A stretch of 64,000 nucleotides of DNA, from assembly GCA_020344755.1 (NCBI GenBank), contig CP070829.1, positions 130,454 through 194,453 of the forward strand, read 5' to 3'. Origin of the DNA: Gemmatimonadales bacterium (lineage in GTDB: Bacteria > Gemmatimonadota > Gemmatimonadetes > Longimicrobiales > Gaopeijiaceae). Within the stretch, counting starts at the first letter, position 1; the number at the start of each line of letters is the position of its first letter. The notes under the pieces were generated by a model that worked only from the letters and a program-made list of their open reading frames with translations, was not told the DNA's origin and did not search any database. Made by a program: the position numbers and the translations under genes. Of the stretch, positions 1-64,000 are shown piece by piece.

Positions 1-176
1 CGCCCGGCCCCCTCGTTCTTTCCGGTCCACCCGGATCGGGAACGCGGCCTGTCCGACCGGAGACCCAGGCCAGTCGGGATCGAGAGCACGACTCTCCCAG
101 CCCTTGAACGCGGTCTGTCCGGCCCGGGTCGGTTGGGATAGCTTGGCGCCGAGACGCCCCGCAAAGGAGACCGCCC
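1..176. other. Non-coding leader before the first gene
   Basis: I see no gene here. An imperfect direct repeat is visible: GAACGCGG(C/T)CTGTCCG begins at 40 and again at 106, and each copy is followed further on by a TCGG..GGGAT stretch. A ribosome binding site AAGGAGA at 164-170 serves the GTG start at 177. The left edge of the window cuts whatever lies upstream. Confidence 0.5.
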
Positions 177-1736
177 GTGCAGATCCCCGTCGCCCTCGCG
201 GCCCTCCTGGTGGCCGCGCCCCCGCTCATGGCCCAGACCACGGTGCTGGACACACTGCGCACCCGTGCCGAGCAGACCGAATACCTGGAGACGACACGCT
301 ACCCTGAAGTGGTGGACTTCATGGACCGGGTCGCGGAAGTGTCGCCCCACATGCACCGGGTCACCATGGGCTACACCCACGAAGGCCGCGCCATCCCCAT
401 GATGGTGGTGGGGAGGATCCCGGACGGGTCCCCCGACGCGGTCCGGGCGAGCGGGAAGCTCCGGGTGTACCTGCAGGGGAACATCCACGGGGGTGAGGTT
501 CCGGGAAAGGAGGCGCTGCTCATGCTGCTCCGGGAATTCGCGGATGGGGGGCACGCCGATCTCCTGGACGACCTGGTGCTCCTGGTCGTGCCCCTCTACA
601 ACGCCGACGGGAACGAGCGGGTGGCGCTGGACAACAGGCCACGCCAGAACGGCCCGTTGGGTGGCATGGGCCAGCGCCCCAATGCGCAGGGACTGGACCT
701 GAATCGGGACCACATGAAGCTGGATTCTCCGGAGGCCCGATCCCTGGCGGCGATGCTCACCGCCTATGATCCGGAGGTCGGGGTAGACCTGCACACCACG
801 AACGGCACCCGACACGCCTATCACCTGACGTATTCGCCCCCCCTTCACCCCGGAACGAGCGCCGCGATCGTGGACCTCCTTCGCGGGCAGGCGCTTCCCC
901 GGATCACCCGGCGCATCCGCGACGCCGACGGCTGGCACTTTTACTACTACGGGAACGCTTCCCGCCGGAGTGGCGAGATGGGATGGTACACCTTCGACCA
1001 TCGTCCCCGCTTCAACAACAACTACCTGGGACTCCGCAATCGGGTGGCCATACTGAGTGAGGCCTACGCCTACGCCACATTCCGCGACCGGGTGATGGCC
1101 ACCAAGCGGTTCGTGGAGGAGATCCTGAGGTGGGCGGTGGACGACGTCGCAGCGATCCGCGATGCCGTGGAGCGCGCCGAGGTATCGTTGGTGGGCCAGG
1201 ATCTTCCGGTGCGGGCCACCTTCGAAGGTTCGGCGGAGCCCGTGGAGATCCTCATGGGTGAGGTGGAGACGCTCCGGCATCCCTACACCGGTGCGATGAT
1301 CCTGAACCGCCTGGACACGGTGGAACCCACCCCCATGCGAGAGTTCGGGACTTTCCAGGGAACCGAGTTCGAGACCGTGCCCCGGTGGTACGTCATCCCC
1401 GCGGAGGTGGAGCCGGCGGTGGACCGGCTTCTGGCCCACGGCGTGCCGGTGGCCACGAATCGGGTGGCGCGGACCGCCACGGTGGAGGTCTTCCAGGTGG
1501 ACTCCACCACCGTCTCTCCCCGGGCCTTCCAGGGTCACCAGGAGCGGACCGTCTTCGGCCGATGGGTCGAAGAGACCCGCACGATTCCGGCGGGGGCGCA
1601 CATCGTGGACGTGGCCCACCCCCTGGGACGCCTGGCGTTCTACCTCCTGGAGCCCCGGTCGGATGACGGGCTGACGAACTGGGCACTCCTGGATGGGTTC
1701 CTGGAGGGCGGCTACCCGATCTGGCGCATGCGCTGA
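177..1736 (+). CDS. Secreted M14-family zinc carboxypeptidase
   Basis: Predicted exported zinc metallopeptidase of the M14 (carboxypeptidase A-like) family, 519 aa. Residues 1-19 form a signal peptide ending at Ala-Gln. The zinc motif HxxE is His104/Glu107 (NIHGGEVPGKE), followed by a DLNRDH motif and a VDLHTT segment that supplies the third ligand histidine. LSEAYAY around residue 300 probably carries the catalytic glutamate. The GTG start was chosen for the AAGGAGA site 6 nt upstream and because the signal peptide starts there. The C-terminal 180 residues are a non-catalytic extension I cannot assign. The substrate is unknown; peptide scavenging is inferred from the many other secreted peptidases in the window. 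Confidence 0.85.
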   Translation: MQIPVALAALLVAAPPLMAQTTVLDTLRTRAEQTEYLETTRYPEVVDFMDRVAEVSPHMHRVTMGYTHEGRAIPMMVVGRIPDGSPDAVRASGKLRVYLQGNIHGGEVPGKEALLMLLREFADGGHADLLDDLVLLVVPLYNADGNERVALDNRPRQNGPLGGMGQRPNAQGLDLNRDHMKLDSPEARSLAAMLTAYDPEVGVDLHTTNGTRHAYHLTYSPPLHPGTSAAIVDLLRGQALPRITRRIRDADGWHFYYYGNASRRSGEMGWYTFDHRPRFNNNYLGLRNRVAILSEAYAYATFRDRVMATKRFVEEILRWAVDDVAAIRDAVERAEVSLVGQDLPVRATFEGSAEPVEILMGEVETLRHPYTGAMILNRLDTVEPTPMREFGTFQGTEFETVPRWYVIPAEVEPAVDRLLAHGVPVATNRVARTATVEVFQVDSTTVSPRAFQGHQERTVFGRWVEETRTIPAGAHIVDVAHPLGRLAFYLLEPRSDDGLTNWALLDGFLEGGYPIWRMR

Positions 1737-1792
1737 CCGTGCCGGCATGGTTTGGGCCGGGTTGATGGTCCGGACGGGCCCCCCGACGTCTG

Positions 1793-1820
1793 GTGACCAC
1801 CGGGTAGGGACCCCTATGAT
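1793..1820 (+). promoter_or_regulatory. Candidate sigma-70-type promoter for the M28 gene
   Basis: GTGACC at 1793-1798 and TATGAT at 1815-1820 are separated by 16 nt. Each is close to TTGACA/TATAAT, and the AT-rich box stands out in GC-rich DNA. A transcript start near 1827 would leave a leader of about 40 nt before the ATG at 1866. Assigned by eye only. Confidence 0.4.
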
Positions 1821-1865
1821 GGGAGGTCGACCCCTCCCGGAGCGTCCATCCTGCACCCTCGTCTC

Positions 1866-2894
1866 ATGACCCGATCGCAGCTCATCGCCGCCGGACTTCC
1901 TCTGCTCCTTGCCGGGTGCGGAGCCAGCACCCCTCCCGAGGAAGATCTGGGACCCGCCGCGGTGGAAGCCGCCGCCGCCACCATCACCGCCCAGGACATG
2001 CTCGACCGCATCGGCGTCATGGCGCACGACAGCATGCGGGGTCGTGCGACACCGTCCCCGGAGCTGGACGAAGTGGCGAACTGGATCGCCCGGGAGTTCG
2101 AGGCCATGGGATTGGAGCCCGGAGGCGAAGAGGGGGGCTACCTGCAGCGCTATGAGGTACCGGAAACCGAGGGGGAGACGGCACCCAACGTGGTGGGAAT
2201 CCTCCGGGGGCGAGATCCGGAGCTGAGGGACGAATACCTCGTGTTCACCGCCCACATGGACCACGTGGGGGTGCGACGTCCCGACGAGTCCGGCGATTCC
2301 ATCTACAACGGGGCGGACGACGACGCATCCGGCACGGCTGCCATCATGGAGGTGGCGGAGGCCATGACCTCTCTTCCCCGGCCGCCACGCCGCTCGCTGA
2401 TCTTCGTGGCGGTGAGTGGTGAGGAGCGGGGACTCTGGGGGAGCCGACACTTCGTTCTCGAGCCACCGGTTCCAGTCACGTCCATGGTGGCGAACCTGAA
2501 CGCGGACATGGTGGGGCGGAACTGGTCCGACACCATCGTGGCCATCGGGAAGGAGCACTCGTCGCTGGGTGAGACCCTGGAACGGGTCAACGCGGCGCGC
2601 CCCGACCTTGGAATGACCGCCATCGACGACATCTGGCCCGACGAGCGATTCTACTACCGCTCGGACCACTACAACTTCGCCCGGAACGGGGTGCCGATCC
2701 TGTTCTTCTTCAACGGGACCCACGCGGAGTATCACCGTCCGGCCGACGAGGTCGAGCTGATCGACGGGGAAAAGACGGCCCGCATCGGGCAGCTGCTCTT
2801 CTATCTTGGATTGGAGGTGGCCGAGGCCCCCGATGCGCCCGCCTGGAATCCGGACAGCTATGAACAGATCGTGGAATCGGCCGGTCGCCGATAG
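1866..2894 (+). CDS. M28-family aminopeptidase, lipoprotein
   Basis: Predicted periplasmic or outer-membrane-anchored zinc aminopeptidase, 342 aa. The N-terminus has a lipoprotein signal with lipobox LAGC (Cys18). The M28 co-catalytic zinc ligands can be followed in order: HMDHVG, the bridging Asp in NGADDDASG, the Glu pair in SGEERG, the Asp in NADMVGR, and a final His in the THAEYHRPADE region. The ATG start at 1866 gives the lipoprotein signal directly. It follows the M14 gene by about 130 bp with its own candidate promoter. The family releases N-terminal amino acids from peptides. Confidence 0.88.
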   Translation: MTRSQLIAAGLPLLLAGCGASTPPEEDLGPAAVEAAAATITAQDMLDRIGVMAHDSMRGRATPSPELDEVANWIAREFEAMGLEPGGEEGGYLQRYEVPETEGETAPNVVGILRGRDPELRDEYLVFTAHMDHVGVRRPDESGDSIYNGADDDASGTAAIMEVAEAMTSLPRPPRRSLIFVAVSGEERGLWGSRHFVLEPPVPVTSMVANLNADMVGRNWSDTIVAIGKEHSSLGETLERVNAARPDLGMTAIDDIWPDERFYYRSDHYNFARNGVPILFFFNGTHAEYHRPADEVELIDGEKTARIGQLLFYLGLEVAEAPDAPAWNPDSYEQIVESAGRR

Positions 2895-2898
2895 CGCC

Positions 2899-3459
2899 GT
2901 GCAAGCCCGGTCGGCGCGCCGATACCTCCGGGCCCTGGCTGGGATCGGGTTGTGCCTTGCCTGGGCCGGAGCCTCGGAGGCACAGACGCGAGAGGAGCAG
3001 GCCTTCCTTCGTTCGGCGGCGAACCATTTCGGGTTCGCAGAGCGGGAGGTGGCCTTTCTCGCCCAAGGCGAAGCCAGCCCGGACGAGATCCCGGTCGTCC
3101 TCCACCTGGCGAGGCAGGCCGGTGTGTCCGCCGAAGCCATCCTGGCTCTTCGCCGGGGCGGACTTTCCTGGACGGATCTCCTGCGCCGCTACGGAATGCA
3201 CGCGGGGCAGTTGCACGTGGATCTGGAGACCGTTCCGAGGGAGGGAGCGCTCGGTCGGGCGTACGAGACGTTCGCCGGCCGCCCCCGCTCCTCCTGGGAG
3301 GTGATCCGCCTGGCGGACGATCAGGTCGTGGCGCTGGTGGCGCTGAGTTTCCTTTCCCGATACCTGCAGATCTCGCCGGAGCAGGTGGCCGTAGCCCTGG
3401 CGGGGTCACTTTCCCCGGTTGAGGCGTACCGCGCCCTCCTGGGTCGCCGCTCCGCTTGA
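2899..3459 (+). CDS. Small secreted protein of unknown function
   Basis: I do not recognise this 186-aa protein. From the GTG at 2899 the N-terminus is basic, then hydrophobic ([14 protein letters not shown]), which looks like a cleavable signal peptide. The rest is helical in character with repeated short amphipathic stretches and no cysteines or obvious catalytic motif. An alternative ATG at 2860 would overlap the M28 gene by 35 bp and lengthen the n-region; I prefer 2899, although it lacks a clear ribosome binding site. It lies 4 bp after the M28 stop and touches the nitroreductase start, so it is probably co-transcribed with both. Confidence 0.65.
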
Positions 3460-4184
3460 CGGGGGGTCACGGTACCCCCGATTCTGGCCATCCGGACCTG
3501 TCTTCCCGCCGCCCGAGGTCTTCCATCGATACCCAGGCACTCACTGGCCTCCAGGAGTACTCCGACGAGGAGATGAAGGAGCGTGCCGAGGACTTTCTCG
3601 CCATGGTCCGGACCCGCCGAACGGTGCGGGACTTCGCGCCGGATCCTGTACCCATGGACGTGGTGGAACGGTGTATCGAGGCTGCCGGGACGGCTCCCAA
3701 CGGCGCCAACCGGCAACCGTGGCACTTTGCCGTGATCACCGACCCCGGGGTCAAGCGGCGGATTCGGGAAGCGGCGGAGAAGGAGGAGCGGGCCTTCTAC
3801 GGAGGCCGTGCCCCCCAGGACTGGTTGGACGCTCTGGCCCACCTGGGCACCGACGAGCACAAACCGTTCCTGGAGACCGCACCGGTCCTCATCGCCGTCT
3901 TCGCCGAGAGCTATGCGCTCGACGACGATGGCGAGCGGATGAAGAACTACTACGTCACGGAGTCGGTGGGGATCGCCACGGGCATCCTCGTCACCGCACT
4001 CCACGCCAGCGGGCTGGCGACCTTGACCCACACACCCTCCCCCATGGGCTTCCTGAACGAGATCGTACAACGCCCGAGGAATGAACGCCCGTTCCTCCTC
4101 CTGGTGGTGGGCCGTCCCGCTCCGGGAGCCCGGGTTCCGGTCATCTCCAAGAAGCCCCTGTCCGAGATCACGAGCCACCACTGA
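3456..4184 (+). CDS. Iodotyrosine deiodinase-type nitroreductase-fold flavoprotein
   Basis: FMN-dependent nitroreductase-fold protein, 242 aa from a TTG start overlapping the previous stop. It aligns through its length with the iodotyrosine deiodinase (IYD) branch, from [10 protein letters not shown] and RRTVRDF to [10 protein letters not shown] and the closing KKPLSEI. The IYD active-site lid residues are visible as a Glu followed by Tyr ([10 protein letters not shown]) and a Lys ([12 protein letters not shown]). These residues bind the zwitterion of halotyrosine in characterised homologues. The next in-frame ATG, at 3573, would cut into the conserved N-terminal helix, so the TTG is preferred. 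Reductive dehalogenation of halotyrosines is the family role; activity here is inferred. Confidence 0.82.
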
Positions 4185-4189
4185 CCGCC

Positions 4190-6100
4190 ATGGGTAGAGA
4201 CGTCACAGCGGAGGCCGGGTCCGAAGCCTTCCGGCACTTCACCAAAGCCATCCTCCGAGACCTCCAGGCCCTCGAGATGATGCTGCACCAGGGGATGATC
4301 GAGTCCGGGGTGCGGAGAATCGGGGCGGAGCAGGAGCTCTTCCTGGTGAACGAGGGCATGCGTCCTGCACCGGTGGCTGTGGAGGTGCTGGAGCATCTGG
4401 GTCCCCCATTCACCTCGGAGCTCGCTCGGTTCAACCTGGAGGCCAACCTCCCCCCGCTTCTGTTGGAGGGGAAGGTCTTCTCCACGCTCCAGAACCGGCT
4501 CGACGAGCTCCTGGCCCAGGCCCGGGAGGCGGCGGCGAAAGAGTCGGCGCGGGTCGTGTTGACGGGGATCCTCCCAACCCTGTCGAAGTCGGACCTGGGG
4601 ATGGACAACATCACCCCAAAAGAGCGCTACTACGCGCTGAACGACGCCGTGGGGCGGATGCTCAAGGGGAATCCCTACCGGCTCCGCATCGAGGGGACGG
4701 ACGAGCTCCACGTGGAGCACGACTCGGTCATGCTCGAGGCGTGCAATACCAGTTGCCAGGTCCATCTTCAGGTCTCCGCGGACGAGTTCGCCCGCATGCA
4801 CAACGTGGCGCAGGCGGTGACGGGACCGGTCCTGGCATCGGCGGTGAACTCGCCTCTCCTCTTCGGTCGACGGCTCTGGTCGGAGACACGCATCGCCCTC
4901 TTCCAGCAGTCCCTGGACACCCGGAGCCCATCTCTGCACATGCGGGAGATGAGTGCCCGGGTGCGCTTCGGCGACCACTGGACCCACGAGTCCGTCTTGG
5001 AGCTCTTCCAGGAGGACGTCGCGCGCTTCCGGGTCCTTCTGGCGGCGGAGGTGGAGGAGGACCCCCTGGCGGTCCTGGAGGCGGGAGGTGTGCCCAGGCT
5101 CACGGCGCTCCAGCTGTTCAACGGAACGGTGTATCGCTGGAACCGGCCGTGCTACGGGATCAGTGAAGGGAAGCCCCACCTGCGCATCGAATGCAGGGCC
5201 CTCCCTTCGGGGCCCTCCGTGGTGGACGAGGTGGCGAACGCGGCGTTCTGGCTCGGTACCGTCATGGGGATGTCCCAGGAGTTCGGGGACGTCACCCGAA
5301 TGCTCGACTTCGACGACACCCGGGCGAACTTCGCCGCTGCCGCCAAGCTCGGGCTGAAGTCGGCCATGTACTGGAAGGACGGGCAATCCGTGGCGGCGCC
5401 TCGGCTGATCCTGGATACCCTCATCCCCATGGCCCGAGAGGGATTGCTCTCGTGCAACGTGGACCGGGACGAGGTGGAGTACTACCTGGGGATCATCCAC
5501 GATCGGGTCCGCTCACTCTCCAACGGCTCCCGTTGGGCCCGGCGGTCACTGGCGTCCATGAAGGACCGGGGCACGCGGGCCGAGCAGATGGGCGCCCTCA
5601 CCGCCAGCATGCTGCAGCACCAGGAGGAGGGAACTCCTGTGCATACCTGGGACCTGGCGGAGGCCCCGGGGACCCGGGATTGGGAGTCCAGCTATCACCA
5701 GGTCGAGCAGTACATGACGACCCACCTTTTCACGGTGCACGAGGAAGAGCTCATCGACCTGGTGGCCTTCCTCATGGATCGGAAACAGATCCGGCACGTC
5801 CTGGTGGAGGACGACGACCACCGGCTCACGGGAATCGTCTCGTACCGATCTCTCCTTCGCCTCATTGCACACGACACCAGCGAGCAGGCAAGGAACCGGC
5901 CTGTCCGGGAGATCATGGAGACGGAGCCCATCACCGCCACACCCGAGACCTCCACCCTGGAGGCCATCGAGCTTCTTCGGAAGCACCGCGTGTCGTGCCT
6001 CCCCGTGGTGAAGGAGGGACGCCTGGTGGGGATCGTGAGCGAGCGGGACTTCATGCCCATCGCGTACCACCTGCTCGAAGAGCGCCTGAGGCAGGAGTAG
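4190..6100 (+). CDS. GCS2-type carboxylate-amine ligase fused to a CBS domain pair
   Basis: 636-aa fusion protein. Residues 1 to about 490 match the GCS2/carboxylate-amine ligase fold (EQELFLV near the start, FNLEANLPP, LRIECRALPSGPS), which joins an amine to the gamma-carboxylate of glutamate or a similar acid using ATP. The last 130 residues are two CBS motifs (MTTHLFTVHEEELIDLV and IMETEPITATPETSTLEA), which usually bind adenine nucleotides and act as regulatory switches. No signal peptide, so cytoplasmic. The gene starts 5 bp after the deiodinase-like gene and its stop codon abuts the next start. The true ligation partner is not determined by the sequence. Confidence 0.82.
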   Translation: MGRDVTAEAGSEAFRHFTKAILRDLQALEMMLHQGMIESGVRRIGAEQELFLVNEGMRPAPVAVEVLEHLGPPFTSELARFNLEANLPPLLLEGKVFSTLQNRLDELLAQAREAAAKESARVVLTGILPTLSKSDLGMDNITPKERYYALNDAVGRMLKGNPYRLRIEGTDELHVEHDSVMLEACNTSCQVHLQVSADEFARMHNVAQAVTGPVLASAVNSPLLFGRRLWSETRIALFQQSLDTRSPSLHMREMSARVRFGDHWTHESVLELFQEDVARFRVLLAAEVEEDPLAVLEAGGVPRLTALQLFNGTVYRWNRPCYGISEGKPHLRIECRALPSGPSVVDEVANAAFWLGTVMGMSQEFGDVTRMLDFDDTRANFAAAAKLGLKSAMYWKDGQSVAAPRLILDTLIPMAREGLLSCNVDRDEVEYYLGIIHDRVRSLSNGSRWARRSLASMKDRGTRAEQMGALTASMLQHQEEGTPVHTWDLAEAPGTRDWESSYHQVEQYMTTHLFTVHEEELIDLVAFLMDRKQIRHVLVEDDDHRLTGIVSYRSLLRLIAHDTSEQARNRPVREIMETEPITATPETSTLEAIELLRKHRVSCLPVVKEGRLVGIVSERDFMPIAYHLLEERLRQE

Positions 6101-7252
6101 GTGCAGGCGCTCGCGTTGCGGGTCGGCGACCTGACCCGCGTCCTGGGGGATTTCGGGGACGGCGGGGAGGGCCCCACGCTCGTCGTGGTTTCGGGTCTCC
6201 ACGGGAACGAACCGGCGGGCGTGCTGGCTTGCCAGAGGGTCTGTGAGCTCCTGGACGAGGGAGGTCTGACACGGTCGGGGCGGGTCCTCCTGCTCGTGGG
6301 CAATCTGGCCGCCCTCCGTGCCGGCGCCCGGTACCTGAACCGCGACCTCAATCGGGCGTGGACCCGCGCGCAGATCGATGCAGTCCGTCAGGACGGGTAT
6401 GGCGACGCCGAGGACCGGGAGCAGCGGGAGCTCCTGGGCCTCCTGGACGTGGCCGTCCAGGAGGCCCGCGGACCCGTCTATCTGCTCGACCTCCACACGA
6501 CTTCCGGTCCGGGAGCGGCGTTCAGCACGGTGGCGGATACCCTTCCCAACCGGTCGGTGGCGCTCTCCCTTCCGGTCCCCATGGTCCTGGGGCTCGAGGA
6601 GCTGGTGGAGGGGACGCTCCACGACTACATGGGCCAGCACGGGGTGACGACGTTGGCGTTCGAGTCGGGTCAGCACCAGGAGCCGGAGGCGGTGGACCGG
6701 GCCGAGGCCGCCGTCTGGATCGTCCTCGACACCGTCGGGCTGACCCGCGACCGGGACGCACCTCGCGTGGCGGAGGGGCGCCGGCTGCTTGCGCAGGGTC
6801 ATCGTCACCTCCCACGGGCGGTGGAGGTGCGATACCGCCATCCCATCGCCCCCGGTGATTTCTTCCGTATGACGGAGGGATTCGGGAACTTCCAGCCCGT
6901 CCGGGCGGGCGAGGTCGTGGGCCGGGACCGGGACGGGGAAGTGGTCTCTCCGGAGACTGCCCGGATCCTGATGCCCCTCTACCAGCGGCAGGGCTCCGAC
7001 GGGTTCTTCGTCGTTCGTGAGTTCACCCCGTTCTGGCTCCGTGTGTCCAGAGTGGCCCGCCGCGGGCGCCTGGACCGGGTGGCGCACTGGCTCCCGGGGG
7101 TCCGGCGTCACCCGGAGGACCCTCACGCCCTCGTCGTGGATCGTGGGGTCGCTCGCTGGTACGCCATGCAGGTCCTCCATCTCCTTGGATTCCGGCGGGA
7201 GGTGGAAGTGGGGGACACCCTGGTGGTTCAGCGCCGGCCGCACGACGCCTGA
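6101..7252 (+). CDS. Succinylglutamate desuccinylase / aspartoacylase family zinc hydrolase
   Basis: 383-aa AstE/AspA-family zinc-dependent amide hydrolase (M14-like fold). The zinc motif is GLHGNEPAG near residue 33, followed by LNRDLNRAW, the LLDLHTTSG segment with the third ligand His, and FESGQH carrying the catalytic glutamate. The GTG start lies immediately after the TAG of the GCS2-CBS gene with no gap, so translation is probably coupled. A ligase that makes an amide next to a hydrolase that breaks N-acyl amino acids suggests the two act on one N-acylated or gamma-linked metabolite pool; that is inference. Confidence 0.85.
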   Translation: MQALALRVGDLTRVLGDFGDGGEGPTLVVVSGLHGNEPAGVLACQRVCELLDEGGLTRSGRVLLLVGNLAALRAGARYLNRDLNRAWTRAQIDAVRQDGYGDAEDREQRELLGLLDVAVQEARGPVYLLDLHTTSGPGAAFSTVADTLPNRSVALSLPVPMVLGLEELVEGTLHDYMGQHGVTTLAFESGQHQEPEAVDRAEAAVWIVLDTVGLTRDRDAPRVAEGRRLLAQGHRHLPRAVEVRYRHPIAPGDFFRMTEGFGNFQPVRAGEVVGRDRDGEVVSPETARILMPLYQRQGSDGFFVVREFTPFWLRVSRVARRGRLDRVAHWLPGVRRHPEDPHALVVDRGVARWYAMQVLHLLGFRREVEVGDTLVVQRRPHDA

Positions 7253-7254
7253 TC

Positions 7255-7962
7255 ATGTGTGGGCGCTACACTCTGGCGCTGCCCCTCGGGGAGCTGGTGG
7301 AGGTCTTCGACGTGGCGCAGCTGGGCATGGGCGAGTGGCCTCCCCACTTCAACATCGCTCCCACCCAGCGGGCACCGGTGGTCCTGGCCGACGGCTCCGG
7401 AAAGCGGCGCATGGGGCTGATGCGGTGGGGGCTGGTCCCGTCGTGGGCCAAGGATCCGGCCATGGGGAACCGGATGATCAACGCCCGGGCCGAGACGGCG
7501 GCCGAGAAGCCGGCCTTCCGTGCGGCCTTCCGCGCACGCCGGTGTCTCGTGCCCGCGGACGGCTTCTACGAGTGGCGGAGGCCCGAGCAGGGAAGCGGGC
7601 CCAAGACCCCGTACCACATCCGACCGCCAGGGGGTGGCGTGATGGCGATGGCGGGTTTGTGGGAGCGCTGGCGTCCCGGCCCGGAAGACCAGGAAGAGAT
7701 GCACACCTTCACCATCCTGACCCGGGAGGCGGCCCCGTGGATACGGCCGCTCCACCATCGGATGCCGGTTGTGCTCAGCCCTTCGGCCTGGAGCCCCTGG
7801 CTGGACCCGGACTCGGGAGCGGAGCGCCTTCACGAGCTCCTGGAGGCGGCGGGCGATCCTCCGTTGGAGGCTCGGGAAGTCTCGACCCATGTGAATCGCC
7901 CGGGCAACGACGACCCCGCCTGTATGGTGCCCGTGCAGGGCGGGGATCACCTGACCCGCTGA
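7255..7962 (+). CDS. yedK: SRAP-domain DNA-protein crosslink protein (YedK/HMCES family)
   Basis: 235-aa SRAP (SOS-response-associated peptidase) protein, which in characterised homologues forms a thiazolidine crosslink with abasic sites in single-stranded DNA and shields them. The catalytic Cys2 follows the initiator Met (MCGRYT). The other hallmark motifs are in order: NIAPTQ, RWGLVPSWAKD, INARAET, RCLVPADGFYEW with the catalytic Glu, and HHRMPVVL. It begins 2 bp after the aspartoacylase-like gene and ends 1 bp from the convergent AAA ATPase gene. Confidence 0.93.
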   Translation: MCGRYTLALPLGELVEVFDVAQLGMGEWPPHFNIAPTQRAPVVLADGSGKRRMGLMRWGLVPSWAKDPAMGNRMINARAETAAEKPAFRAAFRARRCLVPADGFYEWRRPEQGSGPKTPYHIRPPGGGVMAMAGLWERWRPGPEDQEEMHTFTILTREAAPWIRPLHHRMPVVLSPSAWSPWLDPDSGAERLHELLEAAGDPPLEAREVSTHVNRPGNDDPACMVPVQGGDHLTR

Positions 7963-7963
7963 G

Positions 7964-9463
7964 CTAGTTCGCCGGGACCGTCCTCTCCGCCGCCCACATC
8001 CGAAGCGCCGCTACCTTTTCTCCCATGAGAGCGGACAGGGGCCGGGTCCGTGCGATCTCGCCTCGAAGATGCCCCGCCGTGAGGGGCTCTCCGGCCGCGA
8101 ACGCGGCGTACTGTGCGGACACGACCGCTTGCTCCAGCTCGGACCCGCTGAAGCCGGTGGTAACCTCACCCAGTTCCTGCACGGGAAAGGAGCCGGGGTC
8201 CAACCCGCGGCGCGCGAGGTGGATTCGGAGGATCTCCTCCCGGGTGACCCGATCCGGGAGGTCGACGAAGAAGACCTCGTCGAATCGTCCCTTCCTCAGG
8301 AACTCCGGGGGGAGACGCTGGACATCGTTGGCAGTGGCCACGACGAACACGTCCCCTTCCCGCTCCTGCATCCACGAAAGGAAGCTGCCCAGGATGCGTT
8401 GGGACACGCCTCCGTCCTCCGTTCCCCCGGAGGCGAAGGCCTTCTCCAGCTCATCGACCCAGAGGACCACGGGAGCCATTCGCTCCGCCGTGCGCATGGC
8501 CCGTCGGAAGTTCTGCTCGCTCTCCCCGATGTACTTGTTGTAGAGGGTCGAAGGGTCGAGCCGCAGGAGGGGCAGATTCCACTCGGCGGACACCGCCTTG
8601 GCCGACATGCTCTTGCCGCAGCCCGGGACTCCCAGGAGAAGCACGCCGCGTGGAAAAGGGAGTCCCATCTCCCGGGCCTTTCCCGGGCTCCGGACCACCG
8701 CGGTACGGGCGGCGAGCCAGGCCTTGAATCCCCTCAGGTCCGCGACCTCGTCCAGCGTCCTCTCCACCGGATAGTACTCGAGGAGACCCTCCCTCTCCAC
8801 GACCTCCCGCTTGGCATCCACCACGTGGCCGATGGCCTGGAGGGTCAGCTTGCCGTCCTCGACGATGGCGCGGGTGAGCGTCTTTTCCGCCTCCAAGAGC
8901 GTGAAGCCACTCAGGTGGCGAAGGAGCTGGTCCGTCTCGTCGGGGGTGAGCGAGACTTCCACATGCCTGCGAGCCGAGAGGTCCCGGAGGATGGTCTCCA
9001 GGAGCTCCCGGAACTCCTGGGGTCCCGGACCCGGCAGCCCGAGACGAGCCGAGTGCGGGCGAATACGCTCCGGGAGTTCGAGGTCCTGACCCGTCAGAAC
9101 CACCGCTCCCACAGGCCCTTCCATGCAACGGGCCACCTCCCTCAGCAATGCCTGGACGTCCGGGTCCACCAGGTCGGACCGGGTCACCCCCTGGAGGTGG
9201 TAGACACCGTCGGTCCTGGCCTGGGTCACGTGACCCACTGCCCGCGCCAGCGGCCGGGTATCGTACACCGGATCCGGCAGCTCCCACCTTCGCAGCCCCT
9301 CCAGCCGGGTCCAAACGAAGAACGGGACTCCCAGTCGGTCGGAGAGGTGATGAAGCAGTACCTGGGCCCGTGCGTCCTCTGGCGTGTCCAGATGGATCAG
9401 CCCGTACCGGGCGCGGATCAGCAGCTCGAGGTCTCTCAGGGAATCCCGGACGGGAAAGCTCAC
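7964..9463 (-). CDS. AAA ATPase, Ycf46 type
   Basis: 499-aa cytoplasmic AAA+ ATPase resembling the cyanobacterial/plastid Ycf46 family. The first 230 residues form the family's non-catalytic N-terminal region (DLELLIRARYGLIHLDTPEDAR). The AAA module has Walker A GVPGCGKSMSAK, Walker B VVLWVDELEKAF, sensor-1 VVATAND and an arginine-finger region LRKGRFDEVFFVDLP. The gene is last in a minus-strand unit, 9 bp downstream of the D-aminoacylase gene, and converges with the SRAP gene. Its substrate is unknown; in cyanobacteria the family has been linked to inorganic carbon use, which cannot be assumed here. Confidence 0.85.
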   Translation of the reverse strand: MSFPVRDSLRDLELLIRARYGLIHLDTPEDARAQVLLHHLSDRLGVPFFVWTRLEGLRRWELPDPVYDTRPLARAVGHVTQARTDGVYHLQGVTRSDLVDPDVQALLREVARCMEGPVGAVVLTGQDLELPERIRPHSARLGLPGPGPQEFRELLETILRDLSARRHVEVSLTPDETDQLLRHLSGFTLLEAEKTLTRAIVEDGKLTLQAIGHVVDAKREVVEREGLLEYYPVERTLDEVADLRGFKAWLAARTAVVRSPGKAREMGLPFPRGVLLLGVPGCGKSMSAKAVSAEWNLPLLRLDPSTLYNKYIGESEQNFRRAMRTAERMAPVVLWVDELEKAFASGGTEDGGVSQRILGSFLSWMQEREGDVFVVATANDVQRLPPEFLRKGRFDEVFFVDLPDRVTREEILRIHLARRGLDPGSFPVQELGEVTTGFSGSELEQAVVSAQYAAFAAGEPLTAGHLRGEIARTRPLSALMGEKVAALRMWAAERTVPAN

Positions 9464-9472
9464 GGGCCGGCC

Positions 9473-11251
9473 TCAGCGCTCCTGGGCGTCGGTGGCGGTT
9501 CGGCGGGCGGACTGCCCCCGGTCGTCCAGGGTCAGCACCCGTCCCGGGAGGGCCCACGTCAGCTCCCCGTTCTCCACAACCGCCTCACCTCCAACCAGCA
9601 CGTGATCGATGCCCGACGGATAACGGTGCGGATCGAAGAAGTCCGCCTGGTCCCGGAGTTCGCCCAGGTCGAAGACCACCAGGTCGGCGTGGAAGCCCTC
9701 CCGCACCTGCCCCCGGTCCCGCAGTCCCATGAGGACCGCGGGAAGGGAGGTCATGGAGCGGACGGCGGCCTCCACGGTGAGGACGCTCCGATCCCGGGCA
9801 TACCAGGCGAGCTTGCGGGGAAAGGTCCCGTAGAAACGCGGATGCACCGAGCGGGGGTCGTCGGGGTGGGCGAGCCCCCCGTCCGAGGCCGTGGCCACCC
9901 ACGGGACGGCGGCATACGCCTCCACGTCGTCCTCGGACATGGAGAACCCCCGCAGGCGCCCGCCGCCCCGACGTACCGGGTCCCCACGGAGCTGCAGCTC
10001 CAGGGCGGTCTCCACCGGATCCAGAGCCCAACGGTCCGCCACCTCCTGCAGCGACAATCCCACCAGGTCCTCCATGGGATGCTCGAAGATCACCACCCGA
10101 TCGGCCCCACCGCGACGTCGGATCTCGTGGGCGACGTCGCGACGGATCATGGCGGCGGTCTCCGGCTCCGACAGATTTGCGCGCAGCACCTCCGCCGGAG
10201 CCCCGCGGCCGTCGCCGGAGCGGGCATCCTCGTCTTGCAGAGCCCAGCCGGGGATCAGCACCGTGTTCCCGTCGGAGCCGGATGTGGGGTAGGGGTACTG
10301 GTCCGCCCACACCCGAACGCCCTGATCGCGAGCTCGCTGGATGAGCTGGATGGCCGCATGACTCGAGCCCCAGTAGTGGGCTCCCTTGGCCTTGATGTGG
10401 GAGGCCACCGCTCGCACGCCGCTCCTGCGACTGATCTCGATGGTCTCCATGACCGCGTCCAGCAGGGTCGGGGCCCCGGCCTCGTCCTGCGAGGGCCAGA
10501 ACCACATGGGGTCCGCCCCCTCGCTCCGCTCATGGCTGATGTACACCCCGTCCACGGGTTCGAGCTCGGCGACCAGGGCCGCGACCTCGTCCACGTCGCT
10601 CCACCGACCGGGCACGTACTCGAGCCCTGCGGAGATCCCCACCGCGCCCTCGGTGAGCGCCTGGCGGACCAGCGCCCTCATCTCCGCCACCTCGCCGTCG
10701 GTGGCGAGTCGCATGAAGTCGTTCCCCATGACCCGCCGACGCACCGACCCGTGCCCCACCATGAGCATGGTGTTCGCACCGATCCCCTGCTCCTCCAGCA
10801 GGGCGCGCTGTTCCGCGATGGGCCAGGGGGAACGGCCATCGTGGTTCACCACCACCGTGGTGACCCCCTGCGCCACGATGTTGGGCATGGCCTTCCGCTT
10901 CACCTCGTCGGTGCGGATGGTGGCTCCCCCGATCCGGGCACTTCCGTCGTCGGCGTGGGAGTGGATGTCGATGAACCCCGGGGCGACGTACTTCCCCGTG
11001 GCGTCGATGACCCTTTCCGCGGTGGCGCCGCCGAGCTGTCCCACGGCCACGATCCGACCATCCCGGACGCCCACGTCGGCGGCGAACCAGGGGTTCCCGG
11101 TTCCGTCCATGACCCGTCCGTTTCGAATCAGCACGTCGTAGTGCTCCTGAGCGTGCACAGCACCGGGAGCCGTCACGGCCAGAAGAGCCGCGGACATCAG
11201 GCCCGGGATCACGGCGCGGTGGAGAGGACGAGTGCGGGGTCGGCGAGGCAT
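9473..11251 (-). CDS. Secreted N-acyl-D-amino-acid deacylase (amidohydrolase superfamily)
   Basis: 592-aa exported zinc amidohydrolase of the D-aminoacylase family, which removes acyl groups from N-acyl-D-amino acids. A signal peptide covers about residues 1-36 (VIPGLMSAALLAVTAPGAVHAQ). The metal motif is IDIHSHADD, with later ligands in VGHGS, SHIKAKG and ATASDGGLAHP. The frame stays open far upstream, but the ATG at 11251 is chosen because the signal peptide and the DVLIRNGRVMDGTG start of the family follow at once. A turnover role for D-amino-acid-containing peptides or cell-wall fragments is inferred. Confidence 0.88.
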   Translation of the reverse strand: MPRRPRTRPLHRAVIPGLMSAALLAVTAPGAVHAQEHYDVLIRNGRVMDGTGNPWFAADVGVRDGRIVAVGQLGGATAERVIDATGKYVAPGFIDIHSHADDGSARIGGATIRTDEVKRKAMPNIVAQGVTTVVVNHDGRSPWPIAEQRALLEEQGIGANTMLMVGHGSVRRRVMGNDFMRLATDGEVAEMRALVRQALTEGAVGISAGLEYVPGRWSDVDEVAALVAELEPVDGVYISHERSEGADPMWFWPSQDEAGAPTLLDAVMETIEISRRSGVRAVASHIKAKGAHYWGSSHAAIQLIQRARDQGVRVWADQYPYPTSGSDGNTVLIPGWALQDEDARSGDGRGAPAEVLRANLSEPETAAMIRRDVAHEIRRRGGADRVVIFEHPMEDLVGLSLQEVADRWALDPVETALELQLRGDPVRRGGGRLRGFSMSEDDVEAYAAVPWVATASDGGLAHPDDPRSVHPRFYGTFPRKLAWYARDRSVLTVEAAVRSMTSLPAVLMGLRDRGQVREGFHADLVVFDLGELRDQADFFDPHRYPSGIDHVLVGGEAVVENGELTWALPGRVLTLDDRGQSARRTATDAQER

Positions 11252-11282
11252 GGCGAGTCTGGAGTTGAGGTGGAAACCCGAG

Positions 11283-11310
11283 GTTATCTTCACGGGTCCG
11301 CGCCGAGCAA
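11283..11310 (-). promoter_or_regulatory. Weak candidate promoter for the D-aminoacylase/Ycf46 unit
   Basis: On the minus strand TTGCTC (11310-11305) and GATAAC (11288-11283) are 16 nt apart, placing a start of transcription some 25 nt before the ATG. Each box matches the consensus only partly. The intergenic region 11252-11404 must hold divergent promoters, and on the plus strand a TTGAGT/CATATG pair near 11326-11355 is a still weaker counterpart. Confidence 0.3.
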
Positions 11311-11419
11311 GATCACCCTTGCCTGTTGAGTTGTGGGCGGTGCAGGCTTCATATGGGGAAAGAGCGCTTTCCTTCAACCCCCTTCGATTCTCATCCCTCG
11401 ACTCGTGATCCAGCCCGCC

Positions 11420-11617
11420 GTGAATGCCCCTCGACCCCGATCGAGCCTGGCAGAGGAGCTCCAGGCCCTCTGGCGGTCTGCCACGGCGGACAACATCGGG
11501 CCGGCCCTCCGGGAGGCCCGGGAGCGGGTGGCGGCGGCCCCTCCTGCCGTCCAGGAGGAGGTGGCGGAGCTCATGGTGTCCCTGGAGCAGCTGGAGAGGT
11601 GGCTGCGGGACCTCTGA
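11420..11617 (+). CDS. Small hypothetical helical protein
   Basis: 65-aa ORF I do not recognise. From the GTG at 11420 (alternative GTG at 11405) it encodes a charged, Ala/Glu-rich sequence with heptad-like spacing, e.g. EELQALWRSA and VQEEVAELMVSLEQLERWL, which suggests a single helix or short coiled coil. It lies between a divergent promoter region and the phosphoglycerate mutase gene in the same direction. The codon pattern is similar to that of neighbouring genes, which supports but does not prove coding. Confidence 0.5.
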   Translation: MNAPRPRSSLAEELQALWRSATADNIGPALREARERVAAAPPAVQEEVAELMVSLEQLERWLRDL

Positions 11618-11735
11618 GGCGTGATTCCTCCGACTCCGAGGCCTTGGGGGAGTGCGGGGGGGCCGGCATATTGAGGGGCTCTCCGGGTCGGCCCGTCGCC
11701 CCGGCGAACCCATCCCCGTCATCCCCGCGCCGGAC

Positions 11736-12947
11736 ATGACTCGTCCCCTTCTTCCCGAATCCCAGGTGGACCCCCGAGGCGGCGGCTCCATCGTCCTCAT
11801 CGTCATGGACGGCCTGGGTGGCCTTCCCGATCCCGAGACTGGACGCACGGAGCTGGAGACTGCCCGGACCCCCAACCTGGATGGGCTCGCGGCCCGTTCC
11901 TCCCTGGGAATGCTCGTCCCCGTGGGGCCCGGGATCACACCGGGGAGCGGGCCCGGCCACCTGTCGCTCTTCGGGTATGACCCGTTGGAGTACGTCATCG
12001 GCCGGGGAGCGCTGAGTGCCCTTGGGGTCGGCATGGAGCTGGCGTCCGGAGACGTGGCGGCTCGCCTGAACCTGGCCACCTTCGACGATCAGGACCGGGT
12101 CACGGACCGACGGGCGGGGCGCCCGTCCGACGCGGAGGCCCGCCGCGTGGTGGAGAAGGTGCGGGGAGCCGTGGAGGCGCCGGAAGGGGTCCGCTTGACA
12201 CTGGTCCCCGAGAAGGAGCACCGCGTGGTCCTGCACATCCGTGGCGAGGGTCTCGGAGCGGACCTCACGGATACGGATCCGCTGGTCGAGGGCGAGCCGG
12301 CCCACCGGTGTGAGGCGACGGATCCGGGCTCCGAGTTCGCGGCGGAGCTCGTACGGAGCTTTCTGGCACAAGCCCGGAACGCGCTGGCGGACGAGCCGGC
12401 GCTCAACGGCTTCCTGGCTCGAGGCTTCGCGCGCTTCGAAGGAATTCCTTCCCAGGAGGAGCGGTTCGGGCTCCGGGGCGTGGCCATCGCCAAGTACCCC
12501 ATGTATCGGGGCGTGGCCCGACTGGTCGGGATGAACGTGGACGGCGTGCCCGGGAGCACGTCCGAGACGGTGGATCACCTGGAGGCGGCCTGGGGGAAGT
12601 ACGATCTCTACTTCCTGCACTTCAAGGACACGGACACCCGGGGGCACGACGGCGACTTCGCCGGAAAGGTGGCGGCCATCGAAGAGGTGGACCGCCTGAT
12701 TCCCCGTGTCCTGGACCTGGATCCGGAGGTGGTGATCGTCACCGGGGACCACTCCACGCCCACCCGCATGAAGGAGCATTCCTGGCACCCGGTCCCCACC
12801 TTGCTGGCCTCGCCCCTGGCGCGCCCCTCGGCAGCGGCCTTCGGGGAGGGGAGCTGCCGAGGTGGCGATCTGGGGACCTTTCACGGCACCCACCTGATTC
12901 CCCAAGCCCTGGCCCACGCCGGGCGCCTGGTGAAGTTCGGGGCGTGA
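11736..12947 (+). CDS. apgM: 2,3-bisphosphoglycerate-independent phosphoglycerate mutase, archaeal type
   Basis: 403-aa alkaline-phosphatase-superfamily enzyme converting 3- to 2-phosphoglycerate in glycolysis and gluconeogenesis. The metal-binding VMDGLGG motif lies near residue 25. The ApgM signature ITPGSGPGHLSLFGYDP follows near residue 70, and the second metal cluster is TGDHSTPTRMKEHSWHPVP. The ATG at 11736 is chosen since conserved sequence begins 20 residues later; an upstream start at 11652 would add 28 residues of low-complexity sequence. An AT-rich TATTGA at 11669 might be its -10 box. It overlaps the TPR gene start by 4 bp (GTGA). Confidence 0.9.
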   Translation: MTRPLLPESQVDPRGGGSIVLIVMDGLGGLPDPETGRTELETARTPNLDGLAARSSLGMLVPVGPGITPGSGPGHLSLFGYDPLEYVIGRGALSALGVGMELASGDVAARLNLATFDDQDRVTDRRAGRPSDAEARRVVEKVRGAVEAPEGVRLTLVPEKEHRVVLHIRGEGLGADLTDTDPLVEGEPAHRCEATDPGSEFAAELVRSFLAQARNALADEPALNGFLARGFARFEGIPSQEERFGLRGVAIAKYPMYRGVARLVGMNVDGVPGSTSETVDHLEAAWGKYDLYFLHFKDTDTRGHDGDFAGKVAAIEEVDRLIPRVLDLDPEVVIVTGDHSTPTRMKEHSWHPVPTLLASPLARPSAAAFGEGSCRGGDLGTFHGTHLIPQALAHAGRLVKFGA

Positions 12948-13798
12948 CCGAGCCGGGGCAGGGTCTCGAGCATCTTCTCGTCCAGGCTCGGGAGCTCGGA
13001 GCGGAGGGGGATTTCGCCGGTATGGCCGAGAAGCTCCGGGGGGAGCTGGACGCCTATCCGGATGACCCTGCGCTGCTCTGTTGGCTGGGCGTCGCGGAGC
13101 GGGAGCTGGGGTTGGAGGGGGTGGCGTACGAGCGGTTCAAGCAGGCCCTGGCCCTGGACCCGGAGGACCCCTACATCCTCGCCACCGCGGGAAACGCCCT
13201 GGCCCACTTCGACGACCCGGACGCCGAGGTCGCCCTTCGGGCGGCGTCGGTCATGGCTCCGGACCTCCCGCTGACCCGGTGGATGTACGGGGCCTTCCTC
13301 TCCAGGGAGGGCTTCGTCGCCGAGGCACGCAGGGAGCTGGACGAGGCCAAGGCCATGAGCCCCGACGACGCCACCGTCGCCTATGAGTCCGGAGTCGCGT
13401 ACGCCCTGGCCGGAGACCTGGCGTCCGCCGTGGACGAGTTCGCGCGGGCGTTGGATCTCGCCCCGGACGAGAGCTGGTCTCGGGTGGTGCTGGGGCTGGC
13501 CCTGGTCGAGGACGACAGGTTGGAGGAGGGCGAGGTCGAGCTGGACCTCGCGGCCCGCCAACGATCGGACGACGTGGAAGCCCAACTGGTGGCGGGCCTC
13601 GCCGCCTGCGCGAGCGGAAGGGAGGAGGACGCGTGGGAGTTCCTCGAGCGCGCACGGTTCGGTGCCCAGGGTACGGACCTGCTCACGATCGAGGCCGTGG
13701 AGGAGCGGATCGAAGACGGGCCGGACGCGGCTGGTCGCTTCCTTCGGCACACCCTGGCCCCCGTGGTGTTCAGAGAGCGGTTGCAGGCCCGGCCCTGA
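12944..13798 (+). CDS. Tetratricopeptide repeat protein
   Basis: 284-aa cytoplasmic protein built largely of TPR units. Helix pairs are visible as LCWLGVAERELGLEGVAYER.. followed by ALALDPEDPYI and then AYALAGDLASAVDEFARALDLAPDE. It has no signal peptide or catalytic motif, so a scaffold or adaptor role is inferred. The GTG start overlaps the stop of apgM, indicating translational coupling. The M16 peptidase pair follows within 50 bp. Confidence 0.82.
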   Translation: MTEPGQGLEHLLVQARELGAEGDFAGMAEKLRGELDAYPDDPALLCWLGVAERELGLEGVAYERFKQALALDPEDPYILATAGNALAHFDDPDAEVALRAASVMAPDLPLTRWMYGAFLSREGFVAEARRELDEAKAMSPDDATVAYESGVAYALAGDLASAVDEFARALDLAPDESWSRVVLGLALVEDDRLEEGEVELDLAARQRSDDVEAQLVAGLAACASGREEDAWEFLERARFGAQGTDLLTIEAVEERIEDGPDAAGRFLRHTLAPVVFRERLQARP

Positions 13799-13845
13799 CC
13801 GGACCCCAGTGGACCTTCGACCTCCGGAACGGGGAGGCAGACGGC

Positions 13846-15123
13846 GTGTCGCGAATCGATTTCACCTTCCACCGACACACCCTGGAGAACGGACTTCGGG
13901 TCGTGGTGGCGCCGGACGCCTCCCGCCCCGTGGTGGCGGTGAACCTCTGGTACGGTGTGGGCTCCCGAAATGAGCGGAGAGGCCGGACGGGCTTCGCCCA
14001 TCTCTTCGAGCACATGATGTTCCAGGGCTCGGCGCACGTTCCCAAGAATCAGCACTTCGAGCTGGTGGAGCGGGCGGGTGGCTCCCTGAACGCATCGACC
14101 TGGTTCGATCGGACCAACTACTTCGAGACGCTCCCGTCGCACCACCTGGACCTCGCGCTGTGGCTCGAATCGGATCGGATGGGGTGGATGGTCCAGGCCA
14201 TGACCCAGGAGAAGCTGGACAACCAGCGCGACGTGGTGAAGAACGAGAAGCGGGAGCGCTACGACAACCGACCCTATGGGGATTGGCAGGAGAGACTCCA
14301 GCGGATGGTCTGGCCGGAGGATCACCCCTACCGCCACACCGTCATCGGATCCATGGAGGACCTGGATGCGGCGACTCTCGAGGACGTGGCGGATTTCTTC
14401 AACACCTTCTACGTCCCGAACAACGCGGTCCTGACGGTGGCGGGCGACGTGGACCCGGACGATGCCCTCCGCCGGGTGGAGCACTGGTTCGGCGAGATTC
14501 ACCGTGGAGCCGCGGTCCCGGAGCTTCCCGGCGACACGGCGGCGTCCATTCCCATGTCGGCGCCGGTGGTGGACGAGGTCGAGGCCGATGTTCCCCTGCC
14601 TCGTGTGATGATGGGGTTCCGGATTCCCGCCTACACCGATCCCGGGTTCGCGGCGCTGGAGGTGGCCGGGTCCGTCCTGGGGGCCGGTCGGGCATCCCGG
14701 CTCTACCGGAACCTGGTGCGAACCGGTGTAGCCAGGGATGCGTTCAGCTACCCGTTTCCCCTGGTGAGCGGTGCGTCCATCCTCCTGGTGGGCGTGACGG
14801 GGTTTCCGGAGTCGGATCCCGGGGAGCTCGCGGAAGCGGTCCGCCACCAGCTCCGGGGGCTCGTGCAGGTGGAGGAGAGCGAGGTGGCCCGGGGACTGGC
14901 CCTGGAGGAAGCCAGGCTGGTGCGGGCGCTGGAGGGGCTGGGCGAGAGGGCCGACCGGATCTCCATGAGCACCATGCTCTTCGATCGGCCGGAGCGGATT
15001 ACCGAGGAGCTGGAGGACCTTCGGGCCGTGTCACTGGCCGACGTCCACGACGCCGCGGACCGATTCCTGGCCACGGAGAATCACGCCACGCTCCTGTACC
15101 GACCCAACGAGGCAACGGCATGA
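13846..15123 (+). CDS. M16-family zinc peptidase, catalytic subunit
   Basis: 425-aa M16 (pitrilysin/PqqL-like) peptidase. The inverted zinc motif HxxEH is seen as FAHLFEHMMF near residue 50, and the distal glutamate ligand lies in DVVKNEKRERYDN about 75 residues on. The GTG start at 13846 is preceded by GGGGAGG at 13831-13837, a good ribosome binding site, and leads directly into the family's N-terminal HTLENGLRVVV strand. No clear signal peptide. Its stop overlaps the start of a second M16 gene (ATGA), the usual arrangement for a heterodimeric M16 enzyme. Confidence 0.9.
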   Translation: MSRIDFTFHRHTLENGLRVVVAPDASRPVVAVNLWYGVGSRNERRGRTGFAHLFEHMMFQGSAHVPKNQHFELVERAGGSLNASTWFDRTNYFETLPSHHLDLALWLESDRMGWMVQAMTQEKLDNQRDVVKNEKRERYDNRPYGDWQERLQRMVWPEDHPYRHTVIGSMEDLDAATLEDVADFFNTFYVPNNAVLTVAGDVDPDDALRRVEHWFGEIHRGAAVPELPGDTAASIPMSAPVVDEVEADVPLPRVMMGFRIPAYTDPGFAALEVAGSVLGAGRASRLYRNLVRTGVARDAFSYPFPLVSGASILLVGVTGFPESDPGELAEAVRHQLRGLVQVEESEVARGLALEEARLVRALEGLGERADRISMSTMLFDRPERITEELEDLRAVSLADVHDAADRFLATENHATLLYRPNEATA

Positions 15124-16478
15124 GCGGCGCGAACCGAACGACCCCACCGAAGGCGGGGCCCTTGAGGGATTTCGCTTTTCCGACAGTGGTCCGATCCCGG
15201 CTCGACACCGGTCTGGCGGTGGACGTGGTGCCCATCCATCACCTCCCGGTAGCCACCGCCTTCCTGGTGATCCCCGCCGGAGAGGACACCCTCTCCGAGG
15301 AACGGGCAGGTATCGCCGTGCTCGCAGGCGATGCCCTTGAAGGGGGGACGCGCCGGCGGTCCGGCGTGGAGCTGGCGGAGGCCCTCGAGACGATCGGGGC
15401 GGACCTGGATGTGGGAACGGGTTGGAATGCCACGACGGTGTCCCTGTCGTGCCTGGCCGACCGGTTGGACGAGGCTCTCGGGCTGCTCGGGGAGATGGTG
15501 CTCGAGCCGGCCTTCCCCGAGGCCGAGGTGGCGCGTACCCGGGGACAGCACCTCGCCCGGATCCAGCAGCGGAGCATGGATCCCGGGGCGCTGGCCTCGG
15601 ACCGGGCCGCCCGTGAGATCTACGCTCCAGGGGAGCCCTACGGCCGCCCCCTCCTGGGGAGCTTGGAATCCGTCGCCGATATGGGGCGTGACTCCTTGAT
15701 CGGATTCGCCGAGAGCTACTACCGCCCCGAAGGAGGGGGACTGGTGGTGGCGGGCGACGTGGACCCGGACGAGGTGCGCGCCCTGGCGGCAGGGATCTTC
15801 GGAGGTTGGGAGGGTGCTCCCCCGGTGCGATCCTCACCCAAGGGCGTGGCCCGGTCCCTGGAACGCCGGATCGTGGTGGTGGACCGCCCCGGATCGGTGC
15901 AGTCGGAGCTCCGGATGGGTCATCCCGGGGCACCCCGGAACGTGCCGCGGTACGAATCCCTGGTGGTCGCCACCGCCGTCCTCGGGGGGACCTTCTCCTC
16001 CCGCCTCAACCTCAACCTGCGGGAGAAGCACGGCTTCACCTACGGCGTCCGCAGCCGCATCGCCTACCGGCGTGGCCCCGGGCCCTTCAGCGTGGTCACC
16101 GCCGTGGACACCGCCGTGACGGCCCGAGCCGTTCAGGAGGCGGTGGGGGAGATGGAGCGGTACGTGCGCGATGGACCGACGAAGGAGGAGGTGGCGTCCG
16201 CCCGGGACTACCTGGCGGGAATCTTCCCGCTCCGGCTGGAGACCACGGGCCAGGTGGCGGCGCGGGTGGCGGAGTTGAGGGTGTACGATCTGCCCGACGA
16301 CACCTGGGCGGGCCACCGCGAGCGCATCCGGGCCGTGACCCGGCGTGCTGCAACGGAGGCGGCTCGGGAGCACATCCGCCCCGGGGAGCTCGCCATCACG
16401 GTGGTCGGCGATGCCGCCGCCGTGGTCCCGGAACTGGAGGGGCTGGACCTGGGTCCCGTGGAAGTGCACACTCCCTGA
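15120..16478 (+). CDS. M16-family peptidase-like protein, non-catalytic subunit
   Basis: 452-aa M16-fold partner of the preceding gene. The position of the HxxEH motif reads AGIAVLAGDALEGGT, so the zinc ligands are missing. The C-terminal half retains the typical substrate-binding R/Y region (LNLNLREKHGFTYGVRSRIAYRRG). In characterised M16B heterodimers one subunit carries zinc and the other contributes the Arg-Tyr pair; that division fits this pair. The ATG overlaps the previous stop by 4 bp. No signal peptide is obvious. Confidence 0.88.
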   Translation: MSGANRTTPPKAGPLRDFAFPTVVRSRLDTGLAVDVVPIHHLPVATAFLVIPAGEDTLSEERAGIAVLAGDALEGGTRRRSGVELAEALETIGADLDVGTGWNATTVSLSCLADRLDEALGLLGEMVLEPAFPEAEVARTRGQHLARIQQRSMDPGALASDRAAREIYAPGEPYGRPLLGSLESVADMGRDSLIGFAESYYRPEGGGLVVAGDVDPDEVRALAAGIFGGWEGAPPVRSSPKGVARSLERRIVVVDRPGSVQSELRMGHPGAPRNVPRYESLVVATAVLGGTFSSRLNLNLREKHGFTYGVRSRIAYRRGPGPFSVVTAVDTAVTARAVQEAVGEMERYVRDGPTKEEVASARDYLAGIFPLRLETTGQVAARVAELRVYDLPDDTWAGHRERIRAVTRRAATEAAREHIRPGELAITVVGDAAAVVPELEGLDLGPVEVHTP

Positions 16479-16528
16479 CAGAACGGCAGGGAGGCGTCGG
16501 GGCGCGCTGCGGGCCCCCATATCCTGTG

Positions 16529-16548
16529 GTGTCCTCCAGGGAGGACAC
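16529..16548. promoter_or_regulatory. Perfect dyad in the NUDIX leader (candidate operator)
   Basis: GTGTCCTC (16529-16536) and GAGGACAC (16541-16548) form a perfect inverted repeat around CAGG. A TATCCT box at 16520-16525 lies just upstream, so the dyad would overlap the start of a transcript for the NUDIX gene. The core GTCCTC-N4-GAGGAC recurs at 17294-17309. Confidence 0.5.
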
Positions 16549-16666
16549 GGCCTGTCGTGGCTCCTCCCCGGAAGCTGCATGCAACCCTCCGGTGGTCCCG
16601 ACGTATCCAATAGGCGGAGGCAAAGGGCCCGGCGGGGGATCCCTCACCGCCTGAATCGGAGACAAC

Positions 16667-17245
16667 ATGACGCACGTTGCACCCCCGGACGGTCCCGGTC
16701 GCCTCCATCGGCAGCCCGTGCACAAGGGCCGCATCGTGGATCTGAGCATCGACACGGTGCGGTTTCCGGACGGATCCACCGGGGAGCTGGAGTTCATTCG
16801 GCACCGGGGAGCGTCGGCGGTGCTTCCCCTGCTGGGGGCGCCCGAGGATGCGGATCCGGTGGTGCTGCTGGTGAGACAGTACAGGTATGCCGCGGGGGGT
16901 TACGTGTATGAAGTACCGGCGGGCATGCCCGATCGAAACGGGGAGCCGTGGGAGGACTGTGCGCGGAGGGAGTTGGAGGAGGAGACGGGTCAGAGGGCCG
17001 GGTCGCTGCAGTACCTGACCCGGATCTTCACGACGCCCGGGTTCACGGACGAGGTGATCCGGCTCTACCTGGCGTGGGATCTGGAAGCGGGAAACCGGCA
17101 GTTGGACCACGACGAGTTCGTGGAGGTGGTGAGGGTGCCGTTCTCGCAAGCGGTCGAGTGGGTTCGGGATGGGACGATCGTGGACTGCAAGAGCATCGCC
17201 ACGATCCTGTATGCCGCCCAATTCGTGTTGGGTGGGCCGGCGTGA
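16667..17245 (+). CDS. NUDIX hydrolase, ADP-ribose pyrophosphatase type
   Basis: 192-aa NUDIX protein, likely hydrolysing ADP-ribose or a related nucleoside diphosphate sugar. The NUDIX box is GMPDRNGEPWEDC followed by ARRELEEETGQ; the G-to-E spacing is one residue longer than the usual G-x5-E. The segments VLLVRQYRY and TPGFTDEVIRLYLA are characteristic of ADP-ribose pyrophosphatases. The ATG at 16667 has GGAG about 8 nt upstream. The 188-bp leader holds a dyad and a short sequence repeated after this gene's own stop, so it is probably transcribed from its own promoter. Confidence 0.88.
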   Translation: MTHVAPPDGPGRLHRQPVHKGRIVDLSIDTVRFPDGSTGELEFIRHRGASAVLPLLGAPEDADPVVLLVRQYRYAAGGYVYEVPAGMPDRNGEPWEDCARRELEEETGQRAGSLQYLTRIFTTPGFTDEVIRLYLAWDLEAGNRQLDHDEFVEVVRVPFSQAVEWVRDGTIVDCKSIATILYAAQFVLGGPA

Positions 17246-17292
17246 CAGAAGGGCAGGGACCGCGCCGGAGCGGCGCAGGTCGTCTCATTGAA

Positions 17293-17310
17293 CGTCCTCG
17301 CGAGAGGACG
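17293..17310. promoter_or_regulatory. Dyad upstream of the ECF sigma gene, sharing half-sites with the NUDIX dyad
   Basis: CGTCCTC (17293-17299) and GAGGACG (17304-17310) pair perfectly around a GCGA tetraloop. As RNA this is a GNRA hairpin and could end the NUDIX transcript, but no T-run follows. As DNA, the same GTCCTC-N4-GAGGAC core is found upstream of the NUDIX gene. Confidence 0.45.
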
Positions 17311-17441
17311 CTGAGCGGGGTGGGAACAGGGGGAATCGCCCGTAAGAGCGTCATTTCCCGGGTGGCACGGATGGTGCATTGATCGGAGGGCGAAGCCCGG
17401 ATTCGCTGGGCCCTCGTGACGACGACGCGGTGGAGGAGAAC

Positions 17442-18095
17442 ATGGCATCGAGCGCAGTCAGGAAGAAGAACGAGCAGGCCCTGTCCATGGGCGAGGCCGT
17501 GCTGCGTCGTCGGGCACTCAGGGATCTGACGGACAGCCAGGTGGTTCAGGCCTTCCTCGACGGCGAGCAGCGGGCCTTCGGTGAACTGGTCCGCCGTTAT
17601 GACAACCGGCTCGTCAACTTCGTCTACCGCACGGTGGGTGACCGGGAGCGGGCCCAGGATCTGGTCCAGGAGACCTTCGTTCGGGTGTACCGACACCTTC
17701 ACCGGTTCGACCAGACCAAGAAGTTTTCGACCTGGATCTACACCATCGCCGGCAACCTGGCGAAGAATGAGCTCCGGAACCGCTCCAGGAATCCCCTGGT
17801 CCTCTTCCAGACCCTCAAGCAGAACTGGGATGCGGACCACCGGCCCCTGGAGTGGGAGGACACCCAGTATAAGCCGGACGACCTCTATCGGAAGCGCTTC
17901 CTTCGCGAAAAGGTCGAGGAGGCCGTGGCCCAACTTCCCGAGCACCACCGCGTCGTATTCGTGCTCCGGGAGCTTCAGGGCAAGACGTACGAGGAGATCG
18001 CCGAGATCACCGGGTGCAACCTCGGTACGGTGAAGAGCCGACTGAACCGGGCCCGGAACAACTTCGCCCAGATCATCGCCCCCATGGTGGACTGA
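17442..18095 (+). CDS. ECF RNA polymerase sigma factor
   Basis: 217-aa extracytoplasmic-function sigma factor. Region 2 is FGELVRRYDNRLVNFVYRT through AQDLVQETFVRVYRHL and FSTWIYTIAGNLAKNEL. Region 4 is LPEHHRVVFVLRELQGKTYEE followed by the helix-turn-helix ITGCNLGTVKSRLNRARNN. The ATG at 17442 has GGAGGAG 3 to 5 nt upstream. The 28 basic residues before region 2 are longer than usual. A perfect hairpin and then a zinc-finger anti-sigma gene follow, so the pair is a classic sigma/anti-sigma unit. The regulon is unknown. Confidence 0.92.
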   Translation: MASSAVRKKNEQALSMGEAVLRRRALRDLTDSQVVQAFLDGEQRAFGELVRRYDNRLVNFVYRTVGDRERAQDLVQETFVRVYRHLHRFDQTKKFSTWIYTIAGNLAKNELRNRSRNPLVLFQTLKQNWDADHRPLEWEDTQYKPDDLYRKRFLREKVEEAVAQLPEHHRVVFVLRELQGKTYEEIAEITGCNLGTVKSRLNRARNNFAQIIAPMVD

Positions 18096-18119
18096 ACCCG
18101 ACCGGGATGGAGGGCGGAG

Positions 18120-18150
18120 CGGCCCCGGCAGGCGAGTCCTGCCGGGGCCG
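18120..18150 (+). terminator. Strong hairpin between sigma and anti-sigma genes
   Basis: A perfect 13-bp GC-rich stem (18120-18132 with 18138-18150) encloses a 5-nt CGAGT loop 25 bp after the sigma stop. Only a weak T-containing tail (TCGCGATTTC) follows. It could terminate or attenuate transcription so that sigma is made in excess of anti-sigma, or stabilise the sigma mRNA. Confidence 0.6.
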
Positions 18151-18283
18151 TCGCGATTTCCGGGTGCGTGGCCGGCGCCGGCGCGGTGGAACCCAGGTCG
18201 TCCCGACCCTGTACGAACAGAAGATCGACGCACATGCGCGCGGGCGTCCGGATTGTCAGTTGTAGGTCCTTTCAGGCGAGCCA

Positions 18284-18847
18284 ATGACCTGTCGACAGTT
18301 CATCGAGGGATTCTCCGAATACGTGGACGGCGTAGGGGATCCCGAACAGTTGGAGGCGGCCAGGGTCCACGCGGATTCCTGTCCGGCGTGCAGGCGGTAC
18401 GAGGAGGTCTACCGGAGGGGGGTGGATCTCCTCCGTTCCTTTCCGGAGGTGAGCGTCTCCGACGGGTTCGAGCCGGATCTGGAGGTCCGCCTCCGCCGGG
18501 ACACCGCCTTCGCCTTGAGACATCTCGGGCACCGTCCGCCCTCCTCCGGCTCGGCCATGGCCGTCGTGTTCGGGATGGCTGTCATCCTCGTAGGAGCGGC
18601 GTGGGCACCGTTCCTCTTCATGCGGCCGGTGCAGGTGGATCTCGCACCCATCGTGGCCGCATCGCCCGTCCGGAGTTTTCCGGTACGGATGCCGGACATC
18701 GAGCTGCTTCCCACCCGGGCCCAACGCAAGGACCCGTCCCTGTCCAACGCCAGGCTCTGGGAGGAATCCGCACGACTCTTCCAGCAGTACGCTCCCGTCA
18801 TGCGGGGATACCAGGCCGGCGGCTCGCTGCGCCTGGGCCTGGACTGA
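18284..18847 (+). CDS. Zinc-finger anti-sigma factor, membrane-anchored
   Basis: 187-aa putative anti-sigma factor. The N-terminal zf-HC2 motif is MTCRQF..VHADSCPACRRY, giving the His-x3-Cys-x2-Cys zinc site typical of ZAS anti-sigmas. A single membrane segment (MAVVFGMAVILVGAAWAPFLFM) lies around residues 88-110, leaving about 75 residues outside the cytoplasm as sensor. It is separated from the sigma gene by 188 bp including the hairpin. Release of the sigma factor by a periplasmic signal or proteolysis is the usual mode and is inferred here. Confidence 0.82.
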   Translation: MTCRQFIEGFSEYVDGVGDPEQLEAARVHADSCPACRRYEEVYRRGVDLLRSFPEVSVSDGFEPDLEVRLRRDTAFALRHLGHRPPSSGSAMAVVFGMAVILVGAAWAPFLFMRPVQVDLAPIVAASPVRSFPVRMPDIELLPTRAQRKDPSLSNARLWEESARLFQQYAPVMRGYQAGGSLRLGLD

Positions 18848-18893
18848 CGCGACTCCTCTTGGCCCCGACTGTCACCTCTCCCAGGACTTGGGG

Positions 18894-19889
18894 ATGATCG
18901 ATCCGGCCAAGCCGCTCCTGGACCGGGGAGGCCTCGGAGGAGTGTTCTACCTCCATGGCGAAGACGAATTCAGAAAGGGCCAGGCCCTCCGGAGCCTGGT
19001 GGACGCGCACCTGGATCCCGGCACCAGAGACTTCAATCTGGACCGGCTTCGGGGGAGGGAGGTGGCCACGGAGCAGCTCGCCTCCGTGCTGGAGACGCCA
19101 CCCATGATGGCGGAGTGGCGGGTCGTGGTGGTGACGGAGGTGGAGGCCTTCGCCGGAAGCCCGAAGGCCCGGTCCCTCCTGCTGGACGTGGCCGGCTCTC
19201 CTCCGCCGGGGCTGGCCCTGATCCTCTCGTGCACCAAGCCCTCCGGCTCGCGGGCCAAGTTCTACTCCCAGCTGGCATCGGCGGCTCGCGCCCTGGAGTT
19301 CCGCCCCCTCTCCCAGGACGATGTGCCCGGATGGCTCATGGAGCGGGCCAGGGAGGTGCTGGGCGTGGAGATGGAGGTGGGTGCGGCGCGAGCGTTGGCC
19401 CAGGCGGTGGGCGCGGACCTGGGTGTCCTCAGCCAGGAGTTGGAGAAGCTCTCCGGCTACGTCCAGGACGGACGGCCCATCACGCGCGAAGACGTGGAGG
19501 CCGCCGGTACCCACCTCCCGGTGCAGGACCGCTGGGGTTGGATCGACCTCGTGGGCCACCGGAAGTTCGGCGAGGCCCTTTCCACCCTGCGCGTGCTCCT
19601 GGGGCAAGGAGAGTCCGGAGTCGGACTCTCCATCTCACTGGCGACCCACCTCCTCCGTCTGGGGGTGATCGTGGAGCGCGGACCGCAGGCCCTGGAACGG
19701 GCATTGCCACCGAATCAGAGGTGGCTCGCGCGTCAGCTCCAGGCCCAGGCCCGGGGGTGGAATTCGAGAGATGTCGCGGCGGCACTGGAGGGGCTGGGCA
19801 CCCTGGACCGTCGTCTCAAGTCCTCTGGTGCGTCGGACGAGTCCCTCCTCCAGTCCTGGATCCTGGAACGCATGGTGGTGGACGCATGA
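18894..19889 (+). CDS. holA: DNA polymerase III delta subunit
   Basis: 331-aa HolA, the clamp-loader subunit that opens the sliding clamp. Family features are FYLHGEDEFRKGQALRSLV at the N-terminus, PPMMAEWRVVVVTEVE, and the domain II/III linker GADLGVLSQELEKLSGYV. The helical C-terminal domain ends with LDRRLKSSGASDESLLQSWI. The ATG at 18894 is preferred to a TTG 6 nt upstream. Like other delta subunits it lacks a functional Walker A. Its stop overlaps the SPOR gene start by 4 bp. Confidence 0.9.
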   Translation: MIDPAKPLLDRGGLGGVFYLHGEDEFRKGQALRSLVDAHLDPGTRDFNLDRLRGREVATEQLASVLETPPMMAEWRVVVVTEVEAFAGSPKARSLLLDVAGSPPPGLALILSCTKPSGSRAKFYSQLASAARALEFRPLSQDDVPGWLMERAREVLGVEMEVGAARALAQAVGADLGVLSQELEKLSGYVQDGRPITREDVEAAGTHLPVQDRWGWIDLVGHRKFGEALSTLRVLLGQGESGVGLSISLATHLLRLGVIVERGPQALERALPPNQRWLARQLQAQARGWNSRDVAAALEGLGTLDRRLKSSGASDESLLQSWILERMVVDA

Positions 19890-20698
19890 GGACGATGGTG
19901 ACGGCCCTCCTCCTGGCCGTGCTCTCGAGCCCGGTGGCGGCGCAGACATTGGACGATGTGGACCGTCTCATGCGGGACGGGAGGGTCCAGGAGGCTCGTC
20001 AGGCCCTGGTGGATTGGTCCGGGGCCAACCGGCGTCCGGACCGCGACGACGCCCAGCGCGCGCTCTGGTTTCGGGGGCTCCTGACTCTGGATCCGGCGCA
20101 GGCCGCGGCTTCGTTCCGGAGGCTCGTGGTCGAGTATCCGGGCGGACCGTTCACCGACCTGGCGCTCCAACGCCTCGGAACGGCTGCCGCGCTCCGAGGC
20201 GACCTCCGGGCCGCCGAGGCCAGCTTCAACATGCTGGCCCGCGACTATCCCGGGAGTCCGGCGCGCGGAGCGGCCATGGAATGGCTCGCGAAGAACGGCG
20301 CGGCGTTGGATTCGCTGCGGGCCACGGACGCCTCCGCCGGAAGGGATCCGAGCCGGTCCGTCCGGGTCACACCCACCCCCTCGGTTCCCCCCCGCTCCGA
20401 CGAGGAACGAGCGCCGCCGCCGCCGGATTGGCGGGCCCGGGTGGCATCGGCGGGGAACTTCACCGCCCAGCTGGGAGCCTTCTCCACCCTGGAGCGGGCG
20501 GAGGCGCTGGCCTCACGCGCCCGGGATGCCGGGTTCGAAGTCCGCGTCGTGCAGCTGGCGGGGAGCGACTTCTTCCGGGTGCGGGTGGGCCGGTTCCTGG
20601 ACGCCGAGGACGCACGAGCCGAGGTGGCCCGGCTCCGGAATGCGGGATTCGACGCGGCCCTGGCCACCGACGCTGCCCGGGAGCGCGCGGGCGGCTGA
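19886..20698 (+). CDS. Secreted SPOR-domain protein
   Basis: 270-aa exported protein. Residues 1-20 are a signal peptide (TALLLAVLSSPVAAQ). Residues 25-160 form TPR-like helical repeats of the tol-pal/BamD kind (FRRLVVEYPGGPFTDLALQRLG). After a Pro-rich linker (residues 155-180) the C-terminal 80 residues are a SPOR domain (FTAQLGAFSTLERAEALASR..FFRVRVGRF), which binds denuded glycan strands at division sites. A role in cell-envelope or septal assembly is inferred. The ATG overlaps the holA stop. Confidence 0.85.
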   Translation: MRTMVTALLLAVLSSPVAAQTLDDVDRLMRDGRVQEARQALVDWSGANRRPDRDDAQRALWFRGLLTLDPAQAAASFRRLVVEYPGGPFTDLALQRLGTAAALRGDLRAAEASFNMLARDYPGSPARGAAMEWLAKNGAALDSLRATDASAGRDPSRSVRVTPTPSVPPRSDEERAPPPPDWRARVASAGNFTAQLGAFSTLERAEALASRARDAGFEVRVVQLAGSDFFRVRVGRFLDAEDARAEVARLRNAGFDAALATDAARERAGG

Positions 20699-20704
20699 GC
20701 CGCC

Positions 20705-20725
20705 CCGGGATTCCCCCGCTCCCGG
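20705..20725. terminator. Hairpin between convergent SPOR and DUF302 genes
   Basis: CCGGGA (20705-20710) pairs with TCCCGG (20720-20725) around a 9-nt loop in the 34-bp gap between two convergent genes. The stem is short and no clear T-run is present; a bidirectional terminator is possible. Confidence 0.35.
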
Positions 20726-20732
20726 AAACCGC

Positions 20733-21137
20733 TCAGAGGGCTGCGAGCACGCGCTCCATGCGGGCCCGAACCTCCCGGGCCAGGGGAGCGATGTCTTCCC
20801 GATCCGTCACCGAGAGCTGGATCTCCGGATCCAGGATCGCCACCACCGACTCGTCCTGGTCGTCCCCCTGGTACACCACGACGTTGCAGGGGAGGAGGAG
20901 GCCGATGTCCGTCTCCGCGCTGAGGGCCTGGTAGGCCAGCGGCGGATTGCACGCCCCCAGGATCCGGTAGGGGCGGAAGTCCACGTCGATCTTCTGCTTC
21001 AAGGTCGCCCGGACGTCGATCTCCGTGAGGACACCGAACCCCTCCTTCTTGAGCTCCTCCCGGACGCGCGCGTCGGCTTCATCCACCGGAAGGGCCAGTG
21101 TCTTCTTCAGTCCGTATGCGATCGCCGGCTCGGCCAT
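20733..21137 (-). CDS. DUF302 family protein
   Basis: 134-aa DUF302 protein. The core is recognisable in the early EEGFGVLTEIDVRATLKQ-type stretch (here EELKKEGFGVLTEIDVRA), then YRILGACNPPLAYQAL and IGLLLPCNVVVYQ. The ATG at 21137 has AGGAGA 5 nt upstream and no signal peptide, so it is probably cytoplasmic. The two conserved Cys residues (GACNPP, LPCNV) are usual for the family. DUF302 proteins are often linked to redox or heme-related processes, but the biochemical role is unsettled. Confidence 0.85.
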   Translation of the reverse strand: MAEPAIAYGLKKTLALPVDEADARVREELKKEGFGVLTEIDVRATLKQKIDVDFRPYRILGACNPPLAYQALSAETDIGLLLPCNVVVYQGDDQDESVVAILDPEIQLSVTDREDIAPLAREVRARMERVLAAL

Positions 21138-21214
21138 CGGTCTCTCCTGGCGTTCGGACAACAAGGCTGCGGGTACGGCGCGGGACCGGGACTCCAACCA
21201 CCCGGCCCATGAAT

Positions 21215-21231
21215 TGAAGCGGAAGGCTTCA
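21215..21231. promoter_or_regulatory. Dyad in the divergent DUF302/S9 intergenic region
   Basis: TGAAGC (21215-21220) and GCTTCA (21226-21231) form a perfect inverted repeat around GGAAG. It lies roughly midway in the 215-bp region between divergent genes, where an operator could act on both. There is no further support. Confidence 0.35.
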
Positions 21232-21352
21232 TCCATCGTCAAGCCCGGTCCCGGACTCCCGCGAGATTGCACCGGTCTGCCCGGGGACGGAGATTGGGAG
21301 TCCTTCCGGCGCAACTCTTGGTGCCGGGTTCGGATCGACAAGGGGAGTGATC

Positions 21353-23422
21353 ATGCGGCGACGGGTGCGAGAGGGTGGACTCCTGCTTCTTCCCCTCCTG
21401 CTGGCCACGGGCATCGGGGCGCAGGGGGACGACGACCGACACTTCCGGCCCATGGATGTGTTCGGATTGGAGTGGGCCACCGACCCCCAGGTCTCTCCCG
21501 ACGGAAGACAGGTCGTCTACGTCCGGAACTTCTTCGACGTCATGACCGACCGGCGACGGACCAACCTCTGGCTGGTTTCCACGGATGGCTCGTTTCATCG
21601 GCCCCTCACATCCGGCACCCGTGCGCACGGATCGCCACGGTGGGCCCCCCAGGGCGACCGCATCCTGTGGGTCTCCTCCCAGGACGGCTCCAGCCAACTC
21701 TGGATCCGCTGGATGGACACAGGCGAGGAGGCGCGGATCACCCATCTCACGAAGAGCCCCGGAAACCTCTCCTGGTCCCCGGACGGCGAGTGGATCGCCT
21801 TCACCATGTTCGTCGACGACGCGGCCGACCCCGCGCTGGCACAGGGAATGCCCGCCCCGCCGGAAGGGGCGGACTGGGCTGCGCCCGCGGTCGTCATCGA
21901 CGACGTCCAATACAAGGCGGACGGCCAGGCGGGCTTCGTGAAACAGGGCAAGACTCACGTATTCATCGTCCCTTCGGAGGGGGGGACCCCTCGCCAGGTG
22001 ACCTCGGGCCCGTACAACCACACCCAGCCCACCTGGACCCCCGACGGCCGGGGCCTCCTGGTGGTGGCCAACCGGCGAGACGACGCATCGTTCGAGGCCA
22101 ACGACACCGACCTGTACGAGATCGCCCTGGAAGACGGCTCCCTCACCCGTCTCACGGACCGCTACGGGCCGGACGCCGGACCTGCCGTCTCCCCCGACGG
22201 GAGACTCGTTGCCTTCACCGGCTTCGACGACGCGCTGCAGGGCTACCAGGTCACCCGCCTGTACGTGATGGATCGGGACGGGTCTGGCCGGCGCGAGATC
22301 CGGACCGGGCTCGACCGCTCGGTGGGGAGCCTGGCCTGGAGCGCAGATGGACGTGGGCTCTTCCTGGGCTACACCGACCGGGGTGTCGGCAGGATCGCGT
22401 TCGTGACGCTGGAGGGGGCGGTGACGGTGCTCGCGGAAGACGTCGGCGGCGCCTCCATGGGCCGGCCCTACGCCGGCGGGTCCTTCTCGGTGAACGGGGC
22501 CGGCACCTTCGCCTACACCGTGGCCAATCCGTACCGGCCCTCCGAGGTGGGCCTGGGTACGGGCGACGGTGGCGTCCGCGTCCTCACCGACCTCAACCGG
22601 GATCTTCTGGGACACAAGGCGCTGGGGGAGGTCGAGGAGATCTGGTGGGAATCCTCCTTCGACGGACGTCCGGTCCAGGGCTGGATCGTCAAGCCGCCGG
22701 ACTTCGATCCCGACCGGGAGTATCCCCTGGTGCTGGAGATCCACGGCGGCCCCTTCTCCGCCTACGGCCCCCACTTCTCGCCGGAGGTCCAGCTCTACGC
22801 CGCCGCCGGGAACGTGGTCCTCTACACGAATCCCCGTGGGAGCACCTCCTACGGGGAGGAGTTCGGAAACCTCATCCATCACGCCTACCCCGGGAACGAC
22901 TACGACGACCTCATGTCCGGAGTGGACGCGGTGCTGGGGCGGGGGTACGTGGACGAGGACCGTCTCTTCGTGACCGGGGGGTCCGGGGGTGGAGTGCTCA
23001 CGGCGTGGATCGTCGGGAAGACCGACCGATTCGCGGCAGCGGCGGTGCAGAAGCCGGTGATCAACTGGGCCAGCTTCGTGCTCCACGCCGACGGGATTCC
23101 GTTCTTCGCCCGGTACTGGTTCGGTCGCATGCCCTGGGATGATCCCATGCACTACTGGAATCGTTCCCCACTCTCCCTGGTGGGGAACGTGACCACTCCC
23201 ACCATGCTCATCACGGGCGAGGTGGACTACCGGACGCCCATGTCGGAGACCGAGCAGTACTATGGCGCTCTGCTCCTGGAAGGGGTGCCCACCGCCATGG
23301 TCCGAGTTCCGGAGGCTTCCCATGGGATCGCGTCCCGACCGAGCCAGATGCTGACCAAGGTGACCCACATCCTGGGCTGGTTCGACCGCTATCCGACGCG
23401 AAGCCGGCGGCCGGTGTCCTGA
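21353..23422 (+). CDS. Secreted S9 prolyl-oligopeptidase-family serine peptidase
   Basis: 689-aa exported serine peptidase of the S9 (acylaminoacyl peptidase/DPP-like) family. A signal peptide occupies the first 24 residues (LLLLPLLLATGIGAQ). Next comes a WD40/TolB-like beta-propeller with repeats such as PQVSPDGRQVVYV and LSWSPDGEWIAFTM. The C-terminal alpha/beta-hydrolase domain holds the triad Ser544 (GGSGGG), Asp625 (GEVDYRTP) and His657 (EASHGIA). The ATG at 21353 has AGGGGAG directly upstream; an in-frame GTG at 21347 is less likely. It cuts short peptides, probably in the periplasm. Confidence 0.9.
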   Translation: MRRRVREGGLLLLPLLLATGIGAQGDDDRHFRPMDVFGLEWATDPQVSPDGRQVVYVRNFFDVMTDRRRTNLWLVSTDGSFHRPLTSGTRAHGSPRWAPQGDRILWVSSQDGSSQLWIRWMDTGEEARITHLTKSPGNLSWSPDGEWIAFTMFVDDAADPALAQGMPAPPEGADWAAPAVVIDDVQYKADGQAGFVKQGKTHVFIVPSEGGTPRQVTSGPYNHTQPTWTPDGRGLLVVANRRDDASFEANDTDLYEIALEDGSLTRLTDRYGPDAGPAVSPDGRLVAFTGFDDALQGYQVTRLYVMDRDGSGRREIRTGLDRSVGSLAWSADGRGLFLGYTDRGVGRIAFVTLEGAVTVLAEDVGGASMGRPYAGGSFSVNGAGTFAYTVANPYRPSEVGLGTGDGGVRVLTDLNRDLLGHKALGEVEEIWWESSFDGRPVQGWIVKPPDFDPDREYPLVLEIHGGPFSAYGPHFSPEVQLYAAAGNVVLYTNPRGSTSYGEEFGNLIHHAYPGNDYDDLMSGVDAVLGRGYVDEDRLFVTGGSGGGVLTAWIVGKTDRFAAAAVQKPVINWASFVLHADGIPFFARYWFGRMPWDDPMHYWNRSPLSLVGNVTTPTMLITGEVDYRTPMSETEQYYGALLLEGVPTAMVRVPEASHGIASRPSQMLTKVTHILGWFDRYPTRSRRPVS

Positions 23423-23529
23423 GGGGGCAGGCCCCATCATGGACGGGACGGGCTCCTGCATGAGATCGAAGGGCTCACCGCTCTCGGCGGGGTACCGGGG
23501 GCTGCTTCCTGGAGGGAGGGTACGCGCCG

Positions 23530-25755
23530 TTGAATAGCCAGGCCGAGGCACCCAGGGGGTACGGGTTCGGTACCGGACCCGTCTTCCTCGCCAGCATCAG
23601 CACCATTCTCGGTGCCGTCATGTTCCTCCGCTTCGGGTACGCGGTGGGGAGCGTGGGCCTGCTGGGGTCGATCCTGCTCATCGCCCTGGGCCATATGGTG
23701 ACCATCCCCACGGCGCTGGCCATCGCGGAGATCGCCACGAATCGCCGCGTGGAAGGGGGGGGAGAGTACTTCATCATCTCCCGATCCTTCGGAACCTCCA
23801 TCGGCGGCGCCATCGGCATCAGCCTCTATGCGTCCCAGGCCATCTCGGTGGCCTTCTACATGATCGCCTTCGCGGAGGCGTTCACTCCCCTGGCGCCCTT
23901 CTTCGAGTCCGCCACCGGGGTTCCCTTCGACACCCGGTTCGTGTCCCTTCCGGCGACCCTGGGCCTCGTCGCGCTGGTCCTCACCAAGGGGGCGGACCTG
24001 GGGGTGAAGGCGCTCTACGTCGTGGCCACCATCCTCGGCCTCGCCCTGGCCCTCTTCTTCGCCGGCGGGGCGGTGGAGGGATTCGATCCGGCCAATGCGG
24101 GGATCGTCGGGGGGGCCCGGGGGGCGGACCCGTTCATGCTGGTCTTCGCCATCTGCTTCCCGGCCTTCACTGGCATGACCGCGGGGGTGGGGCTCTCTGG
24201 TGACCTGGCCAATCCCCGACGCTCGATCCCGCTGGGAATCATGAGCGCAACGGTGGTTGGGATGCTGGTGTACCTGCTCCTGGTGACGAAGCTGGCCTTC
24301 TCCGCCGATCCCCAGGCCCTGGTGGACGACCAGCTCATCATGGGGCGCATCGCCGTCTGGGGCCCCATCATCCCGATCGGGCTGGCCGCGGCGACCCTCT
24401 CCAGTGCCATCGGCTCCATCGTGGTGGCACCCCGTACCCTCCAGGCCCTGGGCGGAGACGAGGTGGTGCCGGCGTCCCGGCTCAATCGTCTGCTGGCCGC
24501 CGGAGTCGGGAAGACCAACGAGCCCCGTCACGCCACCCTGGTGACGTCGGTCATCGCCCTGATCTTCGTCATGCTCGGATCCGTCAACCTGGTGGCCCGC
24601 ATCGTGTCGATGTTCTTCATGGTCACCTACGGGGCGCTCTGTGCCATCTCCTTCCTGGAGCACTTCGCGGCGCGGCCGTCGTACCGGCCCTCCTTCCGGT
24701 CCAAGTGGTGGGTATCCCTGACCGGCGCGGTGGCCTCCTTCATTCTCATGCTCCAGATGGACCTCCTCTTCGCCGTGGCCGCCATCCTTGTGATGGTGGG
24801 GCTCTACCTCGTCATCCGACGGGCTCGCGGGGTGGGTGGGGACGACCTGCAGGCCATCTTCCACGGGGTCATGACGCAGGCCACCCGGTGGAGCCAGATC
24901 AAGCTTCAGAAGACGCCGGGGAGCGACTGGCGGCCCAGCGTCATCCTGGTCACACCCCGCACCTTCGACCGGGCGGCCCCCATGCAGATGCTGGAGTGGC
25001 TCGGGCACCGGTACGGGTTCGGCACCTACCTGCACTTCGTGAAGGGTCGGCTGGAACCGGGAACCACGGAGGCGGCGCGGGAGGTGCAGAAGCGGCTTGT
25101 GGCCACTACACGCCAGCGGAAGGGAGCCGTCTTCGTGGACACCATGGTGAGTCCGTCCATGGAGTCGGCGTTGGCCCAGGCACTCCAGATGCCGGGGGTC
25201 TCGGGAATGGACAACAACACCGTCCTCTTCGAGTCGCTGGTCCACGATCCCAATACCGTACTGGAGGAGATCCGGGATGGCTGCCGGCTCGCCTCGGTGG
25301 CCCAGATGAATCGACTGGTCCTCCTGCACACGGATCACTTCTTCGGGAACAAGAAGGACATCCACGTCTGGCTGACCTGGAACGACTATCGAAACGCCAA
25401 TCTCATGATCCTCCTCGCCTACATCCTCCTGGGGCATCCGGACTGGAACCACGGCGAGATCACCCTGTACGCCGCCTATCCCAAGGAGGACGTGAAGGAG
25501 CGCACCGCCGAACTCCGCTCCATGATCACCGGCGGCCGGCTCCTGATCTCGGAGAAGAATCTGCAGGTCTTCGGCACCGACGACAGAACGGACTTCGGCC
25601 GCCTGATGGAGGTGAAGTCCGAGCACGCCGACCTGGTCATCCGCGGCTTCACAGAGGAGAAGCTGGAGCAGAAGGGCCCCACCCTCTTCAAGCGTCACCC
25701 GGGTCTCAAGGACCTGCTCTGGGTCTCGGCCGAGGAACGGATCTTCATCGACTGA
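23530..25755 (+). CDS. SLC12-like (cation-chloride cotransporter family) membrane transporter
   Basis: 741-aa APC-superfamily transporter resembling the Na-K-Cl/K-Cl cotransporter (SLC12) group. The N-terminal 430 residues contain about 12 membrane segments, the first beginning FGTGPVFLASISTILGAVMF, with the typical unwound TM1. The remaining 310 residues form the cytoplasmic regulatory domain of this family (LEWLGHRYGFGTYLHFV, MDNNTVLFESLVHD, LVLLHTDHFFG, DVKERTAELRSMI). The TTG start is supported by GGAGGGAGGG at 23511-23520. Ion specificity is not visible from sequence. Confidence 0.85.
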   Translation: MNSQAEAPRGYGFGTGPVFLASISTILGAVMFLRFGYAVGSVGLLGSILLIALGHMVTIPTALAIAEIATNRRVEGGGEYFIISRSFGTSIGGAIGISLYASQAISVAFYMIAFAEAFTPLAPFFESATGVPFDTRFVSLPATLGLVALVLTKGADLGVKALYVVATILGLALALFFAGGAVEGFDPANAGIVGGARGADPFMLVFAICFPAFTGMTAGVGLSGDLANPRRSIPLGIMSATVVGMLVYLLLVTKLAFSADPQALVDDQLIMGRIAVWGPIIPIGLAAATLSSAIGSIVVAPRTLQALGGDEVVPASRLNRLLAAGVGKTNEPRHATLVTSVIALIFVMLGSVNLVARIVSMFFMVTYGALCAISFLEHFAARPSYRPSFRSKWWVSLTGAVASFILMLQMDLLFAVAAILVMVGLYLVIRRARGVGGDDLQAIFHGVMTQATRWSQIKLQKTPGSDWRPSVILVTPRTFDRAAPMQMLEWLGHRYGFGTYLHFVKGRLEPGTTEAAREVQKRLVATTRQRKGAVFVDTMVSPSMESALAQALQMPGVSGMDNNTVLFESLVHDPNTVLEEIRDGCRLASVAQMNRLVLLHTDHFFGNKKDIHVWLTWNDYRNANLMILLAYILLGHPDWNHGEITLYAAYPKEDVKERTAELRSMITGGRLLISEKNLQVFGTDDRTDFGRLMEVKSEHADLVIRGFTEEKLEQKGPTLFKRHPGLKDLLWVSAEERIFID

Positions 25756-25756
25756 A

Positions 25757-25776
25757 CCCCGCCTCGCCGCGCGGGG
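25757..25776 (+). terminator. Hairpin after the transporter gene
   Basis: CCCCGC (25757-25762) pairs with GCGGGG (25771-25776) around an 8-nt loop starting 2 nt after the stop codon. There is no T-run, so termination would be weak or Rho-dependent. Confidence 0.35.
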
Positions 25777-25888
25777 GATGTTGCGGAGGTGCAACAAGAC
25801 CGGTCCACAAAGAGGCTTTCCCCGAGGAGGATTGAAGGCCGGAAGCCCAGGAATCACGGGGCGTCCGGGATAGGCACGACTCGTGCTA

Positions 25889-25913
25889 GGCAAAGTTTGC
25901 CACCCTAGGCAAA
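25889..25913. promoter_or_regulatory. GGCAAA-G-TTTGCC palindrome plus an extra half-site (candidate operator)
   Basis: A perfect 13-bp palindrome at 25889-25901 is followed by a third GGCAAA half-site at 25908-25913. TAGGCA occurs three times, at 25871, 25887 and 25906. The surrounding 60 bp are clearly richer in A/T than the rest of the window. The array lies 35-60 bp before the ATG of the small membrane protein at 25948, where a repressor or activator would be expected to bind. Confidence 0.55.
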
Positions 25914-25947
25914 TTCTTCCGAAGCTCGCGAAACGAGGTCCACAATC

Positions 25948-26286
25948 ATGGGTCGCTGGGTAGACATCTCCCGGGTACGGGTGCGCCGGGACTGGATGCT
26001 CCCGCCCACCGGGGACTCCCCCCTGGAGTCCGACCGTCTGGTGCAGTATGCGGAGAGCGCGGTCCAGACCGCCGAGAGGCGCTATCGGACACCCTGGGCT
26101 CGGGGTCCCCGCGGCCCCCTGCGGCGCAACGAAGGGGTTCCCATTCCCCTGGAGACGCCGGTCTTCCTCTTCCAGGAGGAGCTGGATCGCTTGCGGGAGC
26201 GTCGGCATCGCTCCCGTCTTCCAGCCGTCGTGTTCGGCCTCTCGGCCCTGGTGACCGCCCTCCTGACCTGGATGCTCTCGGGCTGA
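25948..26286 (+). CDS. Small tail-anchored membrane protein, unknown function
   Basis: 112-aa protein I do not recognise. Residues 1-88 are hydrophilic and strongly basic, with clusters such as RVRVRRDW and RERRHRSRLP. The C-terminus is one hydrophobic segment (AVVFGLSALVTALLTWML), so the protein is predicted tail-anchored with its N-terminus in the cytoplasm. No cysteines. The ATG has a weak ACGAGG site about 12 nt upstream. A striking palindromic array precedes it, suggesting specific regulation; the 470 bp after it contain no gene. Confidence 0.6.
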   Translation: MGRWVDISRVRVRRDWMLPPTGDSPLESDRLVQYAESAVQTAERRYRTPWARGPRGPLRRNEGVPIPLETPVFLFQEELDRLRERRHRSRLPAVVFGLSALVTALLTWMLSG

Positions 26287-26759
26287 CGAAGGCCCGTTGG
26301 CGACGGGGCTGCCCGTGCCGCCGCGCCACTGCGAGCCTCGTTCTCTCGGCAACCTCCGACCCGTCTCCGCACCACTCCGAGCCCCTCCTTCCCGGCGTTT
26401 GCGACTCGTCCGGGCGGCACTCCCGGTCTCGTGCGCGTCCGGTTCACGGGCCCGACCATGCCGCACTCCCCGCTCGGTTCGGCTGACGGCCCAGCCTCGT
26501 TCCCGCGGGCTCGCGTTGCCCCCGTGTCCCGTCCGTACGGCGCCCCCGCGCCCCAGCCTCCGCTCCGGCGTGTGCACCCATGTGTGTGCACGATCCGGGG
26601 CCTGAGACGTCGTACCAGGTAGAGATATGCACCGGGCTCCGAGCGCGCGGGAGTCCAAGAGCCTGGAGGACGGCCATGAGGACGGGATGGAAGCAGCGGG
26701 GAGAGCGAGCAGGATCCAGGTGGACTGCGGGGGAGTTCCGGGGCGAAGGCGGCGGGAAG
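26287..26759. other. 473-bp region without a convincing gene
   Basis: I see no supported gene here. The first 290 bp are pyrimidine-rich on the plus strand with a composition unlike the flanking genes. GTGTGCAC occurs twice, at 26570-26577 and 26584-26591, 14 bp apart, each containing the palindrome GTGCAC; this may be a paired regulator site. An AT-rich GAGATATGC follows at 26622-26630 and could be part of a promoter for the VIT/vWA operon. Confidence 0.4.
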
Positions 26760-29054
26760 ATGCGGCGTCGTGCTGGTTGGGTGGGGGTCGCCTTGCTGGG
26801 CATCGGATCGCTGGCGCTCCTGAACGGACCGAAACCGGCGTCGGCCCAGGGATGGGTCGAGCCGCGCGGGCCGATCAACGGATTCGCGGTGGAGAAGACC
26901 CGCAGCGAGGTCGCGGTCCGGATCGAGGGACGCGTGGCCGTGGTGGAGGTCTCGGAGTGGTTCCGGAATGGGGGCCTCCGGGTGGCGGAGGGCGAGTACC
27001 TGTATCCCCTTCCCGGTGAGGCGGTCTTCCAGGGCTTCTCCCTCTTCCAGGGCGAGGTGGAACTTCGTGGGGAGATCATGGACGCCGGTGCCGCCCGGGC
27101 CATCTACGAGGAGATCGTCCGGCGGCGGGCGGACCCGGCCCTGATCGAGCTGGCCGGACAGGGTCTCCTGCGGGCGCGGGTGTTTCCCATCGAACCCGGC
27201 CAGGAACGGAAGGTGACGCTCCGCTATACGCAGGTGCTTTCCCGAGCGGGGGACGCCCTGCAGTTCGCCTACGCGGGCGGTGTCCGGCGTGCTTGGGAGT
27301 CGGCCCGCCCCGCGGTACTGGGCAACGATGGCGTGCGGAGCCCGGTCTTGGCCTCGGGTGAGACCCACTTCCGCGTGGTGGTAGCCGACGGGGAGAGCGT
27401 CCTGGACCCGTTCTCTCCCACGCACGCCATCCGCACCGAGAGGGAGGGGGGACGCCTCGTGATCGAGCTGGATGAGCCCAGTCTGATGGGACGCCTGGCC
27501 CTCTTCCTCCCGCTGGCGCGGGACCGAGTCGGCCTCTCGGTGGCCACCCATCGGCCTCCGGGGGAGGACGGATACTTCATGTTGACCCTTTCCCCGGGCC
27601 GGGAGCCTGGACGCGCCGAGCCCCGGGACGTGACGGTGGTGGTGGACGTGTCCGGCTCCATGTCCGGGGAGAAGATCGAGCAGGCCCGGGCGGCACTGCA
27701 CGGGCTTCTCGGCACCCTGTCCGGAGACGACCGGTTCCGGCTCCTGGCCTTCTCCAATGCGGTGCGCATGGAGCGGGAGGGCTGGGCCCCGGTGAACCGC
27801 CGCTCGATCCGCCGGGCCCGGGCCTGGGTGGACCGGCTGACGGCCGACGGAGGCACCAACATCGAGGGCGCGCTTCGGGAAGCGTTTCGTCCCGATCAGC
27901 CGGAGGACCGGCTTCCGATGGTGATCTTCGTCACCGACGGGCTCCCCTCGGTGGGAGAGAACAACCCGGAGCGTCTCGCCGATCGGGCGGAGGCCGAGGC
28001 GGGTCGGGCGCGGGTGTTCGCCTTCGGGATCGGTCACGACGTGAACACGCACCTCTTGGACCGGCTGGGTGAGGCGGGCCGCGGAAGCACGGGATACGTG
28101 CAGCCCGGGGAAGACGTGGAGCGGGCCCTGGGACTCCTGGCGACAAAGATCCGGCATCCAGTCCTGACGGACCTGGAAATCCAGGGCGCGCCGGTGCGCT
28201 TCGAGGAGATCCACCCGGTCCGGCTGCCGGACCTGTTCGCAGGTGAGGAACTGATCCTGTTCGGGCGCTACAAGGGTGACGGCCGGGGAGAGGTCCGCAT
28301 CCGCGGCCGCCGGGGAGGACGGGCACCCACCTTCGGCGTCGTGGCGGCGTTTCCACAGAGCCACGAGGCCAACGAGTTCATCCCACGGCTCTGGGCCTCA
28401 CGTAAGCTCGGACACCTGATGCGGCAGATCTGGACCGAGGGAGAGACGCCCGGCCTTGTCGAGGAGATCCGTTCCGTGGCGCTCCGGTACGGACTTCCCA
28501 GCCCGTACACCAGCTATCTGGTACAGGAACCAGAGATCTTGGCAGACCGAGTCTCGCTGCCGCACGGAGCGCGGACGTTCGTGGCGCCCCATCGGCAGAC
28601 CCAGGGGACGTCCCCCACCGCCGCCGTGGGCTCGGGGGCGGTGCGGCAGGCCGAAGAGGCGCGCCGGCTGCGCGATGCGGCCTCGGTCCAGAAGCTGGCG
28701 GCTATGGAGGCCGAGATGATGGACCGGATGGTCGAAGGGACGCCAGCCGGGGAACTCCGGAGTGCCGGCGGACGCATCTTCGCCCTGGAGGACGGGGTAT
28801 GGACCGACGCGGCGTACCGGGATGGGGACGAGCGAATCCGGGTGGCGGTCTTCTCGCCCGCGTATTTTCGTGTCGTCGCGGCGCTGGACGAGGTCCGCCG
28901 GATCGCCGGTGAGCTGACCCCGGTGGTGGTGGCCGGCGCGGAGGTGAGCCTCGAGATCGGACCCGAGGGGTTGGAGGACCTCACGGACGGCGAGCTGGAG
29001 GAGCTGGTGCGGCGATTCCGTGGCGCGGGGGACGGACCCAGGGGGAAGTGGTGA
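26760..29054 (+). CDS. Secreted VIT and von Willebrand A domain protein
   Basis: 764-aa exported protein with the architecture of inter-alpha-trypsin-inhibitor heavy chains. A signal peptide spans residues 1-30 (WVGVALLGIGSLALL). A VIT domain follows at about 40-170 (VEVSEWFRNGGLRVAEGEYLYPLP, ARAIYEEIVRRRADPALIE). A vWA domain at about 290-465 has an intact metal-ion site (VDVSGSMSGEK, TDGG, VTDGLPS). The C-terminal 150 residues are unassigned. The frame is open upstream to 26580, but the ATG at 26760 places the signal peptide at the start. Its stop overlaps an ECF sigma gene, so surface or adhesion function may be tied to envelope signalling. Confidence 0.85.
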   Translation: MRRRAGWVGVALLGIGSLALLNGPKPASAQGWVEPRGPINGFAVEKTRSEVAVRIEGRVAVVEVSEWFRNGGLRVAEGEYLYPLPGEAVFQGFSLFQGEVELRGEIMDAGAARAIYEEIVRRRADPALIELAGQGLLRARVFPIEPGQERKVTLRYTQVLSRAGDALQFAYAGGVRRAWESARPAVLGNDGVRSPVLASGETHFRVVVADGESVLDPFSPTHAIRTEREGGRLVIELDEPSLMGRLALFLPLARDRVGLSVATHRPPGEDGYFMLTLSPGREPGRAEPRDVTVVVDVSGSMSGEKIEQARAALHGLLGTLSGDDRFRLLAFSNAVRMEREGWAPVNRRSIRRARAWVDRLTADGGTNIEGALREAFRPDQPEDRLPMVIFVTDGLPSVGENNPERLADRAEAEAGRARVFAFGIGHDVNTHLLDRLGEAGRGSTGYVQPGEDVERALGLLATKIRHPVLTDLEIQGAPVRFEEIHPVRLPDLFAGEELILFGRYKGDGRGEVRIRGRRGGRAPTFGVVAAFPQSHEANEFIPRLWASRKLGHLMRQIWTEGETPGLVEEIRSVALRYGLPSPYTSYLVQEPEILADRVSLPHGARTFVAPHRQTQGTSPTAAVGSGAVRQAEEARRLRDAASVQKLAAMEAEMMDRMVEGTPAGELRSAGGRIFALEDGVWTDAAYRDGDERIRVAVFSPAYFRVVAALDEVRRIAGELTPVVVAGAEVSLEIGPEGLEDLTDGELEELVRRFRGAGDGPRGKW

Positions 29055-29566
29055 GCATCGACTGGAGCGAACTCTACCGGACCACATTTCCGGAGCTGGT
29101 CCGGTTCCTCCACCGAAAGGTGTGGGATCCGGACCAGGCCCGGGACCTGGCCCAGGAGGCATTCGTCCGGGCGCTACGGGATCCTCCGGAGCGTCCCCGG
29201 GCCTGGCTGTTCCGGGTGGCGGCGAACCTGGCCCGGGACGAGGCCCGGACCGCCCTCCGCCGGAAGCGGCACCTGACGCTGCTGGTGACGGAAGCCCACG
29301 TGACCCGGGAGGTGGCTCCCACCCCGTCGGAGGAGATGGATCGGGCCCGCCACCGGGAGCGGCTCCGGACGGCGCTGGCCTCCCTCAGTGAGCGTGACCG
29401 GGAAGTCCTTCTTCTGAAGGAGGCTGGATTGAGCTACACGGAGATCGCCGAAGAGACGGGTCTGGCGGCCGGAGCGGTGGGCACGACGCTGGCCCGGGCG
29501 CGCCGTCGCCTCAAGGACGCCTATGAGGCTGGGCACGAGGAGGAGAACGATGCGGCACGTGGATGA
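29051..29566 (+). CDS. ECF RNA polymerase sigma factor (second)
   Basis: 171-aa compact ECF sigma factor. Region 2 is LYRTTFPELVRFLHRKVWDPD through ARDLAQEAFVRALRD and AWLFRVAANLARDE. Region 4 is LSERDREVLLLKEAGLSYTE followed by the HTH ETGLAAGAVGTTLARARRRL. Two adjacent GTG codons (29048, 29051) are possible starts; 29051 gives a GTGA overlap with the VIT/vWA stop and good spacing from GGGGGAAG. It overlaps the downstream anti-sigma gene by 17 bp, so all three genes form one coupled unit. Confidence 0.9.
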   Translation: MSIDWSELYRTTFPELVRFLHRKVWDPDQARDLAQEAFVRALRDPPERPRAWLFRVAANLARDEARTALRRKRHLTLLVTEAHVTREVAPTPSEEMDRARHRERLRTALASLSERDREVLLLKEAGLSYTEIAEETGLAAGAVGTTLARARRRLKDAYEAGHEEENDAARG

Positions 29567-30677
29567 TGGGGCGCTCCACGCCTGGCTCGACGGGGAGATG
29601 GAGGTCTACCCGGCGGACGAGGCGCGCTGGATTCGCGAACATCTGGCCACCTGCTCGGCGTGTGCGGAGCGGCTGGAGGATGCGCGGGCCCTGAGGGAGG
29701 AGGCCGTGGCGATCCTCTCGGGAGACGACGTCGAGCTGGAGAACCTGCCGTCGCTGGAGGAGCTACGGGCCCAGGCGCGGGGCTCGGGCGCGGGGCACGA
29801 ACCGGTTGTAGGCGGAGGTGGGGACGCGGGGCCCGTCCGGGGATCGCGGGGACGCCGCCGCTCGCGGCAACTGGCGTGGGCCGCCTCCATCGTCCTGGCG
29901 GCCGGTGCGGGCTGGATGGCGAACGCACTTCTTCCGCCCGGAGGGCCTTCGGGGCTGCAATACCTGCCTCCGCCCGGGCTCGATGCCCCAGCCCAGCGGC
30001 AGCCTGCCGAGTTCCGCTCGGTCGCGTTTCCCGACGGCGAGGAGGAGGACGGGGAGGCCTCCGGGGCCGGGGCGTCGGCGTTGGAGGAAGGGGGAGAGGG
30101 GGTGGAGCCCTCGGCCCCCTCCACGTCGACCGAGAACGCAGAGCTGCCCACGGTGGGTCCGTCCCCGGATCGTGCCCGGTCGGTGACCCCTCCCGAACAG
30201 GAGGTCGTTGGTTTGGCCTCCGAGGCGGCATTGGCGACGGAGGCCGAGAAGTTGGCGGCTCCCGTGGCGGATACGGGTGTCACCCTCCCTGCCGCACTGG
30301 TATCGGAGCTGTCGGACGTGGTGGAGGCGCGGCGCAGCGCACCCACGGAGCCGGAGGTCGAGCCCGCGCCGGAGATGGAGCGGATTGTGGCCCAGGCCGA
30401 CGTGGTGGCGGCCGTTCCGGAAGGGGTGATCCCCGGGCTCCCGGTCCTGTCGGTGGAGGCGGTTCCGGCCCCCGGAGAAGGCTGGTGGGTTCGCCAGCGC
30501 ATGGAGTCCGGAGTGGAAGTGGACGTCTTCCTTCTGCCCTCATCGACCCCACCCTCCGAGCTCCCGGCTCCGGCCGACGGGGTCAATCAATGGGTGGAGC
30601 GACGGGGTGACGGGTGGCGGGTATTGCGGGGTCGGCTCCCGGTGGAGGTCCTGCAGGCGCTGGCGGAAGGACGCTGA
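29550..30677 (+). CDS. Zinc-finger anti-sigma factor with long extracytoplasmic domain
   Basis: 375-aa predicted anti-sigma partner of the preceding gene. The zf-HC2 zinc site is WIREHLATCSACAERL (His-x3-Cys-x2-Cys) near residue 35. A single membrane helix (LAWAASIVLAAGAGWMANALL) lies around residues 113-133. It is followed by about 150 residues of Pro/Glu/Ala-rich low-complexity sequence and a compact C-terminal region of about 90 residues. The ATG has GGAGGAG upstream, inside the sigma gene. The long periplasmic part is much larger than in minimal anti-sigmas and may sense the envelope, perhaps with the VIT/vWA protein. Confidence 0.78.
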   Translation: MRHVDDGALHAWLDGEMEVYPADEARWIREHLATCSACAERLEDARALREEAVAILSGDDVELENLPSLEELRAQARGSGAGHEPVVGGGGDAGPVRGSRGRRRSRQLAWAASIVLAAGAGWMANALLPPGGPSGLQYLPPPGLDAPAQRQPAEFRSVAFPDGEEEDGEASGAGASALEEGGEGVEPSAPSTSTENAELPTVGPSPDRARSVTPPEQEVVGLASEAALATEAEKLAAPVADTGVTLPAALVSELSDVVEARRSAPTEPEVEPAPEMERIVAQADVVAAVPEGVIPGLPVLSVEAVPAPGEGWWVRQRMESGVEVDVFLLPSSTPPSELPAPADGVNQWVERRGDGWRVLRGRLPVEVLQALAEGR

Positions 30678-30790
30678 GGGTCCGAGACCGCGCCCGAGGC
30701 TTCCCCCGGGGGCGCCCCGGGGCGGATAGCGAGGCCTGGAAGTGCGCGATATCCTGACGCACCCTCGCCAGCCCACTTATGGAGCCACCC

Positions 30791-33037
30791 ATGCGCGGAA
30801 CCGCGGTTCGATCCAGGATCCCGTTCGCGATCCCGTTCTCCCTGCTCCTCGCCCTCGCGGTGTGCAGTCCGGCCCACGGCCAGGAGCTGCGCGCCTTCAC
30901 GGTAGACGATGCCCTCAGCGTCCGGGGAGTCTCCATTATCGACGCCACATCCGATGCCCGGTGGATCGCGGCACGGGTCACCACGGCTCGGAGCCGGATG
31001 GGCACGGACCACTTCCGCTTCGGCGATCCCACCTACCTGGCGCCCTCGACGAATGAGCTCCTGGTCCTGGACGCCGCCACGGGCGAGACCCGGGCCGTCT
31101 TCGACGACCCCGTCCAGACCCGCGACGAGGCCTGGTCCCCTGACGGCCGCCGGTTGGCTTTCCTCCGGGCGGTGGATGGCGCGCTTCGGCTGGAGGTCTA
31201 CGAGCGGGAGCGGGACCGGGTGCGTGCGGTGCGGCTCCGACCGGCTCGGGAGTTGGCGCCCGGGGTCCTGCAATGGCTTCCCGACGGGAGTGGGGTGGTG
31301 GTGGCCGTTCGCGCCGAAGGTTGGAGGGATCGGGCGCGGCAGGCCTACCGCGCGCTGGAGGAGGGACCCATCGTCGTCCAGGATTCCCGGGAGGACTTCC
31401 TCTCATGGGATGCCGTGCGGGACCTGGGGGACCTGGCGGAGCTGGCCGTCGTCTCCCTGGAGGCGGGATCCATCCGGATCCTGGCGCCGGAGGGCCCCCA
31501 CACGGATGTCCGCCTGGATCCCGACGGTGAGCACCTGACCTACACTGTGGCTCGTCCGCAGCGGACCTCGTACCGGCGCGGAGCGGGCACCGAGTACGAG
31601 ATGATCCGCCTGGGCCTGGCCCCGGGGTCGGAGCCGGTGACGCTGGTGCCGGCCTCCGAGGACCGGATCCGTCCGGACTTCAGTCCGGACGGATCACGAT
31701 TCGCCTGGTCGGAGGAGGGTGACGTGTTCGTGCGGGCGGTCACGGCGGACTCCGCCGTGAACCTCACGACGGACCACCGGGATGCCCTCACCGCCACCGA
31801 CTCCACGCGCCGCTCCTATTCACTGGAGACCTGGTCACCCGACGGTCGCGCCCTCCTGCTTCGCGCCCAGGACGGACTGTGGATGCTTTCCGCCGACGGT
31901 GGGTCCCCATCTCCGGTGCTGGAGCGTCCGGGCACGTCACGCGAAGAGTGGCGGGAGGGTCCCGAGTGGGATGTCGTGGAGTGGACGACCGACGGGCAGC
32001 TCTACGTGGCGACCTCCGCCCGGGACCGGTGGGAGCGCAGCCTTCTGCGCGTCGATCTGGACTGGGGCACCGAGGACGTCCTGGTGTCCGACTCCAACCT
32101 CTACCGACAGTGGACCGTGGCGGAGGACGGATCCCGGATCGTCTTCCGCCGCTCCGACGGCGATCGCCCCGACGAAGTGTGGGCGGCGCACGGGGATTTC
32201 AGCGAGGCCCGGCCCCTGACCGACCTGAACGCCTTCCTGGGTGAAGTGGCGCTGGCCCGGAGCGAGCTCGTCTCCTATCTGGACGTGGACGGGAACGAGC
32301 TGCACGGAATCCTCTACCATCCCCCGGGCCGCAGCGACGGTGAGCGACGCCCGTTGGTCGCGGAGATCTACGAGGATTTCTTCGACAACGGGTACAACTA
32401 CTCGGCCCAGATGTTGGCGGCGCAGGGGTGGTTCGTGCTTCGGCCCAGTGTGGAATTCGAGATCGGCTTTCCCGGTGAGGCGTGGATGAAGGGGGTCACT
32501 GCGGCCATCAATACGCTGGTGGACCGGGGACTCGCGGACAACGACCGGTTGGGGGTGCACGGGACCAGCTACGGCGGATACGCGGCCAACCTACTCATCA
32601 CCCAGACCGACCGGTTCGCGGCGGCCATCAACATCTCCGGGAAGGTGAACATCGTCTCCTTCCTGGGCGACTCGGAGAAGATCACAACCCGAAACTACAA
32701 CGCCGCGGAGGAGACCCAGGACCGGATCGGCGCGACCCTGTGGGAGCAGCCGCAGAAGTACATCGCCCACTCCGCGGTCATGTACGCCGACCGCATCGAC
32801 ACCCCCCTCCTCCTCCTCACGGGGCAGGGCGACTGGAATGTTCCGGCAACCAACACCCGCGAGATGTACTACGCCCTGCGGAGGCTGGGGAAGGAGGTGG
32901 TATGGGTGAACTACATGCGAGCGGGGCACGGCGCGGGCCGGGCCGGGCTGGAGGAGGACTTCCGGGACCACTGGCGGCGGATCGTCGAGTGGTACGGGGA
33001 ACACTTCGAATGGGGCGAGGACCCCATGACTTCTTGA
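30791..33037 (+). CDS. Secreted S9-family serine peptidase (second)
   Basis: 748-aa exported S9 peptidase. A signal peptide occupies residues 1-28 (FAIPFSLLLALAVCSPAHGQ). A long beta-propeller region has repeats such as EAWSPDGRRLAFLR and PDFSPDGSRFAWSE. The hydrolase domain has Ser593 (GTSYGGY), Asp681 (GQGDWNVP) and His713 (AGHGAGR). The ATG at 30791 with GGAG 6 nt upstream is chosen over an ATG at 30779. A TATCCT box at 30748 may be the -10 element. It shares only the family fold with the S9 gene at 21353. Confidence 0.88.
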   Translation: MRGTAVRSRIPFAIPFSLLLALAVCSPAHGQELRAFTVDDALSVRGVSIIDATSDARWIAARVTTARSRMGTDHFRFGDPTYLAPSTNELLVLDAATGETRAVFDDPVQTRDEAWSPDGRRLAFLRAVDGALRLEVYERERDRVRAVRLRPARELAPGVLQWLPDGSGVVVAVRAEGWRDRARQAYRALEEGPIVVQDSREDFLSWDAVRDLGDLAELAVVSLEAGSIRILAPEGPHTDVRLDPDGEHLTYTVARPQRTSYRRGAGTEYEMIRLGLAPGSEPVTLVPASEDRIRPDFSPDGSRFAWSEEGDVFVRAVTADSAVNLTTDHRDALTATDSTRRSYSLETWSPDGRALLLRAQDGLWMLSADGGSPSPVLERPGTSREEWREGPEWDVVEWTTDGQLYVATSARDRWERSLLRVDLDWGTEDVLVSDSNLYRQWTVAEDGSRIVFRRSDGDRPDEVWAAHGDFSEARPLTDLNAFLGEVALARSELVSYLDVDGNELHGILYHPPGRSDGERRPLVAEIYEDFFDNGYNYSAQMLAAQGWFVLRPSVEFEIGFPGEAWMKGVTAAINTLVDRGLADNDRLGVHGTSYGGYAANLLITQTDRFAAAINISGKVNIVSFLGDSEKITTRNYNAAEETQDRIGATLWEQPQKYIAHSAVMYADRIDTPLLLLTGQGDWNVPATNTREMYYALRRLGKEVVWVNYMRAGHGAGRAGLEEDFRDHWRRIVEWYGEHFEWGEDPMTS

Positions 33038-33045
33038 CCCCGGAG

Positions 33046-33089
33046 GAGCCCCCCTCCGACGGTGCCGACGACGGTCGGAGGCGGGGCTC
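33046..33089 (+). terminator. Long hairpin after the S9 gene
   Basis: A 15-nt arm (33046-33060) pairs with a 16-nt arm (33074-33089) with one unpaired base, around a 13-nt loop, starting 9 nt after the S9 stop. The stem is GC-rich and no T-run follows. Position and strength suggest transcript termination or 3'-end stabilisation. Confidence 0.55.
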
Positions 33090-33137
33090 GAAGAGCTCAC
33101 GCCCGCTGGGGCGCTGGCTGCACCGGAGGCGGTTCCC

Positions 33138-33143
33138 TATCAT
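33138..33143 (+). promoter_or_regulatory. Candidate -10 box for the DUF5916 gene
   Basis: TATCAT lies 52 nt before the GTG start, after the hairpin that closes the previous gene. I find no good -35 hexamer at 16-18 nt, so only the -10 element is proposed. Confidence 0.3.
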
Positions 33144-33194
33144 GGCCCCGCCCGTCCCTCAGGCCCTTCCTGGACTCCACCGCGACCTCGCCCC

Positions 33195-35471
33195 GTGACC
33201 TCCATCTCCCGTGCATTCCCCCGCCTGACGGCTGGGCTTCTTCCGGCATTGTGCGTGTTCTCCCTCCCCTTGGGGGCGCAGGACGCCGGGGGCGTGCCTA
33301 CCGGCGCAGCGATTCGTGCCGAGGCACCGGTGCAGGTGGACGGCCGCCTGGACGAGGCGGCCTGGAGCCAGGCGCCGGCGCTGGCCGGATTCATCCAGTC
33401 CGAACCCTTCGAGGGGGACCCGGTGACCGAGGAGACCGTGGTCCGTGTCCTCTATGACGACGATGCCGTGTACGTGGGTGCGTGGCTCCTGGACACCGAC
33501 GTGGAGGGACTGGTGTTCGGCGAGACCCGCCGGGACGCCGCCATGGAGGAGACGGACGCGATCCTCTTCGTGCTGGATACCTACCTGGACCGGCAGAACG
33601 GCTACGTCTTCGGGACCACGCCGGCGGGGATCGAGTACGACGGCCAGGTCACCCGGGAGGGGCAGGGGGGCTTCGGAGGTGCCCGGATGATGGCCGGGTC
33701 CATGTCCGGGGTGAACACGAACTGGGATGGTTCCTGGGAGGTGGCGACCCACCGGGATGGGGCCGGGTGGTACGCCGAGTTCCGGATTCCCTTTTCCACC
33801 CTCCGGTACGACCGGGGTGGGGAGCAGCGGTGGGGCTTCAACGTGGTGCGGCGCATCCGGCGGAAGAACGAGGAGGCCTTCTGGTCGCCCGTGCCCCGCC
33901 AGTTCGACCTGTACCGCATCTCCATGGCCGGAACCCTGGAAGGCATCGAGGCGCCCTTCCGTCGGACCGCGCAGGTGACACCGTACGTCCTCGGCTCGAG
34001 CCGATGGGCGTACCTGGACGCCGACGGCGAAGCCTTTCTGGACGGGGCCTCGGAGCGGACCGGCGACTTCGAAGTGGGAGGAGACGCGAAGTTCGCCCTG
34101 AGCCCGTCCCTGACCCTGGATGCCACCGTCAACACCGACTTCGCCCAGGTAGAGGTGGACGATCAGCAGGTGAACCTGACGCGGTTCCGGCTGTTCTTTC
34201 CCGAGAAGCGGCCCTTCTTCCTGGAGAACGCCGGCACCTTCTCGGTGGGTACACCCCAATCCGTGGAGCTCTTCTTCTCCCGGCGCATCGGCATCGAGAG
34301 CGGCTCCGAGGTGCCCATCCTCGGGGGAGGGCGCCTCACCGGACGGGTGGCGGGTCTCAACGTGGGGCTCCTGAACATCCAGACCAAGGAAGTGGAGGGA
34401 GTGGCCCCGGCCAACAACTTCTCCGCGGTCCGCACCTTCCGGGAATGGGAGAACCGGACCCGCCTGGGAGGCACCTTCGTCTCCCGGCTGAACACCCAGG
34501 ACGGCGACGACTACAACCTCACGTACGGGCTCGACGGGCGGTTGGGGATCGGGGAGTCCCTGACCCTGGACGGATACGCGGCCTTCACCGACACGCCTGC
34601 GGACGCCGAGACCCCCGAGGACCGGACCGGTGAGTATGCACTCTCCCTGAGCGCCGAGTACACCAGCCGGGACTGGGAGGGGGGGCTGGCCGTCCGGGAG
34701 GTGGGCGAGGGCTTCAACCCCGAGGTGGGATTCCTCGACCGGGGTGCGTACCGGGTCTACTCGGTCCGGCTCCTGCGGAAGTACCGCTTCGAGGGGGCAG
34801 AGTGGTTCCGGGAGCTGCGGCCCCACGTTTCCCACCGGGAATTCCGGGACCTGGACGGGTTCATCGAGACACGCCTGATCCACGTGGATTCCCACTTCGA
34901 GTTCTCCAACGGGGCCTTCTTCCAGCTCCCCGCCATCAACTTCACCCGGGAGGGTCTGAAGGACGACTTCGAGATCGCCGAGGGGATCGTGGTGCCCGCC
35001 GGGACGTACGACAACGTGGAGTGGGGATTCCGCTACAACACGGACCGGAGCGCTACCCTCTCACTCGAGGGGCGCATCACGATCGGGGGCTTCTACTCCG
35101 GGAACCGAGCCGGATCCGACGCGACCCTGAACGTCCGCCTCGGGGAGACCTTCGTCACGGGTCTCCGGGTGGACTACAACGACGTGAACCTGCCCGAGGG
35201 CGACTTCGCCACCCGGCTGGTGGGCCTGAAGACGGCGTATTCCTTCACCCCGCGCATCTACCTTCAATCCCTGCTGCAGTACAACGATCGAACCGACACC
35301 TTCAGCGCCAACCTCCGTTTCGGGTGGCTGAATACGGCAGGAACCGGACTCTTCATCGTCTACAACGACCTGCGGAACACCGAGACCTTCGACCGGGTTG
35401 GCATCCCGCGGGGCCCGCTGGACCGGACCCTGATCCTGAAGTTCACGCGGCAGTTCAACCTGGGAGGGTAG
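33195..35471 (+). CDS. DUF5916 outer-membrane-type protein with CBM9-like N-terminus
   Basis: 758-aa exported protein. A signal peptide covers residues 1-31 (LTAGLLPALCVFSLPLGAQ). Residues about 40-230 form the CBM9-like domain of this family (VDGRLDEAAWSQAPALAGF, DTYLDRQNGYVFGTTPAG, EFRIPFSTLRY). The rest is DUF5916, rich in alternating strands with DATVNTDFAQVEVDDQQVN and LFFPEKRPFFLENAGTFS, and it ends in a phenylalanine-containing strand as expected for an outer-membrane barrel. The GTG start gives the signal peptide. Its last 56 bp, including the stop, are duplicated 1497 bp downstream. The ligand is unknown; carbohydrate binding is suggested by the domain only. Confidence 0.85.
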   Translation: MTSISRAFPRLTAGLLPALCVFSLPLGAQDAGGVPTGAAIRAEAPVQVDGRLDEAAWSQAPALAGFIQSEPFEGDPVTEETVVRVLYDDDAVYVGAWLLDTDVEGLVFGETRRDAAMEETDAILFVLDTYLDRQNGYVFGTTPAGIEYDGQVTREGQGGFGGARMMAGSMSGVNTNWDGSWEVATHRDGAGWYAEFRIPFSTLRYDRGGEQRWGFNVVRRIRRKNEEAFWSPVPRQFDLYRISMAGTLEGIEAPFRRTAQVTPYVLGSSRWAYLDADGEAFLDGASERTGDFEVGGDAKFALSPSLTLDATVNTDFAQVEVDDQQVNLTRFRLFFPEKRPFFLENAGTFSVGTPQSVELFFSRRIGIESGSEVPILGGGRLTGRVAGLNVGLLNIQTKEVEGVAPANNFSAVRTFREWENRTRLGGTFVSRLNTQDGDDYNLTYGLDGRLGIGESLTLDGYAAFTDTPADAETPEDRTGEYALSLSAEYTSRDWEGGLAVREVGEGFNPEVGFLDRGAYRVYSVRLLRKYRFEGAEWFRELRPHVSHREFRDLDGFIETRLIHVDSHFEFSNGAFFQLPAINFTREGLKDDFEIAEGIVVPAGTYDNVEWGFRYNTDRSATLSLEGRITIGGFYSGNRAGSDATLNVRLGETFVTGLRVDYNDVNLPEGDFATRLVGLKTAYSFTPRIYLQSLLQYNDRTDTFSANLRFGWLNTAGTGLFIVYNDLRNTETFDRVGIPRGPLDRTLILKFTRQFNLGG

Positions 35472-35475
35472 CCCG
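35420..35475 (+). repeat. 56-bp direct repeat, upstream copy
   Basis: This copy covers the last 17 codons of the DUF5916 gene, its TAG stop and 4 bp beyond. It matches 36917-36972 at 55 of 56 positions (G35453 versus A36950). The two copies lie 1497 bp apart, a multiple of three. The repeat also carries the GGGAGGG ribosome-binding sequence used by the next gene. Confidence 0.95.
35462..35468 (+). promoter_or_regulatory. Ribosome binding site supporting an ATC start
   Basis: GGGAGGG is separated by exactly 7 nt from the ATC codon at 35476 that begins the NAD-binding protein's conserved N-terminus. It lies inside the DUF5916 coding end and inside the 56-bp repeat. No ATG, GTG or TTG exists in this frame between the preceding in-frame stop (35437-35439) and the GTG at 35560, which is inside the Rossmann fold. 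Confidence 0.55.
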
Positions 35476-36930
35476 ATCCACGTACTGGTTACCGGCGCCA
35501 CCGGCTACATCGGCGGGCGCCTCGTCCCGCGGCTCCTGGCGGCGGGCCACCAGGTCCGGGTGCTGGTCCGGGACGTGGACCGGCTCGCGGACCGTCCCTG
35601 GACCGACCAGGTGGAGAAGGTGGAGGGGAACGTGCTGGATCCCGGCGTGATGCAGCGCGCCCTGCGGGGGATCGACGCGGCGTACTACCTGATCCACTCC
35701 ATGTGCTCAGGGCCCGACTTCGCACGGCGGGACCGGGAAGCGGCGCGGTCCTTCGCCGAGGAGGCCGGGCACCTCAAGCAGGTGATCTATCTGGGGGGGA
35801 TCCTACCGGACGAGACGACGGTGCGGAACTCGAAGCATCTCCGCTCCCGGGCGGAGGTGGGGGAGATCCTCCGGGAGCGACTCCCCACCACCGAGTTCCG
35901 GGCCGGACCCATCATCGGATCCGGGTCCGCCTCCTTCGAGATGGTGCGCTACCTCACGGAAAGGCTCCCGGCCATGGTGGCACCCCGCTGGATCGAGCAC
36001 GAGGTGCAGCCCATCGCGGTGCGGCACGTCCTGGACTACCTGGTGGCGGTCCTGGGCCGGGAGGACGCGGTGGGGGTCATCGACATCGGGGGCGAGGTCC
36101 TGACCTTCAAGGAGATGATGCTCGGGTACGCCCGGGTGCGCGGTCTGCCCCGGGTCATCATTCCCGTCCCCGTGCTGGCACCGGGGCTGGCCGCCCTCTG
36201 GGTCGGGCTCGTCACCCCGATTCCCAACTGCCTGGCGGTTCCCCTGGTGCGGGGGATGGTGCGGCCCGTCGTCGGGGACCTGACCCGGGCCCGAGCGCTC
36301 TTCCCGGAGATCCATCCCATGGGCTACCAGGAGGCCGTGGAGCTGGCGCTGGACCGGACCCGGGAGGAGAGCGTGATGACCCGGTGGAGCGATGCCGTGG
36401 GCCGGGACGAGACCTTCGAGTTCGAGGACCGGGAAGGCCTGGCCCGGGAGGTGCGCACGCGGCTGGTGGACGCCCCGTCAGAGGCGGTCTTCAAGGCCTT
36501 CACCTCTCTGGGCGGGGACCGGGGCTGGCTGGTCTGGAACTGGGCCTGGAAGGCCCGAGGTCTTCTGGACCAGGTGGTGGGCGGGCCCGGGCTGCGCCGC
36601 GGGCGCAGGGACCCGGCCGAGCTGCGGCGGGGCGACGCCGTGGACTTCTGGCGGGTAGAAGAGATCCAGGAGCCCCGGCTCCTCCGGTTGCGGGCGGAGA
36701 TGAAGCTACCCGGGCGGGCCTGGCTCCAGTTCGAGGCGGAGCCGGAGGACGGGAAGACCCGGCTGGTCCAGGCGGCCCTCTTCGCGCCCCGGGGTTTCCT
36801 CGGTTGGCTCTACTGGTACAGCGTCTACCCGTTCCACCGCCTGATCTTCGACCATCTCATCGACGGCGTGGCGGAGCTGGCGCGGGAGATCACCGAGGCG
36901 GAGCAGGGCGACCCCCGGACCGGACCCTGA
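35476..36930 (+). CDS. NAD(P)-binding epimerase-like protein with DUF2867 domain, apparent ATC start
   Basis: 484-aa protein if translation starts at ATC. Residues 1-300 are an atypical short-chain dehydrogenase/NmrA-like domain: HVLVTGATGYIGGRLVPRLL with the GxxGxxG motif at residues 7-13, then DAAYYLIHSM and FRAGPIIGSGSASFEMVRYL. The last 150 residues are DUF2867/SRPBCC-like (EVRTRLVDAPSEAVFKAF, LFAPRGFLGWLYWYSVYPFH). The first standard start (GTG at 35560) would remove the cofactor motif. Its final codons (..RTGP) and stop lie in the downstream copy of the 56-bp repeat, so both gene ends abut the repeat. It may be an inserted or rearranged gene. Function beyond cofactor binding is unknown. 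Confidence 0.78.
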   Translation: MHVLVTGATGYIGGRLVPRLLAAGHQVRVLVRDVDRLADRPWTDQVEKVEGNVLDPGVMQRALRGIDAAYYLIHSMCSGPDFARRDREAARSFAEEAGHLKQVIYLGGILPDETTVRNSKHLRSRAEVGEILRERLPTTEFRAGPIIGSGSASFEMVRYLTERLPAMVAPRWIEHEVQPIAVRHVLDYLVAVLGREDAVGVIDIGGEVLTFKEMMLGYARVRGLPRVIIPVPVLAPGLAALWVGLVTPIPNCLAVPLVRGMVRPVVGDLTRARALFPEIHPMGYQEAVELALDRTREESVMTRWSDAVGRDETFEFEDREGLAREVRTRLVDAPSEAVFKAFTSLGGDRGWLVWNWAWKARGLLDQVVGGPGLRRGRRDPAELRRGDAVDFWRVEEIQEPRLLRLRAEMKLPGRAWLQFEAEPEDGKTRLVQAALFAPRGFLGWLYWYSVYPFHRLIFDHLIDGVAELAREITEAEQGDPRTGP

Positions 36931-36972
36931 TCCTGAAGTTCACGCGGCAATTCAACCTGGGAGGGTAGCCCG
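36917..36972 (+). repeat. 56-bp direct repeat, downstream copy
   Basis: Near-identical copy of 35420-35475. Here it follows the NAD-binding gene, whose TGA stop (36928-36930) is inside the repeat in a different frame. Read in the DUF5916 frame it still encodes the same C-terminal peptide (LILKFTRQFNLGG) and stop, but with no DUF5916 sequence in front of it. Confidence 0.95.
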
Positions 36973-37001
36973 GTCGACTGCAGGGTGGCCGGCCCCTCCG
37001 A

Positions 37002-37289
37002 TCAGGCGAAGCGCCACTCCTTCCAGCGGAGTCCCACGCCCGTCTGCCCCTGGTCCGGTGAGACCCGGGTCACGGACCCCGTTCCGGTCACCCGCCTCAC
37101 CTCGTTGGCCGCCCGGGGGAAGAAGATCTCGACGGGCAGGTCCGCACCCTCGTCGAAGGGCTGATCACACACGGCGTAGAGACCGCTGGAGCTCAGGTTC
37201 CTCGACTCGGCGCGGATGCCGGCCAGGGTGACCACGAGCCGCAACTCGTAGCGGTGGGCACCGCGCCGGTCGGGTTGTTGGGATTCCAT
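37002..37289 (-). CDS. PilZ-domain protein
   Basis: 95-aa stand-alone PilZ domain, a family that often binds cyclic di-GMP. The start RRGAHRYELRLVV corresponds to the RxxxR arm and NLSSSGLYAV to the D/NxSxxG motif, here with Asn in place of the usual Asp. FFPRAANEVRRVTGTGSVTRV and GVGLRW complete the barrel. Cytoplasmic. The Asn substitution is tolerated in some family members but leaves nucleotide binding uncertain. It is convergent with the repeat-flanked gene and 103 bp downstream of the M14 pair on the same strand. Confidence 0.85.
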   Translation of the reverse strand: MESQQPDRRGAHRYELRLVVTLAGIRAESRNLSSSGLYAVCDQPFDEGADLPVEIFFPRAANEVRRVTGTGSVTRVSPDQGQTGVGLRWKEWRFA

Positions 37290-37392
37290 GGGGTGTGGGT
37301 AACCTCGTGGGGTGCAGGATTCGCACGATACGAGCAGCCACCGGACCTGTCCAGCGCTTTCTTCCCCCGCCGGGATCCTCCCCGCCCGGTTC

Positions 37393-39165
37393 CTAACGCA
37401 GTCGCACCGTGGTGCTTACCGTCCCGCCCTTCTGCGAGTCGTATTCCACCGTAAGCGAGCCGGAGCCCCGCACCAGATATTCGATCACGCGGGTCGTCCT
37501 TCCCGGCGCGCCACTCCGAATCAGGATGCGGTCCAGCTCCGCCTGGTCGATCCGCTGGGTGGGCCCTGGCCGGTGCACGTCGTCCACCCAGCCGGCGGTG
37601 ATGATCTCCACGTTTCCTTCCACCGAGAGGATGTCGGGGCGGACGATCCGGTTCTCGCGGGCTCGGGCGGTGACGGTGGGGATGAGGCGCTCGTTGCGGA
37701 TCGGGACACGCACCCGCCACACGTCGCCACCGACCCGTTCCACCGATGCCTCACCCATGGTCATGAGGGGCATCTGGTCGGCGTGGTAGAGGGTGAAAGC
37801 CATGTTTCGGTGAAAGAGCTCTATGCTGAGGAAGCGGGGGTTCACCCGCCCGCTGAGCTTCTTCCACCCTCCCATCTCCACCGCCCCGTAGACCGGATGG
37901 TCGAAGGGCGCCCATTCCACGTACTGGTCCCCGAACTCCAGGAAGTCGTCGAAGAAGAAACGGGAACGCTGCCCGGAGATGGGGGAGTCCGGATCCTGCT
38001 GCTGCTCCTGGAGGAGGGGGGAGTTGAAGTACTGACCCCCGTTCCACAGCTCGTTGGAGAAGGAGACGACCCCCAGGCCGTCGTTGGTCCAGTCGATGGA
38101 CCCCCCGTGCACCGTGTAGAGCCCCTGCCAGATCACGTAGTAGTTGTAGTACGGCAGGATCCGCTCCCCGTTCTCCCCCAGCTCGTCGTACACCCGGATG
38201 TCCGCCGCCGGGTAGTCGCCGTACCAGGCCATCCCCGGGCCTCGCAGGATCATCCCGCCGGTGTTATGGAAGGACTGGAAGCCGGCGATGTTCGGCCGGG
38301 TCATCATGAAGTCGTTGATGGCCCGGGCTTCCGGCAGCTGGAACGGATAGTCCATGGAGCCGCCCTGGATGTAGTTCGGCTGCCAGTCGGAGCCGTAGTT
38401 CCGATTGGGATCGTAGCCCCCCACCGGATCCTCGTTTACGCGCCCGTCCCCGTCGTTGTCCAGTCCTTCGGACCCGAGGAGGACCCAGTCGCCGACCTCA
38501 CCCGGGGGAACCGGCTCCATGATGCGCGGATCGTCGTGGCTGATCCGGAAGTCCCCCTCTCCGGGGACGTACTTCCGGATCTGCTCGATGACCCCGTTCC
38601 CGTTCAGGTCGTCGGGTCCGTCCTCGTCGAAGAGCCCGTCCCCGTCGGAGTCCACGGGGACGTGACCGGTGCGGGCGCCGGAGCCTGTCCCGTCCAGGAA
38701 GTAGTCCCGGCCGTCGGGATTCACGCTGGGGAGGAGATAGAAGACCCGCTCGTCCACCATTCGCCGGACGTCGGGGATCCGGTCGTAGTTCTCCATGAGG
38801 TACCAGATGGTGTAGAGCACGACCTCGGCCCCCTGGATCTCGTTCCCGTGGACGTTGGCCTCGATGAACATCCCCGCCTTCTCCAGCTCGCTTCCGGTGG
38901 CGGGGTTGTTGATGGTCATGAGCCACATCTCCCGACCCCCGTAGCTCTGCCCCAGCGACTGAAGGGAGAGGAATTCGGGCCAGGTCTCCGCCATGAGCTG
39001 CATCCGCTCGCCGATCTCGTCGTGATCCAGCCATCGGTCCCAGGTGAGGGGCAGGGTGTGCTCCGGGTCGGAGCCCCGCTCCTGCTGGGCCGCCGCCGGG
39101 GCGAGGGCCGGACCCGCCAGCGTCAGGATCGTCACGACGGCCAGTGTGGTGATGTTCTGCTTCAT
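37393..39165 (-). CDS. Secreted M14-family zinc carboxypeptidase
   Basis: 590-aa exported M14 peptidase. The signal peptide is TTLAVVTILTLAGPALAPAAAQ. The zinc motif ANVHGNEIQGAE is intact, followed by DPNRNYGSDW for substrate binding, FQSFHNTGGM with the third ligand His, and SFSNELW with the catalytic Glu. Two Asp-rich stretches, VDSDGDGLFDEDGPDDLNGN and GLDNDGDGRVNEDP, look like calcium-binding DxDxDG repeats inserted in the catalytic domain. The C-terminal 150 residues are an extra beta-type domain. Its ATG overlaps the stop of the upstream M14-like gene, so the two are co-translated. Confidence 0.9.
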   Translation of the reverse strand: MKQNITTLAVVTILTLAGPALAPAAAQQERGSDPEHTLPLTWDRWLDHDEIGERMQLMAETWPEFLSLQSLGQSYGGREMWLMTINNPATGSELEKAGMFIEANVHGNEIQGAEVVLYTIWYLMENYDRIPDVRRMVDERVFYLLPSVNPDGRDYFLDGTGSGARTGHVPVDSDGDGLFDEDGPDDLNGNGVIEQIRKYVPGEGDFRISHDDPRIMEPVPPGEVGDWVLLGSEGLDNDGDGRVNEDPVGGYDPNRNYGSDWQPNYIQGGSMDYPFQLPEARAINDFMMTRPNIAGFQSFHNTGGMILRGPGMAWYGDYPAADIRVYDELGENGERILPYYNYYVIWQGLYTVHGGSIDWTNDGLGVVSFSNELWNGGQYFNSPLLQEQQQDPDSPISGQRSRFFFDDFLEFGDQYVEWAPFDHPVYGAVEMGGWKKLSGRVNPRFLSIELFHRNMAFTLYHADQMPLMTMGEASVERVGGDVWRVRVPIRNERLIPTVTARARENRIVRPDILSVEGNVEIITAGWVDDVHRPGPTQRIDQAELDRILIRSGAPGRTTRVIEYLVRGSGSLTVEYDSQKGGTVSTTVRLR

Positions 39166-41027
39166 CGGTCACCTCCCAGGCGAACGGTGACGGTGTCGTG
39201 GCCGCCCTTCTCACTCCGGAGCCGGATTTCCACACGGTCCCCGGCGCTTCCCCGGATCACCCAGGCGAAGGAATGGCGTGTCCCGGAGCCTTCCAGGCGT
39301 TGGACGGTGGCGGACTTGTCGTCCCCGGTGATGATGTCCTCCGGGTCCACCTGGATCTGGACCAGGACCGGATCCACCGCTCGGGCCACCACCCCATGCT
39401 GGAGCGCGGACGGGAAGTATCCGGCGTTCTCGATGGTGGCCTCCACCGTGAATACGCCGCCGCCGTGGGCGGTGACGTCGGTCTCTACGATCCGGATGCG
39501 GGGAAGCATCCCGCCCAGGCGGGCGAGGAACCGCCCCTGGCCCTCTCCCAAGGTGGCGAGCATCTCCGGTGCGGGGTTCGTCGTCACGTACGGGAGGAAG
39601 CCCCCGATCTCCACCTCACCCAGAGTCGGATGGGGGTACGGAGTCCAGTCCAGGAAGGCCTCCACCCCCGATGCCTCCAGGCCCTCGAGGAGCTGGAGAT
39701 CCAGGGGACCGCTTCCGCTCCCGCGACCTCCTCGGGCACCCGCGGCAGCTCGGGCCTGCCCTGCCTCGCCCTCCTCGGCTGGTGCGGAGGGCATGCCCCA
39801 TCCGGTGGTGGAGAACGAGGGGACGCCGAACTGGAAGTACCCGTAGTCGAAGAACGCGCCCTGGGGTGCCCGGTGGATCCCCACCGACTCGATTCCCGTG
39901 ACCTCCCGATAGGCTTCCGACACGGTGGCGAAATAGTCCACGTCGTTCCGGTGCACGGTGGTGGATGGCCGGCGCCCGGCATTGGGGTCGTTGTCCCGGC
40001 CTGGTTGGGCGCCGCGCAGGCGCGGTCCGCCCCCGAAGAATCCGAAGCCCCCACCGCCTCCGCTGCGGAAGACGCCCACGTCGTGGATACCCTCCAGGGA
40101 GGCCGCGGCGAAGGCCGGGAGATCCAGCGCCCGAGCCTCCGAGAGCGCGCCTCGGGCATCCGGCGGGGTCACCAGGTTGTCCGTGTGCCCGTAGGTGACG
40201 ATGGCGGCGATGTTCCCGTGGGCGATGACGAAGTCCATGAGGGCCCGGCTCTCGGGCTCGCTCACCATGTGTACCCCTGCGTCCGCCTCCCAATAGGGGT
40301 AGGCGTGCTGGAAGTTACGGTTCAGGTCCACGCCACCGGGGGGATCCTCGTTGTAGAAGCCGTCCCCATCGTCGTCCCGGCCTTCCCAGTACAGGGTGTA
40401 GCTCCCCGTCTCCCCTGCTGCCGCGTCGGCCCGCTTCATCAGCCGCGGGGCATCCGGATGGACCATGAAGGCGCCGGCGGGGTCCCGGACCCGCATGAGT
40501 GTGATGGCACCGTCGCCGTTCAGGTCGTCGGGACCGTCCTCGTCGGTCCGACCGTCGTTGTCGTCGTCCACGGGGCGAGCGTTCGCGGTACGGTCCCAGC
40601 GTGTGGCGGCGAAGAAGGCCTCCGCGCCGTCGGTGTTGAGGCGCGGGACCACGTACACCACGCTCTCCGCCAGGAGGCGGGTCACCTCCTCGTCCTGGCC
40701 ATCCTGCGCCAGGAGGTACCGGATCGCTTCCACCGCCAGGGTGCTCCCCAGCAGGTGGTCCCCTTCCAGGTTGCCCACCACCAGGAGGCCGGGCCGGCTC
40801 TCCAGCGGCGCGCCACCCGGAGCGGCCACCGTGACCATCCAGATCTCCCGGCCCTCCATCGAGGACCCGATCTCGGTGAGGGTGGCCCGGTCGGAGGCGT
40901 TCGCCAGCGACCGGAGCTGGTCTCCCAGCTCGTCGTGGGACCAGTAGGACTGGGCGCCCGCCTGCGCGGGGGCGGCAGCCAGGATGAGGGTCAGGGCCAA
41001 AGGCCTCAGGGACCTTCCTCTCTGCAC
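39162..41027 (-). CDS. M14-family-like protein with altered catalytic residues
   Basis: 621-aa exported paralogue of the downstream M14 gene with the same order of segments: signal peptide (LALTLILAAAPAQAGAQ), VDDDNDGRTDEDGPDDLNGD and RDDDGDGFYNEDP calcium-type motifs, DLNRNFQHAY, and a closing beta-domain. The zinc motif HxxE reads EGDH (NLEGDHLLGS), a His/Glu swap, and the catalytic Glu region SFSNELW is SFSTTGW. It may be inactive, or use different chemistry. The GTG start at 41027 has AAGGAG 6 nt upstream. It overlaps the active M14 gene by 4 bp, suggesting a complex or chaperone-like pairing. Confidence 0.85.
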   Translation of the reverse strand: MQRGRSLRPLALTLILAAAPAQAGAQSYWSHDELGDQLRSLANASDRATLTEIGSSMEGREIWMVTVAAPGGAPLESRPGLLVVGNLEGDHLLGSTLAVEAIRYLLAQDGQDEEVTRLLAESVVYVVPRLNTDGAEAFFAATRWDRTANARPVDDDNDGRTDEDGPDDLNGDGAITLMRVRDPAGAFMVHPDAPRLMKRADAAAGETGSYTLYWEGRDDDGDGFYNEDPPGGVDLNRNFQHAYPYWEADAGVHMVSEPESRALMDFVIAHGNIAAIVTYGHTDNLVTPPDARGALSEARALDLPAFAAASLEGIHDVGVFRSGGGGGFGFFGGGPRLRGAQPGRDNDPNAGRRPSTTVHRNDVDYFATVSEAYREVTGIESVGIHRAPQGAFFDYGYFQFGVPSFSTTGWGMPSAPAEEGEAGQARAAAGARGGRGSGSGPLDLQLLEGLEASGVEAFLDWTPYPHPTLGEVEIGGFLPYVTTNPAPEMLATLGEGQGRFLARLGGMLPRIRIVETDVTAHGGGVFTVEATIENAGYFPSALQHGVVARAVDPVLVQIQVDPEDIITGDDKSATVQRLEGSGTRHSFAWVIRGSAGDRVEIRLRSEKGGHDTVTVRLGGDR

Positions 41028-41054
41028 GATCCACTCCTTGTCGCGAGACCGGTC

Positions 41055-41075
41055 TTCCCGGCGCCGTGCCGGGAA
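41055..41075. terminator. Hairpin between kinase and M14-like genes
   Basis: TTCCCGGC (41055-41062) pairs perfectly with GCCGGGAA (41068-41075) around a 5-nt loop, in the 149-bp gap between two minus-strand genes. It may end the kinase transcript before the M14 operon. No T-run is present. Confidence 0.4.
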
Positions 41076-41176
41076 CGACGACCTTCCGGGCCGTTCAAGC
41101 AGAGGACCCGGGAGGAACTGATCCTGTTGGGAACCGGGCGAACCCCGGCCGCCGGAGGAGCGGGCCCGCCGTCTTC

Positions 41177-43633
41177 TCAGGCGCTTCCCGGTCGCTGAAC
41201 CGGACCTGTCCAGGCGGTCTCGACCCGGCCCCAGAGCGTCGTTCGCATCTGGTCCACACGAGTCTGAAAGCCCGGCGCGTCTCGGACGGGATCGAACAGG
41301 TCCGACTCCAGCACCCGGAGCTCCACCCCCGTGGGGGAGTGTTCGTAGGCCACCTCGATCCACCGAAGCGCCTCGTCCGCGTCGCCGGAGTATCCGTGGA
41401 ATACCGCCAGATCCTCCGCCAACAGGACGGGAGTGAACTCCTGGGAGGACATGGAGGGGTAGTCGCGCACCAGCGAGTCCACGAGGCGTCGGGCTTCGTC
41501 ACGGGCTCCCGATGCCCAGAGGCAAAGGGCCCGGGTGCCCTCGTGGGGTCCGAGCTCCATCTGCAGGCAGTCCTCGGGGCGACCCAGGAGCACCAGGCTT
41601 CTCGCCTTGAGGACGCGGGGCAGCATGAGTTCCGGCTCCAGCTCCAGCGCGATATCCGAGTAGGTCACCGCCTCCTCGTGGCGGCCCACGTGGAACGCCT
41701 GGTACGCCACCGCGATCTGGCGGCCGGAGTGGAGGGGATCCAGCTCGGCCCCTCGCAACACTTCCTCGTACGCCCTCTCCAGGTCTCCCTGGAGGGTGTG
41801 CACCCGGGCGGACCAGCTGGGGACCGCGGGGTTGTTCGGTTCCAGGTTTCGCGCCCGCTCGATGTCGATGGCCGCCAACTCGGCGGGAGAGGCCGCCAGC
41901 GAGCGGATATAGCTCCGGGCCGCATAGCCCTCGGCGACCTGTGGGCTCGCCTCGATCCCGCGGGTGGCCAGGGCGTGGGCCAGTCCTGCTGCCGTGTATT
42001 CGTCCACCCCCACCTCGTACCGGTAGGTGAGGGCCAGGGCGTAGGCCTGGGAAAGCTTGGCGTAGGCCGGTCCGTAGGAGGGGTCCTTCTCGATGGCGCT
42101 CCAGTACGAGTCGATGGCGCGACGGACCTCCCGGGGAGTGCGTCGCCCGAGGAACTCGTTCCCGATCTGGTAGTCCCGGTACCCGGGACCCGGTGTGGCC
42201 CGAGCCCGCAGGGCGATGGCCTCGTCCGCGCCCACCAGCTGGGTGAAGTCCTGGGCCACCTGTTGGGCGATACGGGGTTGCTCGTCGAACCAGTCGCCGA
42301 GGCGGAGGTCCCGTCGAAGACCCGGCCGCTGCCGCTCGTCCTCCCCCACGTACCCGATCCCGATCCCCACCCGATCACCCTGGAGCACCAGGTTGACCTG
42401 GATCAGGTGCTCCACGTCCAGCGAGTCCAGAATCTCGCTGGCGGAGAGTTGGGCGTCTGCCAGCACCCTCGACGAGTAGTACGACCTCACGTCCAACCAG
42501 GGGACCGCGGCCAGGGTGCTGGTGATCTCGCTGGCCAGGGCGTCCCCGATCACCTCCGCTTCCACGGCGGCGTCCGAACCCACCACCTGGCCCTCCGGGG
42601 AGAGGACGGCGACGGAGGTGAGGTACCCGTCGTTGGCCTCGAGCGGGGGAGGCGGTTCCCCCGGGGGTAGCAGGATCACGACCGCGGCCACCACCACGGC
42701 GAGGACGGCGAGCCCCACCTGCAGCCGTCGCCGCCGGCCCCGGTGCGGCGCGCGGGGGTGGGATCCGGTTCGCGGAAGCCCACCCACCCCGTGGGTTGCC
42801 TGAATGGCGGCACCCAGGTCCTGCGCGAAGTCGGCGGTGGTCGGATACCGGTCGCGGGGGAGCTTCTGAAGCGCCCGGTTCACGACGGCCTCGATCTCCT
42901 CCGGGATGACCGAGCGGAGCGCCCGCATGGAAGGAACGGTCCCGGAAAGGTGGCGCGCCAGCGTGGACTGGGGCGTCCGCCCCTGGAAGGGGGGCTCGCC
43001 GGTGAGCATCTCGAAGAGGACACACGCCAGGGCATACTGATCCGCGGGGGTGTCGACGGTGTCCGAGCCCGAGGCCTGCTCCGGGGCCATGTACTCCACC
43101 GTTCCCAGCGTGTGACCCTCGTCAGTGATCCGGTCCGCCGCCTCACCCAACGCCCGCGCGATCCCGAAATCCGCCACCAGTGCGTGACCGTCCCGGAAGT
43201 GGATGTTGTCGGGCTTCACGTCCCGGTGGACCACGCCCTGCTCGTGCGCATAGTGGAGCGCCCGGGCCACCTCGAGGGTGATCCTCACCGCCTCCTCCAC
43301 CGAGAGCGGCCCCTCCTTGCGGATGCGGTCCGCGAGGGTGTCACCCTGGATGAAGGGCATCGCGTAGTAGAGGGAATCGCCCACCTCTCCCGCGGCGAAG
43401 ATGGGGACGATGTGGGGATGGGAGAGCTTGGAGGTGACGTTCACCTCCTGGAGGAACCGGCTCCGCCCACCCTCGCTGAGCCGCGTGTCCATGATCTTGA
43501 GGGCGACGAGCCGCTCCGGGTGCTTCTCCCGGGCGAGGTAGACCCGGGACATTCCTCCCTGCGCGATCTCACGCTGGGCCTCGTACCGCTCGGGGAGCAG
43601 GCCCTGGAGTTCCTGGAGGGAGTATTGGGTCAT
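41177..43633 (-). CDS. PknB-type Ser/Thr protein kinase with extracytoplasmic TPR region
   Basis: 818-aa transmembrane kinase. The cytoplasmic kinase domain (about 1-285) is complete: glycine loop IAQGGMSRVYLA, Lys46, catalytic HRDVKPDN (Asp138), DFG (Asp155) and MAPEQASGSD. A membrane helix (LQVGLAVLAVVVAAVVILL) follows at about 304-323. The rest is extracytoplasmic: first a stretch resembling the FlgO/TolB-type N-terminal fold (TSVAVLSPEGQV..GDALASEIT), then TPR-like repeats to the end. The ATG at 43633 is preferred to an in-frame GTG at 43645. Ligand and targets are unknown. Confidence 0.88.
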   Translation of the reverse strand: MTQYSLQELQGLLPERYEAQREIAQGGMSRVYLAREKHPERLVALKIMDTRLSEGGRSRFLQEVNVTSKLSHPHIVPIFAAGEVGDSLYYAMPFIQGDTLADRIRKEGPLSVEEAVRITLEVARALHYAHEQGVVHRDVKPDNIHFRDGHALVADFGIARALGEAADRITDEGHTLGTVEYMAPEQASGSDTVDTPADQYALACVLFEMLTGEPPFQGRTPQSTLARHLSGTVPSMRALRSVIPEEIEAVVNRALQKLPRDRYPTTADFAQDLGAAIQATHGVGGLPRTGSHPRAPHRGRRRRLQVGLAVLAVVVAAVVILLPPGEPPPPLEANDGYLTSVAVLSPEGQVVGSDAAVEAEVIGDALASEITSTLAAVPWLDVRSYYSSRVLADAQLSASEILDSLDVEHLIQVNLVLQGDRVGIGIGYVGEDERQRPGLRRDLRLGDWFDEQPRIAQQVAQDFTQLVGADEAIALRARATPGPGYRDYQIGNEFLGRRTPREVRRAIDSYWSAIEKDPSYGPAYAKLSQAYALALTYRYEVGVDEYTAAGLAHALATRGIEASPQVAEGYAARSYIRSLAASPAELAAIDIERARNLEPNNPAVPSWSARVHTLQGDLERAYEEVLRGAELDPLHSGRQIAVAYQAFHVGRHEEAVTYSDIALELEPELMLPRVLKARSLVLLGRPEDCLQMELGPHEGTRALCLWASGARDEARRLVDSLVRDYPSMSSQEFTPVLLAEDLAVFHGYSGDADEALRWIEVAYEHSPTGVELRVLESDLFDPVRDAPGFQTRVDQMRTTLWGRVETAWTGPVQRPGSA

Positions 43634-43783
43634 GGCGAGAACCACGTCATCAGTGGGGGCTCGAAGCGCCCCGACGGGGGAGGGACCTCGTACCCGATTG
43701 GTGCAGCATACGCCGGCGGATAGCCTGGCGCGAGAGTCCTAACCCCTGGGTCGCGCCCCCGGTGCGGTACCTCGGAGCGGGAT

Positions 43784-44260
43784 CTACTGGGGCGCCTGGT
43801 GCCGGATGAAGCGGGCGATTCGCCAACGGCCGTCGTCCTCTCTCCTGAGAATCCACACGTAGCGCTGCTCCGCCGAGACCGGTGAGACCCCTTCGGAGCG
43901 CGGGGTACCCGTGTAGGTCAACGTGCCCCGGACGTACCCGAGGTCGCCGGACACTTCCACCTCGTCGGCCCGGAAGTCGATGTCGACCACATAGTTCTCG
44001 AACGGAGCGGCCCAATAGGGGGTCAGGACGGCCTTCCCCTCGTCGGCTTCCTCCCCGGGTCGGAAGTAGATGGCGTCCTCGGTGAAGAGCGCCATGGCTC
44101 CCTCCGCATCGCCCTCGCGAGTGAGACGCCGCAGCTCGGTCCGGACCTCGTGGATGGCCTCCACGTCGGCGCCAGGATCGGGAAGTGGGGACCCCGGTGG
44201 CCCGCACGCGATGAGTCCCGGGAGGAGCGCCGCGGAGGCGATGACGCAGATCCGAATCAT
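43784..44260 (-). CDS. SnoaL-like (NTF2-fold) lipoprotein
   Basis: 158-aa predicted lipoprotein with lipobox LIAC (Cys19). The mature part is an NTF2/DUF4440-type domain: VRTELRRLTREGDAEGAMALFTEDAIYFRPG, then strands VEVSGDLGYVRGTLTY and YVWILRREDDGRWRIARFI. The family covers enzymes and ligand-binding proteins and the residues seen do not decide between them. It lies between an amidohydrolase (97 bp upstream on the same strand) and the kinase. Confidence 0.8.
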   Translation of the reverse strand: MIRICVIASAALLPGLIACGPPGSPLPDPGADVEAIHEVRTELRRLTREGDAEGAMALFTEDAIYFRPGEEADEGKAVLTPYWAAPFENYVVDIDFRADEVEVSGDLGYVRGTLTYTGTPRSEGVSPVSAEQRYVWILRREDDGRWRIARFIRHQAPQ

Positions 44261-44357
44261 GGGCAGAAGGGAGAAAGGAGCGGAGGGGGTTCAGGCGGAG
44301 GGGCCGAAGGACCGCGGCGTGCGCACAAGATGCGGTCCGTCGGAAGACACGGCGACC

Positions 44358-45755
44358 TCAACTCACCGACGGGTATTTCGCGGCAATCGCCCGCAGCCCG
44401 GCTTCCAGGAACTCCCGGTCCAGCCATCGCCCGCGGACCATCACCCCTGCACGCTCGGTAAGGTGACCCAGATCCTCCAGCGGGTTGGCCTCCAGGAGGA
44501 CCAGGTCGGCCCGCTGACCGGCGGCCACCGTTCCGAAGGAGCCGTCCTGCCCCAGGACCTCCCCGACGTAGCGGCCCACGTTTCGTGTGCCGGACACGAG
44601 GATGGTCCGGTTGTCGAGCCCCGCCGCCGACATGGCGTCCAGCTCCCGGTGGAGGGCGAAGCCCGGCACGTTGAAGAGCTGCGGCGAGTCGGTCCCCATG
44701 AGGAGGAGCACGTCCTCTTCGGCCAGGATCCGGAGCATTCGATCCCGGGCCTGGAGGAAGGCCTCCCGGGTCGCCGGTTCCAGGCGGGGTGTGCCTGCGG
44801 CCTGGTTCCGCCACCCCTGCCGCTGCTGTGGCGAGACGTAGTTCATCTCCGGGAGTCGGAGCGCCGTGTCCGCATCCCGCGCTCCGTAGAGGTTGGCCCA
44901 CAGGTACTGGGTCGGCACCACGTATGCGCCCCGCTCCCGGGTCAGACGGGCGAGGCGCCGCATGCGGCGTTCGTTCAGGCCGGCCACGAGCTCGTCCACG
45001 CTGGCCGGAGTACCTCCGGCGGCGGCCTCCAGGTACCCGTCCATGTGGTCCACCGTGGAGATCCCCGTCTCCAGGGCGTGGACCAGCCCGACATCCGCGG
45101 GGACGTGCCCTGCGAAGGTGAGTCCCACCTCACCCGCCACCACCACCATCCGGTCCCACGTCTCCCGGGACACGCCCGGGTGGATCTTCATGAGGTCGTA
45201 CCCGACCTCCGCCGCGGCCCGCATCATCGCCTCGGCGGCCTCGGGGCTGGGTGCGCTGTTTCCGTTGATGCTGGGGGCGGCAGCGTAGAAGGCCGGGCCG
45301 AGCATCTCGTGGGCCAGGAGCTCGTCCCGGAGGTCGATCTGATAGGGCGAGCCCAGCATCCCGCGGATCGTGGTGATGCCATTGGCCACGTAGAGGAACA
45401 TGATGTCCTCCAGCACCCCCTCCTGGGGCCGCCCCTGGGCCACCGGTGGGACGTGGGCGTGCATCTCCGCCAGGCCGGGCATGAGGTAGCGCCCTTCTCC
45501 GTCGATGACGGTGGCGCCCTCCGGCACCGCCACCGAGGCCACCGACCCCACGGCGACGATCCGGTCGTCCCGCACCAGCACGGTCTGGTTCTCCAACACT
45601 TCGGTGGCGCCCTCCATGGGGAGCACCGAGACGTTCACGAAGGCGAACACACCGGGAGGGGTGTCGGCGCCCTGGGCTCGCACGCCGAGCGGGAGCAGGA
45701 GGAGGACAGCGAGGGTCGCTGGAAGGAGGCGGTGGTGGGGTCGAGGGAGGGACAT
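44358..45755 (-). CDS. Secreted amidohydrolase-family protein
   Basis: 465-aa exported imidazolonepropionase-like amidohydrolase. Signal peptide at 1-28 (LLPATLAVLLLLPLGVRAQ). The metal motif is LAEMHAHVPP, an HxH embedded in the usual PGxxExHxH context. Further ligands lie in MKIHPG (Lys/His), FAGHVPAD and TVDHMDG, and the metal Asp in LLMGTDSP. The frame VNVSVLPMEG..VLVRDDRIVAVG is the standard N-terminal composite domain. Substrates in this broad group include cyclic dipeptides and aryl or acyl amides; none can be assigned. Confidence 0.87.
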   Translation of the reverse strand: MSLPRPHHRLLPATLAVLLLLPLGVRAQGADTPPGVFAFVNVSVLPMEGATEVLENQTVLVRDDRIVAVGSVASVAVPEGATVIDGEGRYLMPGLAEMHAHVPPVAQGRPQEGVLEDIMFLYVANGITTIRGMLGSPYQIDLRDELLAHEMLGPAFYAAAPSINGNSAPSPEAAEAMMRAAAEVGYDLMKIHPGVSRETWDRMVVVAGEVGLTFAGHVPADVGLVHALETGISTVDHMDGYLEAAAGGTPASVDELVAGLNERRMRRLARLTRERGAYVVPTQYLWANLYGARDADTALRLPEMNYVSPQQRQGWRNQAAGTPRLEPATREAFLQARDRMLRILAEEDVLLLMGTDSPQLFNVPGFALHRELDAMSAAGLDNRTILVSGTRNVGRYVGEVLGQDGSFGTVAAGQRADLVLLEANPLEDLGHLTERAGVMVRGRWLDREFLEAGLRAIAAKYPSVS

Positions 45756-45937
45756 GGGAACCGGGGATGGAGGGTCGAGAGTTCGCGGCCGGTCGCGCGT
45801 CCAGCGCCACCCGGCTGTGGGAATGTACGAGGAGAAGGCCTCTGGTGTGCCAGGGGGGGGCGGGGGGAGGCGTCGCCTGCTCCGTTCCTTCCGCTGCCCC
45901 GTCCGCCGGACACGTGCCTGCGGGGCGGGGGCACTCC

Positions 45938-45943
45938 TATACT
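45938..45943 (+). promoter_or_regulatory. Candidate -10 box for the CO dehydrogenase locus
   Basis: TATACT (in CCTATACTATCCC) matches TATAAT at five of six positions and is one of the most AT-rich spots in the region, 84 nt before the first cox-locus gene. No good -35 hexamer is visible at 16-18 nt (TGCCTG at best), so an activator may be needed. A G-rich tract (G8-C-G6 at 45853-45867) lies about 70 bp upstream and could form a quadruplex. Confidence 0.4.
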
Positions 45944-46026
45944 ATCCCTCTCGGACAGGACGGGCCGGCGCGCCCCCGGGCTCCTCTCCCGTCCTCACGA
46001 CTGCCATCCCCCTCTGCAGGACGGCC

Positions 46027-46347
46027 ATGAACACTGACGAAGAAGTCCTGGCTACCGCCGCGGCGTGGCGAGCCTCCGGTATGGAGGTGGCCCTGGCGAC
46101 CGTGGTCCGGACCTGGGGATCCGCGCCGCGGCCGGCCGGAAGCCACATGGCGGTGAATGGCTCCGGCGATTTCTGTGGCTCCGTTTCCGGGGGGTGCGTG
46201 GAGACCGCGGTGGTGGACGCCGCCCTGGAGGTGATCCAATCCGGAGAGGGTCGGCAGCTGAGCTTCGGGGTGACCGACGAGATGGCCTGGGAGGTGGGGC
46301 TCGCGTGCGGGGGAAAGGTGGCCATCTGGGTGGAGCGAGTCGGATGA
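46027..46347 (+). CDS. XdhC/CoxI N-terminal domain protein
   Basis: 106-aa protein equal to the N-terminal domain of XdhC-family molybdoenzyme maturation factors: LATVVRTWGSAPRPAGSHMAV and CGSVSGGCVETAVVDAA are diagnostic, and GLACGGKVAIWVE closes the domain. In XdhC the Cys-containing motifs take part in sulfuration and insertion of the molybdenum cofactor. The frame is open to 45505 but the ATG at 46027 matches family starts. The domain's partner is the next gene, overlapping by 4 bp: a single XdhC split in two. First gene of the cox locus. Confidence 0.88.
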   Translation: MNTDEEVLATAAAWRASGMEVALATVVRTWGSAPRPAGSHMAVNGSGDFCGSVSGGCVETAVVDAALEVIQSGEGRQLSFGVTDEMAWEVGLACGGKVAIWVERVG

Positions 46348-47066
46348 GGGACGACTTCCTCCACCGGCTGCTCCGTGCGCTGGAGGAAGGGCGGCCCGTG
46401 GTGACCGCCACGCTGCTCCCGGAGGGGTCGCAGGCGCTCATCCTTCCCCTGGAGCCGGACGCAGGCGAAGGCGCTCCGGGGTGGGATCCGGTGGAGGGGG
46501 GCAGTCTCCTGGACGAGGCACGGAAAGCCCTCCTGGAGGACCGTTCGGCGTCCATCACGTCCGAGGTGGGGACGGTCTTCCTCCGGCCCTACAACCCCCC
46601 GGTGCGGTTGGTGGTGGTGGGGGCCGTGCACATCACTGCGCCGCTCGCGCAGATGGCGGGTGCCGCCGGGATCGAGGTGCACGTGGTGGACCCCCGCACC
46701 GCCTTCGCCACGGCGGAGCGTTTCCCCGGTGTGCACGTCCTGGATCGCTGGCCGGCGGAGGCTCTGGAAGAACTACAGCCGGACCATCGGACGGCGGTCG
46801 TGACGCTGACCCACGACGCAAAGCTCGACGACCCGGCACTCCGGGCGGCGCTGGCCTCACCGGCGTTCTATGTGGGGGCGCTCGGGAGCACCCGGACCCA
46901 CGCGAAGCGCGTGAAGCGCCTCCGTGAGGACGGGGTGTCGGAGGAGGACATCGGTCGCATCCGCGCCCCCGTGGGAGTGGACATCGGAGCCCGGACCCCC
47001 GCCGAGATCGCGGTCGCCATCCTCGCGGAGCTGGTGGCACATCTCCGCCGTGCGGAGGCCTCGTGA
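46344..47066 (+). CDS. XdhC/CoxI C-terminal (Rossmann) domain protein
   Basis: 240-aa second half of a split XdhC. The Rossmann region is VRLVVVGAVHITAPLAQMA, then VVDPRTAFATAERFP, HDAKLDDPALRAAL and YVGALGSTRTHAKR. The closing IRAPVGVDIGARTPAEIAVAILAELV is the most conserved XdhC signature. The first 85 residues resemble the middle region of XdhC. GAVHIT replaces the GGGHVA-type loop common in the family. Both ends overlap neighbours by 4 bp, so it is tightly coupled in the maturation set of the cox locus. Confidence 0.88.
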   Translation: MRDDFLHRLLRALEEGRPVVTATLLPEGSQALILPLEPDAGEGAPGWDPVEGGSLLDEARKALLEDRSASITSEVGTVFLRPYNPPVRLVVVGAVHITAPLAQMAGAAGIEVHVVDPRTAFATAERFPGVHVLDRWPAEALEELQPDHRTAVVTLTHDAKLDDPALRAALASPAFYVGALGSTRTHAKRVKRLREDGVSEEDIGRIRAPVGVDIGARTPAEIAVAILAELVAHLRRAEAS

Positions 47067-48688
47067 AGTTCGGCCCCTTCGCACCCGCCCAGGTGGAGGG
47101 CGGCATTCTCGCCCACTCCCTTCGTCTTCCAGACGGCGCACTTCTGCGGAAGGGAATTCGTCTGGGTCCGGAGGAGGTCGCTCGCCTGGAGGCGGCCGGA
47201 GTGGAGACCGTCACCGTCGCGCTCCTGGAGGCGTCGGACGTTCCCGAGGACGATGCCGCCCGAAAGGTGGCGCAGGCCCTCGCGGGACCGGGTACGAAAG
47301 CACGCGGCGCCCGCACCGGTCGGTGTAACCTGGTCGCCACGGAAGCGGGAGTCGTCACGGTGGACGTCGCCACGGTTCGACGGGTGAACGAGGTCCACGA
47401 GGCCGTGACGGTGTCCACCCTCCTCCCGGAGGCCCCCGTACGCCCCGGGGAACTGGTGGCCACCGTGAAAGTGATTCCCTATGCGGTTCCCGGCGACGTG
47501 GTGGACACGTGTGCGGCCGCTGCCTGCGAAGCCGGAGCAGCCCTACGCGTCGAGCCCTTCGGCCGTCCCCGGGCAGTCCTGGTCCAGACCGTCGGTCCGG
47601 GATCGTCGGACGCCGTGGTCCATCGATCCGAGGCCGTCCTCCGCCACCGAATGGAGGCGCTGGGTGGTTCTCTGACCACGATGCCGACGGTTCCCCACGC
47701 CCCCGAGGAGATCCGGCGAGCCCTGGGGGAGGCGCTGGCAGTGGGCCCGGACCTGGTGCTCGTGCTCGGTGCTTCCGCGGTGGGAGATCGCCACGATGTG
47801 GTCCCCGCGGCGGTGCGCCGAGCCGGGGGGCGGGTCCTGCGGCTGGGGATCCCGGTGGACCCGGGCAACCTGACGCTCCTGGCCGAGTGCGGTGGGACCC
47901 CGGTCCTCGGTGTCCCCGGGTGCGCCCGGTCCCCCCGCCGCAACGGGTTCGACTGGATTCTCGAGCGGGTGGTCGCCGGGAGATCCCTGGAGGAACTGGA
48001 CGTTCCAGGGCTGGGCATCGGGGGGCTGCTGAAGGAGACGCCTCAACGGCCGGAGCCACGGCGGCGGCCGGTGGAGGCCCGGAAGCCTCGACTCCGCGTG
48101 GCTGGGGTGATCCTCGCCGCGGGACGTTCCACTCGTATGGGACCGGTCAACAAGCTCTTGGCCGACGTGGGGGGCGAGCCCATGGTCCGGAGGGTCACGC
48201 GCACGGTGCTGGGGGTCACCGCGGAGCCGGTGGTCGTGGTCCTGGGCCACGAAGGCGCCGCGGTGAAGGAGGCCCTGGAAGGACTCGACGTGGAGTTCGT
48301 GGAGAATCCGGACCACGGCCTCGGGATGGCCACGTCGGTGGCAGCCGGCATCGAGGCCGTCTCGGGACGGGCCGACGGCGCCATGATCGTCCTGGGGGAC
48401 ATGCCGTGGATCGGCGAGGGCGACCTGCGGGCTCTGCTCGCCGCCTTCGCTCCGGACGAGGGAAGGGGGATCTGCGCTCCCGTGGTGGATCGGAAGCGCG
48501 GCAATCCCATCGTGTGGGCCGCCAGGTACTTCCCGGACCTCCGAGCCCTTGAAGGGGACGTGGGAGGGCGCCACCTCCTCTCCCTCTACGACGACGACGT
48601 TTGCGAGGTGGCGGTGGGGAGCGAAGGAGTCCTGAGGGACGTGGACACCCCCGAGGCCCTGGACCGCGCACCTTCGAAGGAGACCTGA
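47063..48688 (+). CDS. Fusion of MoeA-like molybdopterin-binding region and MobA/MocA-like nucleotidyltransferase
   Basis: 541-aa fusion protein. Residues 1-340 form a molybdopterin-binding region of the MoeA/MogA type (VVTVDVATVRRVNEVHEAVTVS, PDLVLVLGASAVGDRHDVVPAAV). Residues 350-541 are a MobA-like NTP transferase with the nucleotide motif GVILAAGRSTRMGPVNKLL and a metal Asp in VLGDMPWI. Family members attach CMP to molybdopterin, giving the MCD cofactor used by CO dehydrogenases and related hydroxylases. The GTG start overlaps the XdhC stop. Molybdate insertion by the N-terminal part is inferred from family resemblance. Confidence 0.85.
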   Translation: MKFGPFAPAQVEGGILAHSLRLPDGALLRKGIRLGPEEVARLEAAGVETVTVALLEASDVPEDDAARKVAQALAGPGTKARGARTGRCNLVATEAGVVTVDVATVRRVNEVHEAVTVSTLLPEAPVRPGELVATVKVIPYAVPGDVVDTCAAAACEAGAALRVEPFGRPRAVLVQTVGPGSSDAVVHRSEAVLRHRMEALGGSLTTMPTVPHAPEEIRRALGEALAVGPDLVLVLGASAVGDRHDVVPAAVRRAGGRVLRLGIPVDPGNLTLLAECGGTPVLGVPGCARSPRRNGFDWILERVVAGRSLEELDVPGLGIGGLLKETPQRPEPRRRPVEARKPRLRVAGVILAAGRSTRMGPVNKLLADVGGEPMVRRVTRTVLGVTAEPVVVVLGHEGAAVKEALEGLDVEFVENPDHGLGMATSVAAGIEAVSGRADGAMIVLGDMPWIGEGDLRALLAAFAPDEGRGICAPVVDRKRGNPIVWAARYFPDLRALEGDVGGRHLLSLYDDDVCEVAVGSEGVLRDVDTPEALDRAPSKET

Positions 48689-48693
48689 TCCCC

Positions 48694-49572
48694 GTGTTCG
48701 AAAGCATCGACGCCACCCGTGCGGCCCTCGAGCGGGAGGGGTACTTCACCGACCCGGGCCTGGCCACCAGCCTCTTCCTCTCGCTGCGCATGCAGAAGGC
48801 CCTCTTCCTGGAGGGCGAGCCCGGGGTGGGAAAGACCGAGGTCGCCCGGGTTCTCTCCAGGGTGCTGGACGTTCCTCTGATTCGGCTCCAGTGCTACGAG
48901 GGCTTGGACATCAACCACGCGGTGTACGAGTGGAACTATCCGCGACAGCTCATCGCCATCCAGGCCCGGGCCGGTGGGCACGAGGGAGACGTCGCCGACA
49001 TCTTCTCCGAGGAGTATCTCCTTCGCCGGCCCCTCCTCCAGGCCATCGACCGGAGCCACGAGCGCGCGCCCGTCCTGCTCATCGACGAGCTCGACCGCGC
49101 CGACGAAGAGTTCGAGTCGTTCCTCCTGGAACTCCTGGGAGATTTCCAGATCACGATTCCCGAACTGGGGACCTTCCGGGCCGACCACCCGCCCGTGACC
49201 GTGATCACCTCCAACCGCACCCGGGAGATCCACGACGCCCTCAAGCGTCGATGCATCTACCACTGGATCGATTACCCCTCGCCGGAGCAGGAGCTCAAGA
49301 TCGTCCTGGGGAAGGTGCCCGAGGCCCCGGAGGCCCTGGCTCGTCAGGTGGTGGCGTTCGTGCAGCGTCTCCGCCGGGAGGAGCTGTACAAGCTGCCGGG
49401 TGTGGCCGAGTCCCTGGACTGGGCACGGGCACTCACTCACCTGTCCACGGAGGACCTGGACGAGGAAGTGGTGGATCGGACGTTGGGCCTCCTCCTCAAG
49501 TATCAGGACGACGTGGACCTGGTGCGGGGTCGGCGGGCCGCGGAAGTCCTGGCCGAGATCGAATCTCGGTGA
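48694..49572 (+). CDS. coxD: MoxR-type AAA ATPase, CO dehydrogenase maturation factor CoxD
   Basis: 292-aa MoxR-family AAA+ ATPase. Walker A is GEPGVGKTEV (Lys47), Walker B VLLIDELDRADEEFES, sensor 1 VITSNRTREIHDALKRRC. In Oligotropha CoxD acts in sulfuration and copper insertion at the CO dehydrogenase active site; the gene's place directly before coxE and the structural genes supports the same role here. The GTG at 48694 has AAGGAG 11 nt upstream, a long spacing, but conserved sequence begins close after it. Its stop overlaps coxE. Confidence 0.9.
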   Translation: MFESIDATRAALEREGYFTDPGLATSLFLSLRMQKALFLEGEPGVGKTEVARVLSRVLDVPLIRLQCYEGLDINHAVYEWNYPRQLIAIQARAGGHEGDVADIFSEEYLLRRPLLQAIDRSHERAPVLLIDELDRADEEFESFLLELLGDFQITIPELGTFRADHPPVTVITSNRTREIHDALKRRCIYHWIDYPSPEQELKIVLGKVPEAPEALARQVVAFVQRLRREELYKLPGVAESLDWARALTHLSTEDLDEEVVDRTLGLLLKYQDDVDLVRGRRAAEVLAEIESR

Positions 49573-50789
49573 GCGGTCTCCGATTCATCGAGAACCTGGT
49601 CGGTTTCGGGCGCGCCCTGCGAACCGTGGGAATTCCGGTGACACCATCCCAGGTGGGTGAGCTGACCCAGGCGCTGTCCTGGGTGGAGCTGGGGGACCGG
49701 GCCGAAGTCTTTCGGACGGCGCGGGCCATCCTGGTGAAGCGACGGGAGGACCTGCTCCTGTTCGAAACGGTGTTCAACACCTATTGGCGTCACCCCGACA
49801 TCCCGGTGCCTCAGGCTCGAGCCCGCCCACCGGCTCCCCGAGACCCGCCCCGGCGGTCCGCCTTCACCGTGGCTACCTACGCCGCGTTCAAGGCTCGGGC
49901 GGAGATGGAGGAGCGTGACGTGGCGGACCGGGCCGGCACCTACAGCGACGAGGAGCGCCTCCAGCGGAAACGGTTCGCCGAGATGACTCCCGAGGAGCTG
50001 GACGCTGCCCGCCGCATGTTGGCCCGGTTCCGGTGGGAGGCGAGCGTTCGCGTGACCCGCCGGTATTCAAGCGATCCAACGGGTGCGTCGGTCGACCTCC
50101 GCCGTGTGCTGCGCCACGCGGGCCGGCTGGGGGCGGTACCCGCGTACCTCCCACGCCGGAGCCGGGCGGAGAAGCAGCGGCCCGTGGTGCTTCTGGCCGA
50201 CGTGAGCGGGTCCATGGAACGGTACTCGAAGCTGGTGCTCCACTTCTTCCACTCCCTGGTTCGGTCCATGACGGACGTGGAGACCTTCGTCTTCGGCACC
50301 CGTCTCTCGCGGATCACTCCGCACCTCCGCCTCCGAAACGTGGACCGGGCCCTGGCTCAGGCCGGCCGCGAGGTGGTGGATTGGGCCGGTGGGACGCGAA
50401 TCGGGGCCTGCGTGGGAGAGTTCAACCGGACGTGGAGCCGCCGCGTGCTTCGCCGTGGGGCCGTGGTGGTGGTGGTGAGCGACGGTTGCGACCGCGGCGA
50501 CCCGTCGGTGCTGGCCCGGGAGATGCGGTACCTGAAGCACCGGTGCCACCGGCTCGTGTGGCTCAATCCCCACTCGGGACACGAGGAGTACGCACCTCGG
50601 GTTGCGGGAATGGCTGCGGCCCTGCCATTTGTAGATAATTTCCTCCCTGCCCGGGACATCCAGTCCCTGCGCGAATTCGGCGAGGTGCTCAAGCGAGTTC
50701 GCGCGTCCGGAAGGGGGATCGGCCCCAGGCGGCTCGGCGAGACGCGGCCGCCTGGGATTCGTGTCCCTGTCGGCAGTGGAAACGCGTGA
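49569..50789 (+). CDS. coxE: vWA-domain protein CoxE
   Basis: 406-aa CoxE-family protein. The N-terminal half is helical (ENLVGFGRALRTVGIPVTPSQ is typical). The C-terminal half is a von Willebrand A domain with intact MIDAS residues: DVSGSM, then T in GGTRIG and D in VVSDGCDRGD. MoxR-type ATPases and vWA proteins such as CoxE act as paired metal-centre chaperones; in Oligotropha CoxE is needed for copper in the Mo-Cu site. The GTG start overlaps the coxD stop. No signal peptide. Confidence 0.92.
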   Translation: MSGLRFIENLVGFGRALRTVGIPVTPSQVGELTQALSWVELGDRAEVFRTARAILVKRREDLLLFETVFNTYWRHPDIPVPQARARPPAPRDPPRRSAFTVATYAAFKARAEMEERDVADRAGTYSDEERLQRKRFAEMTPEELDAARRMLARFRWEASVRVTRRYSSDPTGASVDLRRVLRHAGRLGAVPAYLPRRSRAEKQRPVVLLADVSGSMERYSKLVLHFFHSLVRSMTDVETFVFGTRLSRITPHLRLRNVDRALAQAGREVVDWAGGTRIGACVGEFNRTWSRRVLRRGAVVVVVSDGCDRGDPSVLAREMRYLKHRCHRLVWLNPHSGHEEYAPRVAGMAAALPFVDNFLPARDIQSLREFGEVLKRVRASGRGIGPRRLGETRPPGIRVPVGSGNA

Positions 50790-50810
50790 ACCTCCTCGGG
50801 GGATAGCCTC

Positions 50811-51437
50811 ATGAAGGTCGGTGGCGACTACACATTCGACGGCCCCCAGCAGCTCGTCTGGGATACCTTTCTCGATCCCGAGGTGCTGGCCGGCGTCCTA
50901 CCGGGCTGCGAGAAGCTGGAGCTGGTGGGAGAGAACGAGTACGAGGGAGCGCTCAAGATCAAGATCGGGCCCGTCCAGGGTCAGTTCCTGGGAAAGGTCA
51001 AGCTCGAGGACATACAGCCGCCCGACGCCTACACCATGCAGGTCGATGGCCGCGGGGCCCCGGGCTTCGTCAAAGCGACGGGTCACCTGAAGCTCCAGCC
51101 TTCAGGAGATCAAACCTTGGTGACGTATGAGGGCGACGCACAGGTAGGTGGACGCCTGGCCAGCGTGGGGCAGCGGCTCGTGGAGAGCTCCGCCAAGGCC
51201 ATCATCAAGCAGAGCCTGGACGGCCTCAACGCCGCGGTGAAGGCCCGCAGCGCGGCGGCGGAGGCCGGTGAAGATGCGCCCGCCCCCACCCCGGTGGCGG
51301 CCCCGTCGCAGGCGGAGTTCGCTGCGACCGTGGCCAAGGAGGTCGCGAAGGATCTGCTGCCTACCTGGGCGCGGTACGGGCTCTTCGCCCTGGTGGTGCT
51401 GGTGATCCTCTACGTGGTGTTTTCGGTCCTGACCTAG
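50811..51437 (+). CDS. coxG: CoxG, SRPBCC-fold membrane-anchoring protein
   Basis: 208-aa CO dehydrogenase subunit G family protein. Residues 1-145 form the SRPBCC (Bet v1-like) domain: DGPQQLVWDTFLDPEVLAGVLPGCEKLE, YEGALKIKIGPVQGQF and TLVTYEGDAQVGGRLASVGQRL. After an Ala/Pro-rich linker a C-terminal membrane helix (YGLFALVVLVILYVVFSVL) follows. CoxG homologues tether CO dehydrogenase to the membrane and deliver quinone. It lies 21 bp after coxE and 86 bp before coxM. Confidence 0.92.
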   Translation: MKVGGDYTFDGPQQLVWDTFLDPEVLAGVLPGCEKLELVGENEYEGALKIKIGPVQGQFLGKVKLEDIQPPDAYTMQVDGRGAPGFVKATGHLKLQPSGDQTLVTYEGDAQVGGRLASVGQRLVESSAKAIIKQSLDGLNAAVKARSAAAEAGEDAPAPTPVAAPSQAEFAATVAKEVAKDLLPTWARYGLFALVVLVILYVVFSVLT

Positions 51438-51523
51438 AGCCGGAATCTGCCCAGAGCGCAACGACGCCCTGGTGATGGACATTCGAACGTCTGGTACGCA
51501 TCCCCGAGAAAGAAGGAGGTCAC

Positions 51524-52399
51524 GTGATTCCCGGTGAATTCGAGTACCACGCTCCGTCCAATCTGGACGAGGCAGTGGCTCTCCTGGAGCGCTTCGGCGA
51601 CGACGCCAAGGTCCTCGCAGGGGGGCACAGCCTGGTTCCTGCCATGCGCTTCAGGCTGGCGCTCCCGGAGCACCTGGTGGACCTCAACCGTATCGACGGG
51701 CTCGCCTACATTCGCGAGGAAGGGGGCCATCTGGCTCTCGGTTCCATGACCCGGGAGGCCGACCTGGAGCACTCGTCCTTGGTGGCCGAACGGTACCCGC
51801 TCCTGGCCGACGCGGGGCGGGTCATTGCCGACCCTCTCGTCCGCAACCGCGGTACGGTGGGCGGAAACCTGGCCCACGCGGATCCGGCCAACGACCACCC
51901 GGCAGTCGTCCTCGCCTACGGCGCCACCCTGGTAGCCCATGGGTCCGGCGGCCGTCGAGAGATCCACGCGGACGACTTCTTCGTGGGCCTGTTCGAGAGC
52001 GCGCTCCAACCCAACGAGATCCTGGTGGAGATCCGCATTCCGTCTCCCGGCCCGGGCTCGGGTGGGGCGTACGAGAAGTTCGAGCGCAAGGTGGGCGACT
52101 ACGCCATCTCTGCCGTGGCGGTGCAGCTCACCATGAGCGGGAGCACCTGCACGTCGGCGCGGATCGGACTCACCAACGTGAGCCCGGTTCCCATGCGAGC
52201 CACGAATGCCGAGGCGGTCCTGGCGGGAAGCGGGGTGACCGAGGACGTCGTGGAGGCCGCTGGGCAGGCGGCCGCCGCCGAGTGTGACCCGTCCGCCGAC
52301 CTGCGAGGCTCGGAAGATTACAAGCGCGATGTCACCCGGGTGCTGGTGAAGCGGGCCATCCGGAGAGCCGTGCAAAGGGCACAGGGAGGTGCCGCATGA
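51524..52399 (+). CDS. coxM: CO dehydrogenase medium (FAD) subunit CoxM
   Basis: 291-aa FAD-binding subunit that passes electrons from the iron-sulfur clusters to the acceptor. The FAD motifs are [14 protein letters not shown] near residue 32 and [15 protein letters not shown] near 107. The C-terminal domain has the usual [15 protein letters not shown] segment. The GTG start at 51524 has AAGGAGGT ending 3 nt upstream. Its stop overlaps coxS by 4 bp. The order M-S-L is the standard one for form I operons. Confidence 0.94.
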
Positions 52400-52890
52400 G
52401 CAAGCACAACATTACCGTCACCGTGAACGGGGAGGCCGTGACCAAGGAAGTCGACGGGCGCACGCTTCTCGTCCACTTCATCCGGGAGGAGCTGGCCCTC
52501 ACCGGGACGCACATTGGGTGCGACACCACGAGCTGCGGCGCTTGCACGGTCCACCTGGACGGTACCGCCGTGAAGAGCTGCACCGTGTTCGCCGTCCAGG
52601 CCGACGGGTACGCCGTGGACACGGTGGAGGGGCTGGCCGAAGGGGCCGATCTCCACCCGCTGCAGGAGGGCTTCTGGGAGAAGCACGGCCTCCAGTGCGG
52701 GTATTGCACGCCGGGAATGATGATGGCGGCGAAAGAGCTCCTGGCCCGCAACCCCGACCCGACGGAAGAGGAGATTCGCTGGGGCATCTCGGGCAACCTC
52801 TGCCGATGCACCGGCTACAACAAGATCGTGGAGGCCATCCAGTACGCGGCCGAGAAGATGCGGGAGTCCCGTGAGGAGGCGTCGGTATGA
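52396..52890 (+). CDS. coxS: CO dehydrogenase small (2Fe-2S) subunit CoxS
   Basis: 164-aa iron-sulfur subunit with two [2Fe-2S] clusters. The plant-type cluster ligands are [16 protein letters not shown] with a later Cys (VKSC). The second cluster is [11 protein letters not shown] and [11 protein letters not shown]. All eight cysteines are present. ATG and stop overlap the adjacent subunit genes by 4 bp on both sides, consistent with equimolar synthesis. Confidence 0.95.
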
Positions 52891-55322
52891 GCCAGTTGGA
52901 AGATCGCGTCCAGCATATGCAGCCCGTTCCCGAGGGAAGCTCCGCCCAGGTGGAGACCACCGATGAGGTGCGGGTCACGACGCCCGAGAAGATCTGCGGC
53001 ATGGGCCACCGGATGAAGCGGAAGGAGGATGCCCGCTTCATTCGCGGAAAGGGCAACTACGTGGACGACGTCAAGCTCCCCGGGATGCTCTACATGGACA
53101 TCGTCCGGAGTCCCTACGCCCACGCGAAGATCCTGAACATCGACGCCAGCGAGGCCCTGGAGATGCCGGGAGTGTTGGCGGTCATCACCGGCAAGGACCT
53201 CGAGGCCGCAGGGAACCTCCACTGGATGCCGACGCTCATGTCGGACACCCAGATGGTCCTGCCCATCGACAAGGTGGTGTACTTCGCCCAGGAGGTGTGC
53301 GCCGTCGTTGCGACGGACCGCTACATCGCCGCCGATGCGGTGGAAAAGGTCTACGTGGACTACGAGCCGCTTCCGGCGGTGGTGGATCCGTTCGAGGCCA
53401 TGAAGGACACGGTGATCGTCCGGGACGACAAGGAGAACAAGACCAACCACATCTGGCACTGGGAGGCCGGCGACAAGGAGGCCACGGACCAGGTCTTCGC
53501 CGAGGCGGCCACGGTGGTGAAGGAGAAGATGCACATCCCCCGCATCCACGTGGCGTCCATCGAGACGTGCGGGATGGTGGCGAACTACAATCCCGCCACC
53601 GGGAAGATGCAGCTCTACATGACCACCCAGGCGCCCCACGCCATCCGGACCGTGTTCGCGCTGGTGAGTGGCCTGCCGGAGCAGAAGATCCAGGTCATCT
53701 CCCCGGACATCGGCGGGGGATTCGGCGGAAAGGTGCCCGTGTATCCGGGATACGTGATCTGCGCCGTGGCCAGCCTGGTCACCGGCAAGCCGGTGAAGTG
53801 GATCGAGGACCGGAGTGAGAACCTCCAGGCCGATTCCTTCGCCCGGGACTACCACATCGAGGCCGAGATGGCCGCCGATGCGGACGGGAAGATCACCGGG
53901 CTCCGGGTGAAGACGCTGGCGGACCACGGCGCCGCGGATGCGGCGGCCAACCCGTCCCGGTTCCCGGCCGGGCTGTACAGCATCTGCACCGGCTCGTACG
54001 ACATGAAGGCGGCCCACGTGGCCGTGGACGGGGTCTACACCACGAAGCCGCCCGGAGGGGTGGCGTACCGTTGCTCCTTCCGGGTCACCGAAGCGGTCCA
54101 CATGGTGGAGCGCATGGCCGACATCCTGGCCCATGAGCTGGGCGAAGATCCGGCGGACTTCCGGATGAAGAACTTCATCCAGCCGGAACAGTTCCCCTAC
54201 AAGTCGCCCACGGCGTGGGAGTACGACTCCGGGAACTATCCCGCGGCGCTCGAGAAGGCCATGGACATGATCGACTACCGGGCGCTGCGGCAGGAGCAGG
54301 CCGAGAAGCGCGCCCGGGGAGAGTTCATGGGAATCGGCATCTCCAGCTTCACCGAGGTAGTGGGCGCCGGGAATTCCCGGGACTTCGATATCCTGGGCAT
54401 CAAGATGTTCGATTCGGCGGAGATCCGGATTCACCCCACGGGCAAGGCCATCGCCCGCTTCGGGACCAAGTCCCAGGGGCAGGGTCACGAGACGACCTAC
54501 GCCCAGATCGTCGCCGAGGAGCTGGGCATCCCGGCCCAGGACGTGGAGGTCGAAGAGGGGGACACGGACACCGCCCCGTATGGCCTGGGCACGTATGCGA
54601 GCCGCTCCACCCCCACCGCCGGCGCGGCCGCGGCCATGGCGTCGCGGAAGATCAAGGCCAAGGCACGCAAGATTGCCGCGTACCTCCTGGAGGTGGGGGA
54701 GGACGACCTGGAGTGGAACGTGGACCGCTGGCAGGTCAAGGGGTCCCCGGATCAGCACAAGACCATCCAGGACATCGCCTTTGCGGCCTACACCAACCAT
54801 CCCCACGGCATGGAGGCCGGCCTGGAGGCCACCGACTACTACGATCCCCCGAACATGACCTTCCCCTTCGGCAGCTACATCGCCGTGGTGGACATCGACA
54901 AGGGAACCGGGAACGTGACGGTCCGGAGGTTCGTGGCAGTGGATGACTGCGGCCACATCATCAATCCGATGGTGGTGGAGGGGCAGGTCGAGGGTGGGCT
55001 CACCCAGGGCCTGGCTCCGGCTTTGTACGAGGAGATCGTCTACGACGAGAACGGGCAGAACCTGTCCGGGACCTTCGCCGACTACCTCCTGCCCACGGCC
55101 GTGGAGTCGCCCAAGTGGGAGACGGGCCACACCATCACCCCGTCGCCCCATCACCCATTGGGTGCGAAGGGCGTGGGAGAGTCGCCCACGGTGGGAGCAC
55201 CGCCGGCTATCGCCAATGCGGTGGTGGACGCCCTGTGGCATCTGGGCGTGCGGCACATCGACATCCCCATCACGCCCGAGCGGGTCTGGAAGGTCATGCG
55301 GGAGGCGGGCGTCACCGACTGA
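52887..55322 (+). CDS. coxL: Form I aerobic CO dehydrogenase large subunit CoxL
   Basis: 811-aa molybdenum subunit that oxidises CO to CO2 at a Mo-S-Cu site. The active-site loop is VAYRCSFR with the copper-binding Cys396. This is the form I signature; form II and xanthine dehydrogenases have AYRGAGR or other loops. The catalytic base is Glu765 in [12 protein letters not shown]. Molybdopterin-contact segments such as GGGFGGK and [11 protein letters not shown] are present. Length matches known CoxL (about 800 aa). The ATG overlaps the coxS stop; a strong terminator follows 46 bp after the gene. Confidence 0.96.
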
Positions 55323-55368
55323 CGCACGCACCACCGGAGGACCGTGGGGTACGGGGACGAGGAAGCTT

Positions 55369-55394
55369 GGGCCGGGCGCTTCGGCGCCCGGCCC
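55369..55394 (+). terminator. Terminator after coxL
   Basis: A perfect 11-bp GC stem (55369-55379 with 55384-55394) is closed by a TTCG tetraloop and followed by TCTTCCC, 46 bp after the coxL stop. It probably ends or attenuates the structural-gene transcript, leaving the following XdhC-YHS gene at lower expression or on its own promoter. Confidence 0.75.
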
Positions 55395-55449
55395 TCTTCC
55401 CACGGCAACACTCGAGCTTCACCACGATCCCCGTGCGCGGGAGAGTCCA

Positions 55450-56430
55450 ATGTTCGATGAGTTCTTCCTGACGGCCAGCGAGCTGAGGGGCGCGGGGGTT
55501 CCCTTCGCCACCGCCGTGGTGGTGCGGGCGGAACGACCGACGTCGGGCAAGCCCGGGGACCGGGCCATCGTCACCCTGGACGGCACCATGCACGGTTGGA
55601 TCGGGGGGAGCTGTGCCCAGCCCACGGTGGTGCAGGAGGCGGTGCGGGCCATCGCCGATGGAACCCCCCGCCTCATCCGCCTGTCTCCCGAGCCGGGGAC
55701 TCGACCAGTCCCCGAGGGGATCGAGGAAGTCCCCATGACGTGCTTCAGTGGAGGAACCCTGGACATCTTCATCGAGCCCCACGCGCCCGAGCCCCACCTC
55801 CTGGTCGTGGGCAGCCTTCCCGTCGCCCAGGCGCTGGCGCACCTGGGGAAAGCCATGAGCTATCGAGTGACCGCGGTGGACCCCGGCGATGGGGATGCCA
55901 TGTCCCATGCGGACACGGTCCTGCGGGATCCCGCCGAGATCGCCTCTGTGGCGACCCCGATGACCTTCGCGGTCGTGGCCACCCACGGCGACTTCGACGA
56001 GCCCGCCCTGAAGGCGATCCTGGGCACGGCGGTGCCGTACGTGGGCCTCGTGGCGAGCCGGGCCCGGGGTGCAGCGGTCCTGGAGCACCTGATCAGGGAC
56101 GGCGTGGCCCAGGAGGTGGTGGATCGGGTCCGCTTCCCCGCCGGGCTGGACATTCACGCCCAGCGCGGGGACGAGATCGCCGTCTCCATCCTGGCGGAGA
56201 TCGTGCAGACCCGCCGGACCATGGGGGAGGTGTCGTGGGAGGGGGAGGAGTCGGAGGCCGCGGCGCCGACGGAGCCGGAGACGGCCATCGATCCCGTCTG
56301 CCACATGACGGTGAAGGTGGAGGGAGCGCTCCACACCCACGAGCACGCCGGCACGGTGTACTACTTCTGCTGTGGAGGTTGCCGGAGCCGGTTCGCCGAG
56401 GACCCGGACCCGTACCTCGCCGCCGGGTAG
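55450..56430 (+). CDS. XdhC/CoxF-type maturation factor fused to a YHS domain
   Basis: 326-aa protein. Residues 1-265 are a complete XdhC-family protein: VVVRAERPTSGKPGDRAIV, WIGGSCAQPTVV, the Rossmann part LLVVGSLPVAQALAHLG, YVGLVASRARGAAVLEHL and FPAGLDIHAQRGDEIAVSIL. Residues 280-326 are a YHS/TRASH-like domain, DPVCHMTVKVEG to VYYFCCGGCRSRFAEDP, with four Cys and several His. YHS domains often occur in copper and other heavy-metal proteins. Next to a Mo-Cu enzyme this suggests a role in metal insertion, which is inference. The ATG at 55450 follows the coxL terminator by 55 bp. Confidence 0.88.
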   Translation: MFDEFFLTASELRGAGVPFATAVVVRAERPTSGKPGDRAIVTLDGTMHGWIGGSCAQPTVVQEAVRAIADGTPRLIRLSPEPGTRPVPEGIEEVPMTCFSGGTLDIFIEPHAPEPHLLVVGSLPVAQALAHLGKAMSYRVTAVDPGDGDAMSHADTVLRDPAEIASVATPMTFAVVATHGDFDEPALKAILGTAVPYVGLVASRARGAAVLEHLIRDGVAQEVVDRVRFPAGLDIHAQRGDEIAVSILAEIVQTRRTMGEVSWEGEESEAAAPTEPETAIDPVCHMTVKVEGALHTHEHAGTVYYFCCGGCRSRFAEDPDPYLAAG

Positions 56431-56446
56431 CCGGAGGCCCGGGGCC

Positions 56447-57424
56447 GTGCGGATCGGCGACCTCGGCCTGGGGGAGCTGCGAGACCTGGCCGACGCCACC
56501 GTCCTGGTGGCCGCCGCGTCCGAGGCCGGCCTCTTCCAGGTGCTGCACGAAGCTCCCGCCACCGCCGAAGCCGTGGCTCAGGGGCTCGGGTACGACCTCC
56601 GAGCGACCCGGATCGTCCTCCACGGCCTGGTGGAGACGGGGCTCGTGGAGGTGGACGGGGGCCAGTTCCGGCTCTCCGCCCGGGCCGAGCGGGAGCTGGG
56701 GGATCCGGCCGGACCGGGTTTCGTGGGGCGAGGCCTTCCGCACTGGCTGTACGCCGTGCGCGCCACCACCCGCCTCGGGGAGGTCCTGCGGCGCGGGGGC
56801 CCCCTGGAGACACGGCCGGCCCGGCGGACTCCGGATCACGTGGCCCGGTTCACCTCCGCCATGGCGGCGGCCCCTCCCGAGCGGGTCCAGCGAATCGTGG
56901 ACCTCTGCCTGGAACGCCACCCCGCGGCCCGCACCGTCCTGGACCTGGGGGGCGGTCCCGGCCACATGACGCGGGCCTTCGTGGCCCGAGGGCTTCGGGG
57001 CACGCTCGTCGATACGGCGGACATCGTGGCGCACGTCCAGGAGGCCTTCGGCCTGCGGGAACTGGAGGGGTTGGAGGTGGTGGCGGGCGACTTCACGCGA
57101 GATGCTCTACCCCGCGGGCCATTCGATCTGGTCCTCCTCTCGAACGTCATCCACATCTACGACGGGCCGACCATCGCCACCCTGTTCAGGCAGGCCTGCG
57201 AGGTGCTCGCCCCTGGCGGTGTGCTGGCGGTGGCCGAGTTCCTGCGAGGACGTTCCAGGCGGGCCGCCCACCTGGCACTGCAGATGCTCCTGAAGTCCGA
57301 CCGCGGGGACGCCCATTCCGAAGAAGAGATCCGGGGATGGATGGAGGACGCGGGTTTTGGGGACGTCCGTGTGGATGCCCTGGACCGGGATCGCCACCTG
57401 CTCACCGCCCGGCGGGCCGACTGA
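56447..57424 (+). CDS. SAM-dependent O-methyltransferase (dimerisation plus methyltransferase domains)
   Basis: 325-aa methyltransferase of the acetylserotonin/plant-type O-methyltransferase group. Residues 1-85 are the winged-helix dimerisation domain (ATVLVAAASEAGLFQVLHEA, RATRIVLHGLVETGLVEVDG). The catalytic domain has the SAM motif VLDLGGGPGHMTRAF near residue 167, the acidic VDTADIV, DLVLLSNVIHIYD and a late GVLAVAEFL. The GTG start has GGAGG 10 nt upstream; it begins 16 bp after the XdhC-YHS stop, so co-transcription is likely. The substrate is unknown and a link to CO oxidation is not evident. Confidence 0.83.
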   Translation: MRIGDLGLGELRDLADATVLVAAASEAGLFQVLHEAPATAEAVAQGLGYDLRATRIVLHGLVETGLVEVDGGQFRLSARAERELGDPAGPGFVGRGLPHWLYAVRATTRLGEVLRRGGPLETRPARRTPDHVARFTSAMAAAPPERVQRIVDLCLERHPAARTVLDLGGGPGHMTRAFVARGLRGTLVDTADIVAHVQEAFGLRELEGLEVVAGDFTRDALPRGPFDLVLLSNVIHIYDGPTIATLFRQACEVLAPGGVLAVAEFLRGRSRRAAHLALQMLLKSDRGDAHSEEEIRGWMEDAGFGDVRVDALDRDRHLLTARRAD

Positions 57425-57453
57425 GGCGGATGGGGGTGGCGAGTCCGGAGAGC

Positions 57454-57494
57454 GGCGGGCCCGCCGGCGCGTGAGGGGACGGCGCCCGCCCCCC
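57454..57494. repeat. 41-bp REP-like dyad, copy 1
   Basis: Matches 60321-60361 at 39 of 41 positions. Its ends GGCGGGC/GCCCGCC and inner GCCG/CGGC arms form a hairpin with a 2-nt bulge; the two differences between copies fall in the bulge and the loop, leaving the stem intact. It lies 30 bp after the methyltransferase stop. Confidence 0.7.
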
Positions 57495-57517
57495 CCGCCC
57501 TCCGGGAAATCCAAGAG

Positions 57518-57539
57518 GCGGGGGGCGCGGAGCCCCCGC
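57518..57539. terminator. GC hairpin downstream of the propeller-kinase gene
   Basis: GCGGGGG (57518-57524) pairs with CCCCCGC (57533-57539) around an 8-nt loop, between the convergent methyltransferase and kinase genes. A short T-rich stretch precedes it on the minus strand. It may act as a terminator for either gene. Confidence 0.4.
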
Positions 57540-57577
57540 AAGAAAAGGCTAGCGGCCGGTGGGGAACCCGCCGCTCG

Positions 57578-60238
57578 TCACCGGGGGACTCGCCGCTCCA
57601 ACTCGCCGAACCAGTTCTGGACGACGATCAGTCGCGGTTTCGACTCGTCGCCCCTCTCGTGGCGCCGCACCATGAGGAAGCGCTGGTCGTCCGGCGTGAT
57701 GTCGTACAGTCCCCCGATCCACCGGTAGAGGTTCGACTCGTAGGTGGGCTGGATCTGGAACAGTACCTGGCGGTTCAACACCCGGAACCCGCTGGAGCCG
57801 TCGTAGGTCAGGGAGACGAGACGGTGGTCCCCGTCGACGTAGAAGAGCTCCCGGCCGTTGTGGGCCCACAGGGGCATGGAGCCGCCACCAGTGGAGAGTT
57901 GCCAACGGCCCCGGTCCACCTCGGGGAACGGCCTCACGAAGACCTCCTCCTGGCCCGTCTCGGTGGAGACGTACGCGATCCAGCGGCCGTCCCGAGACAC
58001 TTCGGGTCCCGTCTCCTCGGCGGGTCCCGCCGCGACGGGGAACATGACGGAATCCCGGTCCGGCCGGATCGCGGTGATGTCCCGTCCCCCCTGGGTGTTC
58101 CGGAACCCTCCGGCCCGCATCACCAGGTGCTCTCCGTCCGGTGCCCAGAAGCCCTGTGCCAGGAAGCCGTCCCGGGGTTCGAAGATCAGCTCGGCGTCGC
58201 CGAGCCCGTCGGCGGGCTTCTGCCAGGCGGCGTAGGTTCCCGTTCGATTCGAGATGAACGAGATGGTCGTCCCGTCCGACGACCAGCGAGGCTGCCGGTC
58301 CTCGGCTTCGTGGAAGGTGAATCGGGCCGGGGGTGCGCCTCCGATCTCCTTGATCCAGATGTCGTACCCGGCCTCGGTCCACGCTCTGTACGCCAGACGC
58401 CCGCCGTCGGGGGAGAGGCGCCACCCCCGGTCGGCGTTCCCCGCGTCGAAGGTCCATCCCGGCTCCACCGCCCGGGCCACCCCCGTCCGGTCCACCCAGA
58501 CGAACTCGTCCTCCGCGAAGGTCCCGGTCCAGTAGAGGAGGGTCCCGGTGGACGAAATGGCGTAGAAGGGCCGACCGAGCCCCGTCTGGACGACGTCCGG
58601 GATCACGGCAACCGGGGTTCCCGCGACCCGGGCGGTGCCCGCGTCGAACGGGACGGCCATGAGCCCACCCTCGGCTCCGTAGACCAGGTAGCCGTTGGCG
58701 GCGAGGTCCGCGCCGGCTCCGTTAAGGACGTGGTGGACCTCCCCGCTCGACAGATCCAGCGCCTCGATCCGGGTGGGGCCGCGGCCGGCCACGGTGTAGA
58801 GCAGCCACCGGTTTCCCGGTAGGACCAGGGGATAGAGGTGGACTGTCCCCTCCTCTGGGGTGGTGAGGGGTTCCGCATCCCCGCCCTGTCGAGGGATCCG
58901 GGCGAGCCCTCCGCCGGGGGCGCCGAAGTAGACCTGCCCGTCACTCCCCCAGTCCGGCTTCGTCATTCGGGCGGGCGCCAGCTCCCGCACGGGTCCGCCG
59001 TCCACCGGCGTGACCTGGAGCCGGCCCGCCTCCTGGCCTCCAGCGAAGTAGAGAATCTCGGTGCCGTCCGGAGAGATGGCCGCGGCGGCTCCCGGGTCCG
59101 TGCCCGGGAGGGGGGTCCACTCCAACTCGTCCAGCCGGCGGACCCAGAGCCCCACCACGTCGTCGGCACCCGGCCGGGACATGACGAGGGTGGAGCCGTC
59201 GTCCGAGATGTCGATGCTCGACTGGGGGTCCCTCTCCGGAGGAATCTCCAGTGAGAAGATCTCCAGGGGAGCGTCGGGGGGCGCGTCATCGGACGACAAG
59301 AGGGACCATCCTAGGGCTGCGGCCAGGAGGACGCTGAGGACAGCGAGTCCACGGTTCACTCTCACCGGCGCCGCTGCGCCTGGACCCTCCGGGCCGTGCC
59401 GGAATCCCGCATCCTCCAACGCGCGGACCATGTCCTGCAGGCTGGCGAACCGGTCCGCCGGGACTCTCTCCAGGCACTTTCGGATGGCGGCATCCACGTT
59501 GGCGGGAACGCTGGGACGGTCGTCGCGGACCGAGACCGGTTCTGCGCTGATGATCCGCCCCAGGACCGCCTGCGCGGTGGAGCCGGTATAGGGCGGTCGC
59601 CCCGCGAGCATCTCGTAGAGGACGCATCCCAGGGAGAAGGTATCCGTCGACGGTCCCACGGAGGCCTCCCCAGTGGCCTGCTCGGGGCTCATGTAATAGG
59701 GCGTGCCGACACTCAGCCCCGTCTCGGTGAGGCGGGCCCCGGCGCTAGCGCCCAGTGCCAGGGCGATCCCGAAATCCCCCACCACCGGTTGGCCGCCCTG
59801 GAAGAGGATGTTCGCCGGCTTGATGTCCCGGTGCACGACGCCCCGCTGGTGCGCGTAGTCCAACGCCGTGGCCACCGCGGCGGCGATGCGAACCGCCTCC
59901 TCCACCGGGAGCTGCTGCTCCCGGTCCAGGCGGTCCCGCAGGGATTCCCCCTCCAGGAGGGGCATGACGTAGAAGAGGAAGCCATCGGCTTCCCCGGAGT
60001 CGTAGAGCGGGAGGATATGGGGATGCTGCAGGTTCGCCGTGGTCTCGATCTCCCCCAGGAAGCGTGCCGCTCCCACCACGGCTGCGAGCTCAGGGTCCAA
60101 CACCTTCAGCGCCACCTGTCGGTTGTGCCGCAGGTCCCGAGCCCGGTACACCGTGGCCATTCCACCGCGACCGAGCTCCGACTCGAGTCGGTAGCGGCCG
60201 TCGAGTGCCGTGTTCAGACGGGGGAGGGTGTCGGACAT
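57578..60238 (-). CDS. PknB-type Ser/Thr protein kinase with C-terminal beta-propeller
   Basis: 886-aa transmembrane kinase. The kinase domain (about 1-280) is complete: LGRGGMATVYRA, Lys45, HRDIKPAN (Asp138), DFG (Asp155) and YYMSPEQATGE. A membrane helix (GLAVLSVLLAAALGWSLL) follows at about 296-315. The remaining 560 residues are a TolB/WD40-like propeller with repeats such as AAISPDGTEILYFAG, WRLSPDGGRLAYRA and PEVSRDGRWIAYVS. In this phylum the architecture is common. The ATG at 60238 fits the family start. Both flanks carry a copy of a REP-like dyad. Confidence 0.9.
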   Translation of the reverse strand: MSDTLPRLNTALDGRYRLESELGRGGMATVYRARDLRHNRQVALKVLDPELAAVVGAARFLGEIETTANLQHPHILPLYDSGEADGFLFYVMPLLEGESLRDRLDREQQLPVEEAVRIAAAVATALDYAHQRGVVHRDIKPANILFQGGQPVVGDFGIALALGASAGARLTETGLSVGTPYYMSPEQATGEASVGPSTDTFSLGCVLYEMLAGRPPYTGSTAQAVLGRIISAEPVSVRDDRPSVPANVDAAIRKCLERVPADRFASLQDMVRALEDAGFRHGPEGPGAAAPVRVNRGLAVLSVLLAAALGWSLLSSDDAPPDAPLEIFSLEIPPERDPQSSIDISDDGSTLVMSRPGADDVVGLWVRRLDELEWTPLPGTDPGAAAAISPDGTEILYFAGGQEAGRLQVTPVDGGPVRELAPARMTKPDWGSDGQVYFGAPGGGLARIPRQGGDAEPLTTPEEGTVHLYPLVLPGNRWLLYTVAGRGPTRIEALDLSSGEVHHVLNGAGADLAANGYLVYGAEGGLMAVPFDAGTARVAGTPVAVIPDVVQTGLGRPFYAISSTGTLLYWTGTFAEDEFVWVDRTGVARAVEPGWTFDAGNADRGWRLSPDGGRLAYRAWTEAGYDIWIKEIGGAPPARFTFHEAEDRQPRWSSDGTTISFISNRTGTYAAWQKPADGLGDAELIFEPRDGFLAQGFWAPDGEHLVMRAGGFRNTQGGRDITAIRPDRDSVMFPVAAGPAEETGPEVSRDGRWIAYVSTETGQEEVFVRPFPEVDRGRWQLSTGGGSMPLWAHNGRELFYVDGDHRLVSLTYDGSSGFRVLNRQVLFQIQPTYESNLYRWIGGLYDITPDDQRFLMVRRHERGDESKPRLIVVQNWFGELERRVPR

Positions 60239-60320
60239 GGCTTTAGAGGAACCCTGGGGGTGATGGAGGCACTCCAGACCTCGTCCGAGCAGCCCTGGAG
60301 CGCCAGGGGCCCAAGATGGG

Positions 60321-60361
60321 GGCGGGCCTGCCGGCGCGCGAGGGGACGGCGCCCGCCCCCC
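60321..60361. repeat. 41-bp REP-like dyad, copy 2
   Basis: Second copy of the dyad at 57454-57494, in the same orientation, with the same stem preserved. It lies 16 bp downstream of the stop of the minus-strand sortilin-like gene. Each copy thus sits just after a gene's 3' end, as REP elements commonly do. Confidence 0.7.
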
Positions 60362-60376
60362 GCGCGCCCGGCGGGT

Positions 60377-63300
60377 CTACCGGTTTCGCGTCACCACCGC
60401 GCCGATCCCCGCTCGCTCCAGCGCAGCGTTGAAGGCCGGCACCTGTTCGGCCACCACCCCCTCCAGGCGCTCCAGCAGCGGTTCGGTCTCCGCCACCAGG
60501 TCGTCGAACCGCTGGTACGAACCGGCGGTGGGGCGGCCGTACGACCCGTTCACGTGGCTGTACAGGTAGGCCAGCTGGTCGTCGAGCATGGGCGGGAAGT
60601 TGATGGGATCCTGACCCGATTCGCTCCTGGTCTGGATCAGGGCCTCCTCCACCTCGGTGAGGGTCTCGCCCATGGCGTCGGCCAGGGAGTCCAGCTCGGC
60701 CACCGCCTCCTCCGGCCATTCTCCGTCCCGGGCCCGGGCCACGAAGTCACGGGTCTGCTCCCGGATGGAGCGGATCTCCCGAATCGCGTTGTGCACCTCC
60801 GTGAGGCGGTCCCGGACCTGCATGGTGAGGGCGAACTGGGCCTGCATGTCCGCGGCGGTCACCGTGGGAATGCGGGGGTCGAGTCCCACCTGGACCGTGA
60901 CGTCCCGCTCCACCTCACCCACTTCCACCCGCAGGGTGTAGCTCCCCGGCGGGGCCCAGGCGCCCCCGGTGTTCGCCAGGGAGAACTGCGCCGTGGAGAT
61001 CACGTCCGGGCCGGGATAGCGCAGGTCCCAGACGAACCGGTTCATCCCCGGCGCGACCTCGAGCTCCTCCTCCTGGAGGTTCGGATCTTCCGCCTCCTCG
61101 TCCTCGGCGTCCTCGGCGGTCACATCCTCGCCCTCGGGAATGTCCCCCTCCTCCCCTTCCGCGTCCGTCGCTCCGGCCTCGCCCCCTTCGTCCGCATCGC
61201 CCTCCTCCACGGCACCCTCGAACTCTCGGATCACCATCCCCGACGAATCCAGGACCTCGATCTCCACCTCGTCCACCCCGTCCCCGACCCAGTAGTCCAG
61301 GACCACCCCGTTGGGGGCGTCCTCCGGGGCCCGGTCACCTCCGGTGGCCCGGAAGCGGGCCAGGGTGGCATCCCGGGGCTGGAACAGATGGAGCGTGGAT
61401 TCCCGGATGGCGTCCTGCATGGCGTGAAGCGGGGTGACGTCGTCCAGAATCCAGAACGAGCGGCCCTGGGTGGACACCACCAGGTCCCGCCGGTGGACCT
61501 TGAGATCGGTGATGGGGGTCCGGGGCAGATTCTGCTGGAAGGGCTGCCAGTGCGCGCCGCCATCGAAGGAGACGAACATCCCGAATTCGGTTCCGGCGTA
61601 GAGCAGCCCCTCCCGGTCCGGGTCCTCCCGCACCACCCGTACGGGGTGGTCGGCCGGGATGCCGTTGGTGCCGTCGGTGAGGAGGTCCCAGCTCTCCCCG
61701 AAGTCTTCGGTCAGGAAGACGTAGGGACGGAAGTCGCCGTCCCGGTACCGGTACACGGCCATGACGGCACGCCCAGGGGTGTTCGGCGAGAGGTCGATGG
61801 AGTTCACCGTCCCCTCCGGCGGCATCCGGTCCGGCGTGATCTCGGTCCAGCTTCCGCCCCCGTCCCGGGTGATGTGGACCCGGCCATCGTCGGTGCCCGC
61901 CCACAGCTCCGCCGCTTGGTGAGGGGACTCGCTCAGCACGAAGACGGTGTTGTAGACCTCCACCCCGGTGTGGTCCACCTGGAGGGGCCCACCCGGCAGT
62001 CCCTGCTGGGCTTCGTTGTCGGTGGTGAGGTCCGGAGAGATGGTCTCCCAGCTCATCCCCCCGTCTGTGGTCCTGTGCACGTACTGGGAGGTGTGGTAGA
62101 CCACCTGCGGATCGTGCCGGGAGATGAGGATGGGGGCGTTCCACTGGAACCGGTAGCGGGCGTCCCGGGGCGCGACCCCGTCCCCCATCTGGGGATACAG
62201 GATCATGTTGCGGCTCTCCCCGGTCCTCAGGTTCGAGCGGTCGATCTGCCCGATGTAGTTCCCGGCCCAGACGATGTGGGCCGAGTCCGGGTGGGGATGG
62301 ACCGAGATGTGTCCGCTCTCGGCGCCCCCGACGCTCCGCCAGTCCTGTTCCGGGGAGAGGTCCCCGGCCACCCGGGAGGTGACGGAGATGGTCGAGTTGT
62401 CCTGTTGCGCGCCGTAGAGGCGGTAGGGGAACTGGTGATCCACCTCCACCCGGTAGAACTCGGCCGTGGGCTGGTTGTGCATGGTGGACCAGCTCCGCCC
62501 GGCGTTGAGGCTCACCTGGGCGCCGCCATCGTTCCCCACCACCATCGCCTCCGGGTCATCCGGGTGGATCCACAGGTCGTGGACGTCGCCGTGGGGCACC
62601 CGGATCCGCTCCCAGTCTTCCCCCCCGTCCACGGAGCGGTACATCCCGGTGTTCAGGACGTAGACGGTGTTCGGGTCCCGGGGGTCCGCCTCCAGGTGGG
62701 AGTAGTACCAGTGCCGCTGCCGGAATCGCCGGTCCCGGGTCACCTTCCGCCAGCTCTCCCCGCCGTCGTCGGTGCGCCAGATTCCCCCATGGGGATCCGG
62801 GGCGCTGATGAGGGCCCAGACCCGGTCGGGATCCGCTGGGGAGATCGCCAGCCCGATCCGCCCGAAGAGCGCCTCCGAGGGGAGGCCGTTGTCCACCGAG
62901 GGGTCGGTGAGACGGGTCCAGTTGTCGCCTCCGTCGGTGCTCTTCCAGACACCTCCGTCCCGGGAGGCGTCCACCAGCGTCCACGGCTTCCGCTCCGCCC
63001 GCCACATCCCAGCGTAGAGCTCCCGTGGATTCCGGGGGTTCATGACGATGTCCACCGCGCCGACCGAGTCGGCCACGAAGAGCACCCGCTCCCAGGAGGC
63101 GCCACCGTCCCGGGTGCGGTAGACCCCCCGCTCCTCGTTCTTGGCGAAGCCGTTCCCCAGCGCCGCCACGAAGGCCACGTCCGGATCCCTCGGGTCCACC
63201 TGGATCTTCCCGATCAGACCGGCGTCCGGCAGCCCCAGGAAAGACCAGCTCTTCCCCCGGTCGGTGGACCGCCAGACGCCTCTGCCGGTGCTCACGTTTC

Positions 63301-63679
63301 CTCGGATTCCGGCGGAGCCCGTCCCCACGTAGATGACGTTGGGGTCCCCGGGTGCGACTTCCACAGCACCGATGGAGCCCACGTCCAGGAAGCCGTCGGT
63401 GACGTTCTCCCAGCTCTCCCCTGCGTCCCGGGTGATCCAGACGCCCCCGCCGGTGGTCCCCATCACGTAGTGATACGGGTCGTCCGGGAAGCCACCCACC
63501 GCGGTCACCCGCCCCCCCCGGTAGGGGCCCACCATCCGGTACTCGACGGTGGAGAGGAGATCCGGGTGGACCGTCTGGTTCGGTTCCAGGTCCTGGGCCG
63601 AGGCCCCAGGGGCCGGGGAGAGGAGGGCGAGGAGGGCGAGGAGGACTGCGACGCCCGCGGCTGGGGAAAGGCGTTTCAT
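60377..63679 (-). CDS. Secreted BNR/sortilin (VPS10)-like multi-propeller protein
   Basis: 1100-aa exported protein. Signal peptide at 1-29 (AAGVAVLLALLALLSPAPGASAQ). From about residue 45 to 780 it contains many BNR/Asp-box repeats (SxDxGxxW), e.g. TRDAGESWENV, STDRGKSWSF, TRDGGASWERV, STDGGDNWTRL and TTDGGMSWETI, as in VPS10/sortilin-like and oligoxyloglucan-reducing-end-hydrolase-like propellers. A strongly acidic insert near residues 820-870 separates these from a C-terminal helical part. The ATG at 63679 begins the signal peptide although the frame is open further upstream. Ligand unknown. Confidence 0.87.
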   Translation of the reverse strand: MKRLSPAAGVAVLLALLALLSPAPGASAQDLEPNQTVHPDLLSTVEYRMVGPYRGGRVTAVGGFPDDPYHYVMGTTGGGVWITRDAGESWENVTDGFLDVGSIGAVEVAPGDPNVIYVGTGSAGIRGNVSTGRGVWRSTDRGKSWSFLGLPDAGLIGKIQVDPRDPDVAFVAALGNGFAKNEERGVYRTRDGGASWERVLFVADSVGAVDIVMNPRNPRELYAGMWRAERKPWTLVDASRDGGVWKSTDGGDNWTRLTDPSVDNGLPSEALFGRIGLAISPADPDRVWALISAPDPHGGIWRTDDGGESWRKVTRDRRFRQRHWYYSHLEADPRDPNTVYVLNTGMYRSVDGGEDWERIRVPHGDVHDLWIHPDDPEAMVVGNDGGAQVSLNAGRSWSTMHNQPTAEFYRVEVDHQFPYRLYGAQQDNSTISVTSRVAGDLSPEQDWRSVGGAESGHISVHPHPDSAHIVWAGNYIGQIDRSNLRTGESRNMILYPQMGDGVAPRDARYRFQWNAPILISRHDPQVVYHTSQYVHRTTDGGMSWETISPDLTTDNEAQQGLPGGPLQVDHTGVEVYNTVFVLSESPHQAAELWAGTDDGRVHITRDGGGSWTEITPDRMPPEGTVNSIDLSPNTPGRAVMAVYRYRDGDFRPYVFLTEDFGESWDLLTDGTNGIPADHPVRVVREDPDREGLLYAGTEFGMFVSFDGGAHWQPFQQNLPRTPITDLKVHRRDLVVSTQGRSFWILDDVTPLHAMQDAIRESTLHLFQPRDATLARFRATGGDRAPEDAPNGVVLDYWVGDGVDEVEIEVLDSSGMVIREFEGAVEEGDADEGGEAGATDAEGEEGDIPEGEDVTAEDAEDEEAEDPNLQEEELEVAPGMNRFVWDLRYPGPDVISTAQFSLANTGGAWAPPGSYTLRVEVGEVERDVTVQVGLDPRIPTVTAADMQAQFALTMQVRDRLTEVHNAIREIRSIREQTRDFVARARDGEWPEEAVAELDSLADAMGETLTEVEEALIQTRSESGQDPINFPPMLDDQLAYLYSHVNGSYGRPTAGSYQRFDDLVAETEPLLERLEGVVAEQVPAFNAALERAGIGAVVTRNR

Positions 63680-63735
63680 GGGGAGTGCGGCGAAGGGACG
63701 GAAGGGTCGCTGCGGGCATCCTGGGGCGCCGCACC

Positions 63736-64000
63736 TCAGAAGACCAGACCCACCGCCTTCACCACCAGCCAACCGGCGGCCCACGCCCCGGCGGCCAGGA
63801 CCCCCAATCCGGACACCAGGACGGCACCCACCAGGAAACGACTCCGGCGGGCGGTCCGCTCCGGCGCCGCCACGTGGGCTTCCAGGAGCTCGAGATTCCG
63901 ATTGTTGGCCTTCCACGTCGCGTCGAAGAGATCCCCCAGGAGGGGAACGACACCGGCCACGGCATCTCCCAGGATGTTCCCCAGCATCCGGAGGAGCAGG
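63736..64000 (-). CDS. DUF4112 protein, 5' end beyond the window
   Basis: C-terminal part of a DUF4112 family membrane protein. The hallmark GVVPLLGDLFDATWKANNRNLELLE is present, preceded by MLGNILGDAVAG. It is followed by a basic stretch and one membrane helix (LVGAVLVSGLGVLAAGAWAAGWLVV). The coding frame stays open to the window edge (LLLR before the internal Met at 63987), and family proteins usually have a further 40-60 residues at the N-terminus. The true start therefore lies outside the window. Function unknown. Confidence 0.75.
   Translation of the reverse strand, partial: LLLRMLGNILGDAVAGVVPLLGDLFDATWKANNRNLELLEAHVAAPERTARRSRFLVGAVLVSGLGVLAAGAWAAGWLVVKAVGLVF

Follow-up and report, generated by a model that had tools for sequence, protein, structure and literature searches.

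Cis-mobilizable elements (CIMEs) are decayed ICEs or IMEs that have kept only their att sites. CIMEs of 1.2–13 kb without recombination genes have been described, as have composite islands at the 3' ends of genes (PMC7563491). The locus analysed here resembles CIMEs in that a cargo of suitable size lies between direct repeats of a gene 3' end. It also resembles the scars left by tandem duplication and deletion or by template switching, as these likewise consist of a short, unique and near-identical direct repeat at one locus only.

The window, that is the whole stretch of 64,000 nucleotides that we analysed (G000:C1:130454-194453), starts directly after a 100-N run of the record. In it, a single gene is framed by two copies of a 56-bp repeat made of the end of the gene upstream:

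33195..35471, plus strand: gene of a DUF5916/CBM9-like outer-membrane-type protein of 758 aa; ORF with stop TAG at 35469-35471 (Pfam PF19313, E=2.6e-18)
35420..35475, plus strand: repeat copy 1; 1 nt and the last 16 DUF5916 codons (DRTLILKFTRQFNLGG), TAG and 4 bp
35462..35468, plus strand: GGGAGGG, Shine-Dalgarno-like in sequence and putative in function, 7 nt before ATC 35476
35476..36930, plus strand: gene of an NAD(P)-binding (NAD_binding_10/NmrA) and DUF2867 protein, 484 codons from ATC (PF11066, E=2.1e-33; PF13460, E=2.3e-13; start placed by homolog starts)
36917..36972, plus strand: repeat copy 2, with one mismatch (A36950); provides the stop codon of the NAD gene
37002..37289, minus strand: PilZ-domain gene, convergent, 29 bp past copy 2 (PF07238, E=3.1e-5)
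37393..39165, minus strand: M14 zinc carboxypeptidase, the first of two M14 genes that are conserved as a pair, with 3' neighbours that vary between genomes

The 56-bp repeat and the gene between its copies

A first-pass annotation of this DNA had reported the repeat with its coordinates, one mismatch and 1497 bp between the copy starts, and a repeat search with alignment confirmed all of this. The copies are identical at 55/56 positions (~98%), with exact shared runs of 33 and 22 bp. The sole mismatch is G35453 in copy 1 against A36950 in copy 2, which turns CAG into CAA and is synonymous in the DUF5916 frame. The annotation described the repeat as 17 codons, the stop and 4 bp; the TAG and the 4 bp stand, whereas the codons are really 16 full ones and 1 nt. 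In content, the repeat is the conserved C-terminal beta-strand of DUF5916 with its stop. DRTLILKFTRQFNLGG is the conserved end of the DUF5916 family; homologs in relatives finish in a similar motif, and some of them in the same GGAGGGTAG DNA. At the mismatch position CAG is the usual codon in relatives, and it is copy 2 that deviates.

When we scanned the 4.10-Mb record with up to 3 mismatches, only the two copies were found. The reversed-sequence control in the same scan gave zero matches, and dinucleotide shuffles of the window gave no chance match to the repeat. Further genes bounded by this sequence, for which the annotation had suggested a search, did not appear in the genome scan. Two additional properties of the repeat were considered and rejected. 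An extension into the 5' end of the NAD gene is unconvincing, as the flanks agree at 17/29 positions (~0.001 by random pairs), far under the 98% of the repeat itself. A role of the 56 bp as a hairpin or terminator was also discarded, as both copies fold worse than shuffled sequences (z +1 to +2).

The interval between the copies contains exactly one gene, as annotated: a single ORF in which a Pfam search finds an NAD_binding_10/NmrA domain and then DUF2867. Its product is a YbjT-like protein. Coding sequence fills the interval from the base after copy 1 to the start of copy 2, with no non-coding DNA between the copies. The stop of the gene, TGA 36928-36930, lies within copy 2, which had also been noted, and the C-terminus at this right junction is inside the range of homolog C-termini. 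The composition of the gene is ordinary (GC3 0.93, compared with 0.86–0.90 in its neighbours). If the two copies recombined, the NAD gene would be lost and DUF5916 would stay whole, as the annotation proposed and in agreement with the anatomy.

The left junction is less regular. The annotation placed the first codon of the NAD gene directly after copy 1; the position is correct, but the codon is ATC (35476-35478), which is not a common start. Among 51 distinct homologs, 41 show a start codon no more than two codons away, and in nearly all of these it is an ATG or GTG at the very same position. One homolog (L261) has ATC at the same position and an in-frame TTG 15 codons upstream. In the NAD ORF of the window, the stretch that runs from the upstream stop to the Rossmann motif contains no in-frame ATG, GTG or TTG. 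With ATC at the homolog start position and a stop that comes from copy 2, the ORF thus lacks an ordinary start as well as a stop of its own. AUC has been listed as a rare initiation triplet of bacteria against which IF3 discriminates (PMC4611024). Since GGGAGGG lies 7 nt ahead, initiation at the ATC is the likeliest reading, and, judged from the sequence, translation most plausibly begins at 35476.

Local repeats and related genomes

We surveyed local repeats in ~800 kb, sampled as 450 kb contiguous around the window and a scattered 400 kb in 20-kb pieces. The sole comparable case in the contiguous 450 kb, that is a sharp, near-identical and non-tandem one, is a 45-bp pair at 57454 and 60321; the other long local repeats there are conserved domains or paralogous genes that have diverged. 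No further comparable repeat came from the scattered 400 kb, where the cases left over consist of tandem repeats and of conserved motifs. The 45-bp pair (57454-57498 and 60321-60365) is a GC-rich hairpin direct repeat with 3 mismatches that frames a Ser/Thr kinase gene (57578-60238). Its neighbours, a methyltransferase-like and a sortilin-like gene, both point toward the kinase gene; these gene names were read off the translations and not from a family search. Genome-wide, the 22-bp core of the pair occurs in these two places only. The pair may be a duplicated terminator hairpin.

Repeats of other kinds were seen in passing. Within the window, an identical 27-bp repeat (14436-14462 and 15746-15772) encodes VAGDVDPDD at two places in a region of what are probably M16-like peptidase domains. 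A same-genus genome carries a ~4.5-kb tandem duplication of ~88–96% identity (G002:C1:2827785-2836584, L178).

Homologs of DUF5916 are present in 57 of the 58 relatives searched, and the NAD gene was found at E ≤1e-100 in 56/121 genomes of the family. When gene order around DUF5916, around the NAD gene and around the M14 pair was compared, the 58 relatives shared none of the window flanks besides the M14 pair. In every genome examined, the M14 pair beside PilZ has 3' neighbours unlike those of the window. Synteny is lost between relatives at ~60% identity, and the neighbourhoods are shuffled across the family. No homolog locus examined contains a co-oriented DUF5916-NAD pair; in G017 and similar genomes, a DUF5916 paralog (30–38%) lies ~1 kb from the NAD gene in divergent orientation. 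With no co-oriented pair and with shuffled, unshared flanks, no empty site was found in the relatives. The annotation had looked to DUF5916 loci with and without the insert, or to relatives with both genes adjacent. The relatives supplied the DUF5916 genes but, as their flanks differ, no such comparison, and none of the loci examined has the adjacent co-oriented pair. We also searched 394 genomes of the class for the junction DNA; the matches in G226, G193 and G002 that cross from the tail region to the beginning of the NAD gene were short or chance matches without an adjoining DUF5916 tail and were dismissed.

In a tree of 44 NAD proteins, the window copy groups with L102 (72% identity), outside a well-supported clade of four same-genus copies. 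Related sequences also occur in Thermus, Armatimonadota and Planctomycetota. Both the tree placement and the occurrence in other phyla suggest that the NAD gene is often exchanged or reshuffled.

Possible origins of the repeat

The reported structure is confirmed and somewhat unusual; what we see is likely an ordinary rearrangement scar. Specifically, we read the locus as the scar of an unprogrammed, illegitimate local duplication and not as a mobile cassette, a reading that, in the order given here, we hold with middling confidence. We infer that the NAD/DUF2867 gene would have been placed directly behind DUF5916 by the shuffling of operons that is common in this lineage. This would have produced a compact DUF5916-NAD pair with a 4-bp gap, in which DUF5916 glycine codons (GGAGGG) could double as the ribosome-binding site. 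A duplication would later have added the 56-bp DUF5916 end again, this time where the NAD gene terminates. It could have been a tandem duplication of the tail plus NAD from which the second copy of NAD was subsequently lost, or a templated insertion through polymerase template switching. Copy 2 would now be the source of the NAD stop codon, and the gene would be translated from the rare ATC, helped by the strong Shine-Dalgarno sequence and by coupling. The rearrangement was most likely small and recent.

An all-coding interval with its left junction at the homolog start position favours such a compact gene pair over a random insert, and the mismatch lies in copy 2, off the usual CAG of relatives, which fits copy 2 as an unconstrained duplicate. 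The shuffled family neighbourhoods, the unique and sharply bounded repeat, the interval without an integrase and the absence of a detected Ku in the genome also count for a duplication scar. Against the prior pair stands that a DUF5916-NAD pair without the second copy is in no relative examined. Furthermore, the two-step tandem duplication requires an unseen intermediate, and the one-step templated insertion fails to explain why no native stop follows copy 2. We slightly favour the copying of the tail downstream of an existing pair over a history in which the NAD gene was inserted and its target duplicated. In such an insertion, an NAD fragment without native start and stop would have been captured between the convergent DUF5916 and PilZ genes, at the 3' end of the former, and the 56-bp target would have been doubled by staggered-break fill-in or a similar illegitimate repair. 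We consider both the capture and this way of doubling the target possible but rather unlikely. The annotation had proposed a cassette insertion at this place; it draws support from the lack of a co-oriented pair beside any NAD homolog examined and from the tree, which puts the gene with L102 and apart from the four same-genus copies. The change from ATG or GTG to ATC suggests that the left junction may have removed the start of the NAD gene itself, which favours insertion. An ordinary start codon is lacking at the left junction and an ordinary stop at the right one, and the ATC behind a TTG in L261 leaves room for it. However, a captured fragment should bring flanking non-coding DNA, and there is none; the interval has no transposase or integrase, the lack of a detected Ku weakens the end-joining versions, and the composition of the gene is ordinary. 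A 56-bp target duplication also far exceeds what transposons are known to make. In favour of insertion, the kinase gene is a second gene on the same contig that is framed by a unique repeat between convergent genes. That one contig has two genes framed in this way is suggestive, but no claim can be built on so small a number. That this lineage has an unrecognised process by which single genes enter between convergent neighbours while ~45–56 bp of target are duplicated at each end, with the NAD gene (35476) and the kinase gene (57578) as products, is highly improbable. If insertions with long target duplications did recur, they would hint at an unknown mechanism for moving single genes.

The annotation also suggested attL/attR-type borders, for which we found no positive support. 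An integrative element would have entered the DUF5916 3' end and decayed in a CIME-like manner until the NAD cargo alone was kept. An intact gene, a cargo and a displaced 3'-end fragment are the geometry of 3'-end integration, CIMEs of fitting size are known (PMC7563491), and two tyrosine recombinases over the Pfam cut-off are encoded elsewhere in the genome. However, the interval holds neither an integrase nor a recombination-gene remnant and has no non-coding ends, no third att-like copy within 3 mismatches exists in the whole genome, IMG/VR viral contigs contain no exact match to the repeat, and the relatives searched, their DUF5916 loci included, showed no such site past a gene end. We thus regard att borders as very unlikely. 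Somewhat less so, although still improbable, is an assembly artefact or strain chimera. The record consists of many contigs joined by 100-N runs and shortening toward its end, which points to a draft assembly, probably a MAG, and leaves some ground for the assembly duplication that the annotation had allowed for. However, the ~105-kb contig that carries the repeat has no N and extends well beyond it on both sides, one base distinguishes the copies, their exact runs are short, and ordinary reads should span 56 bp; we do not favour an artefact. The least probable explanation is that copy 2 was retained by selection, for instance as a regulatory element or as a recombination switch that deletes the NAD gene. 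Direct repeats of this length can recombine with loss of the intervening gene, but the copies fold no better than shuffles (z +1 to +2), the arrangement is unconserved in relatives, and no sign of a switch system was seen.

Comparison with described systems

As in a CIME, direct repeats stand at both ends of the interval (55/56) and one of them completes the target gene, DUF5916 being intact at copy 1. Unlike CIMEs, the locus has no att relatives, integrase or element remnants, and its interval is wholly coding; a site shared with an integrase-bearing element was found neither in the genome nor in viral contigs nor at the DUF5916 loci of relatives. The interval also differs from a transposon with a target-site duplication, as it contains no transposase and the repeat search listed no inverted repeat that pairs its two ends.

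With duplication scars the locus further shares junctions at a gene end and the lack of mobility genes. It differs from them in that the intermediate is unobserved here and that the repeat gives a stop codon and possibly a ribosome-binding site. We see in it mainly a well-preserved example of a gene re-bounded by rearrangement, with its start context and its stop codon coming from the duplicated end of a neighbour.

Finally, the NAD gene encodes a full-length two-domain protein like the YbjT-like NAD(P)-binding and DUF2867 proteins, with ~60–72% identity to homologs in Gemmatimonadota and other phyla. Unlike these homologs, it has ATC at the start position and takes its stop codon from the neighbour-end repeat.

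Follow-up and report, generated by a model that had tools for sequence, protein, structure and literature searches.

An apparent ATC start codon and a Shine-Dalgarno-like site from a duplicated gene tail in a Gemmatimonadales NAD(P)-binding/DUF2867 gene

Three studies, each drawn on here in excerpt, describe the closest known systems. In E. coli and Streptomyces, infC begins at a near-cognate codon (ATC in Streptomyces) and is repressed by IF3, and the GTC start of Streptomyces sigR is under IF3 control as well (PMC5472188). A near-cognate start codon is also reported for infC of S. aureus, where ccpN (AUA) and cvfC1 (AUU) have extended Shine-Dalgarno sequences and, in poor medium, reach about 10% of the AUG level (PMC13009471). 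These precedents from infC, ccpN and cvfC1 make initiation at ATC plausible and lead us to expect it to be weak. Translational coupling is described as needing overlaps or very short distances between genes, and mostly overlaps (PMC10666635). Outside infC, the literature that we surveyed contains few confirmed near-cognate starts, annotation rules are blind to them, and our literature search found no near-cognate-start study for the lineage considered below.

The present genome, from a Gemmatimonadales bacterium (GCA_020344755.1), carries two infC genes (L106 at G000:C1:2432254 and L107 at G000:C1:2037199), whose likely starts are ATC and ATA. In one, AAGGAGG is followed at 8 nt by ATC; in the second, CGGAGGG precedes ATA. 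Among the infC loci of this genome and its relatives, 30 of 31 have an ATC, ATT or ATA codon after a Shine-Dalgarno-like 4-mer, and 25 of 31 are without ATG, GTG or TTG in the 15 codons upstream. For two loci of this set (L126 and L134) the codon scored was an internal ATC, and the likely start lies a few codons further upstream; L113 gave no match. An earlier note on this DNA had called ATC and ATT starts rare in bacteria; rare they are, but to judge from these infC loci the lineage can probably initiate at near-cognate codons.

The gene under study lies in a window of 64,000 nucleotides (the whole stretch of DNA that was analysed; contig CP070829.1, positions 130,454 to 194,453, forward strand), behind a DUF5916/CBM9-like gene (33195..35471, + strand). 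Domain matches and alignment identify it as the gene of an NAD(P)-binding (NAD_binding_10/NmrA) plus DUF2867 protein (35476..36930, + strand; 484 aa if read from the ATC), which we call the SDR gene. A small gene in the open reading frame list (37002..37289, - strand), presumably PilZ-like, converges on its 3' side. The junction reads, on the + strand, GGGAGGG (35462-35468), a Shine-Dalgarno-like site that codes for the last Gly-Gly of DUF5916; TAG (35469-35471), the DUF5916 stop codon in both the sequence and the open reading frame list; CCCG; and ATC (35476-35478), the start codon proposed from the sequence, the homologue alignment and a coding-score scan. The codons CAC GTA CTG GTT ACC GGC GCC ACC GGC TAC ATC GGC GGG follow, and the N-terminus predicted from the ATC is (M)HVLVTGATGYIGGR.

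The earlier note had placed this ATC 7 nt after GGGAGGG, and the sequence bears it out exactly; the codon also stands 4 nt after the DUF5916 stop, and GGAGG ends 8 nt before it. The ATC, a candidate near-cognate (ATH) start, has a Shine-Dalgarno sequence at suitable spacing, an arrangement (GGAGG ending 5-10 nt upstream) that occurs by our chance estimate at 3.3% of random + strand positions in the window. Nor is a usable canonical start present at the homologous N-terminus. In the SDR frame, stop codons stand at 35431-35433 and 35437-35439; the open stretch runs from 35440 to the TGA at 36928-36930. Sequence and open reading frame list agree with the earlier claim that it holds no ATG, GTG or TTG before the GTG at 35560-35562 (+ strand; residue 29), which is 28 codons past the ATC and beyond the TGATGYIGG glycine motif. 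Predicted RNA folding around the start shows local structure that is not unusual (z +1.2 to +1.6) and a site that is not unusually buried; a weak predicted hairpin takes in part of the Shine-Dalgarno-like site, which counts against use of the ATC. The 16S 3' end with its anti-Shine-Dalgarno sequence was not found in the 16S locus fetched for this purpose. A frameshift fusion with DUF5916 was also considered and rejected: nothing upstream of 35440 offers the SDR frame an open path, and by reasoning the two proteins seem unlikely partners.

Comparison with homologues locates the start at the same codon. N-termini were compared at 80 distinct loci, the SDR gene included, with 17 same-place copies or partial distant matches left out; one locus was unreadable at its N-terminus, which leaves 78 other evaluable loci, or 79 with the SDR gene. 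All 78 have a canonical start at the homologous codon or nearby: 56 exactly at the ATC-equivalent codon (40 ATG, 16 GTG), 21 upstream by no more than 40 codons, and one within residues 2-4. The ATC is thus the exact homologous start position and gives the N-terminus that the earlier note expected. Close homologues, which the note had suggested inspecting for an ATG at this place, do carry one: all five genus mates, three of which read ATG CAC or ATG CAT, and both nearest sisters in the protein tree (G108 and G095). Conservation of the start codon itself, which would be supporting evidence only, is not seen, the relatives using ATG or GTG.

One relative, L091 (G130:C181), was considered as an independent ATC start and rejected: it reads ATC CAG GTA at the homologous codon but has a TTG 15 codons upstream. 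The same locus lends itself to another account of the origin of the ATC, and of its origin only, in which an ancestor had an N-terminal extension like that of L091, so that the ATC was an ordinary isoleucine codon inside the gene, and the true start has since been removed. Upstream starts in 21 of the 80 loci would fit such a history. Against it stands the ATG that the two sisters and the five genus mates all have as their start at the homologous codon, and we consider this account distinctly unlikely; it does not exclude use of the ATC at present.

The protein read from the ATC has both parts of the two-domain NAD(P)-binding/DUF2867 family above cut-off: NAD_binding_10/NmrA in its N-terminal part (NAD_binding_10, 50.8 bits, cut-off 27.2) and DUF2867 in its C-terminal part (116 bits, cut-off 27; residues 326-459). 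Of the 95 alignment columns without variation among 50 relatives it keeps all 95 (17 loci, seven distant ones among them, were left out of this alignment), and its 484 codons hold no stop or frameshift. In a tree of 58 proteins, built after ten loci (same-place copies, partial matches) and anything below 400 aa had been dropped, the SDR gene groups, with support of 99/97, with G108 and G095, which belong to other genera of the family, and stands apart from its genus mates, a placement suggestive of lateral transfer or of an old paralogue. Its terminal branch (0.38) is similar to those of the two sisters (0.32 and 0.45).

The coding signal begins at this ATC as well. A codon-usage coding-score scan covered 464 kb (the window and 20 stretches of the same genome) and 308 called genes that have a stop upstream in the same frame; the SDR gene ranks third of the 308 for coding signal ahead of the first canonical start, and its score maximum begins exactly at 35476. 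Rank 1 is L159 18753-19106 (118 codons), ranks 2 and 4 cross 100-N spacers, and rank 5, judged by eye, likely has its ATG later. Translation could instead begin at GTG 35560 (or at CTG 35485) and yield a shortened protein, of which perhaps the DUF2867 part alone works. This GTG is the first canonical start in frame, and the DUF2867 match would remain; such a start would, however, cost the protein the glycine motif that binds the nucleotide and is conserved across the family, has no GGAGG just upstream and lies 28 codons behind the point at which the coding signal starts. We regard it as highly improbable.

Two copies of a 56-nt repeat bracket the SDR gene. Copy 1 (35420..35475, + strand) comprises the DUF5916 tail plus 4 nt, and copy 2 (36917..36972, + strand) holds the SDR stop codon, TGA 36928-36930. 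The copies are identical at 55 of 56 positions, with 33 and 22 nt of unbroken identity on the two sides of a single mismatch at 35453; exact runs of this kind with a mismatch between them do not favour a k-mer overlap misassembly as the source of the repeat. A search of the genome record returned these two as its only strong copies, and so gave no sign of a mobile element. Because relatives, whose DUF5916 C-terminus is conserved, show a matching C-terminal pattern, copy 1 is the native DUF5916 end, and the claim that the Shine-Dalgarno site is part of the repeat holds. With the ribosome site in copy 1 and the stop in copy 2, the SDR frame therefore draws both signals from the repeat; the earlier note did not mention that the stop lies there. 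The last residues of the SDR protein are likewise encoded by copy 2. The duplication may have arisen either by insertion with target duplication or by a copied tail being set behind an existing gene. The ATC, in turn, may have come from the repeat at the joining, or may reflect a later G-to-C change in a native ATG; copy 2 reads GTC where the junction at copy 1 has ATC. The DUF5916, SDR and downstream M14 genes were never adjacent in 20 fetched relative regions, and therefore no empty site was found in these relatives.

Only 1 of 56 positions differs between the copies, and the gene and the repeat may have been joined so recently that an uninterrupted frame is no proof of selection. The gene could thus be dead or dying: the joining would have cost it its start, no product would be made any longer, and the ATC and the Shine-Dalgarno-like site would be leftovers. 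That the SDR gene is the only one of 79 evaluable homologues without a canonical start, and that it is single-copy in the genome, would fit this view, as would the apparent youth of the duplication; a newly dead copy would still keep its conserved residues. The uninterrupted 484 codons with every invariant residue kept, the closure of the frame by the stop in copy 2 and a Shine-Dalgarno-like site whose correct spacing has a 3.3% chance expectation all speak against loss of function, which we judge unlikely though deserving of weight.

It is also conceivable that the draft sequence carries a base error and that the true codon is ATG. The record is a single one of 4.1 Mb in which a 400-kb sample contains 25 100-N spacers, which crowd closer together near the end of the record, where the pieces measure about 3 kb (G000, L159-L178), so it looks like contigs joined in order of falling length. 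A search for a second strain found none, and the sequence is that of one fragmented draft genome. The ATG CAC or ATG CAT of three of the five genus mates adds to this concern, ATG CAC being one base from ATC CAC. The window holds no N, though, and the second repeat copy likewise has C at the base equivalent to 35478 (GTC). Consensus errors seldom take the form of a single G-to-C substitution. Taken together, an error at this base seems to us very unlikely.

We propose, with a probability of roughly 0.6, that the locus holds an intact NAD(P)-binding/DUF2867 gene whose ATG has been lost and whose translation most likely begins at the ATC at 35476, as judged from sequence. The 30S subunit would be placed by GGGAGGG, the coding sequence of the last two DUF5916 residues. 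Because the DUF5916 stop lies between GGGAGGG and the ATC, ribosomes that finish DUF5916 may also feed the SDR start; the gap of +4 nt is short but is no overlap, the usual case of coupling in the excerpted account (PMC10666635). We would expect weak initiation that IF3 limits, as it does at infC. The ribosome site and the stop alike derive from the 56-nt duplication of the DUF5916 tail around the gene.

A more far-reaching possibility, which we offer tentatively and hold as doubtful, is that a coding sequence without start or stop moved into the tail of another gene, and that it received a ribosome site, an ATC start and a stop from the duplicated tail. The enzyme would thereby have come under IF3-type near-cognate control in one step, with the geometry of the genome's own infC. 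The locus is in any case a compact candidate in which an ATC copy can be set directly against relatives with ATG, and it suggests a route by which the end of a neighbouring gene could rescue a gene that has lost its signals.

Among known systems, infC with its AUU, AUC or AUA start resembles the SDR gene in combining a near-cognate ATH codon with a strong Shine-Dalgarno sequence, and codon and spacing match those of the genome's own infC; whereas the infC start is conserved and autoregulatory, the SDR ATC is found in one genome, with ATG or GTG in its relatives. Streptomyces sigR likewise has a non-canonical start outside infC, and annotation rules miss both; sigR is a regulatory gene whose start is conserved and experimentally tested (PMC5472188), in contrast to the start predicted here. 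The S. aureus genes ccpN and cvfC1 share an ATH start, a strong Shine-Dalgarno sequence and low output with what we propose for the SDR gene, but theirs are conserved and mapped by ribosome profiling, and the excerpted text makes no mention of a site borrowed from a duplicated gene tail (PMC13009471). As in termination-reinitiation coupling, the DUF5916 stop and the proposed SDR start lie a few nucleotides apart and the ribosome site is inside the upstream gene; the commonest coupled pairs, as excerpted, overlap by 4 or 1 nt (PMC10666635), whereas the proposed SDR start is non-canonical and set off by a gap of +4 nt. The kind of start is thus already known from infC, sigR, ccpN and cvfC1; what is unusual is the way in which its signals were acquired.

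Follow-up and report, generated by a model that had tools for sequence, protein, structure and literature searches.

A CoxF protein with a C-terminal YHS domain, a candidate copper-carrying module for form I CO dehydrogenase

The window analyzed here, a stretch of 64,000 nucleotides from a Gemmatimonadales bacterium (contig CP070829.1), contains a cox cluster encoded on the + strand, where the genes upstream of coxF follow the order moeA/mobA-like, coxD, coxE, coxG, coxM, coxS and coxL. The product of coxL (52887..55322) is the large subunit of a form I CO dehydrogenase (CODH), passing TIGR02416 (1223.6 bits, cut-off 991) and displaying the loop AYRCSFR, which fits AYxCSFR. The preceding genes, coxS (52396..52890) and coxM (51524..52399), encode the 2Fe-2S and FAD subunits according to colinear homologs, and coxG (50811..51437) matches Pfam COXG. 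Further upstream lie coxE (49569..50789; Pfam VWA_CoxE), with an inferred start at a GTG overlapping the coxD stop, and coxD (48601..49572; Pfam AAA_5), coding for an AAA ATPase whose true start may be downstream. A fusion of MoeA-like and MobA-like proteins follows (47063..48688; Pfam MoCF_biosynth and NTP_transf_3). This fusion adjoins a separate CoxI/XdhC (46027..47066; Pfam XdhC_CoxI and XdhC_C, without YHS), which is split into two genes, 46027-46347 and 46344-47066, one for each XdhC domain and with an ATGA overlap. In some Gemmatimonadota (L216, positions 1400-14600; L036, L045, L062), 5-13 kb of unrelated-looking genes lie between coxD and coxE; inspection by eye of the ORFs in this gap showed an SdhB-like protein among them but no obvious copper gene.

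The gene following coxL, from which it is separated by 127 bp, is a coxF with a C-terminal YHS domain (55450..56430, +; 326 aa ORF), in the same cluster as form I coxMSL and coxDE. Its product contains three Pfam domains, all exceeding their cut-offs: XdhC_CoxI (residues 14-77, 55489..55680; 60.8 bits), the XdhC_C Rossmann domain (residues 117-251, 55798..56202; 98.8 bits) and YHS (residues 280-323, 56287..56418; 39.3 bits, cut-off 30.3). The XdhC-YHS fusion described in the earlier note is therefore real, with form I CoxL directly upstream. The first domain includes Cys55, within a GGSC motif, which is invariant in the CoxF conservation analysis (A3). The family scan gave TRASH_HVO_1752_C as a weaker additional match, and in a genome-wide search this protein carries the sole YHS match of the 4.1 Mb genome. 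The protein falls far under the XdhC equivalog cut-offs, scoring 38.1 bits against TIGR02964, the model for XdhC of xanthine dehydrogenase (cut-off 161.6).

The AlphaFold2 model of the whole protein (29 sequences) has a mean pLDDT of 92.8 and is least certain in the linker, residues ~261-280; for the YHS domain modelled alone the mean is 89.7. In fold searches with the full model the Rossmann part dominates the matches, and the XdhC core (residues 2-257) matches the Mycobacterium XdhC homologue PDB 2we8 with a Z of 20.0. The YHS domain alone finds modest matches, namely toluene/o-xylene monooxygenase (Z 6.3) and ribosomal L24e (~4), which in a predicted structure are consistent with the YHS assignment but not strong.

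To which characterized protein does this gene correspond? By tblastn against plasmids, a single gene of pHCG3 from Oligotropha (Afipia) carboxidovorans was matched (34840-35682), and both the gene order (coxM, S, L, D, E, F, G) and the length (280 aa) identify it as coxF, not coxI. In a moderately reliable tree built from the XdhC core only (144 rows, quick LG+G4, SH-aLRT), one clade with a support of 98 unites the window protein, O. carboxidovorans CoxF and all domain-bearing proteins, while CoxI and XDH-type proteins fall outside. Family scores also place the window protein with CoxF. By sequence comparison, it is nearly certain that the window gene is a CoxF ortholog. The CoxF of O. carboxidovorans OM5 (pHCG3, WP_013913733) resembles it in the XdhC core, the clade and the placement beside coxMSL and coxDE, but has only 280 aa and no YHS domain, its tail stopping at the point at which the window protein's linker starts.

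A role of the CoxF family in copper insertion is already established from the genetics of this ortholog, on which the copper role of the whole window protein rests. CODH from an O. carboxidovorans coxF insertion mutant contains Mo at a normal level (1.85), 1.40 sulfane sulfur and 0.043 Cu per enzyme (Pelzmann 2014, PMC4240915), and its activity is regained in vitro by chemical treatment with sulfide and Cu(I) (PMC4240915). Since the mutant enzyme retains Mo and sulfane sulfur, a Moco carrier was rejected as the main role of the window CoxF, and the coupling to molybdenum-cofactor delivery envisaged in the earlier note is unsupported. The same study also proposed three motifs in the O. carboxidovorans protein: RGD, to bind CoxE; RHGxRxP, which is phytase-like; and MCPSHGTM (2014, PMC4240915). 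They are poorly kept across the family: RGD appears in 16/110 YHS-type and 8/31 domain-less CoxF, RHGxR in 1/110 and 3/31, and MCxSxG in none of the 110 YHS-type and 11 of the 31 domain-less proteins. As a general mechanism these motifs were rejected, and that part of the older model therefore needs re-examination.

The association of the fusion with form I CO dehydrogenase was surveyed in three samples: 200 Gemmatimonadota genomes; 80 named loci across phyla together with annotated plasmids; and whole-genome samples of Pseudomonadota, Actinomycetota, Bacteroidota, Chloroflexota, Acidobacteriota and Deinococcota. All were gathered by similarity to CoxF-YHS and are therefore biased toward CoxF. 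Among the 200 Gemmatimonadota genomes, CoxF is present in 36, form I CoxL over the cut-off in 28, and both in 27 (Fisher p ~1e-24, uncorrected for relatedness). The contig of the sole CoxL-only genome stops at coxE; of the nine CoxF-only genomes, two contain partial CoxL pieces, and several of the clusters are cut by contig ends. One of the nine (G119, locus L064) has a decayed CoxF, without the GGSC cysteine and without YHS, and form I CoxL was not found in it.

In the pooled first set, all 120 fusions (113 with YHS and 7 with HMA) are CoxF-type, whereas neither domain occurs in any of 40 other XdhC. The XdhC of xanthine dehydrogenase and CoxI share the two XdhC domains of the window protein but belong to another clade and, in the 40 examined, bear no such extension. 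A readable CoxL loop near CoxF is form I at 88 loci; one CoxF locus (L102) shows form II only, its own coxL lying past the contig end. The form I loop occurs at 0/17 other XdhC loci. In the Pseudomonadota sample, which is rich in other XdhC, the only full-length fusion match is in the seed genome. The co-occurrence survey suggested in the earlier note thus finds the fusions with form I CoxL wherever a loop was readable, with a single exception on a truncated contig, and not mainly with Cu-free xanthine dehydrogenases, the outcome the note had named as contrary to its proposal. This is not a chance fusion: 160 distinct CoxF proteins from many phyla are built in the same way. In the open-access literature, most subscription journals being outside the scope of the search, no paper turned up that names a YHS domain for CoxF, for XdhC or for CODH. 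CoxF bearing YHS or HMA did not turn up there either; CoxF itself and its part in copper insertion are known.

The YHS domain of the window protein contains the Asp/Cys plus three Cys ligand pattern of YHS/TRASH domains, arranged as D281-x2-C284 ... F306-C307-C308-x2-C311. The presumed ligands are D281, C284, C307 and C311, with C308 as an extra cysteine. Across the 160 CoxF-YHS proteins, C311 is kept in every one, and C284 and C307 are each kept in 142. All 18 exceptions belong to the Thermus/Deinococcus group, in which C284 and C307 are lost together and C308 and C311 (CxxC) are kept. Such a joint loss is expected of two ligands on one metal; it also means that some lineages do without the full site. 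An altered or different metal site is possible in these loci (L345, L347-L362 and L174). In five genomes that were examined, the nearest other YHS matches belong to P-type ATPases with a CPC motif; the one ATPase scanned exceeds the Cu-ATPase cut-off. These domains and that of the Mycobacterium phlei adenylyl cyclase, whose response is Cu-specific (PMC4626032), belong to the same Pfam family and share the pattern D-x2-C ... FCxxxC, but they sit on a transporter or a cyclase, while CoxF-YHS sits on a metallocluster-assembly factor. The YHS domain of toluene-4-hydroxylase is metal-free in the crystal (PMC4626032).

A collection of 204 distinct CoxF proteins comprises 160 with YHS, 7 with HMA, 33 with neither and 4 that are truncated. 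The seven HMA domains, from Rhodothermia genomes (L128, L259, L260, L261, L263, L264 and L306), stand in place of YHS at the same position, carry an MSCxHC motif and score 35-44 bits against Pfam HMA. Against NCBIfam they score highest with models for copper chaperone CopZ and for copper ion binding, under the cut-offs of these models, and the solved structures nearest to them come almost entirely from copper ATPases and CopZ. Form I CoxL is encoded at each of the six HMA loci whose flanks are long enough to show it. A swap between these unrelated copper-binding folds has precedent in archaeal CopM, which uses TRASH where CopZ uses HMA (PMC7830388); CopZ and CopM, which substitute for each other as Cu carriers, are however stand-alone proteins, while the tails discussed here are fused to CoxF.

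Mapped on the tree, the domain labels require 5 changes, compared with ~49 for shuffled labels. The most economical reading is that YHS was present early in CoxF, was lost in alphaproteobacteria, mycobacteria and Nonomuraea, and was exchanged in Rhodothermia; the direction of gain or loss depends on the root, for which CoxI was used. The alphaproteobacterial CoxF (the group with the genetics) and the mycobacterial isolates examined are without YHS, so some groups can do without the domain; in the alphaproteobacteria its absence is apparently a loss. For alphaproteobacteria and mycobacteria whose CoxF lacks YHS, no stand-alone YHS gene was found in the cox clusters within the fetched flanks. 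Some YHS-less CoxF of mycobacteria and an acidobacterium (L145, L147 and L340) terminate in short tails rich in Cys and His, namely EDACHGHG, HHCDAHGH and SSSSCCRDSD. A Caldarchaeum genome (L163) has a CoxF-like XdhC without YHS adjoining coxDE, and also a stand-alone YHS ORF of 77 aa (G1021:C114:2505-2651).

What might the extra domain do? That it is HMA in one group suggests that it is the part that hands over copper. We consider it probable that YHS is the Cu(I)-carrying module of CoxF, delivering copper to sulfurated apo-CoxL, on the basis of the co-occurrence, the conserved cysteines, the exchange for HMA and studies of other YHS/TRASH proteins. The XdhC-type core would dock on folded apo-CoxL already holding Mo and sulfur. 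The YHS domain, tethered by ~20 flexible linker residues, would bind a single Cu(I) by means of C284, C307 and C311, D281 and C308 lying close by, and would pass it to Mo-SH and the CoxL loop cysteine.

Alternatively, the domain may be a copper sensor or gate, with Cu switching CoxF on and the copper for insertion supplied either by another carrier or by a site within the XdhC core. Such a regulatory, Cu-responsive use of YHS is exemplified by the M. phlei cyclase (PMC4626032), and a CoxF that has no YHS still serves alphaproteobacteria. However, replacement by a CopZ-like HMA suits the transfer of cargo better than sensing, and a separate YHS protein does not appear within the flanks of YHS-less loci, in a search that covered YHS only; we regard this alternative as unlikely. 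Rather doubtful, too, is a structural Zn or docking module that places CoxF on CoxL, CoxE or CoxD and has no copper role. The fold relatives, ribosomal L24e and monooxygenase YHS among them, agree with it, as does the persistence of the Thermus/Deinococcus domains despite the loss of part of the site, but in Rhodothermia the place of YHS is taken by HMA, an unrelated copper-binding fold, and the cysteines are conserved in all lineages other than Thermus/Deinococcus. A relay of persulfide sulfur to Mo, and not of copper, through the CoxF-YHS cysteines would suit a Cys-rich site, but it is very improbable given that CODH of the coxF mutant keeps its sulfane sulfur and has almost no Cu (PMC4240915), and the HMA replacement fits copper.

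Delivery of Cu(I) by the YHS domain thus remains the preferred reading. That the window codes for a protein delivering copper to the Mo-Cu enzyme, as first proposed from the sequence, is well supported by comparison, through CoxF orthology and genetics, the tracking of form I CoxL and the HMA swap. A broader reading, for and against which we see the scales as level, is that CoxF is a modular copper donor, a metallochaperone dedicated to the Mo-Cu site, in which an XdhC docking core bears exchangeable Cu(I) modules, an ancestral YHS or, in Rhodothermia, a CopZ-like HMA. The laboratory model would then be a derived form that has lost the module and receives copper by another route.

Form I CO dehydrogenase is the enzyme with which soil and ocean microbes oxidize CO. 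For this enzyme, the comparison directs the question of copper delivery to one small domain that can be separated and in which three cysteines are named; the HMA version of CoxF offers an alternative with well-known copper chemistry. It also marks the model organism O. carboxidovorans as atypical, its phytase and RGD features not being family-wide.
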